DNA of 40,285 bases from a virus: positions 1 to 40,285 of IMG/VR virus record IMGVR_UViG_3300008627_000018. One strand, 5' to 3'. The notes under the pieces are model-generated. The model saw nothing but the letters and a program-made list of their open reading frames with translations, made no database searches and was not told where the DNA came from. The position numbers were made by a program, and so were the translations under genes. This document shows positions 1 to 40,285 of this stretch, one piece after another (the stretch's first letter is position 1; the number at the start of each line of letters is the position of its first letter).

Positions 1-261
1 GTTTCAGTTAAAGAGGATGAGTGGGATAAAGTAGGGAAATGGATGTGGGACAATCGCGAATATTATAATGGACTCTCTGTATTACCTTATTTTGGTGGCT
101 CTTATAAGCAAGCTCCTTTTGAAGATATAGATGAAACAACTTTTAAGGGATTGTTTGATAATCTAAAAGAAGTAGATTTAAGTGGAGTAATAGAAATGAT
201 GGATAATACTAATCTTACAGGTGAGTTGGCTTGTGCTGGCGGAGCTTGCGAAATAACTTAA
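1..261 (+). CDS. nrdJ: Class II (adenosylcobalamin-dependent) ribonucleotide reductase, C-terminal fragment
   Basis: The reading frame is open from base 1, so only the last 86 residues of a larger gene are present. Visible features are the segment LPYFGGSYKQAPFED, which matches the C-terminal region of class II reductases, and the terminal ELACAGGACEIT, which carries the Cys pair (C-x4-C) that re-reduces the active site via thioredoxin or glutaredoxin. The family converts ribonucleotides to deoxyribonucleotides in the cytosol using coenzyme B12 and needs no oxygen. The downstream dCMP deaminase and DNA polymerase fit a nucleotide-supply/replication operon. The internal ATG at 43 is not the start. 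B12 dependence of the host is an inference. Confidence 0.88.
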   Translation, partial: VSVKEDEWDKVGKWMWDNREYYNGLSVLPYFGGSYKQAPFEDIDETTFKGLFDNLKEVDLSGVIEMMDNTNLTGELACAGGACEIT

Positions 262-271
262 GGAATACCTT

Positions 272-694
272 ATGACTAATACTAAAGCTATTTTAAGAAA
301 AATAGGTACTGAAGACCATCGGCAAGAGTTGGAAACTGAACGATTGAAAAGGAACTATGAACAAATACGTATTAATGATGATAAGTTAGAAGAAGAAAAA
401 AATAAAGATGAATCTACAAAAACGCATGAAAGGTATAGGCGCAAACAAAAGAATATGGAATCTGCCATGTCTTTAGATGATCTTATTAAACCAGCTAAAA
501 AAATTGTAGAAAAACCTGGTACGTATTTTCATGGTACATTAAAGAAATTGGCCGAAGAGTTTAGTGACATTAAAACAATGACTAGCTATATGACGATAGG
601 GCAGATTACAAAATATACTGAGAAAGATGGTTGTCTTTATAATAGAAAAGGTGAAATAGTTTATAAAGAAGAAACGCAGGAGTGTTTTGAATAG
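272..694 (+). CDS. Hypothetical protein, charged and helical
   Basis: This 140-residue protein starts at an ATG preceded by AAGGAA (261-266), 10 nt after the nrdJ stop. Its first 70 residues are very rich in Glu, Lys and Arg and look helical or coiled-coil. The C-terminal half (TYFHGTLKKLAEEFSDIKTM) looks globular. No membrane segment or known motif is seen. It overlaps the dCMP deaminase start by 8 nt, so it is probably co-translated with it. I do not recognise the family. Confidence 0.7.
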   Translation: MTNTKAILRKIGTEDHRQELETERLKRNYEQIRINDDKLEEEKNKDESTKTHERYRRKQKNMESAMSLDDLIKPAKKIVEKPGTYFHGTLKKLAEEFSDIKTMTSYMTIGQITKYTEKDGCLYNRKGEIVYKEETQECFE

Positions 695-1130
695 AATATC
701 TTTTAATGAATTATTTGTAGAGATAACTCAACTAGTAGCACAAAGATCATCATGTGTAAAAGCCCAGCAAGCGGCTTTATTAATTAAAGATGATAGAATA
801 ATATCTTTTGGATATAACGGCCCACCGGCTAACGCTTTAAATTGTTCCGAAGAATGGCAGCCAGAAAAGGTTTGTGGAAAAGATAGTAGTGGTTCTTGTT
901 TTTTAGGAATACATGCTGAAGCTAACGCTATAGGTTATGCTGCACGAAATGGTATTAATACTGAAGGGTGTACCATTTACTGCACTCAAACTCCCTGTAT
1001 AGGTTGCGCGAAGCTAGTGGTGGCAGCAGGGATTAAAGAATTTTATTATATAGATGAGTACCGATTAGATGATGGTAAAAGGTTTTTGAAGTATTGTGAG
1101 ATACCGATTTGGAAGATAGAAAAAAAATAA
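687..1130 (+). CDS. dCMP deaminase (cytidine/deoxycytidylate deaminase family)
   Basis: The 147-residue product has the zinc-deaminase signature: HAEAN at 76-80, giving the His ligand H76 and catalytic Glu E78, and PCIGC at 103-107, giving Cys ligands C104 and C107. Deoxycytidylate deaminases make dUMP from dCMP, the precursor for dTMP synthesis, and phages often carry them beside ribonucleotide reductase, as here. The start is TTG at 687, placed just after AGGAG (678-682); no ATG is available in frame. Additional Cys at 23, 53, 63 and 71 could bind a second structural zinc, as in the T4 enzyme. A ComEB-like annotation would be equivalent. Confidence 0.92.
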   Translation: MNRISFNELFVEITQLVAQRSSCVKAQQAALLIKDDRIISFGYNGPPANALNCSEEWQPEKVCGKDSSGSCFLGIHAEANAIGYAARNGINTEGCTIYCTQTPCIGCAKLVVAAGIKEFYYIDEYRLDDGKRFLKYCEIPIWKIEKK

Positions 1131-1606
1131 TTGCTAAAATTAATCAATATATAGATTGGTTAGCAACACCTAACGAAGCTTTTGGCGGTTTTCCTGTATG
1201 CCCATTCGTTTCTACTGAAAGAGCTTCTGGCAAACTTAAGTATGAAGTTTTTGAAACAGAGCAACAAAAATCTATTTTTGATATGATAGATGAGTGGGAT
1301 GAAGAAGAGCAATATAGTTCTATGATAGTTGCTCATCTATCAAACATTCAGTTTGATGAGTATAAAATTTTTCAGCATTGGCTTAATAAAGAGCTGAGGA
1401 AGAGAAAAATGGGATACATCAAATGTATAACTTTTCACCCAGATGATGAATTTGAGATAGATAATGTGAAGACAAGAGGTGAAGCTCCTTTTTTTCTAAT
1501 AAATGTTGCTTATATTGATGAGCTTAATAAGGCGCATCAACGCTTAAAGAATACAAAATATTTTGATAAGTTTACAGAAGAGAATAAAAATTACTTAAAG
1601 GTTTAA
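1109..1606 (+). CDS. Hypothetical protein
   Basis: A 165-residue soluble protein overlapping the deaminase gene by 22 nt. The start is uncertain: TTG at 1109 is the best listed option, no good Shine-Dalgarno is seen, and an ATT at 1130 is in frame. The N-terminal part contains IDWLATPNEAFGGFPVCPFV, a distinctive Gly/Pro/Cys segment, and the middle is acidic (IDEWDEEEQYSSM). The conserved-looking HPDDEF motif might bind metal, but I cannot assign a family. It is the last gene before the dnaE promoter. Confidence 0.7.
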   Translation: MEDRKKIIAKINQYIDWLATPNEAFGGFPVCPFVSTERASGKLKYEVFETEQQKSIFDMIDEWDEEEQYSSMIVAHLSNIQFDEYKIFQHWLNKELRKRKMGYIKCITFHPDDEFEIDNVKTRGEAPFFLINVAYIDELNKAHQRLKNTKYFDKFTEENKNYLKV

Positions 1607-1613
1607 AAAAGAC

Positions 1614-1642
1614 TTGACAAATGATTAAAAAATGGTTATATT
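1614..1642 (+). promoter_or_regulatory. Sigma70-type promoter of dnaE
   Basis: A perfect TTGACA (1614-1619) is followed after exactly 17 bp by TATATT (1637-1642). It lies in the 61-bp gap before dnaE, whose AAGGAG (1657-1662) and ATG (1668) follow. The same architecture recurs upstream of the primase at 13061. This looks like a host-RNA-polymerase early promoter. Confidence 0.8.
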
Positions 1643-1667
1643 ATAGTATTACATTTAAGGAGAATTT

Positions 1668-4600
1668 ATGAGTAAAAGAGAAATAAAGGGCTTCCAACAT
1701 CTTCACCTTCACAGTTCGTACGGTTCCCTTCTTGATGCGGTATCAAAACCCATTGCGTATTGTGAAAAAGCTGCTAATATAGGTCAAGGTGCAATTGGAG
1801 TTACAGAACATGGATCGTGCGCTAGTCATTTTGCATTTAATCAAGCGGGTAAGAAAACTGATACTCATATAATTTATGGTAATGAGTTTTACTGGGCTGC
1901 TGATAGAGAACAGCGTGGCCTTACAGATGAGGAAAAAGAAGGCAAAACGCCTACTGAATCAAGGGAAGAAAACAAATCTCGACTTCGTAAGGCACATTTG
2001 TTGTTGTTAGCTGAAACGCAAGAAGGTTTAGATAACATATATCGACTTAATTATCATGCCAATCAAAGTGGTTTTTATGGAAAACCAACCATTGATAATA
2101 CCATCTTGCGTCAATTCAATAAAGGAATTATTGCCACAACTACTTGTGTTATTTCCCCTATGGCTCGTATGTTACAGAACCATAAAGTAGATGATATGAG
2201 TGTATGGTTTGAAGATATGTTAGATATCTTTGGCAATGATAGGTTTTTCCTTGAACTACATCCGCATGATTTAGATATACAGCGAGAATATAATCAAGTG
2301 CTTATTGAAGTTTTTAGAAAAAAATATGATGTAAAAACTTTACTTGCTAATGATGTACATTATGTGGATGAGAACTTGCATGAGACACATAACTTTTTGT
2401 GGCGACTTAATACTGATGGCAAATTTGATGAAGCCGGAATAGATAAGTTGCATTTCGCTACAGAAGAAGAGATGATAAAAAAGTGGTATGATTCAGGCAT
2501 GGATGATATTATTGAGGATGAATATCTATATGAAGGTATAGAGTCCACAAAAGAAATAGCATCTAGATGCCATGCAGAACTTGATACAGAAACCGTGAAA
2601 GAACCTAAGTTTACGGTGCCTAATGGATATAAAGATAATAAAACATATATGTTAGAGCTTCTTCAAAAGGGCATGACCGATAAGGTAAAGAGCAATCTTA
2701 TTCCCGAAAATGAAATTCCGGTGTATGTGGATAGGTTAAAAATAGAATTAGAATTGATTGCTGATAAAGGTTATTTGGATTATTTTCTTATTACAAACGA
2801 TTTTACACAATGGGCATATGAGAATGATATACTAATGTCGCCTGGTCGTGGTAGTGCAAGTGGGTCATTGATTTGTTGGCTGTTGGGTATTACACATCTA
2901 AATCCAATTAAGTATGATTTATTCTTTGAGCGGTTTATGAACCCCGAAAGAATTAAGGAGCCTGACATTGACAATGACTTTCAAGACAACCGTAGAGCGG
3001 ATGTTAAAAACTATGTGGCCTCTAAATGGGGTGACGCTAATATCGCTTCTGTTTGTGCCTATACCCGTTATTCTGTTAATACTTTGTTTCGTGATTTGGC
3101 GAAAGACAAGGGGATTGACTTCAAGCTTTCTAACAAGATTGCGAAAACGATTAGCGGTCATATTTCATTAAATAAAGATTTAACAACTTTTACTGATTTG
3201 ATGAATAGCAACAAAGAGGTAAGAGAATTTGTTTCTTCGTTAGAGAAAAAAGAAGCAGAAGATTTCATCACAACCATTGATACATTAGTTGGTAACTTAA
3301 GAAATCAAACAATCGCAGGTGGCGGCGTTATTATATCAACACAACCATTATATGATGTGATGCCATTGCGTAAATCAAAAGAAGGTGATTTGGTTACAGA
3401 ATGGCAAATTGATGAACTGGCTAGTATGAAATTTCTCAAGATTGATATGTTGGGTCTTTCTACTTTATCGGTTATTATGGAAGTGATGAAGAAAATTGAT
3501 ATGTCTATTGAAGATCTTTATACAATGTCGATTGATAGAGAATTGTTGAATGAAGAAGAACAGAAGTATTATGATAGGGCATATGATTTATTATGCGAAG
3601 GTGACACATATGGGGTATTTCAGTTTGGTGGAGCAAACATAACTCGTTGCTTACAGAAAATGGTACCTCGTAATGTAGAAGATATTGCAGCGGTGAATGC
3701 GATATATAGACCAGGTGTTATTAAGCTAGGCGCAACCGAAGCGTTTCTTCGTAGAAGAAATGGTCAAGAGGAAGCAATCAACGATCATCATCCTTTGTTT
3801 AATGACATTTTAAAGCCTACCGAAAACATTATGATTTACCAAGAGCAGTTTATTCAAATGTTTAATCTACTTGGATTAAATTTTGGCCAAGGCGATATAT
3901 TGAGAAAATTTGCTGAGAGTATGGATCACAAAAAATGTAATGAATATTTGGAAGAGCATTTGTTTCCCCATCCTGATAAGATGGTATTGTCTGTAGATGA
4001 AACTAGATCGGTAGCTAAGAAGCTGATTGATAACGCAGGGTATTTGTTTAACAAGTCTCATGCTATTAGTTATAGTATCTTGGCTTATTGGACTACTTAT
4101 TTTAAGGCAAAGCATCCAGCAGAATTTACTGAAGTGATGTTAAATAATCATACCGGTCAGCATGAAGAAATAGCATTGGGACTCACAATGGGGAGGAGAT
4201 TGTTAGACAACCCTGTAGTGAGTTTAGGAGATATAAACACTTTCTCAAAAGATTTTTCAGTAACAAAAGATAGTATTACGATTGGGTTAAAAAACATTAA
4301 AGGGTTAGGTGATAGTGTTTTAAATAAGATACAAACAAATAAACCTTCAGGCGGCTGGTTAGATTTTACAGAATTTTATAGAGATAACTTAGAGTTTAAA
4401 ATGATCCCTCATAATGGTCTAAAGCTTTTGATTCAATTGGGATTGTTTGATGGGTTACATTTTTGCGGTAAAGAACATTCACGTAAAATGTTATGTGATA
4501 TTATGGATATATATAATACTTTTTCTTTACAAACTAAGAAAAACTTTAAGACGGTAATGGTAAAGTTATTTGATGATGAAGAAATACAATTTGATGATTT

Positions 4601-5069
4601 GATTTCAGGAAGATATCTTCCGACATTGCTGGATGCATTTAAGATTACTGAAGATGAATACACAGAAAGAGAGTTGATTGACTTTGAGTTAGAGGGTGTT
4701 GGGTTCAGAGTGTCGGAAAATGTAGAGAGAATAAAGATGATGACTGAGCTTGTAAATTATTTGGAGTTCCGTCATATCTCTGAGTATGATGAAGAAGAGG
4801 AAAACTCTCCGCATTTTTGGACAAAAATTAGTACGGTAGAAAAATTGAGAACAAAAAAAGGTAAACCATATGCAAATGTAAGAGCAGAAGATGGAAGTAG
4901 TTTTAGGGTGTGGCATAATAAATTGCAATATTGTGAAGATGAACTTATTCCTGGCAAGATCATAGCTGTCAAATTAACATCTGACAACTTTGGTAGAAGT
5001 TTAGCATGGGATCGCAATAGTTTATTGACTGAAGAGAGTCTATTAAAATTACAACAAGAGTTATACTAA
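1668..5069 (+). CDS. dnaE: DNA polymerase III alpha subunit (DnaE-type replicative polymerase)
   Basis: At 1133 residues it is close to bacterial DnaE length. An N-terminal PHP domain shows HLHLHSSYGS (12-21) and GVTEHGS. The C-family polymerase core has SPGRGSASGS near 390, the catalytic PDIDNDF near 431 (two aspartates) and the third carboxylate in KIDMLGL near 590. The C-terminal part has a helix-hairpin-helix-like IKGLGDSVLNKI and an OB-fold-like region (LRTKKGKPYANVRAEDGSS). The enzyme would synthesise phage DNA, probably with the host or a phage clamp. T4 relatives normally use a B-family polymerase, so this is a replacement of the replicase. It has its own promoter and Shine-Dalgarno. 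Confidence 0.96.
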   Translation: MSKREIKGFQHLHLHSSYGSLLDAVSKPIAYCEKAANIGQGAIGVTEHGSCASHFAFNQAGKKTDTHIIYGNEFYWAADREQRGLTDEEKEGKTPTESREENKSRLRKAHLLLLAETQEGLDNIYRLNYHANQSGFYGKPTIDNTILRQFNKGIIATTTCVISPMARMLQNHKVDDMSVWFEDMLDIFGNDRFFLELHPHDLDIQREYNQVLIEVFRKKYDVKTLLANDVHYVDENLHETHNFLWRLNTDGKFDEAGIDKLHFATEEEMIKKWYDSGMDDIIEDEYLYEGIESTKEIASRCHAELDTETVKEPKFTVPNGYKDNKTYMLELLQKGMTDKVKSNLIPENEIPVYVDRLKIELELIADKGYLDYFLITNDFTQWAYENDILMSPGRGSASGSLICWLLGITHLNPIKYDLFFERFMNPERIKEPDIDNDFQDNRRADVKNYVASKWGDANIASVCAYTRYSVNTLFRDLAKDKGIDFKLSNKIAKTISGHISLNKDLTTFTDLMNSNKEVREFVSSLEKKEAEDFITTIDTLVGNLRNQTIAGGGVIISTQPLYDVMPLRKSKEGDLVTEWQIDELASMKFLKIDMLGLSTLSVIMEVMKKIDMSIEDLYTMSIDRELLNEEEQKYYDRAYDLLCEGDTYGVFQFGGANITRCLQKMVPRNVEDIAAVNAIYRPGVIKLGATEAFLRRRNGQEEAINDHHPLFNDILKPTENIMIYQEQFIQMFNLLGLNFGQGDILRKFAESMDHKKCNEYLEEHLFPHPDKMVLSVDETRSVAKKLIDNAGYLFNKSHAISYSILAYWTTYFKAKHPAEFTEVMLNNHTGQHEEIALGLTMGRRLLDNPVVSLGDINTFSKDFSVTKDSITIGLKNIKGLGDSVLNKIQTNKPSGGWLDFTEFYRDNLEFKMIPHNGLKLLIQLGLFDGLHFCGKEHSRKMLCDIMDIYNTFSLQTKKNFKTVMVKLFDDEEIQFDDLISGRYLPTLLDAFKITEDEYTERELIDFELEGVGFRVSENVERIKMMTELVNYLEFRHISEYDEEEENSPHFWTKISTVEKLRTKKGKPYANVRAEDGSSFRVWHNKLQYCEDELIPGKIIAVKLTSDNFGRSLAWDRNSLLTEESLLKLQQELY

Positions 5070-5109
5070 GTTAGGCTGATATTTATTATGTCTAAGATGG
5101 AGAATTTAA

Positions 5110-5724
5110 ATGCAATCTTTTAAAGAAGATTTACGCAAATGGACTAATGAAGAGATAGAAAATAGCCCTGGCAGACTTGCTGCTCAAATAGTATTTAATA
5201 AGTTGGTTAAAAATGATTTTCAAATGTGGTTTATTGGAAATGTAGATGGCAATCAGCTTTATACTGTTACGTTAAGTAATGAAGAAAAGGCTATTGTATC
5301 TTTTACAGATGAATATATAGCAAGCAATTATATTAATAGGTCGGATATTATTCGCCAAGTGAGAAAGAGTTTTGGACCCAAAGTGGTTTTAGTTAGTATG
5401 TCATTACATAAGATTGATGAAATTATGAAAAATAATATGACTTCTCAAGTGGCTATGGGACCAAATGCATTGGTACATCAAATAATAAAAACGCCTATAC
5501 AGACAGTTATAGTTAATCCTAATGCTCACGATTTTTTTATTCCACTTAATATTCCCTATATTATGCAAAGGTGTAATGAAAATGATGATGTGTTAGATTT
5601 TAATATAGAAAATGAAAGAGAAAATAAAACACTTTCTATTTATGAGATAGATACAGAGTTAAAGAAGTATGTTTTTTCGGAAGATGGTCTAGTAGGAGAT
5701 GATCCGGAGATTGAAGGTATTTAA
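5110..5724 (+). CDS. Hypothetical protein downstream of dnaE
   Basis: The 204-residue product begins at ATG 5110, with GGAG (5099-5102) 7 nt upstream, 40 bp after dnaE. It appears to be a soluble alpha/beta protein without signal or membrane segments. The C-terminus is acidic (EDGLVGDDPEIEGI). Its position after the polymerase suggests a replication accessory role, but no motif supports that. A structured inverted repeat follows its stop codon. Confidence 0.75.
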   Translation: MQSFKEDLRKWTNEEIENSPGRLAAQIVFNKLVKNDFQMWFIGNVDGNQLYTVTLSNEEKAIVSFTDEYIASNYINRSDIIRQVRKSFGPKVVLVSMSLHKIDEIMKNNMTSQVAMGPNALVHQIIKTPIQTVIVNPNAHDFFIPLNIPYIMQRCNENDDVLDFNIENERENKTLSIYEIDTELKKYVFSEDGLVGDDPEIEGI

Positions 5725-5730
5725 GTATTT

Positions 5731-5822
5731 GGGTTAGCTATGAGCATTTTTGAGTTGGATTATCTCCCAAAATGGTTTCTATCCAACAATAATTTAAAAG
5801 TGTTTGGAGCTAACCCTTTTTT
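5731..5822 (+). terminator. Branched inverted repeat ending in a T-run (terminator or small structured RNA)
   Basis: GGGTTAGCT at 5731-5739 pairs perfectly with AGCTAACCC at 5808-5816, which is followed directly by six T (5817-5822). Inside the 68-nt loop a second perfect stem, GTTGGAT (5754-5760) with ATCCAAC (5781-5787), forms. A stem plus T-run fits intrinsic termination, but such a large structured loop is unusual and could be a stable small RNA or 3'-UTR element. Confidence 0.55.
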
Positions 5823-5837
5823 ATATAAGGAGTTTTT

Positions 5838-6221
5838 ATGAGTGAAGAAATGGAAGAACTATTAGATGTTGATGAAGAAAAGTTGAAGTATAGAATAGAT
5901 TATATTAAAGAAAATCTATTGCAAATGTCAAAGAAACTTCGCGAAGAAATTCCAACAAATCTCACTGATCAAGATTTAACAGAACACAATGTTTTTAGAA
6001 ATTGGGTTATTGTTAATTCCATTTATGATGCTGCGAACAAGGAAGAATCTGATCAAGGTTTTAACAGAATGTTATATTTTCTTTTTGATAGGTGTAAGGG
6101 AAATATAGCTCGTCTAGTTAATAATTATGATATTGATATAAAACTAAATAGCGCTGGCCAATTAGAAGATATAAAGTTGGTCATTATGGAAACTGAAACT
6201 TATGAGAATGATGATGAATAG
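5838..6221 (+). CDS. Hypothetical protein
   Basis: A 127-residue protein with ATG 5838, well placed after AAGGAG (5827-5832). It starts very acidic (MSEEMEELLDVDEEKLK) and is predominantly helical, with no recognised motif. It is the first gene after the 5731-5822 structured element, so it probably begins a new transcript segment or is read through. Its end overlaps the next gene by up to 20 nt. Confidence 0.7.
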   Translation: MSEEMEELLDVDEEKLKYRIDYIKENLLQMSKKLREEIPTNLTDQDLTEHNVFRNWVIVNSIYDAANKEESDQGFNRMLYFLFDRCKGNIARLVNNYDIDIKLNSAGQLEDIKLVIMETETYENDDE

Positions 6222-6660
6222 TGAAACAATGCCACCGGAGCTTGATGTGTTTATTGGAATATTGGGCGAAATAGATATGTTAAAAAATCAGATTGGTGCA
6301 TTAGATAAGAACACTCATATTGCTTTATCCCATAGCGACACTTCTGCTATCTTAGGTAATGCCGAATGTTTTCGTATTCTTAAATTAATAGAGACATTAA
6401 ATGCTAATGTTTCAGGTCTTAATGCTTCGTTATTACATGCAGCCGAATTAGTTACTACTCAGTATACTTCTCCAGATGCGAATGAATCACAAGAAAAAAA
6501 AACTAGTAGCTTGGTGGAAGATATAGCTGAGGGTAGGGAGAAAATAGAAGAACGAAGAGAACAAGAAAAGCAGGGTACTAAAAATAAAAAAGAAAATGAA
6601 AATGAAATTATAAATAATATGTTATCATATTTTAGAGAAAGGTTTGAGGGAAATGAGTGA
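6202..6660 (+). CDS. Hypothetical protein, charged C-terminal tail
   Basis: A helical protein of up to 152 residues. The start is ambiguous among clustered ATGs at 6202, 6208, 6211 and 6214, none with a strong Shine-Dalgarno, so it is likely coupled to the preceding gene. A hydrophobic/heptad-like middle (AECFRILKLIETLNANVSGLNASLLHAA) is followed by a Lys/Glu-rich tail from about residue 95. Coiled-coil oligomerisation is plausible. A small-terminase role cannot be supported from sequence. Confidence 0.6.
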   Translation: MRMMMNSETMPPELDVFIGILGEIDMLKNQIGALDKNTHIALSHSDTSAILGNAECFRILKLIETLNANVSGLNASLLHAAELVTTQYTSPDANESQEKKTSSLVEDIAEGREKIEERREQEKQGTKNKKENENEIINNMLSYFRERFEGNE

Positions 6661-6859
6661 GGGTAATATCTTAACGCCTCAACAGGTTACTATAGCAAAT
6701 GAAGCAGAGCCACATGAAATATTATTAGCTATTCATAAACGAGTGGTTGATACTGAGAAATTAATGATGCAGTACAGAACTCATGCACAAAATTTAGAAG
6801 TAACACTTGCGATGTTACAAGAGAGAATAGAAAAATTGGAATCGCTTAACGATTGCTGA
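6653..6859 (+). CDS. Small coiled-coil hypothetical protein
   Basis: A 68-residue product if started at ATG 6653, which follows GAGGG (6646-6650) and overlaps the upstream stop; a TTG at 6644 would add three residues. The C-terminal 35 residues (YRTHAQNLEVTLAMLQERI) form a clear heptad pattern. The family is not recognised. Confidence 0.6.
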   Translation: MSEGNILTPQQVTIANEAEPHEILLAIHKRVVDTEKLMMQYRTHAQNLEVTLAMLQERIEKLESLNDC

Positions 6860-6869
6860 TATAACGCAT

Positions 6870-7304
6870 ATGAAAAAGAAATGGAATAAAAAATCAGTAG
6901 AACGCTTGCGGCGTAAATTGAGAGATAAAGATTCATCGCCGCCGATGAATAGGAAGAAGCGTCCAATGAGCAACCTAGAACAAATGGTTGCTGATATGTT
7001 GGATAACCTAAAGATAGAGTGGGAGAGAGAAGTCCCACTTAAGTTTCAACATCAATGGCGCTACTATGATTTTCATCTTATAGAATACGGAGTGTTAATA
7101 GAAGTTGATGGCGAATACTGGCACGATACACAAGGCAAGCCCTCTTATGTTATACTTATGAGTAAGAAAAATGATATGCTGAAAAATTGGCTGGCTAAAA
7201 AAGAGGGGTTTAAATTGATTAGAATAAAAGAGAAAGACTTGATGAATGACTATGATACGGTGAAAGAAAATATTTCTCAACAAATAGGAAAACAAATCCT
7301 ATAA
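6870..7304 (+). CDS. DUF559/Vsr-like PD-(D/E)xK endonuclease
   Basis: This 144-residue protein has a Lys/Arg-rich N-terminus, then the fold signature YYDFHL (D67 candidate) and LIEVDGEYWH (E78, D80), followed by KNDMLKNWLAKKEGFKLIRI. That order is typical of DUF559/very-short-patch-repair-like nucleases of the restriction-endonuclease fold. Such proteins occur as free-standing or mobile nucleases in phages and could cut DNA in repair, exclusion of competitors or homing. Translation initiation looks weak (no clear Shine-Dalgarno before ATG 6870), which may mean low expression. The target is unknown. Confidence 0.75.
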   Translation: MKKKWNKKSVERLRRKLRDKDSSPPMNRKKRPMSNLEQMVADMLDNLKIEWEREVPLKFQHQWRYYDFHLIEYGVLIEVDGEYWHDTQGKPSYVILMSKKNDMLKNWLAKKEGFKLIRIKEKDLMNDYDTVKENISQQIGKQIL

Positions 7305-7373
7305 ACATATAGATAAGAGCTTCAGCTTTAAGATATTTGTAGTATGTAGTATCATATAAGCTGGAGAAAATAA

Positions 7374-7760
7374 ATGGAAACAAACGCACAACAAATAGAA
7401 AATGTTATTCAAAGTAACATAAGTGTTTTGTTGGGCGAATATGGGTGGCTGTTCTTAGCAGCATTAGCAGTGTTATTTTTTAAAACCACTATAGAGTCAA
7501 CAATCGCAGGTCTGATAATTTTTATCGGTAATGATTATAACAATGATGATATTGTTATTATAGATGGAAGACCTGGTAGAATAGTAAGGGTGTCAATGTG
7601 GAAGACAACTTTTTATTTATATAGTATCAAAAAAGATTCTAATGGTAAAAAGTATGTAGCTGGCGGCACTAAACTTATTGTAGAGAATGACAAGTTGAAA
7701 GATTTAAAGATAGAAAAGCCGTTAGATAATTTTGATTTGGAGAATTGTCTAGCAGATTAA
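7374..7760 (+). CDS. Miniature MscS-like membrane protein
   Basis: A 128-residue protein with one or two hydrophobic segments (about residues 22-55, GEYGWLFLAALAVLFF then IAGLIIFIG). The following stretch matches the MscS pore-adjacent beta domain: NDDIVIIDGRPGRIVRVSMWKTTF and then a GTKLIVENDKL strand where MscS has an 'IPN' motif. Full MscS channels are about 280 residues, so this keeps only the last helix and beta domain. It would sit in the inner membrane. Ion-channel function is not established; a stripped-down homo-oligomer or host-channel modulator are alternatives. GGAG (7363-7366) sets the start. Confidence 0.6.
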   Translation: METNAQQIENVIQSNISVLLGEYGWLFLAALAVLFFKTTIESTIAGLIIFIGNDYNNDDIVIIDGRPGRIVRVSMWKTTFYLYSIKKDSNGKKYVAGGTKLIVENDKLKDLKIEKPLDNFDLENCLAD

Positions 7761-7770
7761 GGAGACTAAA

Positions 7771-8097
7771 ATGAGCAGAAAATCTAAGGTGGATAATGCA
7801 GGCAAACTTATTAATATTGTAAACACTCTCATAGAGAGAAATGAAAGGCTCTTGCAACATATTGGTGACTTAGAAGAATACATTGCCGCCTTGGAGGCTA
7901 TTAATGATTTTGAAGAAGGTGAGGAACTTATAAGCTTTATTCCCGATGAAGAATTTCAAACAGCCCTAGATGAAGGTTTGAGTGCAGAACAAAAAGAAAG
8001 ACTGGCAGAATTAAAAAAGTCAAAAGAAGAGAAGCAAAGTTTACATTCTATGGATGATATATTAAGCATATTTGATGAAGACGATAAAGATAACTAA
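7771..8097 (+). CDS. Hypothetical acidic coiled-coil protein
   Basis: The 108-residue product has a good Shine-Dalgarno (GGAG 7761-7764) 10 nt after the MscS-like gene. Residues 10-50 form a likely coiled coil (NTLIERNERLLQHIGDLEEY). The rest is strongly acidic and ends in SIFDEDDKDN. The family is not recognised. Confidence 0.65.
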   Translation: MSRKSKVDNAGKLINIVNTLIERNERLLQHIGDLEEYIAALEAINDFEEGEELISFIPDEEFQTALDEGLSAEQKERLAELKKSKEEKQSLHSMDDILSIFDEDDKDN

Positions 8098-8135
8098 AAA
8101 TAATTGGTTATGTTAAAAAAGAAAGAGGTTATATA

Positions 8136-9131
8136 GTGATTGTTTATATGGGTGGAAAACGAAGAATGGCACCTTGGATACATAGTTTCATACCTACTGA
8201 TATTGAAACCTATGTTGAAGTGTTTGGTGGAGCTTTTTGGGTTTATATGAAAAGTGATGTAGATAAACCCTTAGCAACAAAACAACACATCTATAACGAT
8301 GTGAATCCCTACATGGTTAATCTTTATAGGTGTGCATCTAGTCCAAAACAATTCAGTAAATTTATTGATAGTAAGAATGTGCCATTACAATCTGGACCGG
8401 AGAAAAGCCCCCTTGATGAATGTCGTCAATTTTTTTATCAATGTAAGGACGATATGTTTGCAAGTACGTTTGCTATTTCAACTTTACGAAAAATCTTAGA
8501 AGACAAGTCTATTGTTAAGAAGGAGCGCAAAGCTTTAAATGAGACATTAGAATTTGCAAGAAAACGCAGAGTGGAGCTTAACGGTCAGATAAGCGATAAG
8601 TTTGGAGAGAAAATAAAAGCCGGTAGAAAAGATCAGATGGCTGCAGTACAATATGTTTTTCTTCTTACCAATTGTTTTTCGGGAGCTTCGGCTGTTGAGT
8701 CTACCTTTACAGATGATTCAAAAAAGAACACCTCTAAGTTTCATGCCTTTCATAAGAGATTGAGTGATGAAGATAATGTGCGCAGGTTAAAGAATATTAC
8801 TACCTGTGAGAATATGTCTTTTGAAGAAGTCATTGCTAAGTATGATTCACCTAAGACTTATTTTTATTGCGATCCACCTTATTGGAATACTGAAGAGTAT
8901 TATAGTTTACATGGCTTTGGAAGGGAAGAGCATTTTCAACTGAAGGATTGCCTCCATAATATGAAAGGTAAGTTTTCCCTTTCTTATTATGACTTTGATG
9001 GGCTAAATGATATGTATCCTAAAGATAAATATAAGTGGGAAACAAAAGAGTTTGTCAAAGCCTCCGGCGCTAAAGCCGGTGAATCACAAAGTATAGGTGA
9101 AGAAGTTTTGATTATGAATTATAGTTTATAA
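8136..9131 (+). CDS. D12-class N6-adenine DNA methyltransferase (Dam-like)
   Basis: This 331-residue enzyme shows the D12-class order of motifs: YMGGKRR near the N-terminus, SAM-binding EVFGGAF (28-34), NDVN, and catalytic DPPY near residue 246 in YCDPPYWNTEEYY. It would transfer methyl groups from SAM to adenine N6 in phage or host DNA, e.g. to protect against restriction. Start is GTG 8136, 7 nt after GAAAGAGG; ATG 8148 is an alternative that would remove part of the first motif. The recognition sequence cannot be read from the protein. Confidence 0.9.
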   Translation: MIVYMGGKRRMAPWIHSFIPTDIETYVEVFGGAFWVYMKSDVDKPLATKQHIYNDVNPYMVNLYRCASSPKQFSKFIDSKNVPLQSGPEKSPLDECRQFFYQCKDDMFASTFAISTLRKILEDKSIVKKERKALNETLEFARKRRVELNGQISDKFGEKIKAGRKDQMAAVQYVFLLTNCFSGASAVESTFTDDSKKNTSKFHAFHKRLSDEDNVRRLKNITTCENMSFEEVIAKYDSPKTYFYCDPPYWNTEEYYSLHGFGREEHFQLKDCLHNMKGKFSLSYYDFDGLNDMYPKDKYKWETKEFVKASGAKAGESQSIGEEVLIMNYSL

Positions 9132-9154
9132 AATATATATTTTTTCTTATATAT

Positions 9155-9171
9155 AGTTAACACATTTAACT
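9155..9171 (+). promoter_or_regulatory. Small inverted repeat before the 9188 gene
   Basis: AGTTAA (9155-9160) and TTAACT (9166-9171) form a 6-bp hairpin with a 5-nt loop, immediately upstream of GGAGG (9175-9179). It lies in the AT-only gap between the two methyltransferase loci and could be an operator or translational control element. A chance palindrome in AT-rich DNA is possible. Confidence 0.25.
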
Positions 9172-9187
9172 GTTGGAGGCAATGCCT

Positions 9188-9397
9188 ATGAAGACACTTA
9201 TTAAAAAGGTTATTGAAGAAAATGAACCACCCTCATCTTTTATTTGCCGTGTAGGTGACATCAAAGCAGTTGAGCTTGTGAACGCAGGCGAATGGCTTTA
9301 TACTTCTAAACTTCAATGGAAAACTGAAGTTAGAGATGCGAATAAAAAAGAAGAAACTCCCAAAAAGAAAACCAAGAAGAAAGGATTTGCAGAGTGA
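9188..9397 (+). CDS. Small hypothetical protein with Lys-rich tail
   Basis: A 69-residue protein. ATG 9188 is chosen because GGAGG (9175-9179) is 8 nt upstream; TTG 9173 and ATG 9182 are too close to it. The tail is a run of Lys/Thr (KKEETPKKKTKKKGFAE). Its stop overlaps the GTG start of the following methyltransferase (GTGA), suggesting coupled translation. Function is unknown; it may be a partner of that enzyme. Confidence 0.6.
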   Translation: MKTLIKKVIEENEPPSSFICRVGDIKAVELVNAGEWLYTSKLQWKTEVRDANKKEETPKKKTKKKGFAE

Positions 9398-9939
9398 AAC
9401 CGACAAGATCTAATAAAACGGGCCGATCTACAAAAGAGGATGTTGTCCAGACCCCAACCAGATCAGCACAGCTAATTGTCGATCACTTTAATCCAAAAGG
9501 CAGCGTACTTGACCCTTGTGCAGGTGCAGGTGCTTTCTTCAATGCGTTCCCGTCTTCGTGTGATCGGTTCAAATGTGAAGTGATGGAAGGTAGTGATTTT
9601 TTTGATTGGGAAAAACCCGTTGATTGGATTATCACCAATCCACCCTATAGCATTTATGATCTATTTTTATATCACGCTTTTGAAGTCGCAAACAATGTCG
9701 TTTTTTTCGCGCCTATAGCGAAAGGGTTTAAAAGCAACAAAGTATATAATATGGTAAAAGAATACGGGGGATTGTGTGAACTTGTTTATATGGGAGGGGG
9801 CAATAAGCATGGTTTTCGTGTAGGATTTCCTGTTGGCTGTTTGCACTACAAAAAAAACTATGTCGGGGATTGTCTTATGAGTGAAATAATCGAGACAAAT
9901 TTATCATTTGACTTTAGAAAGGAAAAGAAAAGTGAGTAA
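9394..9939 (+). CDS. Compact SAM-dependent adenine methyltransferase
   Basis: The 181-residue protein has the SAM-binding motif VLDPCAGAG (38-46) and the amino-methyltransferase motif TNPPYS (81-86). VQTP near residue 18 is typical of small phage N6-adenine methyltransferases. There is no separate target-recognition domain, so specificity is probably relaxed or uses another subunit. The start is GTG 9394, overlapping the upstream stop. Together with the D12 enzyme 300 bp upstream, this is a second DNA modification activity. RNA or protein substrates cannot be excluded. Confidence 0.82.
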   Translation: MKPTRSNKTGRSTKEDVVQTPTRSAQLIVDHFNPKGSVLDPCAGAGAFFNAFPSSCDRFKCEVMEGSDFFDWEKPVDWIITNPPYSIYDLFLYHAFEVANNVVFFAPIAKGFKSNKVYNMVKEYGGLCELVYMGGGNKHGFRVGFPVGCLHYKKNYVGDCLMSEIIETNLSFDFRKEKKSE

Positions 9940-10141
9940 TAAATATGTTACGGCAGCAGTTGCACATTTTGAAGGAAAGAAGTTGGAAGCCGAAGCTGTC
10001 CTTGATACTTATTTTAATAATTCAGTAGGTATTGGTGAGCATAGTGATTTGCCGTCAGAAATTTATAAGTGGGTAGATGGACTTGCTTCCGCAGAAGATG
10101 CTTTACTTGCTTTGGAAAGGTATGAGGATCGAAGCGAATGA
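9932..10141 (+). CDS. Small hypothetical protein
   Basis: A 69-residue product. The likely start is GTG 9932, 8 nt after AAAGGA (9918-9923), overlapping the methyltransferase end by 8 nt; an upstream TTG at 9908 lacks a Shine-Dalgarno. The sequence is helical (KYVTAAVAHFEGKKLEAEAV) without motifs. It overlaps the next small gene by ATGA. Confidence 0.6.
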   Translation: MSNKYVTAAVAHFEGKKLEAEAVLDTYFNNSVGIGEHSDLPSEIYKWVDGLASAEDALLALERYEDRSE

Positions 10142-10257
10142 TATATTGCATTTTATCTATTTATGCTATCAGTATTATAGGTGGCAGCATATGGGGTTGG
10201 TACTTGCATAATAAAGGTGAACTTATAAGCGACTACCCTTATAGTGATGGAATGTGA
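10138..10257 (+). CDS. 39-residue single-membrane-segment protein
   Basis: The ORF starts at ATG 10138, overlapping the upstream stop as ATGA, and ends at TGA 10255-10257, which overlaps the next ATG as TGATG. The product has one hydrophobic segment (ILSIYAISIIGGSIWGWYL, residues 5-23) and a short acidic tail. Tight coupling on both sides supports a real gene. It may interact with the membrane protein encoded next. Function is unknown. Confidence 0.55.
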   Translation: MIYCILSIYAISIIGGSIWGWYLHNKGELISDYPYSDGM

Positions 10258-10550
10258 TGTTTGAAGCATTATCTGTTATATTTATTATATTAACTATTGG
10301 CTTTGGAATCGCTCTTTATCGCTCTATAAATAGGTTAAGTTTTTATGAAGATATTTATGGCGATATGTATGGGCGATTAAGAGAGCTTAGTGATAATATA
10401 CAAGGAGTTATGTCGCGAGAGATATATAGCGATGATCCTGTAATAAGAAGCTTTATTGGTCAACTACAAGAAATAGATTATTATTTACAACAAGTAGATG
10501 AGAATTATAGATTTAATACTTTAGGTGAAGATGTAGATGAGTCTGGATAG
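10257..10550 (+). CDS. Small membrane-anchored hypothetical protein
   Basis: A 97-residue protein starting at ATG 10257 in a TGATG overlap. The N-terminal transmembrane helix (residues 5-20, LSVIFIILTIGFGIAL) is followed by an acidic, Tyr-rich cytoplasmic helical part with SDDPVIRSFIGQLQEIDYYL. The layout is common among small T4-like phage genes of unknown role. Its end overlaps the following gene by 14 nt. Confidence 0.65.
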   Translation: MFEALSVIFIILTIGFGIALYRSINRLSFYEDIYGDMYGRLRELSDNIQGVMSREIYSDDPVIRSFIGQLQEIDYYLQQVDENYRFNTLGEDVDESG

Positions 10551-10965
10551 ATTAAAAGAAATAAACTTATTTGAAGGTAAAACCTTAGATGAAATATTTG
10601 AGGTTATTTATAGTCAGTCTCTTGAAGAGAGAGAAGAAGCTATGAGTACTTTTAAAAAGTTTAAAGAGATGGTAGACGATAAGGAAGATCTTTTTATGTC
10701 TGGGGATAAGCCTCACCCGTATTTAGACTCTGCTCACAAGGCTACTGAAAATCTTATTAAAATGATTACAGCTTCTCATAAGCTGTTAGAGTTAGAATCA
10801 GAATCGCAAGATTCTGTTAATGCAAATGATATACTTGATTTGTTAGATAAGGAAGGAATTGCTCCAAAACGATTTATGCCTAAAGATAATGAAGAGAGTA
10901 AATCAGAACACGATTCTTCTATTGTTGAGTTTCCTAAACTGAGCGATAAAAAGAATAAGTCGTGA
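10537..10965 (+). CDS. Hypothetical acidic protein
   Basis: A 142-residue helical, acidic protein overlapping the previous gene by 14 nt. A central segment (HKATENLIKMITASHKLLELE) resembles an oligomerisation helix. The tail is charged and ends in Lys/Ser residues. I considered a small terminase subunit, but one helix similarity is not enough. It precedes the outer-membrane protein gene. Confidence 0.65.
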   Translation: MSLDRLKEINLFEGKTLDEIFEVIYSQSLEEREEAMSTFKKFKEMVDDKEDLFMSGDKPHPYLDSAHKATENLIKMITASHKLLELESESQDSVNANDILDLLDKEGIAPKRFMPKDNEESKSEHDSSIVEFPKLSDKKNKS

Positions 10966-10968
10966 ATG

Positions 10969-10982
10969 TCAACAAATGTTGA
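10969..10982 (+). promoter_or_regulatory. 14-bp palindrome upstream of the outer-membrane protein gene
   Basis: TCAACA (10969-10974) and TGTTGA (10977-10982) form a perfect inverted repeat with a 2-nt centre. It lies in the 54-bp gap before the outer-membrane protein gene. As DNA it resembles a dimeric repressor site; as RNA the 2-nt loop is too tight for the full stem. Speculative. Confidence 0.25.
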
Positions 10983-11019
10983 TGTAGAAATTTTATCCCT
11001 TTAAAAGGAGAAGATGTGT

Positions 11020-11643
11020 ATGAAGAAGTTTATCACAGCGATGGTAGCGGTTGCTACTTTGCTTATCGGCAATACAACAGCATATGCGAGTGCAGAGCTG
11101 TCGGTTGACGCTTTTAGTAGACACGTTTGGAGAGGTGCTGCTGGCCCTTCTGCAATTTCAATCCAACCTAGTTTGGATCTTGTGTCTGTTGATTCTAACA
11201 TTGGTGCTACTAGTATAAATATTTGGGGTCAGATTCCTATTAACGGTAATGATACTGAATATGATTTCACTCTCGCACAAGAAGTTGGCGAGTATGGTGC
11301 TGTTAGCCTTACCTCTTATTATTATGATGGTCCGTTTCTTGAATCGGATAGTCATGATATTGAAGTCGGTGTTGCGGTTTCGCACAGCGGTGCTGATTTA
11401 TTTGTAGGTAGGTTTGTTAGTGGTGATGATGTTAAGGATGATACTTATATTGAACTTGGATATGAGTTGGATGGCTATAACTTTCATATAGGTGCTGGTG
11501 ACGGCAGCTATACAGCTGAAGGTGATAGCTTCGCTCTTGTCAATGTTGGTGTAAGTGTTGAAACTGAAGGCGGCTACGGTGCTTCTTTCATTTACAATCC
11601 AGACTCGGAGACTTCATTTTTCGTAGTGTCTAAGTCTTGGTAA
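11020..11643 (+). CDS. Outer-membrane beta-barrel protein with signal peptide
   Basis: The 207-residue product has a classical signal peptide (MKKFITAMVAVATLLIGNTT, probable cleavage after AYASA). The mature part is rich in alternating Gly/Ser/Tyr/Val strands and ends in VVSKSW; a terminal aromatic residue is typical of proteins inserted by the BAM machinery. AFSRHVWRG near the mature N-terminus resembles a signature of small bacterial porin-like proteins. ATG 11020 lies 9 nt from GGAG (11007-11010); ATG 11014 is too close. An outer-membrane protein would act in the infected host's envelope (superinfection exclusion, uptake or lysis). Base composition is less AT-rich than its neighbours, hinting at acquisition from a host. 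Confidence 0.75.
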   Translation: MKKFITAMVAVATLLIGNTTAYASAELSVDAFSRHVWRGAAGPSAISIQPSLDLVSVDSNIGATSINIWGQIPINGNDTEYDFTLAQEVGEYGAVSLTSYYYDGPFLESDSHDIEVGVAVSHSGADLFVGRFVSGDDVKDDTYIELGYELDGYNFHIGAGDGSYTAEGDSFALVNVGVSVETEGGYGASFIYNPDSETSFFVVSKSW

Positions 11644-11649
11644 TATAAA

Positions 11650-12258
11650 ATGGCCGGTGTGGAAAAAGAATATTTGCTTGGTTTAGATATATCCACTTTC
11701 TGCACCGGCTTTTCTATTTGGAATTTAAACGAAAATAAGTTTGAAACTGCAGGACACATTCCCCTCAAAAATGTAAAAGATCTACACAGCAGAGTTAATG
11801 TTGTTTTTAAAGTTCTAGATGAATTAAATAATAATACTGATAAAATAACAGAAATAGTAATAGAGGATATAATCACAAAGTTTATCTCCGGAAAATCTAA
11901 TATAAAAACTATAATCACTCTTGCTTCCTTCAATGCTATTATACAAAGAAAAGCTTACGAGATGTTAGGCAAAGCTCCTACAATGATGAACGTGCTGCGC
12001 GCAAGAAATTTAAGCGATTGTAAAGTGCCGCGTGGTACAAATTCCAAGAACTTTATATTAAGAAGAGTGATAGAATTACACCCAGAGGTAAAACCTCTTT
12101 TACCTTTGATGAAAACTAAGAATGAATTTAGTAAGGAAGCCTTTGATGTGGCAGACGCTATTGTTGTGACGAGAGCAAGAGCCGCAGAAATAAACCCACC
12201 TCAATTAGAATTAGAAGTGCCTCCAAAACCAGAGCCTATTGAAGACTTACCCTTTTGA
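11650..12258 (+). CDS. RuvC-like Holliday-junction resolvase
   Basis: A 202-residue protein with RNase H-fold resolvase motifs in order: LGLDISTFCTGF (D13), EIVIEDI near 70, and a C-terminal DVADAIVVTRA near 173 that supplies the last acidic residues. The extra C-terminal tail is proline-rich (PPQLELEVPPKPEPIEDLPF). It would resolve branched DNA during replication and before packaging, a job done by endonuclease VII (gp49) in T4, so this is an alternative solution. The Shine-Dalgarno is weak and the gene follows the beta-barrel gene by 6 nt. Confidence 0.85.
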   Translation: MAGVEKEYLLGLDISTFCTGFSIWNLNENKFETAGHIPLKNVKDLHSRVNVVFKVLDELNNNTDKITEIVIEDIITKFISGKSNIKTIITLASFNAIIQRKAYEMLGKAPTMMNVLRARNLSDCKVPRGTNSKNFILRRVIELHPEVKPLLPLMKTKNEFSKEAFDVADAIVVTRARAAEINPPQLELEVPPKPEPIEDLPF

Positions 12259-12269
12259 AAGAAAAGTAA

Positions 12270-13052
12270 ATGCCTTTTTCGTTGCAACATAAATGTTTAT
12301 TTATACATATACCAAGAACGGGGGGTATATCTTTTACAAGATCATTAGGAATGGGCGCGCCTAATAAGATTTCAATTGCTCAAGATTTAAATGGTGATTT
12401 TGAATTACGACCTAAAGATGAAACACAGATCCCACTATCGGTTCAATTACATCATCTTTGTATGAAGCACGTACAATTGTTAGGGGTTTTGAATCATTCC
12501 TTACTTACTGAATCTTTTAAATGCGCATTTATAAGAAATCCTTGGGACAAATCCGTATCTGAATATTCTCATTATTATCATAAGTATTGTACAGATTTTG
12601 AAGATTATGTACATAGGTTAGAAAAAATAGTTTCATTTGTAAATGAAAATTTTGTTTTTGATTTTAATAATATTTTCTATAAGGAATATTCAGATTTAAT
12701 GATATCTACTTTCGGACTTGCCCCAACTTGGAAGGGTGAGGTATTTGAACAATCTTATATAAAAGATCACCCTTTTGCAAAGGAGTTAACATGGGTTGAT
12801 CCGCATTTTTTTCCGCAATATTTTTTTATTTATGATGAGTTTGGTAACAATTTAATGGATTTTATAGGAAGGTTTGAAAATTATAGAGAGGATGCTCAAA
12901 AGATTTTAGATCATTTAGAGGTTGGGCAATTAATTCATCATCTTAATTCTTCCAAACATTTGAATTATAGAGAGGTTTATAATTTAAAAACTAAAGATGT
13001 TATTTTTAATTTATTTAAAGAAGATATCCAAAGATTTGATTACACGTTTTAA
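12270..13052 (+). CDS. Sulfotransferase-family protein 1
   Basis: The 260-residue product has the PAPS-binding 5'-phosphosulfate loop FIHIPRTGGISF (11-22) and the 3'-phosphate motif AFIRNPWDKSVSEYS (86-100), the pattern of sulfotransferase family 2 (heparan/chondroitin-type). These enzymes move sulfate from PAPS to sugar hydroxyls. A second family member lies at 27519 beside glycosyltransferases. The central part (NENFVFDFNNIFYKEYSD) is divergent, and the acceptor is unknown. The promoter of the primase operon starts right after its stop. Confidence 0.78.
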   Translation: MPFSLQHKCLFIHIPRTGGISFTRSLGMGAPNKISIAQDLNGDFELRPKDETQIPLSVQLHHLCMKHVQLLGVLNHSLLTESFKCAFIRNPWDKSVSEYSHYYHKYCTDFEDYVHRLEKIVSFVNENFVFDFNNIFYKEYSDLMISTFGLAPTWKGEVFEQSYIKDHPFAKELTWVDPHFFPQYFFIYDEFGNNLMDFIGRFENYREDAQKILDHLEVGQLIHHLNSSKHLNYREVYNLKTKDVIFNLFKEDIQRFDYTF

Positions 13053-13060
13053 TTTAATGC

Positions 13061-13089
13061 TTGACTTTTTTTAATTAATTGCTTATATT
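13061..13089 (+). promoter_or_regulatory. Sigma70-type promoter of the primase/SbcDC operon
   Basis: TTGACT (13061-13066), 17 bp, TATATT (13084-13089), in the 68-bp gap before the primase. Spacing and -10 box are identical to the dnaE promoter at 1614, suggesting both replication units are transcribed together by host-type RNA polymerase. Confidence 0.78.
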
Positions 13090-13120
13090 ATAGGTAGTAA
13101 TTTTAAGAAAGGTTGTTGAA

Positions 13121-14056
13121 ATGAATAAACTAGATATTCTTGCCCAACATCTTGGGCATTATAAAACAATGGCAAACGCTAATCATTATTTTGAGTGTCC
13201 AAGTTGTCACCATCACAATCACAAACTTACTGTTAATATAGAAAAAGCTGTCTGGAATTGTTTCCACTGTCAAATAAAAGGACGCAGCTTTCTCTATCTT
13301 CTCAAACTTGCCGGTGTATCAAACCCCAATCAATATAAGAAACTTTTTAATGAAGAAGCTAAAAAGAATATTGAAGACATAGATAATATTTTTGGCAAAG
13401 AAGCTGTTAAAGAAAAGAAAATGTTGTTGCCAAAGGGATATGAAAATCTTTTTAGAAATATAGAAAAAGCTTTCTATAAGCCAGCCGTAGAGTATCTTCT
13501 GAAGCGAGGATTAAAAAAAGAAGATATATTAAAATATGATATACATTATAGTGTAAGTGATCAACGAGTATTATTTCCATCTTACGATAGAGAACATAAT
13601 TTAAATTATTATGTAGCGAGAAGTATTCAACCGTTTGAAAACTACAAGTATAAGAATGCCATGGCTTCAAAAAGAGAAGTAATCTTTAATGAGCATTTGA
13701 TTGAATGGGATAAACCTTTATATGTTGTGGAGGGAATATTTGATGCTATATTATCGCGTAAGAATGCTGTACCTATTCTTGGAAGCAATGTAGGTAAAGG
13801 TTCGTTGTTGTTTAAAAGGTTGTTACAGAACCATACAGAGGTTATTATTGCGTTGGATGCAGACGCTAAAAAGAAAATGTTTAAAATGATAAACGAATTA
13901 GTTAAATATAATATTCCCGTTACGTATGTGGATTGGAAGAGTGAGGAAAGAGATATAGCGGAAATGGGATCAGATAAATTTGAAGAGATAGTAACAAGCG
14001 GTAGTGTAAAAAGTTTTACGTTTGAAGATCAGATTAAAGAAAGGTTGTTTAGTTAA
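13121..14056 (+). CDS. DnaG/T7-type DNA primase (zinc finger plus Toprim)
   Basis: In this 311-residue protein a zinc-binding domain with C26-x2-C29 and C47-x2-C50 is followed by a Toprim domain: VVEGIFDAIL near 203 (catalytic Glu) and ALDADAKKK near 244 (DxD). It would synthesise RNA primers for lagging-strand DNA. No helicase domain is present, unlike T7 gp4. AAAGG (13108-13112) sets ATG 13121. The last codons lie inside a 26-bp repeat that reappears after the next gene. Before insertion of that gene, the stop codon would have overlapped the sbcDC ATG. Confidence 0.9.
   Translation: MNKLDILAQHLGHYKTMANANHYFECPSCHHHNHKLTVNIEKAVWNCFHCQIKGRSFLYLLKLAGVSNPNQYKKLFNEEAKKNIEDIDNIFGKEAVKEKKMLLPKGYENLFRNIEKAFYKPAVEYLLKRGLKKEDILKYDIHYSVSDQRVLFPSYDREHNLNYYVARSIQPFENYKYKNAMASKREVIFNEHLIEWDKPLYVVEGIFDAILSRKNAVPILGSNVGKGSLLFKRLLQNHTEVIIALDADAKKKMFKMINELVKYNIPVTYVDWKSEERDIAEMGSDKFEEIVTSGSVKSFTFEDQIKERLFS
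14031..14056 (+). repeat. 26-bp direct repeat, left copy (primase end)
   Basis: This copy encodes the last eight codons of the primase including its TAA and is identical over 26 bp to 14773-14798. The two copies are 742 bp apart and bracket the GIY-YIG gene. Confidence 0.95.
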
Positions 14057-14059
14057 CAT

Positions 14060-14779
14060 ATGGATAAAAAGTTTTGTATATATGAGACTTATAAAGTGTC
14101 ATGGCCTCTTCATAACTACATAGGGAAGACCTCCGTAGATAAAATAAATAATGGTTATATGGGGAGTGGGGTTTTAATTAATAGAGCAATCAATAAACAT
14201 GGAGTAGAAAATTTTAATATTAAAATACTAGAAGAATTTGAAAATGAAAATGATGCATATAATGCTGAAATAAATTATATATCATTAAAAAAACCGTATT
14301 ATAATATTCACCCTGGCGGATATATCAACGGGGCTATTACTATTCCTTCTAATGTAGATATGTTAGTCAAGGGAGAGAGGGAAAAAGGAAACAACAGGCC
14401 GATAGCCTCCACTTCTTTTAATTTGTTGTATAATAAAAACCTTTCTTCTGACGCTAAGATACTTTATATTTTATTGAAAAGTTTAAAAAATGATCAATGT
14501 TCTTATAATCGCGATGTGTTAAGTGAGCTTTTAGGAACTTCACTACATCGCATAAGAAAAGCTTTAAACGAACTTAAACGTATGGATTTAATTGAGCACA
14601 AGCACCGCCGTAATGGATTAACGGATATAATAAAAATAAAAAATAACATTATAGATGTTATAGATATAGATGTAGGAGAAACACTAGCTAGTTTGGAAGA
14701 AAAAAATTTCCGCTTACAAGAAATAATATGGGAAATAACACAGAAAGCTGCCCAAGCTTTTAAAACGTCTAAAGATTAA
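14060..14779 (+). CDS. GIY-YIG homing endonuclease with C-terminal winged-helix-like domain
   Basis: A 239-residue protein. The N-terminal GIY-YIG module shows CIYETY (6-11), NYIGKTS, GYMGSG, and Asn/His-rich segments ending in KPYYNIHPGG near residue 90. The C-terminal half contains an HTH/winged-helix-like region (SDAKILYILLKSLKNDQCSY, then LLGTSLHRIRKALNELK) that probably binds the target. Free-standing homing endonucleases cut an allele lacking the gene and spread by repair. It sits between primase and sbcDC with the 26-bp repeat on both sides, so neither neighbour is broken. Confidence 0.88.
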   Translation: MDKKFCIYETYKVSWPLHNYIGKTSVDKINNGYMGSGVLINRAINKHGVENFNIKILEEFENENDAYNAEINYISLKKPYYNIHPGGYINGAITIPSNVDMLVKGEREKGNNRPIASTSFNLLYNKNLSSDAKILYILLKSLKNDQCSYNRDVLSELLGTSLHRIRKALNELKRMDLIEHKHRRNGLTDIIKIKNNIIDVIDIDVGETLASLEEKNFRLQEIIWEITQKAAQAFKTSKD

Positions 14780-14798
14780 AGAAAGGTTGTTTAGTTAA
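14773..14798 (+). repeat. 26-bp direct repeat, right copy (sbcDC leader)
   Basis: Identical to 14031-14056. Here the same bases contain the endonuclease stop (TAA 14777-14779), an AAAGG Shine-Dalgarno-like element and the A of the sbcDC ATG (14798). Confidence 0.95.
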
Positions 14799-17700
14799 TG
14801 ATAATAGCACATATAAGCGATGTTCATATAAGAAAAACTAGAAGGCATGAAGAGTATAGAATAGTTTTAGATAATCTTATTTCTAGTTTAGAGTCGTTCG
14901 CTATAGATAGAATTGTTGTTGCTGGTGATTTACTTCATAATAAAACAGACCTATCACCCGAAGCAGTACATCTAGCAAGTAAATACTTAGATGCTTTGAG
15001 TAACATTGCTCCTGTGGATTTGATTTTAGGAAACCATGATTGTGTTATCAATCAACATAATCGTTTGGATAGTTTGTCTCCTATTATAGAGTTGCTGCAG
15101 AAAAAGGGTAAGCCAATAAACTTCTATAATGATAGTGAAATGGTGGAACATGGTAATTTGGTTTATGGTATTTTTGCTCAACAGCATACTAAACATCAAT
15201 GGCCTATTGAGTTTGAGCGAGAAGACGGTAAGATCTATGTAGCACTTCATCATGGCGCAATTGATGGAAGTACTACTAGCGCTAGTCATCGTATTGAAAG
15301 CGAAGTAGATAAGAGTGTGTTTCGTAATTATGACTTTGGGATGTTGGGTGACATTCATTCACGACAAGCGATGATGTTAGATAAGAATGGTAAGGTAAAG
15401 GTTGCTTATTCTGGTTCGCTTATTCAGCAAAACTTTGGTGAAGAAATTGAGAAGGGTTTTCTTCTTTGGGATTTAGATCAAAAGAAATGTACCTTCATAG
15501 AAATAGCTAATGATTGGGGGTTTAAAACTTTCCGCTTAGATACAGATGCCATAGCCAAGATTGATAATTTGGAGTTTGATTTACCTGCGAAGCCTTATGT
15601 TCGTATTTTACTTAGCTCTGATGATTATAGCATAACTACTTCTAAACAGGTAGAGTCGATTATAAAAGCAAAGTATAAACCCGAAGCTTTGTTTATTGAA
15701 GTAGATGTTAAAGAAACAGTCGATGATTTATCCCTAACTGATACGCCGGAAAATGTGACAGACCTTAAGGCACAACAGGATTTATTGAAGCAATACTTTG
15801 GTAAGCGACCAACTGTGTCGGAGCAAGAGGTTGAAGAAATATTAGCCATTCATAAAGATTTTTATGATACTTGCGCTACAGAAGAATATGATACTTACAA
15901 GGGTAGAAAGTGGGTTATCCATAAGGTTATGTTTGATAATGTATTTTCTTATGGGCCAAGCAACATAATTAATTTTGATAAGCTTAAGGGACTAACAGGC
16001 ATATTCTCTGCTAACGCTTCTGGTAAGTCAAGTATTCTGTATGCGATTCTACAAGGGTTTTTTAATAGTAGCAATAGAACAGGTGGTAGAAATGTTGCTG
16101 ATGTTATTCATAAGAATAAAGAAGAAGGCTCTATAGAGATAGAGTTTTCTATAGATAATCAAAGATATATTGTAGATAGAAAGTTTAAGAGAAACAAGAG
16201 AAATCCAAACCGCGCTAATAATAAAGTAGAGTTGTTTCAAATTATTGCTGGCGATAAAGTTAATATTAGTGGTCATGCGAATGTAAGAGAAACAGAAGAG
16301 CAGATACGCAGCTTGCTTGGATCTTATGAAGAGCATACCATGACTACCTTTAGTCAGCAGTTTGATGTTACTCGATTTATTGATCATGGTCAAACTAATA
16401 GAAAAGATTTGCTCGCTCGCTTTCTTGGGTTAAATGTTATTGATGACTTGCAGAAATCTATTAAGGAAGAAACATCTTCTACTAAAACTTTGTTGCGAGA
16501 ATATCAAGATAAGGATTACCCATCTATTCTTAATCAGTTTGAATCAAAACGAAAAGAAGCAGTAAGTAATATTTCATTTTTGAAAGAGCAAAAGGCTGAA
16601 ATAGAAAAGGAACTAGAGGAAGATAGAAAGTCAAAGGATATTTTAACAAAGTCTCTACATCCAATATATGATGGCTTGCGCTCGTTAATCGCTATTGATG
16701 CCGATATAAATAAATCATCGGGCAATATAAAAGATTTAGAAGAACAACAAGATAAAAACCATGACTTAAAGAAAGAGTATCATTCACAATTAACTGATAG
16801 TAAAACCAAGCTTAATGAATTAGATACAAAAGATGGTGGGTATGTTCACCGAAAAGGGACATACTATGCAACAAACGATAGATTAAAAGAGTTGCAGTGG
16901 GAGCTTAAATCTAAACAAGAAAAGATAAGTCACCATCAAGGACAGAGTGGTATTCTTGATAGACATGATTGGTTTGATACAAATGAAACTTGCAAGAAAT
17001 GTAGTTTTTTAACTGGAGCTTTTCACAGCAGAAAATTAGTTGAAGAAGAAAATAGTTTGTTGAAATCTCTTGAAGAAGATTATGAAGGTAAGCTTAAGGA
17101 CTTAGAGGAATATAAAGATTTTCCTCAAGAAGAAAAGTTATATGAAAAGTGTGAGAAGGGAATTAGTGATTTAGAGTCTAAGTTGCAAAACTTGGGTGTG
17201 GTTTTTGAAAACATCACACTTCAGTTAGAGTTGGAAAAGAATAAATTAACTTCTTATAAGGAAGAGCGAAAGACATATAAGAAGAATGAAAGCTCTATTA
17301 AACATAACCGTAAGGTTGATAGAGAGTTACAGGAAATAGAAAGTAATTTGGCTATTGCTGAAATATCCTTGCGAGATAATAATGATGACATAACAAAGAA
17401 CAATACTGTGTTAGGCCAAATCACTCAGCGTATTACTGATTTAGGTGGCAACATTGAAGTGTTAAAAGAGATAGAAAAGAAGTATGCCTCACATGAATTA
17501 CTGATGGAAGCTTTTGGTAATGATGGTATACCGTTAATGATTATGAATCGTGCAGTTCCACTTATCAATAATGAGATAAGAAAGATTCTAAGTAATGTTA
17601 CCAACTTTGAAGTTTTCCTTGAGGTTGATACAGAAGCACACGACTTGATGATATTTATTGATGATGGTACCTCTCGCCGCCGAGTTGAGTTAGGTTCGGG

Positions 17701-17971
17701 AATGGAGAAAACATTGACCGCCTTAACAATCCGTTCTGCATTATCAAACATTAGCTTACTACCGACTTGCAACCTTTTTGTTATTGATGAAGGGTTCGGC
17801 ACACTTGACTCTGAAAATATCAATCACATGAATATGTTGCTTGGGTATCTTAAAGGTAAGTTTGATAATGTACTTATCATTTCACACATTGAAAGTATGC
17901 AAGATATTACAAATAATGTTATTAATATTAATAAAAATGAAAAAGGATACTCAAGTATTAAAATATTATAG
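14798..17971 (+). CDS. SbcD-SbcC (Mre11-Rad50, T4 gp47-gp46) fusion protein
   Basis: A single 1057-residue chain. The N-terminal third is an Mre11/SbcD phosphoesterase: SDVHIRK (7-13), VAGDLLHNK (42-50), LGNHDC near 77, LHHGAID and GDIHSR. From about residue 375 it continues as an SbcC/Rad50 SMC-type ATPase: Walker A GIFSANASGKSS near 400, long coiled coils, zinc hook CKKC near 732, ABC signature LGSGMEKTL near 965 and Walker B LFVIDEGFG near 993. In T4 and bacteria these are two proteins. It would process double-strand ends for recombination-dependent replication. No stop or frameshift is seen at the junction. Confidence 0.93.
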   Translation: MIIAHISDVHIRKTRRHEEYRIVLDNLISSLESFAIDRIVVAGDLLHNKTDLSPEAVHLASKYLDALSNIAPVDLILGNHDCVINQHNRLDSLSPIIELLQKKGKPINFYNDSEMVEHGNLVYGIFAQQHTKHQWPIEFEREDGKIYVALHHGAIDGSTTSASHRIESEVDKSVFRNYDFGMLGDIHSRQAMMLDKNGKVKVAYSGSLIQQNFGEEIEKGFLLWDLDQKKCTFIEIANDWGFKTFRLDTDAIAKIDNLEFDLPAKPYVRILLSSDDYSITTSKQVESIIKAKYKPEALFIEVDVKETVDDLSLTDTPENVTDLKAQQDLLKQYFGKRPTVSEQEVEEILAIHKDFYDTCATEEYDTYKGRKWVIHKVMFDNVFSYGPSNIINFDKLKGLTGIFSANASGKSSILYAILQGFFNSSNRTGGRNVADVIHKNKEEGSIEIEFSIDNQRYIVDRKFKRNKRNPNRANNKVELFQIIAGDKVNISGHANVRETEEQIRSLLGSYEEHTMTTFSQQFDVTRFIDHGQTNRKDLLARFLGLNVIDDLQKSIKEETSSTKTLLREYQDKDYPSILNQFESKRKEAVSNISFLKEQKAEIEKELEEDRKSKDILTKSLHPIYDGLRSLIAIDADINKSSGNIKDLEEQQDKNHDLKKEYHSQLTDSKTKLNELDTKDGGYVHRKGTYYATNDRLKELQWELKSKQEKISHHQGQSGILDRHDWFDTNETCKKCSFLTGAFHSRKLVEEENSLLKSLEEDYEGKLKDLEEYKDFPQEEKLYEKCEKGISDLESKLQNLGVVFENITLQLELEKNKLTSYKEERKTYKKNESSIKHNRKVDRELQEIESNLAIAEISLRDNNDDITKNNTVLGQITQRITDLGGNIEVLKEIEKKYASHELLMEAFGNDGIPLMIMNRAVPLINNEIRKILSNVTNFEVFLEVDTEAHDLMIFIDDGTSRRRVELGSGMEKTLTALTIRSALSNISLLPTCNLFVIDEGFGTLDSENINHMNMLLGYLKGKFDNVLIISHIESMQDITNNVININKNEKGYSSIKIL

Positions 17972-18000
17972 AATACGCTGAGTTAAAGGAGGGTTGTTGT

Positions 18001-18414
18001 ATGGTAGGACTTAATGTAATAGGTGGCTTGGTCGGTAAGATTCTTCCAGAGGCTGGAAAAATAATAGATAACTTACATACGAGTGGTGAAGAAAAAATGG
18101 CCGCTCGCCAAAAGTTAGAAGCATTATTGGTTTCTGCTGAGCAAGAGGCGCAGAAAGAAGTCACGGAAAGATGGAACGCAGATATGCAAAGTGGGAATTG
18201 GTTAGCTGCCAATATTCGCCCGCTCACTCTTATTTTTCTAACTTCTGTGTTTGCTTTGCTTTCTGTTACAGATGGAAACATAGGTGAATTTTCTATTGGC
18301 GATGCTTACAAACCTATATACCAAACTCTATTGCTTACCGTCTATGGTGCTTACTTTGCTGGTAGAAGTATTGAGAAGATAAAAGGTAAGAGTGATCCAG
18401 TGAAAGAAAAATGA
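18001..18414 (+). CDS. Holin of the GTA 3-TM family
   Basis: The 137-residue product has an amphipathic N-terminal part (ILPEAGKIIDNLHTSGEEK) with a Gln/Glu-rich helix, then WLAANIRPLTLIFLTSVFAL and ending with YQTLLLTVYGAYFAGRSIEK. This is the typical layout of the phage/GTA 3-TM holin family (W..N.RP then (Y/W)..YF.GRS.EK). It would form the inner-membrane lesion at lysis. AAGGAGG (17986-17992) is strong. The gene is followed by ATGA-coupled secreted and lipoprotein-like genes. Confidence 0.85.
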   Translation: MVGLNVIGGLVGKILPEAGKIIDNLHTSGEEKMAARQKLEALLVSAEQEAQKEVTERWNADMQSGNWLAANIRPLTLIFLTSVFALLSVTDGNIGEFSIGDAYKPIYQTLLLTVYGAYFAGRSIEKIKGKSDPVKEK

Positions 18415-19073
18415 AAAATATAATTATAGTTCTTATACTTTTATTTACAACATTTGTTTTTGCTGACCATGATGATGTCAAGGTTATTATTCCTGTAATG
18501 TATGAGGGCTGGAATCTTTTAGGTTTTTCTTTACAACCTCATGTAGTTAGCGATAGTGTTGTTAGTAGTGGGTATGATGCTATAATGTATGCTGCTTTAG
18601 ATAATAGAGTTTTTTATTATGATCAAATTGGTTATTCAGTCGCAGATAGTTTTATTATGGGTGAGGGATTTTGGTTGAAATCTTTTGTAGATGCGCCCCT
18701 TATACAAGAAGGTATAAGATCTTCCAAGAGGATACATATTTTATATGAAGGCTGGAACCTTATTGCTTCTTTAGAAAAAGAAATTCAGCCTTTGTTGTTA
18801 GTGGCATCTCACCCAACCATTGATTCTATTTGGGGTTGGGATACGGTTAATCATCAATACAAAGACATCCTTGCAGAACAATCATCCTTGGTACCGGGAG
18901 TTGGGTATTGGATACGTGCAACGCATGACGATACTTTATTTTATGATGGGTTTAGTAATCATTTTCCACCACAACCGCCTGCAAAAATAGTCGCACCAAG
19001 AAGTCAAGATAATCCACCACCACCGCCTATTTATATACAAAGGAAAACATGGGCACAAATTAAAGGAGAATAA
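18411..19073 (+). CDS. Secreted protein with two 'GWNL...GYW' repeats
   Basis: A 220-residue protein that overlaps the holin gene by ATGA. A signal peptide (KNIIIVLILLFTTFVFA) is followed by two related units of about 70 residues: YEGWNLLGFSL...GEGFWLKS and YEGWNLIASLE...GVGYWIRA. The tail is proline-rich (about residues 188-207, PPQPPAK and PPPPPIY). The GWNL/GYW pattern is seen in extracellular proteins of several bacterial phyla. Location after a holin and the Pro-rich tail suggest a periplasmic or cell-wall-associated lysis factor, but enzymatic residues are not visible. Confidence 0.65.
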   Translation: MKNIIIVLILLFTTFVFADHDDVKVIIPVMYEGWNLLGFSLQPHVVSDSVVSSGYDAIMYAALDNRVFYYDQIGYSVADSFIMGEGFWLKSFVDAPLIQEGIRSSKRIHILYEGWNLIASLEKEIQPLLLVASHPTIDSIWGWDTVNHQYKDILAEQSSLVPGVGYWIRATHDDTLFYDGFSNHFPPQPPAKIVAPRSQDNPPPPPIYIQRKTWAQIKGE

Positions 19074-19075
19074 AG

Positions 19076-19255
19076 GTGAAGCGTTTAGTTAAGATGGCGT
19101 TTGCAGGTGTAGTAGTAGCGTGTCTTTCCCAAGACATTATTTATTTATCTAAGAGAGTGAAAGCAGTACCGAAAGTAGAGATAGTTCAAAGTGCTGCAAA
19201 ACCTAACGCAAAACAAAATTTAAATCAGTTGTTTATAAATTTTTTGTTAAGGTGA
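19076..19255 (+). CDS. 59-residue putative lipoprotein (possible o-spanin)
   Basis: GTG 19076 lies 7 nt after GGAG (19065-19068). The N-terminus KRLVKMAFAGVVVAC has two basic patches, a hydrophobic stretch and a lipobox-like VVAC (C16), followed by a 43-residue mature part. Small lipoproteins next to holins often act as outer-membrane spanins. The mature part is not Pro-rich, and no inner-membrane partner is obvious nearby, so the role is tentative. A simple membrane-anchored peptide is the alternative. Confidence 0.5.
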   Translation: MKRLVKMAFAGVVVACLSQDIIYLSKRVKAVPKVEIVQSAAKPNAKQNLNQLFINFLLR

Positions 19256-19275
19256 TAAAAAAATAGGAGCAACCC

Positions 19276-19397
19276 ATGAAAGCAGTGGCTTATTTGAAAA
19301 CAACTTGTGGGTGGAGAAGAGGTTGAAGATTATTTGTTACGAGCAGATAATGATATTTGCGCACGATCAGGCCAAGCTTTTTAGCGGAGAGGTATAA
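19276..19397 (+). pseudogene. Probable decayed or frameshifted small gene
   Basis: A good Shine-Dalgarno AGGAG (19265-19269) precedes ATG 19276, but the frame stops after 16 codons (MKAVAYLKTTCGWRRG). The other two frames are open just downstream: one reads EEVEDYLLRADNDICARSGQ to TAG 19382, the other reads WVEKRLKIICYEQIMIFAHD to TAA 19395. This pattern fits a gene broken by indels. A real 16-residue leader peptide is the alternative. I cannot name the ancestor. Confidence 0.35.
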
Positions 19398-19711
19398 TTA
19401 AATTTGTTAAAAAATTATTTGGTTCATTTGAAAAAGAAGAGAAATTGCCTCCTGCATGGATGTCACATCCGAATACCGATCCAGAATTATTGCCGGTAGC
19501 GCCACTTACCGTAAATGATGTTATGCACCCACATGAGAGTGAATTTTATGTTCACTCTAGAACCGGAGATATATTGCGTTGTTCGGATGAAGAAATGGAA
19601 AGAAGAAAGAGAGGAAAAGAAAAAAGATTAGCTGAAGAGGCAATAGAAAAGGAAAAGATTGAAGCGCGAAAAGAACAAGCAAGAGAAAGAGCAAAACAAT
19701 ATGGAAAATAA
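19397..19711 (+). CDS. Hypothetical protein with possible ATT start
   Basis: The frame is open back to a stop at 19382. The first in-frame ATG or alternative near a Shine-Dalgarno is ATT 19397, 4 nt after GAGAGG, which would give IKFVKKLFGSFEKEEKLPPA as N-terminus, a typical small-phage-protein beginning. A TTG at 19445 would give 88 residues but has a weaker GAAGAG. The C-terminal 40 residues are a charged helix rich in Glu, Lys and Arg. Function is unknown. Confidence 0.55.
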   Translation: MKFVKKLFGSFEKEEKLPPAWMSHPNTDPELLPVAPLTVNDVMHPHESEFYVHSRTGDILRCSDEEMERRKRGKEKRLAEEAIEKEKIEARKEQARERAKQYGK

Positions 19712-20165
19712 GATAGGCTTTGTCGCAAGTACGTTTGATATTATACATCCTGGTTATGTTTTAATGTTAAAGGAATGCAAAGACAATTGTAATTATTTAA
19801 TAACGGCATTGCATGAAAATCCAGCGTGGGAAAGGGAAGATAAAAACCACCCCATAATGAGTTTACATGAGAGGTTTCTTGTATTAAAATCTATCAGATA
19901 CATAGATAAGATAGTTCCTTATAAGAGTGAAGAGGAACTTTTAAATCTATTGTATTTTTATAGACCCGACATACGTTTCTTAGGGTCAGATTATAATAAA
20001 CCTGAAATGAAAAATAAAATAACCGGCCGGTTACTGTGTAAAGAAACTCATTACATTAGTAGGTTTCACAATTATAGTTCATCGGGTATTAGAAAGAAAA
20101 TTTATGAAGCAGAAAAATATAAAGAAGACACCAAAAAATTTATAGAAGAAGAGGCTATTGCATGA
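19701..20165 (+). CDS. Cytidylyltransferase-like nucleotidyltransferase
   Basis: ATG 19701 gives 154 residues. The N-terminal GFVASTFDIIHPGYVLML is the nucleotidyltransferase (TagD/PPAT-like) signature with H16, but the usual HxGH reads HPGY (Tyr at the second His). The second signature SSSGIRKKI near 130 matches ISTSxIRxR. Such enzymes couple CTP or ATP to phospho-sugars, alcohols or cofactors, for example glycerol-3-phosphate. With sugar-modifying enzymes nearby it could activate a glycan precursor. Loss of the second His leaves activity in doubt. Confidence 0.78.
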   Translation: MENKIGFVASTFDIIHPGYVLMLKECKDNCNYLITALHENPAWEREDKNHPIMSLHERFLVLKSIRYIDKIVPYKSEEELLNLLYFYRPDIRFLGSDYNKPEMKNKITGRLLCKETHYISRFHNYSSSGIRKKIYEAEKYKEDTKKFIEEEAIA

Positions 20166-20692
20166 ACTTTTTTAGTATAGGAAAAGATATTGATATTGTG
20201 AAAAATGATGAAAGAAGTTTAGAGGTGTTGCGATATTCTTCTGGTGTTGATAGCACTCTTGGTATTTTAAGTGAGATAGGGCCGGAAGGGCGTGAGTTTT
20301 TGGGATATACATTGGAAGATGAATGGCGTGAAGAAAAGGTAAGTGCGGAAACTCGCATACCTGAAGGTACTTATGAGATAAAGTTGCGAACCACTGGTGG
20401 ATTTCATAGTAGGTATCTGTCTAAGTTTGGTGCTGATTTTCATAAGGGAATGTTGCATGTACAAGATGTGCCAGGATTTGAGTATATACTTATCCATACA
20501 GGTAATACTGATGATCATACAATGGGTTGCTTATTGGTTGCTGACACTTCACAACAGAACATTACTAAAGATGGATTTATAGGTGCATCAACATCAGCTT
20601 ATAAAAGAATATATCCATCCTTAGCTCAATGGTTGTTAGATGGGAATATCTTAACCATTAATTATATTGATTATGACAACCCCCGCAATTAA
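20162..20692 (+). CDS. DUF5675 family protein
   Basis: The 176-residue product starts at ATG 20162 in an ATGA overlap with the cytidylyltransferase. The pattern LGYTLEDEWREEK, IPEGTYEIKL, YILIHTGNTDDHTMGCLLVA matches DUF5675 proteins, which are widespread in phages. The conserved HTGN and GC residues recall the His/Cys arrangement of peptidoglycan-acting L,D-transpeptidase-like enzymes. That likeness is my inference. Proximity to the holin region makes a cell-wall role plausible. No signal peptide. Confidence 0.75.
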   Translation: MNFFSIGKDIDIVKNDERSLEVLRYSSGVDSTLGILSEIGPEGREFLGYTLEDEWREEKVSAETRIPEGTYEIKLRTTGGFHSRYLSKFGADFHKGMLHVQDVPGFEYILIHTGNTDDHTMGCLLVADTSQQNITKDGFIGASTSAYKRIYPSLAQWLLDGNILTINYIDYDNPRN

Positions 20693-20750
20693 GAGAAACT
20701 AAAACATATTTATATGAGATGATATTTTTTAACTGAATAGGAGTATACTA

Positions 20751-21245
20751 ATGGCTCTTGCACCTTTTGAAGCAATTGTATTAAAAAAGGTTGGTGAATC
20801 TGGTAATGACGGCACCACCGATAATGATAAAAGAACATTACCCGTTTATGTTGGTGGTCAAAATTTTAGCATCATACTAGTAGATAGTGTAGGTGTTCAA
20901 GCAGATGTTAAGGTGCAGGTCAATAATTCTAATTCTATTGACCCACATAAAGCTCACCATGCTGTTCATCCACAAGCTTTGGGGAACGAAAGCCAACTTA
21001 ATGTTTTGATTAATCGTGGCGCTATTGGCCCGTTTGACGATCCTCTTAAAGAATCTTCTGCAAGTGCTGATGATTTTGATGTGAATTGGGTGGATATGCC
21101 TGGCGGCGCTACCATTAATAATTCTGCTTCTGGTTATGTGGGAAGTGGCGCGTGGAGATGGATTAGACTGAAGGGCGCTTCGGAATTGAACGCTACATTA
21201 AGCGGCTATATTTTTGGCGCACAATATCAAGGCTTTAGTAATTAA
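20751..21245 (+). CDS. Hypothetical beta-rich protein, possible virion component
   Basis: A 164-residue protein with AGGAG (20739-20743) 7 nt before ATG. The sequence is rich in Gly, Asn, Ser and Val with beta periodicity, no Cys and no signal peptide, and includes WRWIRLKGASELNATLSGYI. This composition is common in phage head-decoration or tail proteins. No family is recognised. A 58-bp AT-rich gap precedes it and could hold a promoter that I cannot define. Confidence 0.65.
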   Translation: MALAPFEAIVLKKVGESGNDGTTDNDKRTLPVYVGGQNFSIILVDSVGVQADVKVQVNNSNSIDPHKAHHAVHPQALGNESQLNVLINRGAIGPFDDPLKESSASADDFDVNWVDMPGGATINNSASGYVGSGAWRWIRLKGASELNATLSGYIFGAQYQGFSN

Positions 21246-21259
21246 GAAAGCGGGTACAA

Positions 21260-21550
21260 ATGTCTGAGGTTCCTAGTGATTTTTTACCAACCAAAGAAGT
21301 AAAACTTTGGAAAACAAATGAAAAAACAAAAGTAGGTAAGGGGTACTCGCCAAGAATACCGACCTTTTGTATAGTAGTAGATCCTGAAACTAATAAGCGC
21401 TGTGGTAAGTTTATGCGGGTTTGGGATGAAATGTTCTATAATCAATACGGAATGTGTGAGGATTGTTATTTAAAATACAATGCTCATGTAGATGAAATAA
21501 AAAATAAGTTAGATAATGCAGCAGGTGAAGTTGTAAAAGAAGCAGAATAA
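21260..21550 (+). CDS. Small Cys-rich (zinc-binding?) protein
   Basis: A 96-residue protein with four Cys: C37 in PTFCIVV, C48 in KRCGKFM, then C66 and C69 in GMCEDCYLK. The spacing is compatible with one zinc site. The N-terminus is hydrophilic. Translation start is ATG 21260 after a weak AAAGCGGG. Function is unknown. Confidence 0.65.
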   Translation: MSEVPSDFLPTKEVKLWKTNEKTKVGKGYSPRIPTFCIVVDPETNKRCGKFMRVWDEMFYNQYGMCEDCYLKYNAHVDEIKNKLDNAAGEVVKEAE

Positions 21551-21569
21551 AATATTTGGAGAATTTAAG

Positions 21570-22022
21570 ATGATGATGGCAACCCCCGAAGTTTATGTTG
21601 TATCACCGAATAGAAATGTTCCTACTTATACATGGAACCCTATTGAAGTGATTGAAAACTTTATTGCAAAAGTGCCAGAGATGGATGTTAAGTTTGGTGC
21701 ATGGACGGACGAACAGGAAGGGCCGCTAACTGTAAATTTAAAAACTAGCTTAGCTGCTGATCCTCAAACTTATGAACAAGTTGCTATAACGATGGGTGAA
21801 GAGATGGATAATCTTGCACAACTCATTGGTACGGAATTAAAAAATTATGGGTTTAAACCTGTGATTAATCGTGTTAATATAGATGTAAACCCTGGTATGT
21901 ATACAGCCGCTGGTCCTAATGCTCAAGGTCAAAGAACGATTATGTATACAATAGAGGGTGTATATGATTTAAAAATGAATAAAACTCCAGCGCTAGCGGC
22001 GTTTAGTCCGGAGCCTGTATAA
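21570..22022 (+). CDS. Hypothetical protein, possible virion component
   Basis: A 150-residue protein. ATG 21570 is 8 nt from GGAG (21558-21561); ATG codons follow at 21573 and 21576. It is a soluble mixed alpha/beta protein with a Pro/Asn-rich beginning (EVYVVSPNRNVPTYTWNP) and no known motif. It is placed between two unknown genes and the glycosyltransferase, probably in the same operon. Confidence 0.65.
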   Translation: MMMATPEVYVVSPNRNVPTYTWNPIEVIENFIAKVPEMDVKFGAWTDEQEGPLTVNLKTSLAADPQTYEQVAITMGEEMDNLAQLIGTELKNYGFKPVINRVNIDVNPGMYTAAGPNAQGQRTIMYTIEGVYDLKMNKTPALAAFSPEPV

Positions 22023-22040
22023 AAAATAATAGGAGGTTTT

Positions 22041-23369
22041 ATGCGTGAAGAATTGTTGGAGAAAGCGCAATATAAGAACAATGAAGAACGAGAAGAACTA
22101 AAAACATATTTTACACAACCACCCGATATGGATATGGCAAAGAAAACTATTGTCTTCAGTACTCCATCCGAAACGGGTACTAGTTTTTTTAGGTTATTTG
22201 AACCGATGAAAGCCTTGTGGAAAGCCTTTCCCGATGAGGCTAATTATCTCTACACCGAAAATATTCAACCTAATCATATGAAGATTGCTGATACTATTAT
22301 TATGCATAGGTGCGGCAATCTTCATTCCCATTTTCTATCTGTTGCACGAATGTGGCCTCGTACTGAGAGAAGACCGCTGATTATACATGACGCAGATGAT
22401 AATGAATTTAATTTGCCTGACACTCACCCAATGAAGGAACTGTGGATAGAGAGTGGTAAAGATAAAATGTCTATCCAATCTCTAAAGCATTCTGATTTTA
22501 TTACAACAACTACAGAAAAGTTAAAGAGAACCTTTGGTAACTTTAACGATAATGTAGATATCTTTCGTAATCAATTTGATTGGGATTTACCGATGTGGAA
22601 TCTTGATAAGAATGAAGTACGTAAAGAAATGTTGGGAGACTGGTTTCCTACAGATGATAAGATTGTTATTGGTTGGGCTGGCCTAACTTCTCACTTTGAA
22701 GACATTCGTAGAATGCACGCGATCATTAAAGCTATTCACGATAAGCACCCTAACACTTATTTTGTTTTGGCAGGTATGGCGTTGAAGGATAGTCATGTAG
22801 AAATTACTGAAGATGAAAAAGGTAACAAGCAGTTTAAGGAAGTAGAGATTGAAGACGAATCTATGTTGTATAAGAATCGCATTAAGGAAATGTACAGCGA
22901 CATAGATCCAAATAGATTTAAGACGTTTGATGCGTTACCTCTTGAAGAGTATGCAAAGTTTAATGCGCTCTTTGATATTAGTTTAGCTTATGTTGAGCAT
23001 AGTGCTTTCTCATCTTGTAAGAGTGAGATTAAAGTTATTGAGGCTTTACACTATGGAGCTATCCCTGTGTTTTCTGAGTATGGGGGATATAAGGATTTTT
23101 GGAGAGATGCTCCCGACAGAGTAAAACATAAGCATATGGCTATTGGTATTCAATCGCCTGGTCCTTGGATCAAAGCAGTAAGTCATTGGGTAGAAAACTT
23201 TGAGGAAGGTAAAAGAAGAGCCGCTACTCTTAAAGAATATTCAGATGATATTTATGATATTAATAAGCATTGCGAAGAAAGGTTGTCATACTATTTAGAG
23301 AAGAGTGAAGACTTTAAGGAAGCTCAAATTAACATGATAGCTCAATACGTGGATTATTCTGGTGAATGA
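22041..23369 (+). CDS. GT-B-fold glycosyltransferase
   Basis: A 442-residue protein with a two-domain layout. The N-terminal domain has TIVFSTPSETGTSFFRLFEP and IIHDADDNEFN; the C-terminal domain begins with IVIGWAGLTSHFEDIRRM and contains the nucleotide-sugar-binding-type EALHYGAIPVFSEYGGYK. This is the GT4-like pattern. AGGAGG (22031-22036) precedes the ATG. The donor and acceptor are unknown; candidates are phage DNA, capsid or host surface glycan. The 80-residue central insert with repeated Lys/Glu is variable. Confidence 0.82.
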   Translation: MREELLEKAQYKNNEEREELKTYFTQPPDMDMAKKTIVFSTPSETGTSFFRLFEPMKALWKAFPDEANYLYTENIQPNHMKIADTIIMHRCGNLHSHFLSVARMWPRTERRPLIIHDADDNEFNLPDTHPMKELWIESGKDKMSIQSLKHSDFITTTTEKLKRTFGNFNDNVDIFRNQFDWDLPMWNLDKNEVRKEMLGDWFPTDDKIVIGWAGLTSHFEDIRRMHAIIKAIHDKHPNTYFVLAGMALKDSHVEITEDEKGNKQFKEVEIEDESMLYKNRIKEMYSDIDPNRFKTFDALPLEEYAKFNALFDISLAYVEHSAFSSCKSEIKVIEALHYGAIPVFSEYGGYKDFWRDAPDRVKHKHMAIGIQSPGPWIKAVSHWVENFEEGKRRAATLKEYSDDIYDINKHCEERLSYYLEKSEDFKEAQINMIAQYVDYSGE

Positions 23370-23634
23370 GACAATAAAAATATCGGGCGACACCTTTGAG
23401 GTTAACCTTAGTGGTCGTTGTGACGCTGGCGAATGGAAGATAGTAGATGCTGGTAATCAGCTTATCGCTGTTGTTCCGGCAGATGTGGGTGAAGAACGAT
23501 TACAAGAAGTAATGAATGATGAGTATAAAGAATATGAATGGGGTTCGTATTATGCTCGTGGCAACGATGCGTATTGTATAGTGTTGAGAGGCCATACAAC
23601 GGCAGAGTTCGAGGCTATATTGAACACCATGTAA
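23362..23634 (+). CDS. Small hypothetical protein
   Basis: A 90-residue protein starting at GTG 23362, overlapping the glycosyltransferase end by 8 nt. It is beta-rich and acidic (EWKIVDAGNQLIAVVPADVG). No motif or membrane segment. Function unknown. Confidence 0.6.
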   Translation: MNETIKISGDTFEVNLSGRCDAGEWKIVDAGNQLIAVVPADVGEERLQEVMNDEYKEYEWGSYYARGNDAYCIVLRGHTTAEFEAILNTM

Positions 23635-23646
23635 TGGAGAAATAAA

Positions 23647-24048
23647 TTGGCAACAAGAGAAGAGTTTAAAGAGATTGTAAAAAATTTAGTGAAGGAAGAG
23701 GTTGCACGAATATTGGGTGAGAACCAACCTTCTGTTTTTAGAAAGGTATTAGCGGCCTCGCCGGAGATAGCCGAAGATGAAGAAGTAGAGGCTGAAATCA
23801 CTGAAGATATGTTACCGGGCGCTGGTGGTTATAAAAAGAGATTACGTAAGAAAGGTGGCAAGCTTGTAGTAGTTAAGAAGAGAAAGAAGAAGCTTCCTCT
23901 TCATTTAAGAAAAATTAAACCATCGCAAGCGAAGAGAATTGCCCGTAAGTCTGCCATCAAGCGTAAGGGTAAGCAGGCACGTATTTCTAAAAAGGCTGCT
24001 AAGACTACGAAAAAGGGCCGGTCGCGAGGTTTATATAAGGTAAAATAA
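23647..24048 (+). CDS. Small protein with histone-like Lys/Arg-rich C-terminus
   Basis: The 133-residue product starts at TTG 23647, 7 nt after GGAG (23636-23639). The first 60 residues are acidic and helical (EFKEIVKNLVKEEVARILGE). The last 75 are extremely basic, with KKRKKKLPLHLRK, KRIARKSAIKRKGKQARISK and KKGRSRG. This two-part layout suggests a nucleic-acid-binding protein, such as a genome-condensing or internal head protein, or an RNA chaperone. It lies two genes upstream of the tmRNA. Confidence 0.7.
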   Translation: MATREEFKEIVKNLVKEEVARILGENQPSVFRKVLAASPEIAEDEEVEAEITEDMLPGAGGYKKRLRKKGGKLVVVKKRKKKLPLHLRKIKPSQAKRIARKSAIKRKGKQARISKKAAKTTKKGRSRGLYKVK

Positions 24049-24049
24049 G

Positions 24050-24217
24050 ATGAATGATAGATTGATTTGTACTACCTGTAAGGGCGAAAAAATAATAAGA
24101 ACACCGATTAATAATTCTACCAAGGTGGATATATGCCCTAATTGTAATGGTACAGGTAGTATGGTAAGTGAAAATGATTGGCGTAAAAAAGGTAGTAAGA
24201 AGTTAATTAAAGGTTAA
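24050..24217 (+). CDS. 55-residue DnaJ-type zinc-finger protein
   Basis: ATG 24050 follows the previous stop directly. Two CxxC(x)G knuckles, CTTCKGE (7-13) and CPNCNGTG (29-36), match the DnaJ cysteine-rich repeat, followed by a basic tail. Such mini-proteins are common in phages and bind zinc; the role is unknown. The stop (24215-24217) is one base before the mature tmRNA 5' end. Confidence 0.65.
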   Translation: MNDRLICTTCKGEKIIRTPINNSTKVDICPNCNGTGSMVSENDWRKKGSKKLIKG

Positions 24218-24218
24218 T

Positions 24219-24517
24219 GGGCCAGAACTAGGATCGACTGGTACCGAAGCTAGACTAAGGCAAGCGAGAGAAAACATACTAACTCTCTAAAAAGTGTATG
24301 TAATAAATTCAACTGACGAAACAGTAGAATATAAGATGGCGGCTTAGAGCCGCCGTCCTATTGTATAGTAACAACTTTATTCTTTTCATAACTATCCAAT
24401 AGCCATTTAGAAAAGAAGCGTTATTGCGGCTTGTAGTTTCGGCCAAAGGTTAAGCTTGTATATCCTTAACTCGCTTTGATAGACAGGACATGGGGGCAGT
24501 ACCCATCTGGTCCACCA
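24219..24517 (+). ncRNA. ssrA: Transfer-messenger RNA (tmRNA)
   Basis: The 299-nt RNA starts GGGCCAG (24219-24225) and ends CTGGTCC-A-CCA (24507-24517). They pair over 7 bp and include G3-U70, the alanyl-tRNA-synthetase identity pair; CCA is encoded. AACTAGGATCGACTGG matches the conserved 5' tRNA-like region. A T-arm stem ATGGG/CCCAT (24490-24494, 24502-24506) closes a 7-nt loop, and AAGCGAG/CTCGCTT (24262-24268, 24470-24476) forms helix 2. The tag frame ends ...GTA GAA TAT AAG ATG GCG GCT TAG (stop 24345-24347). With resume codon AAT 24306 the tag is NSTDETVEYKMAA. The stop is in the loop of a perfect 7-bp hairpin (24338-24354). The T-loop reads GGCAGTA instead of TTCRANY, which is odd. It would rescue stalled ribosomes and tag proteins for degradation. 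It fills the 322-nt protein-free gap. Confidence 0.93.
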
Positions 24518-24539
24518 TTTTAAAAAGGAACAAGGTTAT

Positions 24540-24983
24540 ATGAACGGCGCTTTAGATGATATTTTTCAAAGTATTTATTCTAGTGTAGTAGAGGCACAAA
24601 ACACAATAGAGTCTCATTACCTTGGAGAAATAGTAGAAGATTATTTTGAAAAAGATGGCACACCAAAAATAATTTTGGTCAAGTTGCCAGCTGCAGATGG
24701 AAAACTTAAGAATGTTAGTATACCAGCCATTTCGCTGGTACCCCATCAGGGTATATTGATTGATGAGGTAGAGGTAGAGATGAAAGTAAAGCTCTCTGCT
24801 AGCGAAGAAGAAAAAAATAGTAAGGGTCAAAAACAAGGTAAGTTAAGAAAGATTGTAACAGATTTCAGCAACCGTGAAGGTGGCAAAGAATTAGCCACCA
24901 TTAGAGTTAAATTTAAGGGAGCTGATCCACCTGAAGGATTAGCTCGCATAAAGGATAATTTAATTAAGTTTATTCCAACATAG
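24540..24983 (+). CDS. DUF2589-like protein, short form
   Basis: A 147-residue protein 22 nt after the tmRNA, with AAGGAA ahead of ATG 24540. The central ISLVPHQGILIDEVEVEMKVKLSA corresponds to the 'PLL.I.PIPNL.ID.V.IDF.A.I' core of DUF2589, and ATIRVKFKGADPPEGLARIKD to its end. It lacks the Ser-rich insert of the next gene. Pairs of DUF2589 genes are frequent in bacteria with unknown role. It may form a hetero-oligomer with the following product. Confidence 0.6.
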   Translation: MNGALDDIFQSIYSSVVEAQNTIESHYLGEIVEDYFEKDGTPKIILVKLPAADGKLKNVSIPAISLVPHQGILIDEVEVEMKVKLSASEEEKNSKGQKQGKLRKIVTDFSNREGGKELATIRVKFKGADPPEGLARIKDNLIKFIPT

Positions 24984-24993
24984 GAGATAAGTT

Positions 24994-25644
24994 ATGGCAA
25001 TCGCAGATGCATTTGTAGGTTTACCGATTGAGAGTTTGATTTTAGATCCGCTGCTTTCGGCAGCAAAGGGTCAAGCAGCATTAGCGCAGGTAACATTGGA
25101 TTTTGTTGACTCACTTGCTTTTGAAGAAAGTGATGGAAAAGACAACTCAAGAAAAGCTAAGTTGTTAGATATTGATTTGGATAGATTGGCCAATAAGCCA
25201 GATGGAACAATGACCAATTTGAGCCAAAAGGTTCAGATGCCTTTACTTCCTTTAGTAACCATTCCTAACTTTAGTTTGGATACTATGGAAATTGATTTTA
25301 TGATGGAAGTGAAGACCAGTGAAAGTTCGTCTAGTAAGGATAGTAGCGAAAGCACAAGCTCCTCTTCTGTAGGCACTGACACAAAAGCCGAAGCATCTTT
25401 TGGTTTTTGGGGTGTAAAGGGTTCGGTTTCCACTTCTGTACAAACTGAAAATAAGACAAGCGGTACTGTCTCTAGTAGCAAGGATACGCAGCGTAGCTCT
25501 GATCAAAGTGCTAAGTATCACATTAATGTTAAGGCAAAGCAGAATGAACCCGCTGAAGGTATGGCGAAGTTTACGCAGATTCTTTCTAGCATTATTGAGC
25601 CTATCACCGTTACTGGTGGGGAAGCTCCCGCTGAGTCTGCATAG
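24994..25644 (+). CDS. DUF2589 family protein
   Basis: A 216-residue protein. It opens with LPIESLILDPLLSAAKGQAA and has the family core MPLLPLVTIPNFSLDTMEIDFMMEV, a Ser/Thr-rich loop (about residues 108-125), FWGVKGSVSTSVQ, a second Ser-rich loop, and KYHINVKAKQNEPAEGMAK. That order matches DUF2589. TAGGAG is 7 nt from the ATG. The family is of unknown function, found in bacterial gene pairs; its occurrence in a phage next to a tmRNA is unusual. Confidence 0.85.
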   Translation: MAIADAFVGLPIESLILDPLLSAAKGQAALAQVTLDFVDSLAFEESDGKDNSRKAKLLDIDLDRLANKPDGTMTNLSQKVQMPLLPLVTIPNFSLDTMEIDFMMEVKTSESSSSKDSSESTSSSSVGTDTKAEASFGFWGVKGSVSTSVQTENKTSGTVSSSKDTQRSSDQSAKYHINVKAKQNEPAEGMAKFTQILSSIIEPITVTGGEAPAESA

Positions 25645-25647
25645 TGA

Positions 25648-26316
25648 ATGAGTAAAGTTTCTGCAATAATTCCTACTCTATGGAAAGCTAAGGACTTTAC
25701 GGATCATTTAGTAGATGTGTTGGTAGAAGATATATCTGTAGGTGAAATTATCATTATAGATAATGCGCCTACAGATTTTTTTTATGAGAATGATAAAACG
25801 ATTACTCTTTGCCATGATGAAAATATATATGTAAATCCTTCGTGGAATTTAGGTATAGAGGAATCTTCTTATGATAAGTTTATAATTTTTAATGATGATA
25901 TTATTATACCCTATAACTTTGTTTCTCAATTAGAAAGTTTTTTAACAGTTGATAAAGGAATCATTGGTATAGATGCGCCAAGTGTGCTTAAGGTTCCTTC
26001 TTTTGATGGTGAAAATATTACCTTTTTAGATAGAAAAATAGAGCTAAAACCCATTACAAATAGAGATTGGGGTTTTGGTATAGTGATGGGTGGCCATCGT
26101 AATTCATACCATAAAATACCCGAAAACATACGTATTTGGTATGGTGATGATTACTTAACTCAAATGAATAACGAAGAAGGAAAAGTCAATTACGTAATTG
26201 ATGATATTCCAATATTTACTAAGATGAGCGCTACCTCTGACTTAGAAGAATTTAACGAAATAAAAAATGTAGATACTTTAATGTATGATAGATTTATAAA
26301 AAGAAAGGATCAATAA
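25648..26316 (+). CDS. GT-A (family 2-like) glycosyltransferase
   Basis: A 222-residue protein with the GT-A N-terminal pattern VSAIIPTLWKAKDFTDHLV, EIIIIDNAP, then NPSWNLGIEESSYDKFIIFNDDI, where NDD is the DxD-like metal/nucleotide-sugar site. It lacks the C-terminal extension of large enzymes. It would add a sugar to an unknown acceptor. The start is ATG 25648, 3 nt after the DUF2589 stop, without a good Shine-Dalgarno, so it is probably coupled. Confidence 0.78.
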   Translation: MSKVSAIIPTLWKAKDFTDHLVDVLVEDISVGEIIIIDNAPTDFFYENDKTITLCHDENIYVNPSWNLGIEESSYDKFIIFNDDIIIPYNFVSQLESFLTVDKGIIGIDAPSVLKVPSFDGENITFLDRKIELKPITNRDWGFGIVMGGHRNSYHKIPENIRIWYGDDYLTQMNNEEGKVNYVIDDIPIFTKMSATSDLEEFNEIKNVDTLMYDRFIKRKDQ

Positions 26317-26604
26317 ATGGCAAAGGCAAAAGCGAAGGCTACTCCTAAGAAAGAAGAGCCGGTAGAAGACGATGGTACTATCACTAGAGAAAAGGCGCAA
26401 AAACCTGCACCCCCTAAAGCCCCACCTACTCCAAAGGCTAGCGATGTGGAGAAGACAGAATCATTTACTGCGGCTTTTAGGAATGACGCTCATTCAGCAG
26501 CGGACCATTTTTTAAAACATAACACTGACAATCCTGAAGAAATAAGTAGAGAAGAGAGTGATGCAGGTGATGATGGAGTTAGGTTGACGCTTACCTATAA
26601 ATGA
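26317..26604 (+). CDS. Hypothetical Ala/Pro/Lys-rich protein
   Basis: A 95-residue protein whose ATG immediately follows the previous stop. The N-terminal half is low-complexity (AKAKAKATPKKEEP, KPAPPKAPPTPKA) and probably disordered; the rest is acidic and ends in VRLTLTYK. It may be a linker or structural accessory protein. Family unknown. Confidence 0.55.
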   Translation: MAKAKAKATPKKEEPVEDDGTITREKAQKPAPPKAPPTPKASDVEKTESFTAAFRNDAHSAADHFLKHNTDNPEEISREESDAGDDGVRLTLTYK

Positions 26605-26610
26605 GGCTGA

Positions 26611-27522
26611 ATGAAAAAGTTTTTAGCGATTACGCCATACTTTGGTGGAGTGTCTAGCGCACCTCGCCAAACAGAATTGAATAATGTTTTAAGGTATTTT
26701 GAGCATACATATAATAGTTTAAAACCCTTAATGACCAAATTGATTGTTGGGGTTTATAATGATGCTGACTATAATACATTAAGACCTTTTCAATTAAATT
26801 CAGATATAGAGGTAGTTAGGGTTACCACAGAAGGTGGGAGTGAAATAGATCCCATCTTTTTACCTGCTAATCTTGTGCGATATATACAACAAAGAGGCTT
26901 TGATGAAGAGTATGTATACTTTACTGAAGCCGATCAAATACTTTATGCACAAGATTGGAATAATGTTTATAATGTTATTGACAATGATAAAAACATTTAT
27001 ATTGTTCCTCAACGGTTTGAGCAAATTCCTAATGAACTTATACAGTCACGAATAGATAAGTACACAGATACTACTGAAGGTAGGTTTGTAGAATTTGATG
27101 GAGTATGTAGAGAAAATAGTAATAAGTATGTTGTAGCTAATGAACCGGTGGGACCAATTTTTGAAGCCATGAGAACTCATGGTACAGAGAAGATTCCAGC
27201 AAATCAAACCTATAATTATGATGATCATTTTTATGTATGCCCTTCTCCACAAACAAATTTTATTGATGCTCCAGAATATGGTCAAGCTTATGGTGCTGCT
27301 TATTTATGTCACCGTGATTTTTTTAATAGAGTAGATTTTATTGATGCAAGGTTTGAGTTTATGAGAGAAGGTAAGCCCTTTTTTATTGAGTATCAACCTA
27401 CTGAAACAACTGCGGGCCATGATCTTCTTCGCACGGAAGATGCAATATGTTTAAAGAGTAGAGATTTCTTTTATTTTCATGTAGATCATTTAAGTGGATA
27501 TGAGTTTAATAAAAAACTATGA
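26611..27522 (+). CDS. Glycosyltransferase-like protein (GT-A type)
   Basis: The 303-residue product begins KKFLAITPYFGG and has IVGVYNDADYN, YVYFTEADQILYA (EAD as a DxD-like site near residue 109) and later AAYLCHRDFFNRVDFI. These fit a GT-A nucleotidyl-sugar-binding fold. Specificity is unknown. It overlaps the sulfotransferase gene by ATGA, suggesting consecutive action on one glycan. Confidence 0.62.
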   Translation: MKKFLAITPYFGGVSSAPRQTELNNVLRYFEHTYNSLKPLMTKLIVGVYNDADYNTLRPFQLNSDIEVVRVTTEGGSEIDPIFLPANLVRYIQQRGFDEEYVYFTEADQILYAQDWNNVYNVIDNDKNIYIVPQRFEQIPNELIQSRIDKYTDTTEGRFVEFDGVCRENSNKYVVANEPVGPIFEAMRTHGTEKIPANQTYNYDDHFYVCPSPQTNFIDAPEYGQAYGAAYLCHRDFFNRVDFIDARFEFMREGKPFFIEYQPTETTAGHDLLRTEDAICLKSRDFFYFHVDHLSGYEFNKKL

Positions 27523-28358
27523 TATCAAAAGAAGGTAGGTTTATATTTTTTCATATACCAAGAACAGGTGGTAGTGCTGTACAAGATTGCTTGTGGGGAG
27601 ATCGCACTGAAGATAAGGCTGGTAGTCACCCGCGCGATAACCCTGATTATCTTGGTCCGTATGATTGGCACTTGCATGGCTTTAATCGCGACCCAACTGC
27701 AAAAGAGCGACCAATAGAAACAATAGAGCATGAAGGGAAAGTAATTGACGTAATTCAGCCGGGTAAAATTGATGTAGGTGATGTGGTGGGCCATGTTGGT
27801 CAAGGTCTTTATGATTGGAATACAAAATTTTTAGCCCAAGACTCTCAGCCCTATTCATTAAATTATGGAAAGGAAAAGTTTGAAGAGTATTTTAAGTTTG
27901 CTTTTGTGAGAAATCCTTGGGATAGATTTATATCTTTGTGGGTTAAGTTTAAAGAGGAAGTAAAATTACAAGAGCAATTTAATGGATTGTTTGACTTACA
28001 TCTAGATACAGATTTTAAGGAACCACAAGAGTTAATAAGATATTTATTACTGGCATATAGAAAAGGATTGTTGTTGCCTCGCTGGTTTAAACCACAATAT
28101 GAATATGTGCATGATGAAAACTTACGAGTGTTAACTAATTATGTAGGGATGTATGAAAAATTTCAATTCAGTTTTGACTTTCTCTGTGATAGAATAGATG
28201 TACCCCATAAAACATTGCCATGGAGTAGTGAGGAACATAGGCGAAAGAAAAAGGATGGAAAACATTATACTGAATGGTATGATGATATGATGATAAATGC
28301 TGTTGCAGAGATTTATCATCACGATATAAGGACTTGGGGTTACGAATTTGAAAATTAG
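27519..28358 (+). CDS. Sulfotransferase-family protein 2
   Basis: A 279-residue protein with PAPS loop FFHIPRTGGSAVQDCLW (10-26) and 3'-phosphate motif FAFVRNPWDRFISLW near 127-141. The C-terminus is GYEFEN. It shares both motifs with the protein at 12270 but little between them. It would transfer sulfate to a sugar, and the genes just upstream encode glycosyltransferases. It is the last gene of the transcript ended by the terminator at 28358. Confidence 0.83.
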   Translation: MISKEGRFIFFHIPRTGGSAVQDCLWGDRTEDKAGSHPRDNPDYLGPYDWHLHGFNRDPTAKERPIETIEHEGKVIDVIQPGKIDVGDVVGHVGQGLYDWNTKFLAQDSQPYSLNYGKEKFEEYFKFAFVRNPWDRFISLWVKFKEEVKLQEQFNGLFDLHLDTDFKEPQELIRYLLLAYRKGLLLPRWFKPQYEYVHDENLRVLTNYVGMYEKFQFSFDFLCDRIDVPHKTLPWSSEEHRRKKKDGKHYTEWYDDMMINAVAEIYHHDIRTWGYEFEN

Positions 28359-28382
28359 GGGGTTATTTAGCCCTCTTTTTTT
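28358..28382 (+). terminator. Rho-independent terminator
   Basis: GGGGGTT (28358-28364) pairs with AGCCCTC (28369-28375) across a 4-nt loop with two G-T wobbles, followed by seven T. It closes the glycosyltransferase/sulfotransferase operon, and the first base overlaps the last base of the stop codon. Confidence 0.85.
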
Positions 28383-28408
28383 ATATTTATTGTTGTGGGA
28401 GTGTATCT

Positions 28409-28588
28409 ATGAGATGTGATATGTGCCATAAGGAAGTTGAAAAACTTTATCGGATCGTCATAGATGTAGTTTCTTTAAAAGATGATAGGGTAGTTATAGA
28501 TACAGAATATAATGTAATAAACAAAAGAGCCTTATGGAGTTGCATGGTTTGTTATAAAGAAAAAAGTAAGGAACATCATAACTTATAA
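28409..28588 (+). CDS. 59-residue zinc-ribbon-like protein
   Basis: ATG 28409 is 7 nt after GGGAG (28397-28401). Two CxxC pairs, CDMC (3-6) and CMVC (45-48), frame a beta-like middle (RIVIDVVSLKDDRVVIDTEY) in a zinc-ribbon arrangement. It is the first gene after the terminator. DNA or RNA binding is plausible. Function unknown. Confidence 0.6.
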   Translation: MRCDMCHKEVEKLYRIVIDVVSLKDDRVVIDTEYNVINKRALWSCMVCYKEKSKEHHNL

Positions 28589-28595
28589 TGAATTA

Positions 28596-28763
28596 ATGGA
28601 TTATTTTACTAATCAATGGGCCTCGTTAGGGAGTGTAGCTAAACAAATTATTATAATATGTGGAGTGGTGATGGTTATAATGTTTTATGTATTAACAAAA
28701 CTTTTAGGTGACTATGATCGTTTTAAGTATGGCCCAGATGACGATGATGAATACGGAGAGTAA
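28596..28763 (+). CDS. 55-residue membrane protein
   Basis: ATG 28596 lies 7 nt after the previous stop, with no clear Shine-Dalgarno. The product has a single transmembrane helix (residues 18-36, IIIICGVVMVIMFYVLTKL) and a very acidic tail (DYDRFKYGPDDDDEYGE). Intact frame and tight spacing support it. Function unknown. Confidence 0.5.
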   Translation: MDYFTNQWASLGSVAKQIIIICGVVMVIMFYVLTKLLGDYDRFKYGPDDDDEYGE

Positions 28764-28764
28764 A

Positions 28765-29058
28765 ATGAAACTTAGGGACGTTCTTCAAGAAGTGCCAATG
28801 GCACCACTTAACAAACCGCAGAAGTTTGGTCGCGACCGCCGTGATGCGAAAGAAAGATTTGAAGTTCGCTATATGGGTAAAAAGGGCAAGAAGGTAGAGA
28901 TCGCTCGGTTTATGACGCTTAGCGCAGCAAAGAAGTTTATGAAAGATATAAAGAAAACTGGAGCTAAGGCTCTTATCTTTGTAAATGGTAGGCCACTTAA
29001 GTTAGCCAAACAAGCAACTATGGACTTTGGTGAATCTCGCAAAGGGGTTAAAACATGA
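28765..29058 (+). CDS. Basic protein with capsid-targeting-like leader
   Basis: A 97-residue protein from ATG 28765 (GGAGAG 28755-28760). It opens MKLRDVLQE|V, the first of the MKL leaders, and the remainder is strongly basic (RDRRDAKERFEVRYMGKKGKKVE). A basic protein with such a leader is like T4 internal head proteins that are packaged with DNA and trimmed by the prohead protease. That role is an inference. Confidence 0.7.
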   Translation: MKLRDVLQEVPMAPLNKPQKFGRDRRDAKERFEVRYMGKKGKKVEIARFMTLSAAKKFMKDIKKTGAKALIFVNGRPLKLAKQATMDFGESRKGVKT

Positions 29059-29123
29059 AGTTAAATAATGTGATGCGGTCGCATCAATTAAAGGTTAGAG
29101 ATATTGAGAGATATATACGATGA
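29055..29123 (+). CDS. 22-residue micro-ORF: leader fused to paralog's C-terminus
   Basis: The ORF overlaps both neighbours by ATGA. It reads MKLNNVMRSHQLKVRDIERY and then IR; the last nine residues equal those of the following gene. It looks like an internal-deletion remnant of a gene copy, though a short peptide may be made. A 31-nt near-identical repeat explains the shared end. Confidence 0.45.
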   Translation: MKLNNVMRSHQLKVRDIERYIR

Positions 29124-29124
29124 A
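29094..29124 (+). repeat. 31-bp direct repeat, copy 1
   Basis: Matches 29459-29489 at 30 of 31 positions (A at 29099 versus G at 29464). Both copies encode VRDIERYIR, the stop and the overlapping ATG of the next MKL gene. Confidence 0.9.
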
Positions 29125-29488
29125 ACTAATTAGTTTAATAAAAGAAGCAAAGGATGAAGAAACATCTGCTGGTGATGTATACACCGGAGGTTTTTTGGAT
29201 AAAGGTGAAATCGTTCTTATGCTTCAGCCAAAATCAGCAGCGCATGGTACAAGATGGAATGGTGTAAAGTTTCAATTGCAGCCTAAGTGGGGTGAACCTC
29301 ATGTAGCAGCAGGTGGGGTTTCTGTGTCCGAACCCGTTTCTTTTGGGAAGAGTAAGAAAATAAAACTTACTGCTAAGATGAAGAAGCAAATTAAAAATAT
29401 GTTGACAGGTCCAGAGTCCGATGAGAATTTGGATAGATTGGATAGAGCAGGAACTAGTGTTAGGGATATTGAGAGATATATACGATGA
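29120..29488 (+). CDS. Hypothetical protein with capsid-targeting-like leader
   Basis: A 122-residue protein opening MKLISLIKE|AKDEE, where I-K-E|A fits the T4 gp21-type cleavage pattern (L/I-x-E|A/G/S). The body has a beta-like GGFLDKGEIVLMLQPKSAAHG and a basic segment (GKSKKIKLTAKMKKQIKN). It ends SVRDIERYIR, within the 31-bp repeat. Packaged head protein is the inferred role. Confidence 0.68.
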   Translation: MKLISLIKEAKDEETSAGDVYTGGFLDKGEIVLMLQPKSAAHGTRWNGVKFQLQPKWGEPHVAAGGVSVSEPVSFGKSKKIKLTAKMKKQIKNMLTGPESDENLDRLDRAGTSVRDIERYIR

Positions 29489-29489
29489 A
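29459..29489 (+). repeat. 31-bp direct repeat, copy 2
   Basis: Second copy of the 29094-29124 element, lying at the end of the 29120 gene and start of the 29485 gene, consistent with tandem duplication of a gene unit. Confidence 0.9.
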
Positions 29490-30231
29490 GTTAAATGAAG
29501 TTCTTTATGAGGATAAAGAAAGACTACTAGAGCTAGCTATCTTCATGTCTTTAAATCCTCATCAACTTAATGAAGCTGATGGTGATTGGCGAAGCAAGTT
29601 TAAACAAGCTGCTCAAAAGGCTGGTTTAAAGTTGGGTGGTAATGAGCGTGGTTTATTATCCATTTTATCAAAGGTTAGTAAACACATTAGTAAAATTATT
29701 TATTATGCTATAAAGGCTAAAGGTGGCGATAGACCAGCAAGAGATGAGTTAAAAAAATTAGTAAAAAGAAAAGCAACTAAAGAAGAATTAATTGATTTCT
29801 TTTTTAAGTTAGACACACTCACTCTAAGTATATTAACTGGACCCATAAATATTATAGATGCTTTGACAGGTTGGAATCTTGTAGGTAGTTTAAAAGATAA
29901 AGGTAAAACACCCAACAAGCGTATCAAAGATGCTCTTACTGCATTGACTAAATCCATAGAGGGGTTGTCTCCTAAGATAAAAAAGAGAGTGTCAAATAAC
30001 TTGGATAAAATTAAAAAGATGGTTTTGACAACAGAGGGATGTAAGCCTAAAATTACTCGTAGAGAAATGAAAGATGCTGCATTGATTGCGAGTTTTGGGG
30101 TTCCTACAAATAAAAAGAAATGGAAGGTTTCTAAGAGAGCTGCCAAAAGAAAATTTGGTGAAGCTTCTAGTGCTGCAAAAAATCGTTATGCTGAAAAACA
30201 TTATCGTGAAAGTGGAGGTACGTATAAATAA
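29485..30231 (+). CDS. Basic protein with capsid-targeting-like leader
   Basis: A 248-residue protein starting in an ATGA overlap, opening MKLNEVLYEDKERLLE. A later L-N-E|A (near residues 29-32, HQLNEADGDW) would be a second gp21-type site. The rest is Lys-rich and helical (LKKLVKRKATKEELIDFFFK; WKVSKRAAKRKFGE near the end). It resembles a DNA-associated internal head protein. No enzyme motif is seen. Confidence 0.68.
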   Translation: MKLNEVLYEDKERLLELAIFMSLNPHQLNEADGDWRSKFKQAAQKAGLKLGGNERGLLSILSKVSKHISKIIYYAIKAKGGDRPARDELKKLVKRKATKEELIDFFFKLDTLTLSILTGPINIIDALTGWNLVGSLKDKGKTPNKRIKDALTALTKSIEGLSPKIKKRVSNNLDKIKKMVLTTEGCKPKITRREMKDAALIASFGVPTNKKKWKVSKRAAKRKFGEASSAAKNRYAEKHYRESGGTYK

Positions 30232-30245
30232 TTTGCCATATCAAG

Positions 30246-30284
30246 GGTTGTTCTACTAAAGGTTGTTCTACTAAAGGTTCTTCT
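30246..30284 (+). repeat. 15-bp tandem repeat, about 2.6 copies
   Basis: GGTTGTTCTACTAAA occurs at 30246-30260 and 30261-30275 and partially (GGTTCTTCT) at 30276-30284. It lies in the gap between two genes, and TTGCCATAT-like words flank it (30233 and 30284). Probably replication slippage; a regulatory role is unproven. Confidence 0.8.
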
Positions 30285-30306
30285 TGCCATATAACATAGG
30301 AGAACT

Positions 30307-30729
30307 GTGGTGGAAAGATATCCTCCGTGGGAAAGAATAGCCTCGCCTACTGAACTAAAACAAAAGTATGAGTCGGCTAGAAATGAAATAATAAATTATA
30401 AAAAAATGGCTCAGATGGCCAATGCGACAAGCAAATCGCTTGCTAAGGATAAACACAAGTATAAGAATGAAGCAAAAGTAGCAAGTAAACAATTGGTTCG
30501 TTTAACAAAAAAACAAAAGGCTACTGATGAGGCAAAGAAAGCTGGGTATTGGAGTGGAGCAGCAACTATAGGGGTTACAATTTTATATGAAACCTGGAAG
30601 GTGATCGGGTTTCCTGGTGGTCGTGCTTGGATGGAATGGTGGAGTCACGAAGCAGTCTATGGTGTGATGGTGTGGTGCGCTACAGTAGCATTTGGATGGT
30701 TTTATAGAGCAGGACATAGAGACACATAA
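30307..30729 (+). CDS. Coiled-coil protein with C-terminal membrane segments
   Basis: A 140-residue protein with GTG at 30307 or 30310 after AGGAGA (30297-30302). The first 85 residues are a basic coiled coil, followed by two likely membrane segments (SGAATIGVTILYETWKVIG and AVYGVMVWCATVAFGWFY). The topology is like small phage membrane-anchored or holin-associated proteins. It has no MKL leader, unlike its neighbours. Function unknown. Confidence 0.62.
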   Translation: MVERYPPWERIASPTELKQKYESARNEIINYKKMAQMANATSKSLAKDKHKYKNEAKVASKQLVRLTKKQKATDEAKKAGYWSGAATIGVTILYETWKVIGFPGGRAWMEWWSHEAVYGVMVWCATVAFGWFYRAGHRDT

Positions 30730-30739
30730 GGAGTAAAAA

Positions 30740-31531
30740 ATGAAATTAATAGATATTGTACAGTTAACCGATATGATAAACGAGGGTGTGTATGATCCTG
30801 GTATTTTTAAGGCAATCTTTTTAGCTGGTGGTCCTGGCAGTGGGAAATCTTTTGTCGCCAATGAATTACTAGGTATTCCCAAAGGTGGGTTTAGTAAAAT
30901 GGATATGTCTTTTGCTCCTAGCGGAGTTAAACTTGTCAATTCTGATCCAGAGTTTGAGTATTTTTTAAAGAAGGCTGGCGTAGATCCGAGTGATTTAGGT
31001 AGTTTGAGTGATGAAGAGTTTCATCAACTTACTGAACCCGAAGATTCTCCTCGTCAAAAAGCTAAACGAGTAAAGCAAACAAAAGAAAAATTGTATACTA
31101 AAGGTCGTTTGGGGTTATTGGTTGATGGTACAGGTGATGATTACGCTAAGATAAAAAAGAAGAATGATGAACTAAAGAGATTAGGCTATGATACTTATAT
31201 GATTTATATTAATACCACTCTAGACATAGCCCTACAGAGAAATGCTCAACGTGATAGAAAACTGCCTGAGAAGATGGTAGAAAAGATTTGGAAAGATGTA
31301 CAAAAGAACTTGGGTAAGTTTCAAAGTTTATTTAAAGGTAATTTTAAAATCATTGATAATTCTGAAGAGCGAGTAGCTAAAAGAGATCCTAAGGCTGGCG
31401 TTATTATATTTCCAAAAAGCTTTTATACCACTATTAATAAGTTTATCAAAACTCCGGTGAAAAGCCCTATAGCTAAGAGATGGATACAACGACAACTGGA
31501 TATGAAAAAGAAGTACGGAATGAGCAGATAA
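30740..31531 (+). CDS. P-loop kinase-like protein (zeta-toxin/kinase fold) with MKL leader
   Basis: A 263-residue protein with Walker A FLAGGPGSGKSFVANELLG near residue 28-46, GLLVDGTGDDYAKIKKKNDE in the position of Walker B and substrate site, and a lid-like region with RNAQRDRKLPEK. This fits zeta-toxin-like or polynucleotide-kinase-like P-loop enzymes. It starts MKLIDIVQLTDMINE|GVYD, with I-N-E|G as gp21-type site, so the enzyme might be packaged in the head and injected. Substrate unknown. Confidence 0.75.
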   Translation: MKLIDIVQLTDMINEGVYDPGIFKAIFLAGGPGSGKSFVANELLGIPKGGFSKMDMSFAPSGVKLVNSDPEFEYFLKKAGVDPSDLGSLSDEEFHQLTEPEDSPRQKAKRVKQTKEKLYTKGRLGLLVDGTGDDYAKIKKKNDELKRLGYDTYMIYINTTLDIALQRNAQRDRKLPEKMVEKIWKDVQKNLGKFQSLFKGNFKIIDNSEERVAKRDPKAGVIIFPKSFYTTINKFIKTPVKSPIAKRWIQRQLDMKKKYGMSR

Positions 31532-31863
31532 TGATAATGACAGAAACAGCTATAGGTAAGTGGCGAGATCTTATGGGTTCGTTAAATCGTGATGCTGACA
31601 CTACGCATTTACGTTTATCTATAAAGGGTGGTGGGTGTTCTGGATTTATGAAAGAGTTAGATTTTTGTGATGCTAAAGACATTACAGCGATGGATATGGT
31701 TACAGAGTTTGAAGATGTAAAGATAGTAGTAGATCCCAAAAGTTTATTGTTTTTGCATGATGCCACATTGGATTATCACGACGGGCTGATGGGCGCAGGG
31801 TTCACAATAGAGATACCCGCTGCAAAAAATTCTTGTGGATGTGGTGACTCTTTCGGTATGTAA
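31531..31863 (+). CDS. A-type iron-sulfur cluster carrier (IscA/ErpA/SufA family)
   Basis: ATG 31531 overlaps the previous stop (TAATG), giving 110 residues. Conserved cysteines are C36 in GGGCSGF and C102/C104 in NSCGCGDSFG, the three ligands of A-type carriers. These proteins pass Fe-S clusters to apo-enzymes in the cytosol. Homologs occur in some aquatic phages, where they may support host or phage Fe-S enzymes. A longer frame reaching back to 31480 lies inside the kinase gene and is unlikely to be the start. Confidence 0.88.
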   Translation: MIMTETAIGKWRDLMGSLNRDADTTHLRLSIKGGGCSGFMKELDFCDAKDITAMDMVTEFEDVKIVVDPKSLLFLHDATLDYHDGLMGAGFTIEIPAAKNSCGCGDSFGM

Positions 31864-31868
31864 AGTAA

Positions 31869-32189
31869 ATGGGGTCTTTTGACTTTTGGTTCGCTAGTAG
31901 TGGATTTCTGCTCGTAGCAGCGCTTGGAGCAAAAATATTTAGCGTATCTCGGTTAACAAGTTTGAGGAAAGAGTGGCAGTTAGTAGAGAAGGAAAAACGC
32001 AATAAACGGAAAGAATTAAGTAAAGTAAAGAATCAAAAAACAGTACTTAATGCAAATATAAAGTTATTAATAAAAAATAAAGATGAGTTAATGAGTCGTC
32101 TTATTGCTATGGAGAAAGAAGTGGAAGAGTTTGAAAAACAAGAAAAGAAGCGTGAAGAGCGTTATTCGTCCAACAAAGTGGAGAGATAA
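31869..32189 (+). CDS. Membrane-anchored coiled-coil protein (i-spanin-like layout)
   Basis: A 106-residue protein: one N-terminal transmembrane helix (FWFASSGFLLVAALGAKIF, residues 6-24) and a long highly charged coiled coil to the end. An inner-membrane spanin has this layout, but the lysis genes are 12 kb away, so other membrane scaffolds are equally likely. It starts 6 nt after the Fe-S carrier stop. Confidence 0.6.
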   Translation: MGSFDFWFASSGFLLVAALGAKIFSVSRLTSLRKEWQLVEKEKRNKRKELSKVKNQKTVLNANIKLLIKNKDELMSRLIAMEKEVEEFEKQEKKREERYSSNKVER

Positions 32190-32253
32190 TTGAGAAACCT
32201 CAAATTCCAAAATCCGGGCGGACCCAATTTTTTCCCCCATACGACATTTTTTT

Positions 32254-32295
32254 ATGAAACTTAAAACTCTACTAGAAAGTAATGAAACTAACTGA
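32254..32295 (+). CDS. 13-residue micro-ORF with MKL leader
   Basis: ATG 32254 to TGA 32293-32295 encodes MKLKTLLESNETN. This equals the shared leader with L-L-E|S, then a stop. The next gene's ATG (32282) lies inside it. It is either the remnant of a deleted leader gene or an upstream peptide. The 64-bp region before it (32190-32253) holds a C-run and T-rich stretches but no gene. Confidence 0.35.
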   Translation: MKLKTLLESNETN

Positions 32296-32761
32296 AGTCT
32301 TTACAAAGCCAAAAGGCAAAATTAAGTGGGATGAGCGTACTTCCACAAGGTGGGTTGGTGAGTTTGCCGTTAGTGGTAGGTTTAGTGGCAGACAAGGCGA
32401 TACTAGGAAGTTTATGTTTGCTGCATTTAAAGGGGTAGACGCGTCTATGGTGTATCCTCTTACTGATAAAGAGATAGATAAAAAGAAAACGTGGGAAGTT
32501 GGCTTTTATCAAACAGAGCCGGAACTTTCTCACGATATTACGGGCGCTGGAAAGCCAGTAGAGATTTTTAATAAAGCTTTAGTAGCGTTTAAAGAGTTTG
32601 CCCAAGGGGCGAAACCAGAAGCTATTGCTTTTACAGCCAAGGAGCCAAGTAGAATAAAGTTATATGATATTATGGCAAAAAAATTAGCCAAAGGGTTAGG
32701 GCTTAATGTTCTATCTGCAAAGAGTGGTAATTACATCTTACAAAGCAAAAAGGTGAAATAA
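32282..32761 (+). CDS. Hypothetical protein with MKL start
   Basis: A 159-residue protein opening MKLTEVFTKPKGKIKWDERT; the leader is similar but lacks the L-x-E site. The body reads like a globular alpha/beta protein (WEVGFYQTEPELSHDITGAG) with a GNAT-like ending (YDIMAKKLAKGLGL). That similarity is weak. It overlaps the next ATG by TAATG. Confidence 0.62.
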   Translation: MKLTEVFTKPKGKIKWDERTSTRWVGEFAVSGRFSGRQGDTRKFMFAAFKGVDASMVYPLTDKEIDKKKTWEVGFYQTEPELSHDITGAGKPVEIFNKALVAFKEFAQGAKPEAIAFTAKEPSRIKLYDIMAKKLAKGLGLNVLSAKSGNYILQSKKVK

Positions 32762-33084
32762 TGAAAAAAATTAAATATATTATAGCGTCAGCAGCATTAC
32801 TTTTTATTCTTGTTTTTAGTGTGACAGCCCAAGAAGAAGGCGCACAACAAAGTTATTATGGAGGTAGCGGAAGTATAGAAGTAGAAAGACTAGCATCTCG
32901 CATGGAAAGATTTATGAAGATGCACAAAGAGGTGGTAAGAAATCAGATGCAAATAAATTCATTGTTAGGTGAACTGATTGAGTTAGAAATAAAAAATGCT
33001 CAGAATGGTAGATTTGCTCATATTAGTGACAGCACTTATTTTGATACGAGAACTGCTGAAATATTCAAACGGCCCAAACCTTGA
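32761..33084 (+). CDS. Secreted or periplasmic small protein
   Basis: A 107-residue protein with a signal peptide (MKKIKYIIASAALLFILVFS, cleavage near VTA|QEE). The mature part has a Gly/Ser/Tyr patch and an amphipathic helix (VERLASRMERFMKMHKEVVR). ATG 32761 overlaps the preceding stop. It may act in the periplasm. Function unknown. Confidence 0.6.
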   Translation: MKKIKYIIASAALLFILVFSVTAQEEGAQQSYYGGSGSIEVERLASRMERFMKMHKEVVRNQMQINSLLGELIELEIKNAQNGRFAHISDSTYFDTRTAEIFKRPKP

Positions 33085-33092
33085 GACAATAA

Positions 33093-33299
33093 TTGAAAAC
33101 AATAAAAGACTGGACTTGCTTAATATTAACTTCGGGCCTTATGATATTACTAATGATATTAGTACTTGGCGACTTCTATGTTTCTCTGCAAGAGCATCGG
33201 CCGGTAGATGAAAGTGTGGTCAATCTTTTACAAATGGCTGTGACAGGAGTGATTGGTATCATTGCTGGTTACTTAAGTGGTAAAGAGAAAACACAATGA
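33093..33299 (+). CDS. Two-helix membrane protein, holin-like
   Basis: A 68-residue protein from TTG 33093. Two hydrophobic helices (LILTSGLMILLMILVLG, residues 10-26, and LLQMAVTGVIGIIAGYLSG) with a short polar connection and a charged tail (GKEKTQ). This is the size and topology of class II holins, but such proteins are also common in phages for other roles. Its end overlaps the following ATG. Confidence 0.55.
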   Translation: MKTIKDWTCLILTSGLMILLMILVLGDFYVSLQEHRPVDESVVNLLQMAVTGVIGIIAGYLSGKEKTQ

Positions 33300-33679
33300 A
33301 ACTTAAAGATGTATTAGAGGCCATGTATACCACTACCCAATATTGGATACTTCCAAATGGAAAGGTCAAGAAGATGAGAAGTGGGCATGAAGATTACCTC
33401 GCAGATACTGGAATGACTTATGGGAAGGCATTTCTTGATGGTCACATTCGTCTCGCAGTTGATGATGGGGATGGTACACCTTCCGCGGAATGGAGTAATG
33501 ATGCATCACCGGCGGCTAAAAAAGCATTAGGGGCTTTTATAAAGAAAAGTGATGACGGTCTTTTGTATTATGACCTTGTAAAACCCAATCCACGAGCGGG
33601 AAAATCTCAACGCGCACCACAGATGATTTACTTAAAAAGTGGTCAAACAGATTACAAGGGGTTTATGAAGATACGATGA
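33296..33679 (+). CDS. Hypothetical protein with capsid-targeting-like leader
   Basis: A 127-residue protein opening MKLKDVLE|AMYTTTQ, close to the shared leader pattern (V-L-E|A). The body is globular and hydrophilic (GHIRLAVDDGDGTPSAEWSN). It starts and ends in ATGA overlaps. No known motif. Inferred head-packaged protein. Confidence 0.65.
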   Translation: MKLKDVLEAMYTTTQYWILPNGKVKKMRSGHEDYLADTGMTYGKAFLDGHIRLAVDDGDGTPSAEWSNDASPAAKKALGAFIKKSDDGLLYYDLVKPNPRAGKSQRAPQMIYLKSGQTDYKGFMKIR

Positions 33680-34080
33680 GAATAAGCACAAAACCAAAAT
33701 CGACAAGTACATTGAAGATAACAACAGCAACGAAAGAAGCGAATAATGTAATGTTGAGCGCGGCAGTGGGAGCATTACAGGGATTAAGCCCTCATCTAAG
33801 AATAAGGGATCAAAGAAAAAATCTCGACTCAAAAAAAAGAAATAGGAGAGATGAATTGATTGTTCAAAAAAGGGCAGAACCCGTTAAATACTTGAGTAAT
33901 GTAACGGGAATAGAAGGGAAAAATAAACTTACGTTGGAACAAGATTATCATCACTCTATATCAAATACAAATAAAACTGCATTGTTGGGTAGTCTTTCAA
34001 ATGCACAAAAACCTCAAGAAAACTTAAATAGAATAGTTTCCGATATTAAAACTGGTAGACAGATAGACTTCACAGCCTGA
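33676..34080 (+). CDS. Basic Ser/Thr-rich hypothetical protein
   Basis: A 134-residue protein beginning with Lys/Ser/Thr (MRISTKPKSTSTLKITTATK) and a basic central helix (RIRDQRKNLDSKKRNRRDEL). It lacks the MKL leader. Low-complexity character and basic charge suggest nucleic-acid or head association. Unknown family. Confidence 0.55.
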   Translation: MRISTKPKSTSTLKITTATKEANNVMLSAAVGALQGLSPHLRIRDQRKNLDSKKRNRRDELIVQKRAEPVKYLSNVTGIEGKNKLTLEQDYHHSISNTNKTALLGSLSNAQKPQENLNRIVSDIKTGRQIDFTA

Positions 34081-34088
34081 GAAAATAG

Positions 34089-34292
34089 ATGAAACTCTCT
34101 GAAATAAGAGTTTTTACACCTCATAAAATAGGTATTAGCTTAATAAATCTATTTACTGATATGCGTGAGCCAGTAAAAAACCCTCCAATGGAAGAGTTAA
34201 ATAAAATTCCACCTCAAGATGGTTGGGGACGCGATGGATATAATACATTGAAATTAGATCCTACGGGCGGAGTGTTTGATAAGGTCGTATAA
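34089..34292 (+). CDS. Small hypothetical protein with MKL start
   Basis: A 67-residue protein opening MKLSEIRVFTPHKIGISLIN. Only the first five residues follow the leader pattern. The rest is Pro/Asn-rich (EPVKNPPMEELNKIPPQDGW). Function unknown. Confidence 0.5.
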   Translation: MKLSEIRVFTPHKIGISLINLFTDMREPVKNPPMEELNKIPPQDGWGRDGYNTLKLDPTGGVFDKVV

Positions 34293-34329
34293 GTTTATTT
34301 ACATATATTTATGAAAGACATTCACGCGT

Positions 34330-34335
34330 TATAAT
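34330..34335 (+). promoter_or_regulatory. Candidate -10 box before the 34375 gene
   Basis: A perfect TATAAT lies in the 82-bp gap upstream of the membrane-protein gene, but the region 17 bp upstream (34307-34312) is ATTTAT, a poor -35. A promoter needing an activator is possible. Confidence 0.4.
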
Positions 34336-34374
34336 GGTTAGTGTAGAAAACTATAACGTAAATGGAGACTATTT

Positions 34375-34695
34375 ATGGAATTTGGACCTATTCTTGAAAA
34401 CGTAGCTAGTGTGTTTGCACTATTAATAACTCTTTCTGTTATTATTGAAAGAGGACTTGCTACGCTTTTTGGGTGGAAGTATTACACGAAACTCTTAGGT
34501 GGTAAGGGACTTAAGGTTCCTATCGCCGTTGGTGTTTCTTTTCTAATCGCCAATCAAGCGCCAGTTGACTTGGTAGCAATGTTGTTCAACGGAGAGACTT
34601 CGGTCTTAGGCCAAGTGCTTACTGCTGGATTGCTGAGCGGTGGAAGTAAAAAGGTAGCGGAAACTTTTGGTGACATAAAGACCGCAGTGGGCTAA
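34375..34695 (+). CDS. Putative membrane protein, holin candidate
   Basis: A 106-residue protein with GGAG 7 nt before ATG. One hydrophobic segment covers residues 10-25 (VASVFALLITLSVIIE), followed by GLKVPIAVGVSFLIANQAPV and an ending LLSGGSKKVAETFGD, a pattern of small phage holin-like proteins. It has its own candidate promoter and terminator, so it may be expressed alone. The role in lysis is inferred. Confidence 0.6.
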   Translation: MEFGPILENVASVFALLITLSVIIERGLATLFGWKYYTKLLGGKGLKVPIAVGVSFLIANQAPVDLVAMLFNGETSVLGQVLTAGLLSGGSKKVAETFGDIKTAVG

Positions 34696-34710
34696 TAAGC
34701 CCTTTCAAAA

Positions 34711-34740
34711 TATGTGGGTCGCTTTTGGGCGGCTCACATA
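34711..34740 (+). terminator. Strong stem-loop, likely terminator
   Basis: TATGTGGGTCGC (34711-34722) pairs with GCGGCTCACATA (34729-34740) as 12 bp with two G-T wobbles and a 6-nt loop. A T-rich but interrupted tract follows. A smaller GGGCT/AGCCC hairpin (34689-34702) covers the gene's stop. Together they likely end the 34375 transcript. Confidence 0.65.
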
Positions 34741-34762
34741 ACTTATTTTATATAGGAATAAA

Positions 34763-35374
34763 ATGAAATTACATAAAGCATTATTGTCCGAGCAAGATAT
34801 TCGTGAATTAATTCAAATGTATGTTTCTTCTATTAAGAAGAATAATATGCAGCGGCGTGAAAGATATAAGTCTATGATATGGGTGCGGCTTGCTGATCTT
34901 GGTTTTGATAGACCCCATATAAAAAGAGTCATTAACGATTTAACTGATGTAGATACCGAAAAAGATGTAGACATTATTATGTCTCGTTATAGGTTATGGG
35001 GTGATGATTATGTAGATAGTTTTAGAGCAACGGAAGCAACGCTTGTAAATGCTTTAACGGAAGCGGAGCGGGAAGAAGATGAAGATGGGGTGGAGCAAAA
35101 TATTAAAACTTATAAAATGATTTTACAAATACCTTTTGCTACAAAAAAGAATAAAGATCAAAAATTAAAAAAATTAAAGTTTGATTTTAATGTTTTAGGT
35201 GTTAAAGTTAATAAGGAAAAAGATGGGGCGGTAGATACTATTAATCCTGAAGCTCAAGACAACCCTTCTGTAGAATATGTGGTTGGGTTAGAAATAGAAA
35301 CTGAAATGACTCGTTCTGAATTGGAGAATACATTAGAGCCAGACTATAAGATCCTTAAACTAAAGGAAGTCTAA
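34763..35374 (+). CDS. Hypothetical protein with MKL leader
   Basis: A 203-residue protein opening MKLHKALLSE|QDIREL, a leader-like start with L-S-E. The N-terminal half is helical and charged; the C-terminal half is acidic with KLKKLKFDFNVLGVKVNKEK and EIETEMTRSELENTLE. AGGAA precedes the ATG by 4 nt. It overlaps the WYL gene by one base (TAATG). No family recognised. Confidence 0.65.
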   Translation: MKLHKALLSEQDIRELIQMYVSSIKKNNMQRRERYKSMIWVRLADLGFDRPHIKRVINDLTDVDTEKDVDIIMSRYRLWGDDYVDSFRATEATLVNALTEAEREEDEDGVEQNIKTYKMILQIPFATKKNKDQKLKKLKFDFNVLGVKVNKEKDGAVDTINPEAQDNPSVEYVVGLEIETEMTRSELENTLEPDYKILKLKEV

Positions 35375-35727
35375 TGGCTATTTCTTCAGCAAATGAATTA
35401 AAAATAGAAGGTGCAATAGGTTCGTTAAATCTTATTCGTATTTTATATTCCAAGAAAAAACCAGCAAATAGAACTATTACTGAAAGAGTAGTAAGGATAG
35501 TAGAGCCTTATGAGATAAAGGATGGCTATCTGTATGCTTGGGATTCTACAAAAGATAAAACAATTAAAACTTTTATACTAGATAACATCAACAATGTCTT
35601 AGTATTAGAATCTAAATTTAAAGATAGATATCCGGATGATGGGAGAGCATTTCCAACTTACAATACTAATCCGCCACCTGATGCAAGAAGGATGCGCCCG
35701 ACAGTTAATACTACAGCATTTGTATAA
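35374..35727 (+). CDS. Stand-alone WYL-domain protein
   Basis: The 117-residue product shows the WYL pattern VVRIVEPYEIKDGYLYAWDS then KTIKTFILDNINNVLVLES, as in the ligand-binding domain of WYL transcriptional regulators. There is no HTH domain. WYL domains sense nucleic acids or nucleotides in bacterial regulators, including those of CRISPR and other defence systems. A free phage WYL protein may act as a binding subunit or decoy. The tail is Pro/Asn-rich. Confidence 0.68.
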   Translation: MAISSANELKIEGAIGSLNLIRILYSKKKPANRTITERVVRIVEPYEIKDGYLYAWDSTKDKTIKTFILDNINNVLVLESKFKDRYPDDGRAFPTYNTNPPPDARRMRPTVNTTAFV

Positions 35728-35740
35728 GAAAGGTTTATAA

Positions 35741-36544
35741 ATGAAGTTAGAAAATATTGGTGTGGTCATGTTGTCTCATGGTCGCAGAGATAAGCTTGAA
35801 ATAAGCTTAAAGTCTTATGAAGAAAATGGTTTGATTGATATGGTTGGTGATAATTTTATTTTTTTTAATGAAGTGGCCAACGATGATATTAGCTTAATAG
35901 AAAATGATTATAAGAGTTTCGAGTGGGGCGGACATTCTGTAAATTGTGGTATCGGGTGGGGAATGGTAAAGGGTATAACGGAGTGTGATACAAAATATGT
36001 TTTGTTTTTAGAGAATGATTTTGAATTAGTGTCCGATAAAAATGATATTTATAAACAGTTAGAGTTAGGGTACCGTAATCTTGAGAAAGATAATGTAGAT
36101 ATTATAAAATATCGCCAAGTAAAAGATTACATACATACTTCTAACGAGGCTAAACATTGGGCTGGCGAGATTGATTTTACAGGAAATGATAATGGTTCTG
36201 ATACTGGTCGGAAAGGTTGTCCGGAAAAGAATTGGTGGATAGGTTTTGCAGTAGAAGATAAATTTGGTTATAATAATTCTGATATTTGTGAAAAGATAGA
36301 TGAAGAAGGTGAAACTGTTTTATGGCGTATGTCATGTCAATATGCAAATTGGAGTAATAACCCTTTTCTGTGCAGCAAAGAATGGTTTTTAGATTTAGCA
36401 GCTAAAGTAGGGTTTAAAGAAATGATTGCCCCACCTAATGCAAGAAGCCCTGATTTTGAAGAACAGGTAGAGGCAAACGGATGGTGGCAGAAACAAGATT
36501 ATACGATGGGTATTTTACCGGGCTTATTTAGGCATCAACCATGA
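35741..36544 (+). CDS. Glycosyltransferase-like protein (GT-A type)
   Basis: A 267-residue protein with an N-terminal GT-A strand IGVVMLSHGRRDKLEISLKS and the motif KYVLFLENDFELV (END as DxD-like site near residue 92). Aromatic-rich C-terminal half with a WANWSNNPFL-like acceptor region. Although it starts with MKL, the following residues do not match the leader. It precedes terminase, so the target may be capsid or DNA. Specificity unknown. Confidence 0.68.
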   Translation: MKLENIGVVMLSHGRRDKLEISLKSYEENGLIDMVGDNFIFFNEVANDDISLIENDYKSFEWGGHSVNCGIGWGMVKGITECDTKYVLFLENDFELVSDKNDIYKQLELGYRNLEKDNVDIIKYRQVKDYIHTSNEAKHWAGEIDFTGNDNGSDTGRKGCPEKNWWIGFAVEDKFGYNNSDICEKIDEEGETVLWRMSCQYANWSNNPFLCSKEWFLDLAAKVGFKEMIAPPNARSPDFEEQVEANGWWQKQDYTMGILPGLFRHQP

Positions 36545-36553
36545 GAAGTAAGA

Positions 36554-38212
36554 ATGGATAAAGAACAAGCAGAAGAATACGTAAGATGTAGAAAAGATCC
36601 GATTTACTTCATCAAGAAGTATGGTAAAATACGCCACCCCACTAAGGGTCTTTTGACATTTGAGCTTTGGGACTTCCAAGAAGAGACTTTACAAAGTTTT
36701 CTTGATAACTCATACAATATTATTTTAAAGGCAAGACAATTAGGTATTTCTACTCTGTGTGCTGCTTATGCAGGTTGGATGGCTAATTTTTTTAAGAACA
36801 AGGAAATTTTTATTCTTGCTACTAAAAGAGACACAGCTACTAACTTAGTGGATAAGGTAAGGGTTTTTTTAGATGAAATACCTCTCTGGTTAAAATCTGA
36901 AGTAACTATCGACAATCGTCAAAGTATGGAGTTAGCAAACGGTTCCAAAATAAAAGCAGGCGCAACTGGTTCTAACGCTCAAGATGCTGCTCGTTCAGAA
37001 GCATTAAGTTTGTTGATTATTGATGAGGCAGCTTTTATTAAGGCGATGGATGGTATTTGGACTGCTGCTCAACCTACATTAGCAACAGGTGGTGATTGTG
37101 TGGTGTTGTCTTCACCAAATGGTATTGGTAATTGGTTTCATAAAAGTTATATAGAGGCTCAAGCTGGCGTTAGTGAAAGAGTAGGTGATAAAAATATTTC
37201 CTTTACTCCTATCAATTTGCCATGGCATTTTCATCCCGATAGAGATGAAGAGTGGGGTAGAAATGAAAGAAAGAAAATAGGTGATCAAGCTTTTGCACAA
37301 GAACATGATTGTGACTTTCTTCAATCGGGTAATAATGTAGTTAGTTTAAAAGCCTTAAGTTGGTACGAAGAACATCCTAATGATGAAGAAGAAGCAGATA
37401 ATGGTTTTCGACCATTTATGAGAGAACCAGAAGAAAAAACTTGGGTAGATAAAAATCTTTGGATATGGAAATATCCCGACTATGATAAACAATACATACT
37501 CTCTGCTGATGTTGCAAGAGGTGATGGTGATGATTTTTCTGCATTTCATGTTATTGATGTGGAAAACTATGAGCAGGTTGCAGAGTATAAGGGTAAACTT
37601 AATACTGATGTTTACGCTCATCTTGTTCATAATACAGCCGTTCAATATAATAATGCATACATAGTGGTTGAAAATGCTTCTATGGGCCATCATGTGGTTA
37701 TGAAAATCATAGAGATGGAATATAAAAATATGTATTGGACTATAAAAGATTTAACTAGAATACATGAAGGTAATTCTAATCAATTACATTACGATCCTTA
37801 CAATGTACCAAAGAATGCAGTACCTGGTTTTACGATGAGTATGAAAAGTAGACCAGCTTGTGTGGCTCGTATGGAAGAAGATTTAAGAACCCATGATTTT
37901 ATTTTACATTCAAAAAGAACGCAGAATGAGTTGGAAACCTTTATATTTAATAATGGCAAACCCGAGGCAATGTCAAGTTACAACGATGATCTTGTAATGT
38001 CTTTATCTATTGGAATGTATGTAAGGTCAACTACTCTTAAATTTAATAACCATGATGAAGATATGACGAAGCAACTATTAAATGGCCTTAACTTTCAATC
38101 TACACCTTATCAGTTTGGTATCTATAAAAATGATAAGGAAAAAATGGAAGAACACTTTACCTTTGACACTGGCAATGGCCAACGAGAAGATTTACGATGG
38201 ATGATGAGTTAA
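36554..38212 (+). CDS. Large terminase subunit (T4 gp17-like)
   Basis: A 552-residue protein with an N-terminal packaging ATPase: Walker A-like KARQLGIST (59-67) and Walker B LLIIDEAAF (153-161, catalytic E158). The C-terminal RNase H-fold nuclease begins ILSADVARGDGDDFSAF with D319. A last acidic motif in NDDLVMSLSIGMY lies near 485. The length and motif style match T4-like terminases that use the RQLGxST P-loop. It translocates DNA into proheads through the portal encoded two genes downstream. Confidence 0.95.
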   Translation: MDKEQAEEYVRCRKDPIYFIKKYGKIRHPTKGLLTFELWDFQEETLQSFLDNSYNIILKARQLGISTLCAAYAGWMANFFKNKEIFILATKRDTATNLVDKVRVFLDEIPLWLKSEVTIDNRQSMELANGSKIKAGATGSNAQDAARSEALSLLIIDEAAFIKAMDGIWTAAQPTLATGGDCVVLSSPNGIGNWFHKSYIEAQAGVSERVGDKNISFTPINLPWHFHPDRDEEWGRNERKKIGDQAFAQEHDCDFLQSGNNVVSLKALSWYEEHPNDEEEADNGFRPFMREPEEKTWVDKNLWIWKYPDYDKQYILSADVARGDGDDFSAFHVIDVENYEQVAEYKGKLNTDVYAHLVHNTAVQYNNAYIVVENASMGHHVVMKIIEMEYKNMYWTIKDLTRIHEGNSNQLHYDPYNVPKNAVPGFTMSMKSRPACVARMEEDLRTHDFILHSKRTQNELETFIFNNGKPEAMSSYNDDLVMSLSIGMYVRSTTLKFNNHDEDMTKQLLNGLNFQSTPYQFGIYKNDKEKMEEHFTFDTGNGQREDLRWMMS

Positions 38213-38427
38213 TGGCTGAAAATAATGGGTGGAGTAAGTACGAAAAAATGGTGATAGATAAGCTTGATGACCATGATGATAAGTTTAATGGTATTGAAAA
38301 TAAGCTTACACAAATACAAGTTGATATAGCTACATTAAAAGTTAAGGCTGGTGTATGGGGCGGAATTGGTGGATTGATTCCGGTAATTATAGCAATAGTT
38401 ATGTTTTATGCAACCACGGTTAAATAA
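38212..38427 (+). CDS. Small coiled-coil protein with C-terminal membrane helix
   Basis: ATG 38212 overlaps the terminase stop (TAATG) and gives 71 residues; an upstream ATG at 38197 adds five residues. KLDDHDDKFNGIENKLTQIQ forms a coiled coil, and WGGIGGLIPVIIAIVMFYAT a C-terminal membrane helix. The layout resembles XhlA-like phage proteins. A lysis role is possible, but it is located inside the packaging module. Confidence 0.65.
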   Translation: MAENNGWSKYEKMVIDKLDDHDDKFNGIENKLTQIQVDIATLKVKAGVWGGIGGLIPVIIAIVMFYATTVK

Positions 38428-38438
38428 AGGAAGGTAAG

Positions 38439-40271
38439 ATGGCAGATAGATTTGATATACTAAAGAAAATACTAAAAGGTGGCTCGGCTTCTTATAAGGT
38501 GCCTACGGAGCGCCCCGGAATCAGAGCGCAAAAACAAGCCTTTGATACTTTCCAAAGAGCATCATCTGCTTTATATCAGCAATCTTTGGTTGGTGGAGTA
38601 GAGAGACTAGAGAGGGTAAAAGATTATGAAGAGATGGATCACTACCCAGAGATTACAAGAGCCTTAGACATTTATGCTGATGACTCTATGACGTATGCTG
38701 AAGATGGGAAGATAATACAAATTGTTTCAGATGATGATAAAATCATACATGAGTTAGAAGAGTTGCTGTATCAAAGATTAGATTTAGATTTTCACCTTTG
38801 GACATGGATTAGAAATATGTGCAAATATGGTGATATGTTTAATCTACTAGATATTGTTGATAAGGAGGGTGTGTTAGGTGCAATTGCAATGCCGGTGGGT
38901 GAGATTGAAAGGGAAGAAGGATACAACAACGATCCTAATAGTTTAAGGTTTAAGTGGACTGCTCAAGGTAATACAGTGTTTGAAAACTATCAAGTTTCTC
39001 ACTTGCGTATTTTAGGTGACGATAGATTTTTACCTTATGGTAGGTCGGTGTTAGATTCTTCTCGTAAGGTTTGGAAACAATTGTTAATGGCAGAAGATGC
39101 GATGTTGATTTATCGTATTAGTAGAGCGCCTGAGCGCAGAGTGTTTTATGTTGATGTTGGAAACATTCCTCCCAGAGATGTAGACTCTTACATGCAGAAT
39201 GCAAGAGACAAGCTAAAGAGAATTGCGGTTACACAAGAATCTAATGGTAATCTTGATATGAGGTATAACCCCGAATCTATTCTTGAAGATTTCTTCATTC
39301 CGGTTCGTGGTGATAGAGGTAGTAGAATTGAGACATTGCCTGGTGGTGAAAATGCTGCAGCGATTGAAGATATAGAATACTTACAAAATAAATTGTTTAT
39401 TTCGTTGGGGGTACCTAAGTCGTATCTTACTGCTGAAGAAGATTTATCGGGTAAGTCAACACTAGCACAGGAGGATATTAAATTTGCGAGAACTATTCAA
39501 CGCATTCAAAAGATTGTTGTCAGTGAATTGGCGAAGATATCACTTGTCCACCTTTATTTGCGTGGGTATGATGAATCTTCCATTTACAACTTTGATTTAA
39601 GATTAACTAATCCTTCTACGGTTACGGAAATGATGCACCTTGAATTGATGGGTAGTCGTTTTGATACAGCGAGCAACATGGCAGACTCTCCATTGTTGTC
39701 ATTAGATTATATCCAAAAAGAAGTGTTAAAACTCTCGGCTTCTGAAATTGTAGATATTAATTTACAGATTGAGAAGGAAGCGCATGAAGCTTATATTATT
39801 GAGCAGTTAAAGATGGGTGAACAACCTGATCCAATGGCCGGTGGTGGCGCACCGCCGATGGGTGGAGGTGAAGAAGGTGCTGGTGAAGAAGATGAAACAG
39901 GTGGTGATGATTCAGCAGAAGAAAATACCACAAGACAATACACTCAAGATGCCATGCCTTATGATCCTATTGGTACAAGAGAGTTGCCTGGCTATCCTAA
40001 GAATTATGCTTTTAATGAAGATGGTGAGTCGGAGCAATTAGAAGATAAACTTAATGATCCAGAAAACGAAGAGATGAAAAAGACGCTTGATTTTATTCGT
40101 AAGAAAGCAAAAAATCGTAGAAGTAAAAAAGATATGTTTGATCGAACCATCTCTGATATTATGAAATATGACCATGTAATGAATGATATGATGGGTAATC
40201 TTATAAAGGATCAAGCGGAAAATAAGTTAGAAGAATCAACTTTATCGTTAATGAAGGCTAAAGAGGATTAA
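38439..40271 (+). CDS. Portal protein (T4 gp20-like)
   Basis: A 610-residue protein with AAAGGAAGG before ATG 38439. The body carries the T4-type portal pattern: EEMDHYPEITRALDIYADDS near 65, FENYQVSHLRILGDDRFLPYGRSVLDSSRKVWKQL region near 180-215, and SYLTAEEDLSGKSTLAQED near 330. The C-terminus has a Gly/Glu-rich low-complexity loop (about 465-495) and a Lys-rich helical end. It forms the dodecameric DNA gate of the capsid. The gene is complete; only 14 bases follow. Confidence 0.93.
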   Translation: MADRFDILKKILKGGSASYKVPTERPGIRAQKQAFDTFQRASSALYQQSLVGGVERLERVKDYEEMDHYPEITRALDIYADDSMTYAEDGKIIQIVSDDDKIIHELEELLYQRLDLDFHLWTWIRNMCKYGDMFNLLDIVDKEGVLGAIAMPVGEIEREEGYNNDPNSLRFKWTAQGNTVFENYQVSHLRILGDDRFLPYGRSVLDSSRKVWKQLLMAEDAMLIYRISRAPERRVFYVDVGNIPPRDVDSYMQNARDKLKRIAVTQESNGNLDMRYNPESILEDFFIPVRGDRGSRIETLPGGENAAAIEDIEYLQNKLFISLGVPKSYLTAEEDLSGKSTLAQEDIKFARTIQRIQKIVVSELAKISLVHLYLRGYDESSIYNFDLRLTNPSTVTEMMHLELMGSRFDTASNMADSPLLSLDYIQKEVLKLSASEIVDINLQIEKEAHEAYIIEQLKMGEQPDPMAGGGAPPMGGGEEGAGEEDETGGDDSAEENTTRQYTQDAMPYDPIGTRELPGYPKNYAFNEDGESEQLEDKLNDPENEEMKKTLDFIRKKAKNRRSKKDMFDRTISDIMKYDHVMNDMMGNLIKDQAENKLEESTLSLMKAKED

Positions 40272-40285
40272 TTTAAGTTAAGTAG

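Follow-up and report, generated by a model that had tools for sequence, protein, structure and literature searches.

Several neighbouring and otherwise unrelated genes of an uncultured virus begin with nearly the same few residues, MKL and a short continuation, which raises the question of what this shared start is for. The genes lie in a 40,285-nucleotide stretch of DNA, IMG/VR record IMGVR_UViG_3300008627_000018 (the window). A preliminary description of this sequence had read the shared start as a candidate propeptide that targets proteins to the phage head. Our analysis leads to a similar answer: with a probability of roughly 85%, the MKL leader serves these uncultured T4-like phages as a capsid-targeting sequence (CTS) specific to their lineage. 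The tag is read as an address label for head loading because it ends exactly at a head-protease cut site. This reading is supported by gp21 in the relatives, fixed junctions, untagged cargo in phages without gp21, and the association of leaders with virion proteins in cyanophage S-CREM2.

MKL Starts in the Window

Genes starting with MKL account for 9 of the 19 genes from 28765 onward (28.7–40.3 kb) and for none of the 38 upstream (Fisher p = 1.0e-5; p = 1.9e-4 when restricted to the seven accepted leader genes). All positions named in the preliminary description have an ATG-initiated MKL start, and one more, at 35741, was not among them (Table 1). Six genes (28765, 29120, 29485, 30740, 33296, and 34763) carry a full leader (MKLxxhhxE or longer) with a terminal (L/I/V)-x-E, so the proposal of a leader shared by at least six otherwise unrelated proteins holds; the two micro-ORFs once counted with them are remnant-like. 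The one at 29055–29123 is best read as a remnant, since repeat D2 (36 nt, 92% identical) matches the end of gene 29120–29488 to the last codons of the micro-ORF and the next start. As for the weaker members, 32282 has the leader and lacks the Glu site, and 34089 was rejected as a leader gene: its homologues in contigs L089 and L091 have other starts, so its MKL is probably due to chance. The gene at 35741 was also rejected, its MKL(E/K)(D/N)I passing directly into the first strand without a Glu site. The leader proper comprises 8–10 residues in most genes, compared with the 8–14 first described, and longer forms have to be added.

Table 1. Positions of MKL starts and head-module genes in the window (↓, predicted cut site).
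Position	Strand	Feature	Leader or other mark
28765..29058	+	Leader-bearing cargo gene, 97 aa	MKLRDVLQE↓V
29055..29123	+	Micro-ORF MKLNNVM...KVRDIERYIR, probably left by deletion from a tandem copy of 29120–29488	36-nt direct repeat D2
29120..29488	+	Leader-bearing cargo gene, 122 aa	MKLISLIKE↓A
29485..30231	+	Leader-bearing two-domain cargo gene, 248 aa	MKLNEVLYE↓D, site at 9
30740..31531	+	Leader-bearing P-loop kinase-like cargo (AAA_33, zeta-toxin-like)	MKLIDIVQLTDMINE↓GVYD
32254..32295	+	Micro-ORF MKLKTLLESNETN, leader-only, probable remnant	No Shine-Dalgarno-like sequence
32282..32761	+	Cargo gene, phrog_16075, leader MKLTEVFTKPK without Glu site	Leader kept in its family
33296..33679	+	Leader-bearing cargo, 127 aa	MKLKDVLE↓A
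34089..34292	+	Gene with a probably coincidental MKL start	Homologues without MKL
34763..35374	+	Leader-bearing gene, 203 aa	MKLHKALLSE↓Q
35741..36544	+	Glycosyltransferase-like gene, MKLENI start, probably not a leader	Glu site absent
36554..38212	+	Terminase large subunit (T4 type)	Marker of the head module
38439..40271	+	Portal protein gp20	Portal_T4, E 5e-74

In the window as in its relatives, terL follows a short distance after the 34763 gene, and downstream of the portal the relatives have the gp21 protease, the scaffold, the major capsid protein (MCP), and further leader genes. In the predicted structure of the 33296 protein, the leader block (pLDDT 53) precedes a folded domain (about 85), for which PDB and BFVD gave no significant match; the prediction for the kinase was of low confidence (pLDDT 41).

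The Leader Across the Clade

Across the clade, leaders of 8–16 aa in most genes precede about 40 cargo families. Among the 51 cargo families that start with MKL, some of which are false starts, the pattern [LIVMF]7-x-E9 occurs in 12; its frequency is 15/472 at internal xKL sites (p = 1.2e-6) and 8/254 at non-MKL N-termini (p = 6e-6). Hydrophobic residues at both positions 6 and 7 are found in 30 of the 51 families vs 49 of the 472 internal sites (p = 1e-14). The leader is conserved at the protein level and is not a repeated DNA element, because the Leu codons at residue 3 vary freely among 40 leader-bearing families (all six are used, and 31% of pairs are alike). A regular expression written for another type of leader, KSELRxLIKExL, proved too restrictive and matched hardly any sequences.

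A Constant Junction Behind Variable Leaders

The cleavage rule (L/I)-x-E↓(A/G/S) of the preliminary description was borne out by the junctions, which stay constant while the leaders vary: identical cargo is found behind leaders differing in length and sequence, joined at Glu↓Ala/Gly/Ser. In 48 verified junctions from 10 cargo families, tabulated with the Glu rule already known, Glu immediately precedes the cargo; 46 of them have L/I/V/M at P3 (background 0.23), and 37 have A/G/S at P1'. Of the 17 junctions that depart from the standard MKL register, 16 also fit at P3 (p = 8e-10). Exceptions are family members without a Glu site (32282) or with an unusual P1' (V, Y, I, Q, D). The kinase cargo, for instance, follows MKLKDIISE↓GVYD, MKLIDILYE↓GVND, and MKLGHVIRKSSKELKE↓GVND, and in isolates MKTFAELQE↓GVYD (Melnitz) and MIPFILKE↓GLYD (HTVC008M). 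A homologue of the 28765 cargo (L104:14856) has MKLADILTE↓A ahead of the same NKPQKFG domain, and the 29120 homologue in L039 has a leader of about 30 aa ending in ELKE↓A.

Phages without the protease bear on the same rule. The phrog_7595 cargo is preceded by (L/M)-x-E↓(A/S/G)E(Y/F) in four T4-like isolates, all with PF03420, whereas in the non-T4 phages Kolga, HTVC026P, and CRP-901, which lack PF03420, it begins MA(K/T)Y without extension, that is, at the predicted mature residue.

Some genes hold further candidate sites inside. Gene 29485 has another site, HQLNE↓A, at residue 30, and its C-terminal PKITRREM domain, preceded by LTTE↓G (LTTE↓GCKPKITRREM), stands alone behind a leader of its own in L018:730 (MKLNDIAE↓G). 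Candidate internal sites are also present in L018:954 (KMTE↓AEYQG), which corresponds to two separate genes in L105, and in L027:2022 (DVTE↓AHKYSK); a search for the HKYSK cargo in isolates gave a single partial match. The 778-aa protein of phage Atu_ph07 has an M-K-W-type leader followed by homologues of the window cargoes 30740 and 32282, the latter after LTELFD, with EVTE↓GVND, LTE↓L, and LNE↓L as candidate sites.

The Prohead Protease

The S77 prohead protease that a capsid-targeting propeptide presupposes was detected in the relatives. PF03420 is present in all eight longer related contigs tested and in L009 (E = 2.6e-27), and in contigs with a portal 92–100% identical to that of the window, gp21 lies 2–4 kb beyond it. 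L002, with a 100% identical portal, ends with the first 22 residues of gp21. The window's own record contains no PF03420 because the contig terminates at the portal. At the T4 gp23 cut position, the MCPs of the relatives have (L/I/V/M)-x-E (LNE↓ES, SMYE↓AT, LISE↓AN, IVSE↓AN), which suggests, by homology only, that the specificity of the protease agrees with the end of the leader.

Leaders and Virion Proteins in Other T4-Like Phages

The virion proteome of S-CREM2 is published (PMC10665884), and its mass-spectrometry data agree with the cleavage rule. Leaders in T4 register occur in 5/52 detected vs 1/167 undetected proteins (p = 0.003), a pattern scored only after the N-termini had been seen; its authors allow for co-purification of virion-detected proteins (PMC10665884). 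These leaders, MKxFxxFLxE or similar, are carried by a SAM hydrolase, an APH-like kinase, a cytidylyltransferase, and two unknowns. A looser pattern with optional P3 showed no association in S-CREM2 (6/52 vs 13/167, p = 0.28), which leaves the strict T4-register form as the informative one. Atu_ph07 has 13 M(K/R)WxxLxE leader genes, 10 of them in a single run (CDS 53–62, record order) within a cluster of 46 CDS, 29 of which were detected in virions. The leaders of both phages differ in sequence from the MKL type.

Comparison With Known Systems

In T4, gp21 cuts after (L/I)-x-E, and amber-suppressor work assigned targeting to residues 4 and 7 and processing to residues 8 and 10 of the tag (PMC9026906). 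The N-termini of T4 IPII and IPIII (NC_000866) read MKTYQEFIAE↓A, and the proposed analogy with this leader proved apt: the determinants are equally spaced (Y4 = L3, F7 = V6, I8 = L7, E10 = E9), MK-LxDVLxE being one residue shorter. The strict T4 spacing (residues 3, 6, 7, and 9) is kept in 15/51 families against a background of 10/390, and the rest are not strict. Like the CTS of IPI, IPII, IPIII, and Alt, the MKL leader is a short N-terminal tag with hydrophobic and (L/I)-x-E determinants, stands before unrelated mature proteins, and belongs to phages with a gp21-type protease in the head operon; T4 internal-protein tags have 10–19 aa. Apart from its sequence, MKLxDVLxE, it differs in scale, with six strong cases in the window, about 10 in L035, and about 40 families in the clade vs four tagged proteins in T4. 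The leader genes also adjoin and enter the head module, the cargo includes enzymes and domains common to other phages, and fused multi-cargo genes retain a site between domains.

The inner-head propeptides of the giant phages SPN3US and phiKZ are likewise cut off behind an x-x-E motif by a relative of gp21 and are thought to target ejection proteins, but those of SPN3US mostly have 111–254 residues, and the rule is A-x-E or S/A/G-x-E instead of (L/I/V)-x-E (PMC10052503, PMC5694885). Polyvalent proteins (Iyer et al., 2017, PMC5512222) also combine several effector domains in packaged phage proteins, and the 778-aa protein of Atu_ph07 resembles them in this; in our case, most domains are encoded singly, each by a tagged gene. 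Searches of the open-access literature gave the T4 CTS and the remark that the CTS may be a general packaging route for T4-like phages, but no description of an MKL leader family. T4-type capsid targeting is already known, and the unusually extensive leader variant is new.

Proposed Mechanism and Alternative Explanations

The tag is most likely a marine version of the mechanism known from T4. It would be an amphipathic N-terminus of 8–10, sometimes 15–50, residues, M-K-L-x-(D/E/N)-(V/I/A)-(L/I)-x-E, whose hydrophobic residues 3 and 6 would bind the prohead core during assembly. At maturation gp21 would cut at the terminal (L/I)-x-E, so that the mature cargo would lie loose in the head next to the DNA and could pass from there into the host upon infection. 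For the phage of the window we infer core binding, cleavage, packaging, and injection. The cargo domains that follow the tag are swapped, and at least one of them occurs untagged in non-T4 phages.

The leader might instead be a structural docking or membrane tag that brings assembly factors to the prohead or to the inner membrane; its proteins would then belong to the core or to the assembly machinery and would not be injected at all. The richness of the head genes in leader genes, the 34763 family near terL, and a leader gene close behind gp21 in nearly all relatives, as for an assembly protein, are in keeping with this. Nevertheless, we consider it improbable, given one cargo that occurs untagged in phages without gp21 and enzyme cargo without an obvious assembly role: a pterin-4a-carbinolamine dehydratase (E 1.3e-16), an Arr-like ADP-ribosyltransferase, an HAD/PNK-like phosphatase, a cytidylyltransferase, and a kinase.

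In view of the 36-nt repeat at two starts and the tandem arrays of leader genes, the shared start could also have arisen as a side effect of recombination or tandem duplication at gene starts, or could act as a translation-initiation enhancer, the peptide itself having no function. This is very unlikely, because the amino-acid pattern and the junction Glu are kept despite free codon variation, and sequence-unrelated leaders of other phages stop at the same junction. Chance has a negligible probability: AAA and TTA/CTA codons are abundant at 35% GC, and AT-rich phage genes often start with MKL, but the window is split sharply (p = 1e-5), positions 5–9 are enriched as well, and the family-level statistics already refute it.

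Significance

A broader form of the capsid-targeting reading is more speculative, and we regard it as possible but doubtful: T4-like phages of sea and soil may share a general, exchangeable address code that brings tens of effector domains into the head by lineage-specific tags, fused tag–cargo genes being polyproteins that gp21 cuts in the head into separate injected enzymes.

If the capsid-targeting reading is true, the repertoire of internal proteins in uncultured T4-like phages could be read off the sequence by means of the tag and the Glu junction, and small genes without an assigned function would gain a location (the head) and a timing (the start of infection). It may account for odd enzymes in cyanophage virions, such as the SAM hydrolase, kinase, and NMNAT-like cytidylyltransferase of S-CREM2, and would provide short tags with which proteins could be packaged in other phages. 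The list of cargo would then be one of candidate early host-takeover or counter-defence factors.

Leader genes in the window and its relatives

The 40,285-base record is a complete IMG/VR entry, the 3' end of which carries a T4-type terminase large subunit followed by the portal. MKL starts were found in nine genes between 28.7 kb and the terminase, versus none of the 38 genes upstream, which bears out the gene family proposed in the preliminary description. Six of the nine have a full leader with an (L/I/V)-x-E site, one (gene 32282) has a leader lacking this site, and two starts (34089 and 35741) are probably fortuitous; the two micro-ORFs formerly counted as members are probably remnants. 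Codons vary freely within the leader while the amino-acid pattern is kept, and therefore the conserved entity is the peptide.

The comparison set comprised 80 loci with related portals and further loci with a related protease. In the close clade, 51 MKL-starting cargo families were counted, false starts among them, and the position-specific enrichment of the leader was strong against both internal xKL sites and other N-termini. Leader genes are concentrated from the tail genes to terL and from gp21, the T4-type prohead protease, to the scaffold; locus L035 has about ten within 16 kb, and contig G003 only about three in the 59 kb upstream of its head genes. Several proteins of the prohead region share a second type of N-terminus, approximately M-(K/Q)-x-K-K-S-(E/Q)-L-(R/K)-x-x-(I/V)-x-E, and three proteins of immuto share a third, FDLKKFLVENKLTxNSxxL; both are possibly other targeting tags.

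Fixed junction between leader and cargo

The strongest evidence, at sequence level, is that the same cargo stands behind differing leaders at an unmoved junction. The kinase of gene 30740 is preceded by MKLIDIVQLTDMINE, MKLKDIISE, MKLKDIINE, MKLIDILYE and MKLGHVIRKSSKELKE, by MKTFAELQE in Methylophilales phage Melnitz and by MIPFILKE in Pelagibacter phage HTVC008M; behind every one of these its first residues are G(V/L)(Y/N)D. Among 48 junctions checked in ten cargo families, P3 was L/I/V/M in 46 and P1' was A/G/S in 37; P1 was Glu in all 48, but these junctions were picked with the Glu rule known. The P3 preference is the feature not built into the selection, and it holds in 16 of the 17 junctions that depart from the standard MKL register, in agreement with the proposed (L/I)-x-E cleavage rule.

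Prohead protease

The window ends ahead of the expected gp21 position, and the protease predicted past the portal was located in relatives. It lies 2.3 kb beyond the portal end in L009 (portal 92% identical; Peptidase_S77, E 2.6e-27), its first 22 residues close contig L002 about 3.5 kb past a 100% identical portal, and it was present in 8/8 longer contigs tested. In nearly every relative gp21 is closely followed by a leader gene. Major capsid proteins of relatives have (L/I/V/M)-x-E at the T4 gp23 cut position. A bS21 ribosomal protein homologue was also observed in the prohead region of relatives, just upstream of the scaffold, and Microcystis phage Mel-JY01 has an RpsU-annotated gene in the same region.

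The phrog_7595 cargo occurs in T4-like and other phages, a distribution that, judged from genomes, is a natural experiment on leader and protease. In C48C1, Melnitz, immuto and HTVC008M, (L/M)-x-E precedes the cargo start (A/S/G)E(Y/F), and all four phages encode PF03420; PF03420 was not found in any of six of the other, non-T4 phages with phrog_7595. Three of these six genes (siphophage Kolga, Pelagibacter phage HTVC026P, Roseobacter phage CRP-901) begin exactly at the junction with MA(K/T)Y, that is, Met plus the predicted mature N-terminus; the other three begin elsewhere and have no Glu site at the junction place.

Virion data from other phages

S-CREM2 and Atu_ph07 leaders differ in sequence from the MKL leader and bear on MKL phages by likeness. 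In the T4-like cyanophage S-CREM2, 52 proteins were found in virions, for which co-purification could not be excluded by the authors (PMC10665884). Its T4-register leaders are MKDFDSFLEE, MKDLHSFLTE, MKRFDAFLTE, MQTFSMFFSE and MKNFSSFLTE; a strict pattern, scored after the N-termini had been seen, fits 6/219 proteins, five of them among the 52 (p = 0.003). They include three of six non-structural proteins singled out by the authors (PMC10665884), and a fourth, a Cas9-annotated nuclease reported from virions, shows FASFMAE followed by A, which resembles a leader end. The jumbo phage Atu_ph07 has a leader of a third type, M(K/R)WxxLxE, with 13 occurrences versus 0 for the reversed pattern; 10 of these 13 genes are consecutive (CDS 53-62 by record order) and belong to a 46-CDS cluster, 29 products of which were found in virions. 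The Atu_ph07 kinase homologue is part of a protein bearing this leader.

Cargo and neighbouring genes

Cargo identified over the clade includes a P-loop kinase, pterin-4a-carbinolamine dehydratase, an Arr-like ADP-ribosyltransferase, a cytidylyltransferase and an HAD/PNK-like phosphatase; the majority has no known function. Fused cargo genes retain a Glu site between domains, which suggests that some would be cut into separate proteins.

Features of the window and of related or compared phages
Feature	Position	Details
Second N-terminus type	L091:10609 and 11037; L089:11267; L088:2980; L083:1458, 2044 and 12352	
bS21 homologue	L089:14495-14725	PF01165, E 1.1e-12
Cas9-annotated nuclease, S-CREM2 ORF12	L121:7704-10313	leader-like site at residue 25
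Ten adjacent M(K/R)W-leader genes, Atu_ph07	L110:39484-49507	those read show Y-R-G-M ADP-ribosyltransferase-like motif
Arr-like ADP-ribosyltransferase with leader	L005:70-393	PF12120 E 2.6e-4, below curated cut-off; phrog_2110 E 2e-22
Iron-sulphur cluster biosynthesis protein, IscA/ErpA-like	window 31480-31863	PF01521, E 2.2e-14; no leader, within cargo cluster
Sulfotransfer_2 family proteins	window 27519-28358 and 12270-13052	
Bacterial-type DNA polymerase III alpha subunit with PHP domain	window 1668-5069	alongside T4-type head module

Proposed mechanism

In T4, binding of the tag to the prohead core is followed by gp21 cleavage behind (L/I)-x-E (Mullaney and Black 1996, as reviewed in PMC9026906). 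By this precedent, the MKL tag would probably bind the core and then be removed by gp21 at its (L/I)-x-E site, and the cargo would remain in the head and be ejected together with the DNA. The four mutagenised determinants of the T4 capsid-targeting sequence, the tag sequence of which was confirmed, recur in the MKL tag at unchanged spacing, one residue earlier. In T4, Asp in place of Glu blocks cutting and not targeting (PMC9026906), and the tag of 32282 without Glu may be set beside this targeted but uncut variant. In the predicted structure of the 33296 product, the first ten residues have a mean pLDDT of 53 and the following domain about 85, which fits a tag lying outside the fold.

The capsid-targeting interpretation is thus supported by the protease in relatives, the fixed junctions, the phrog_7595 pattern and the S-CREM2 association. 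The MKL system is most likely a new form of T4-type capsid targeting, with cleavage, packaging and injection inferred for the window phage; what sets it apart is its scale, its position beside the head genes and the exchange of cargo between phages.
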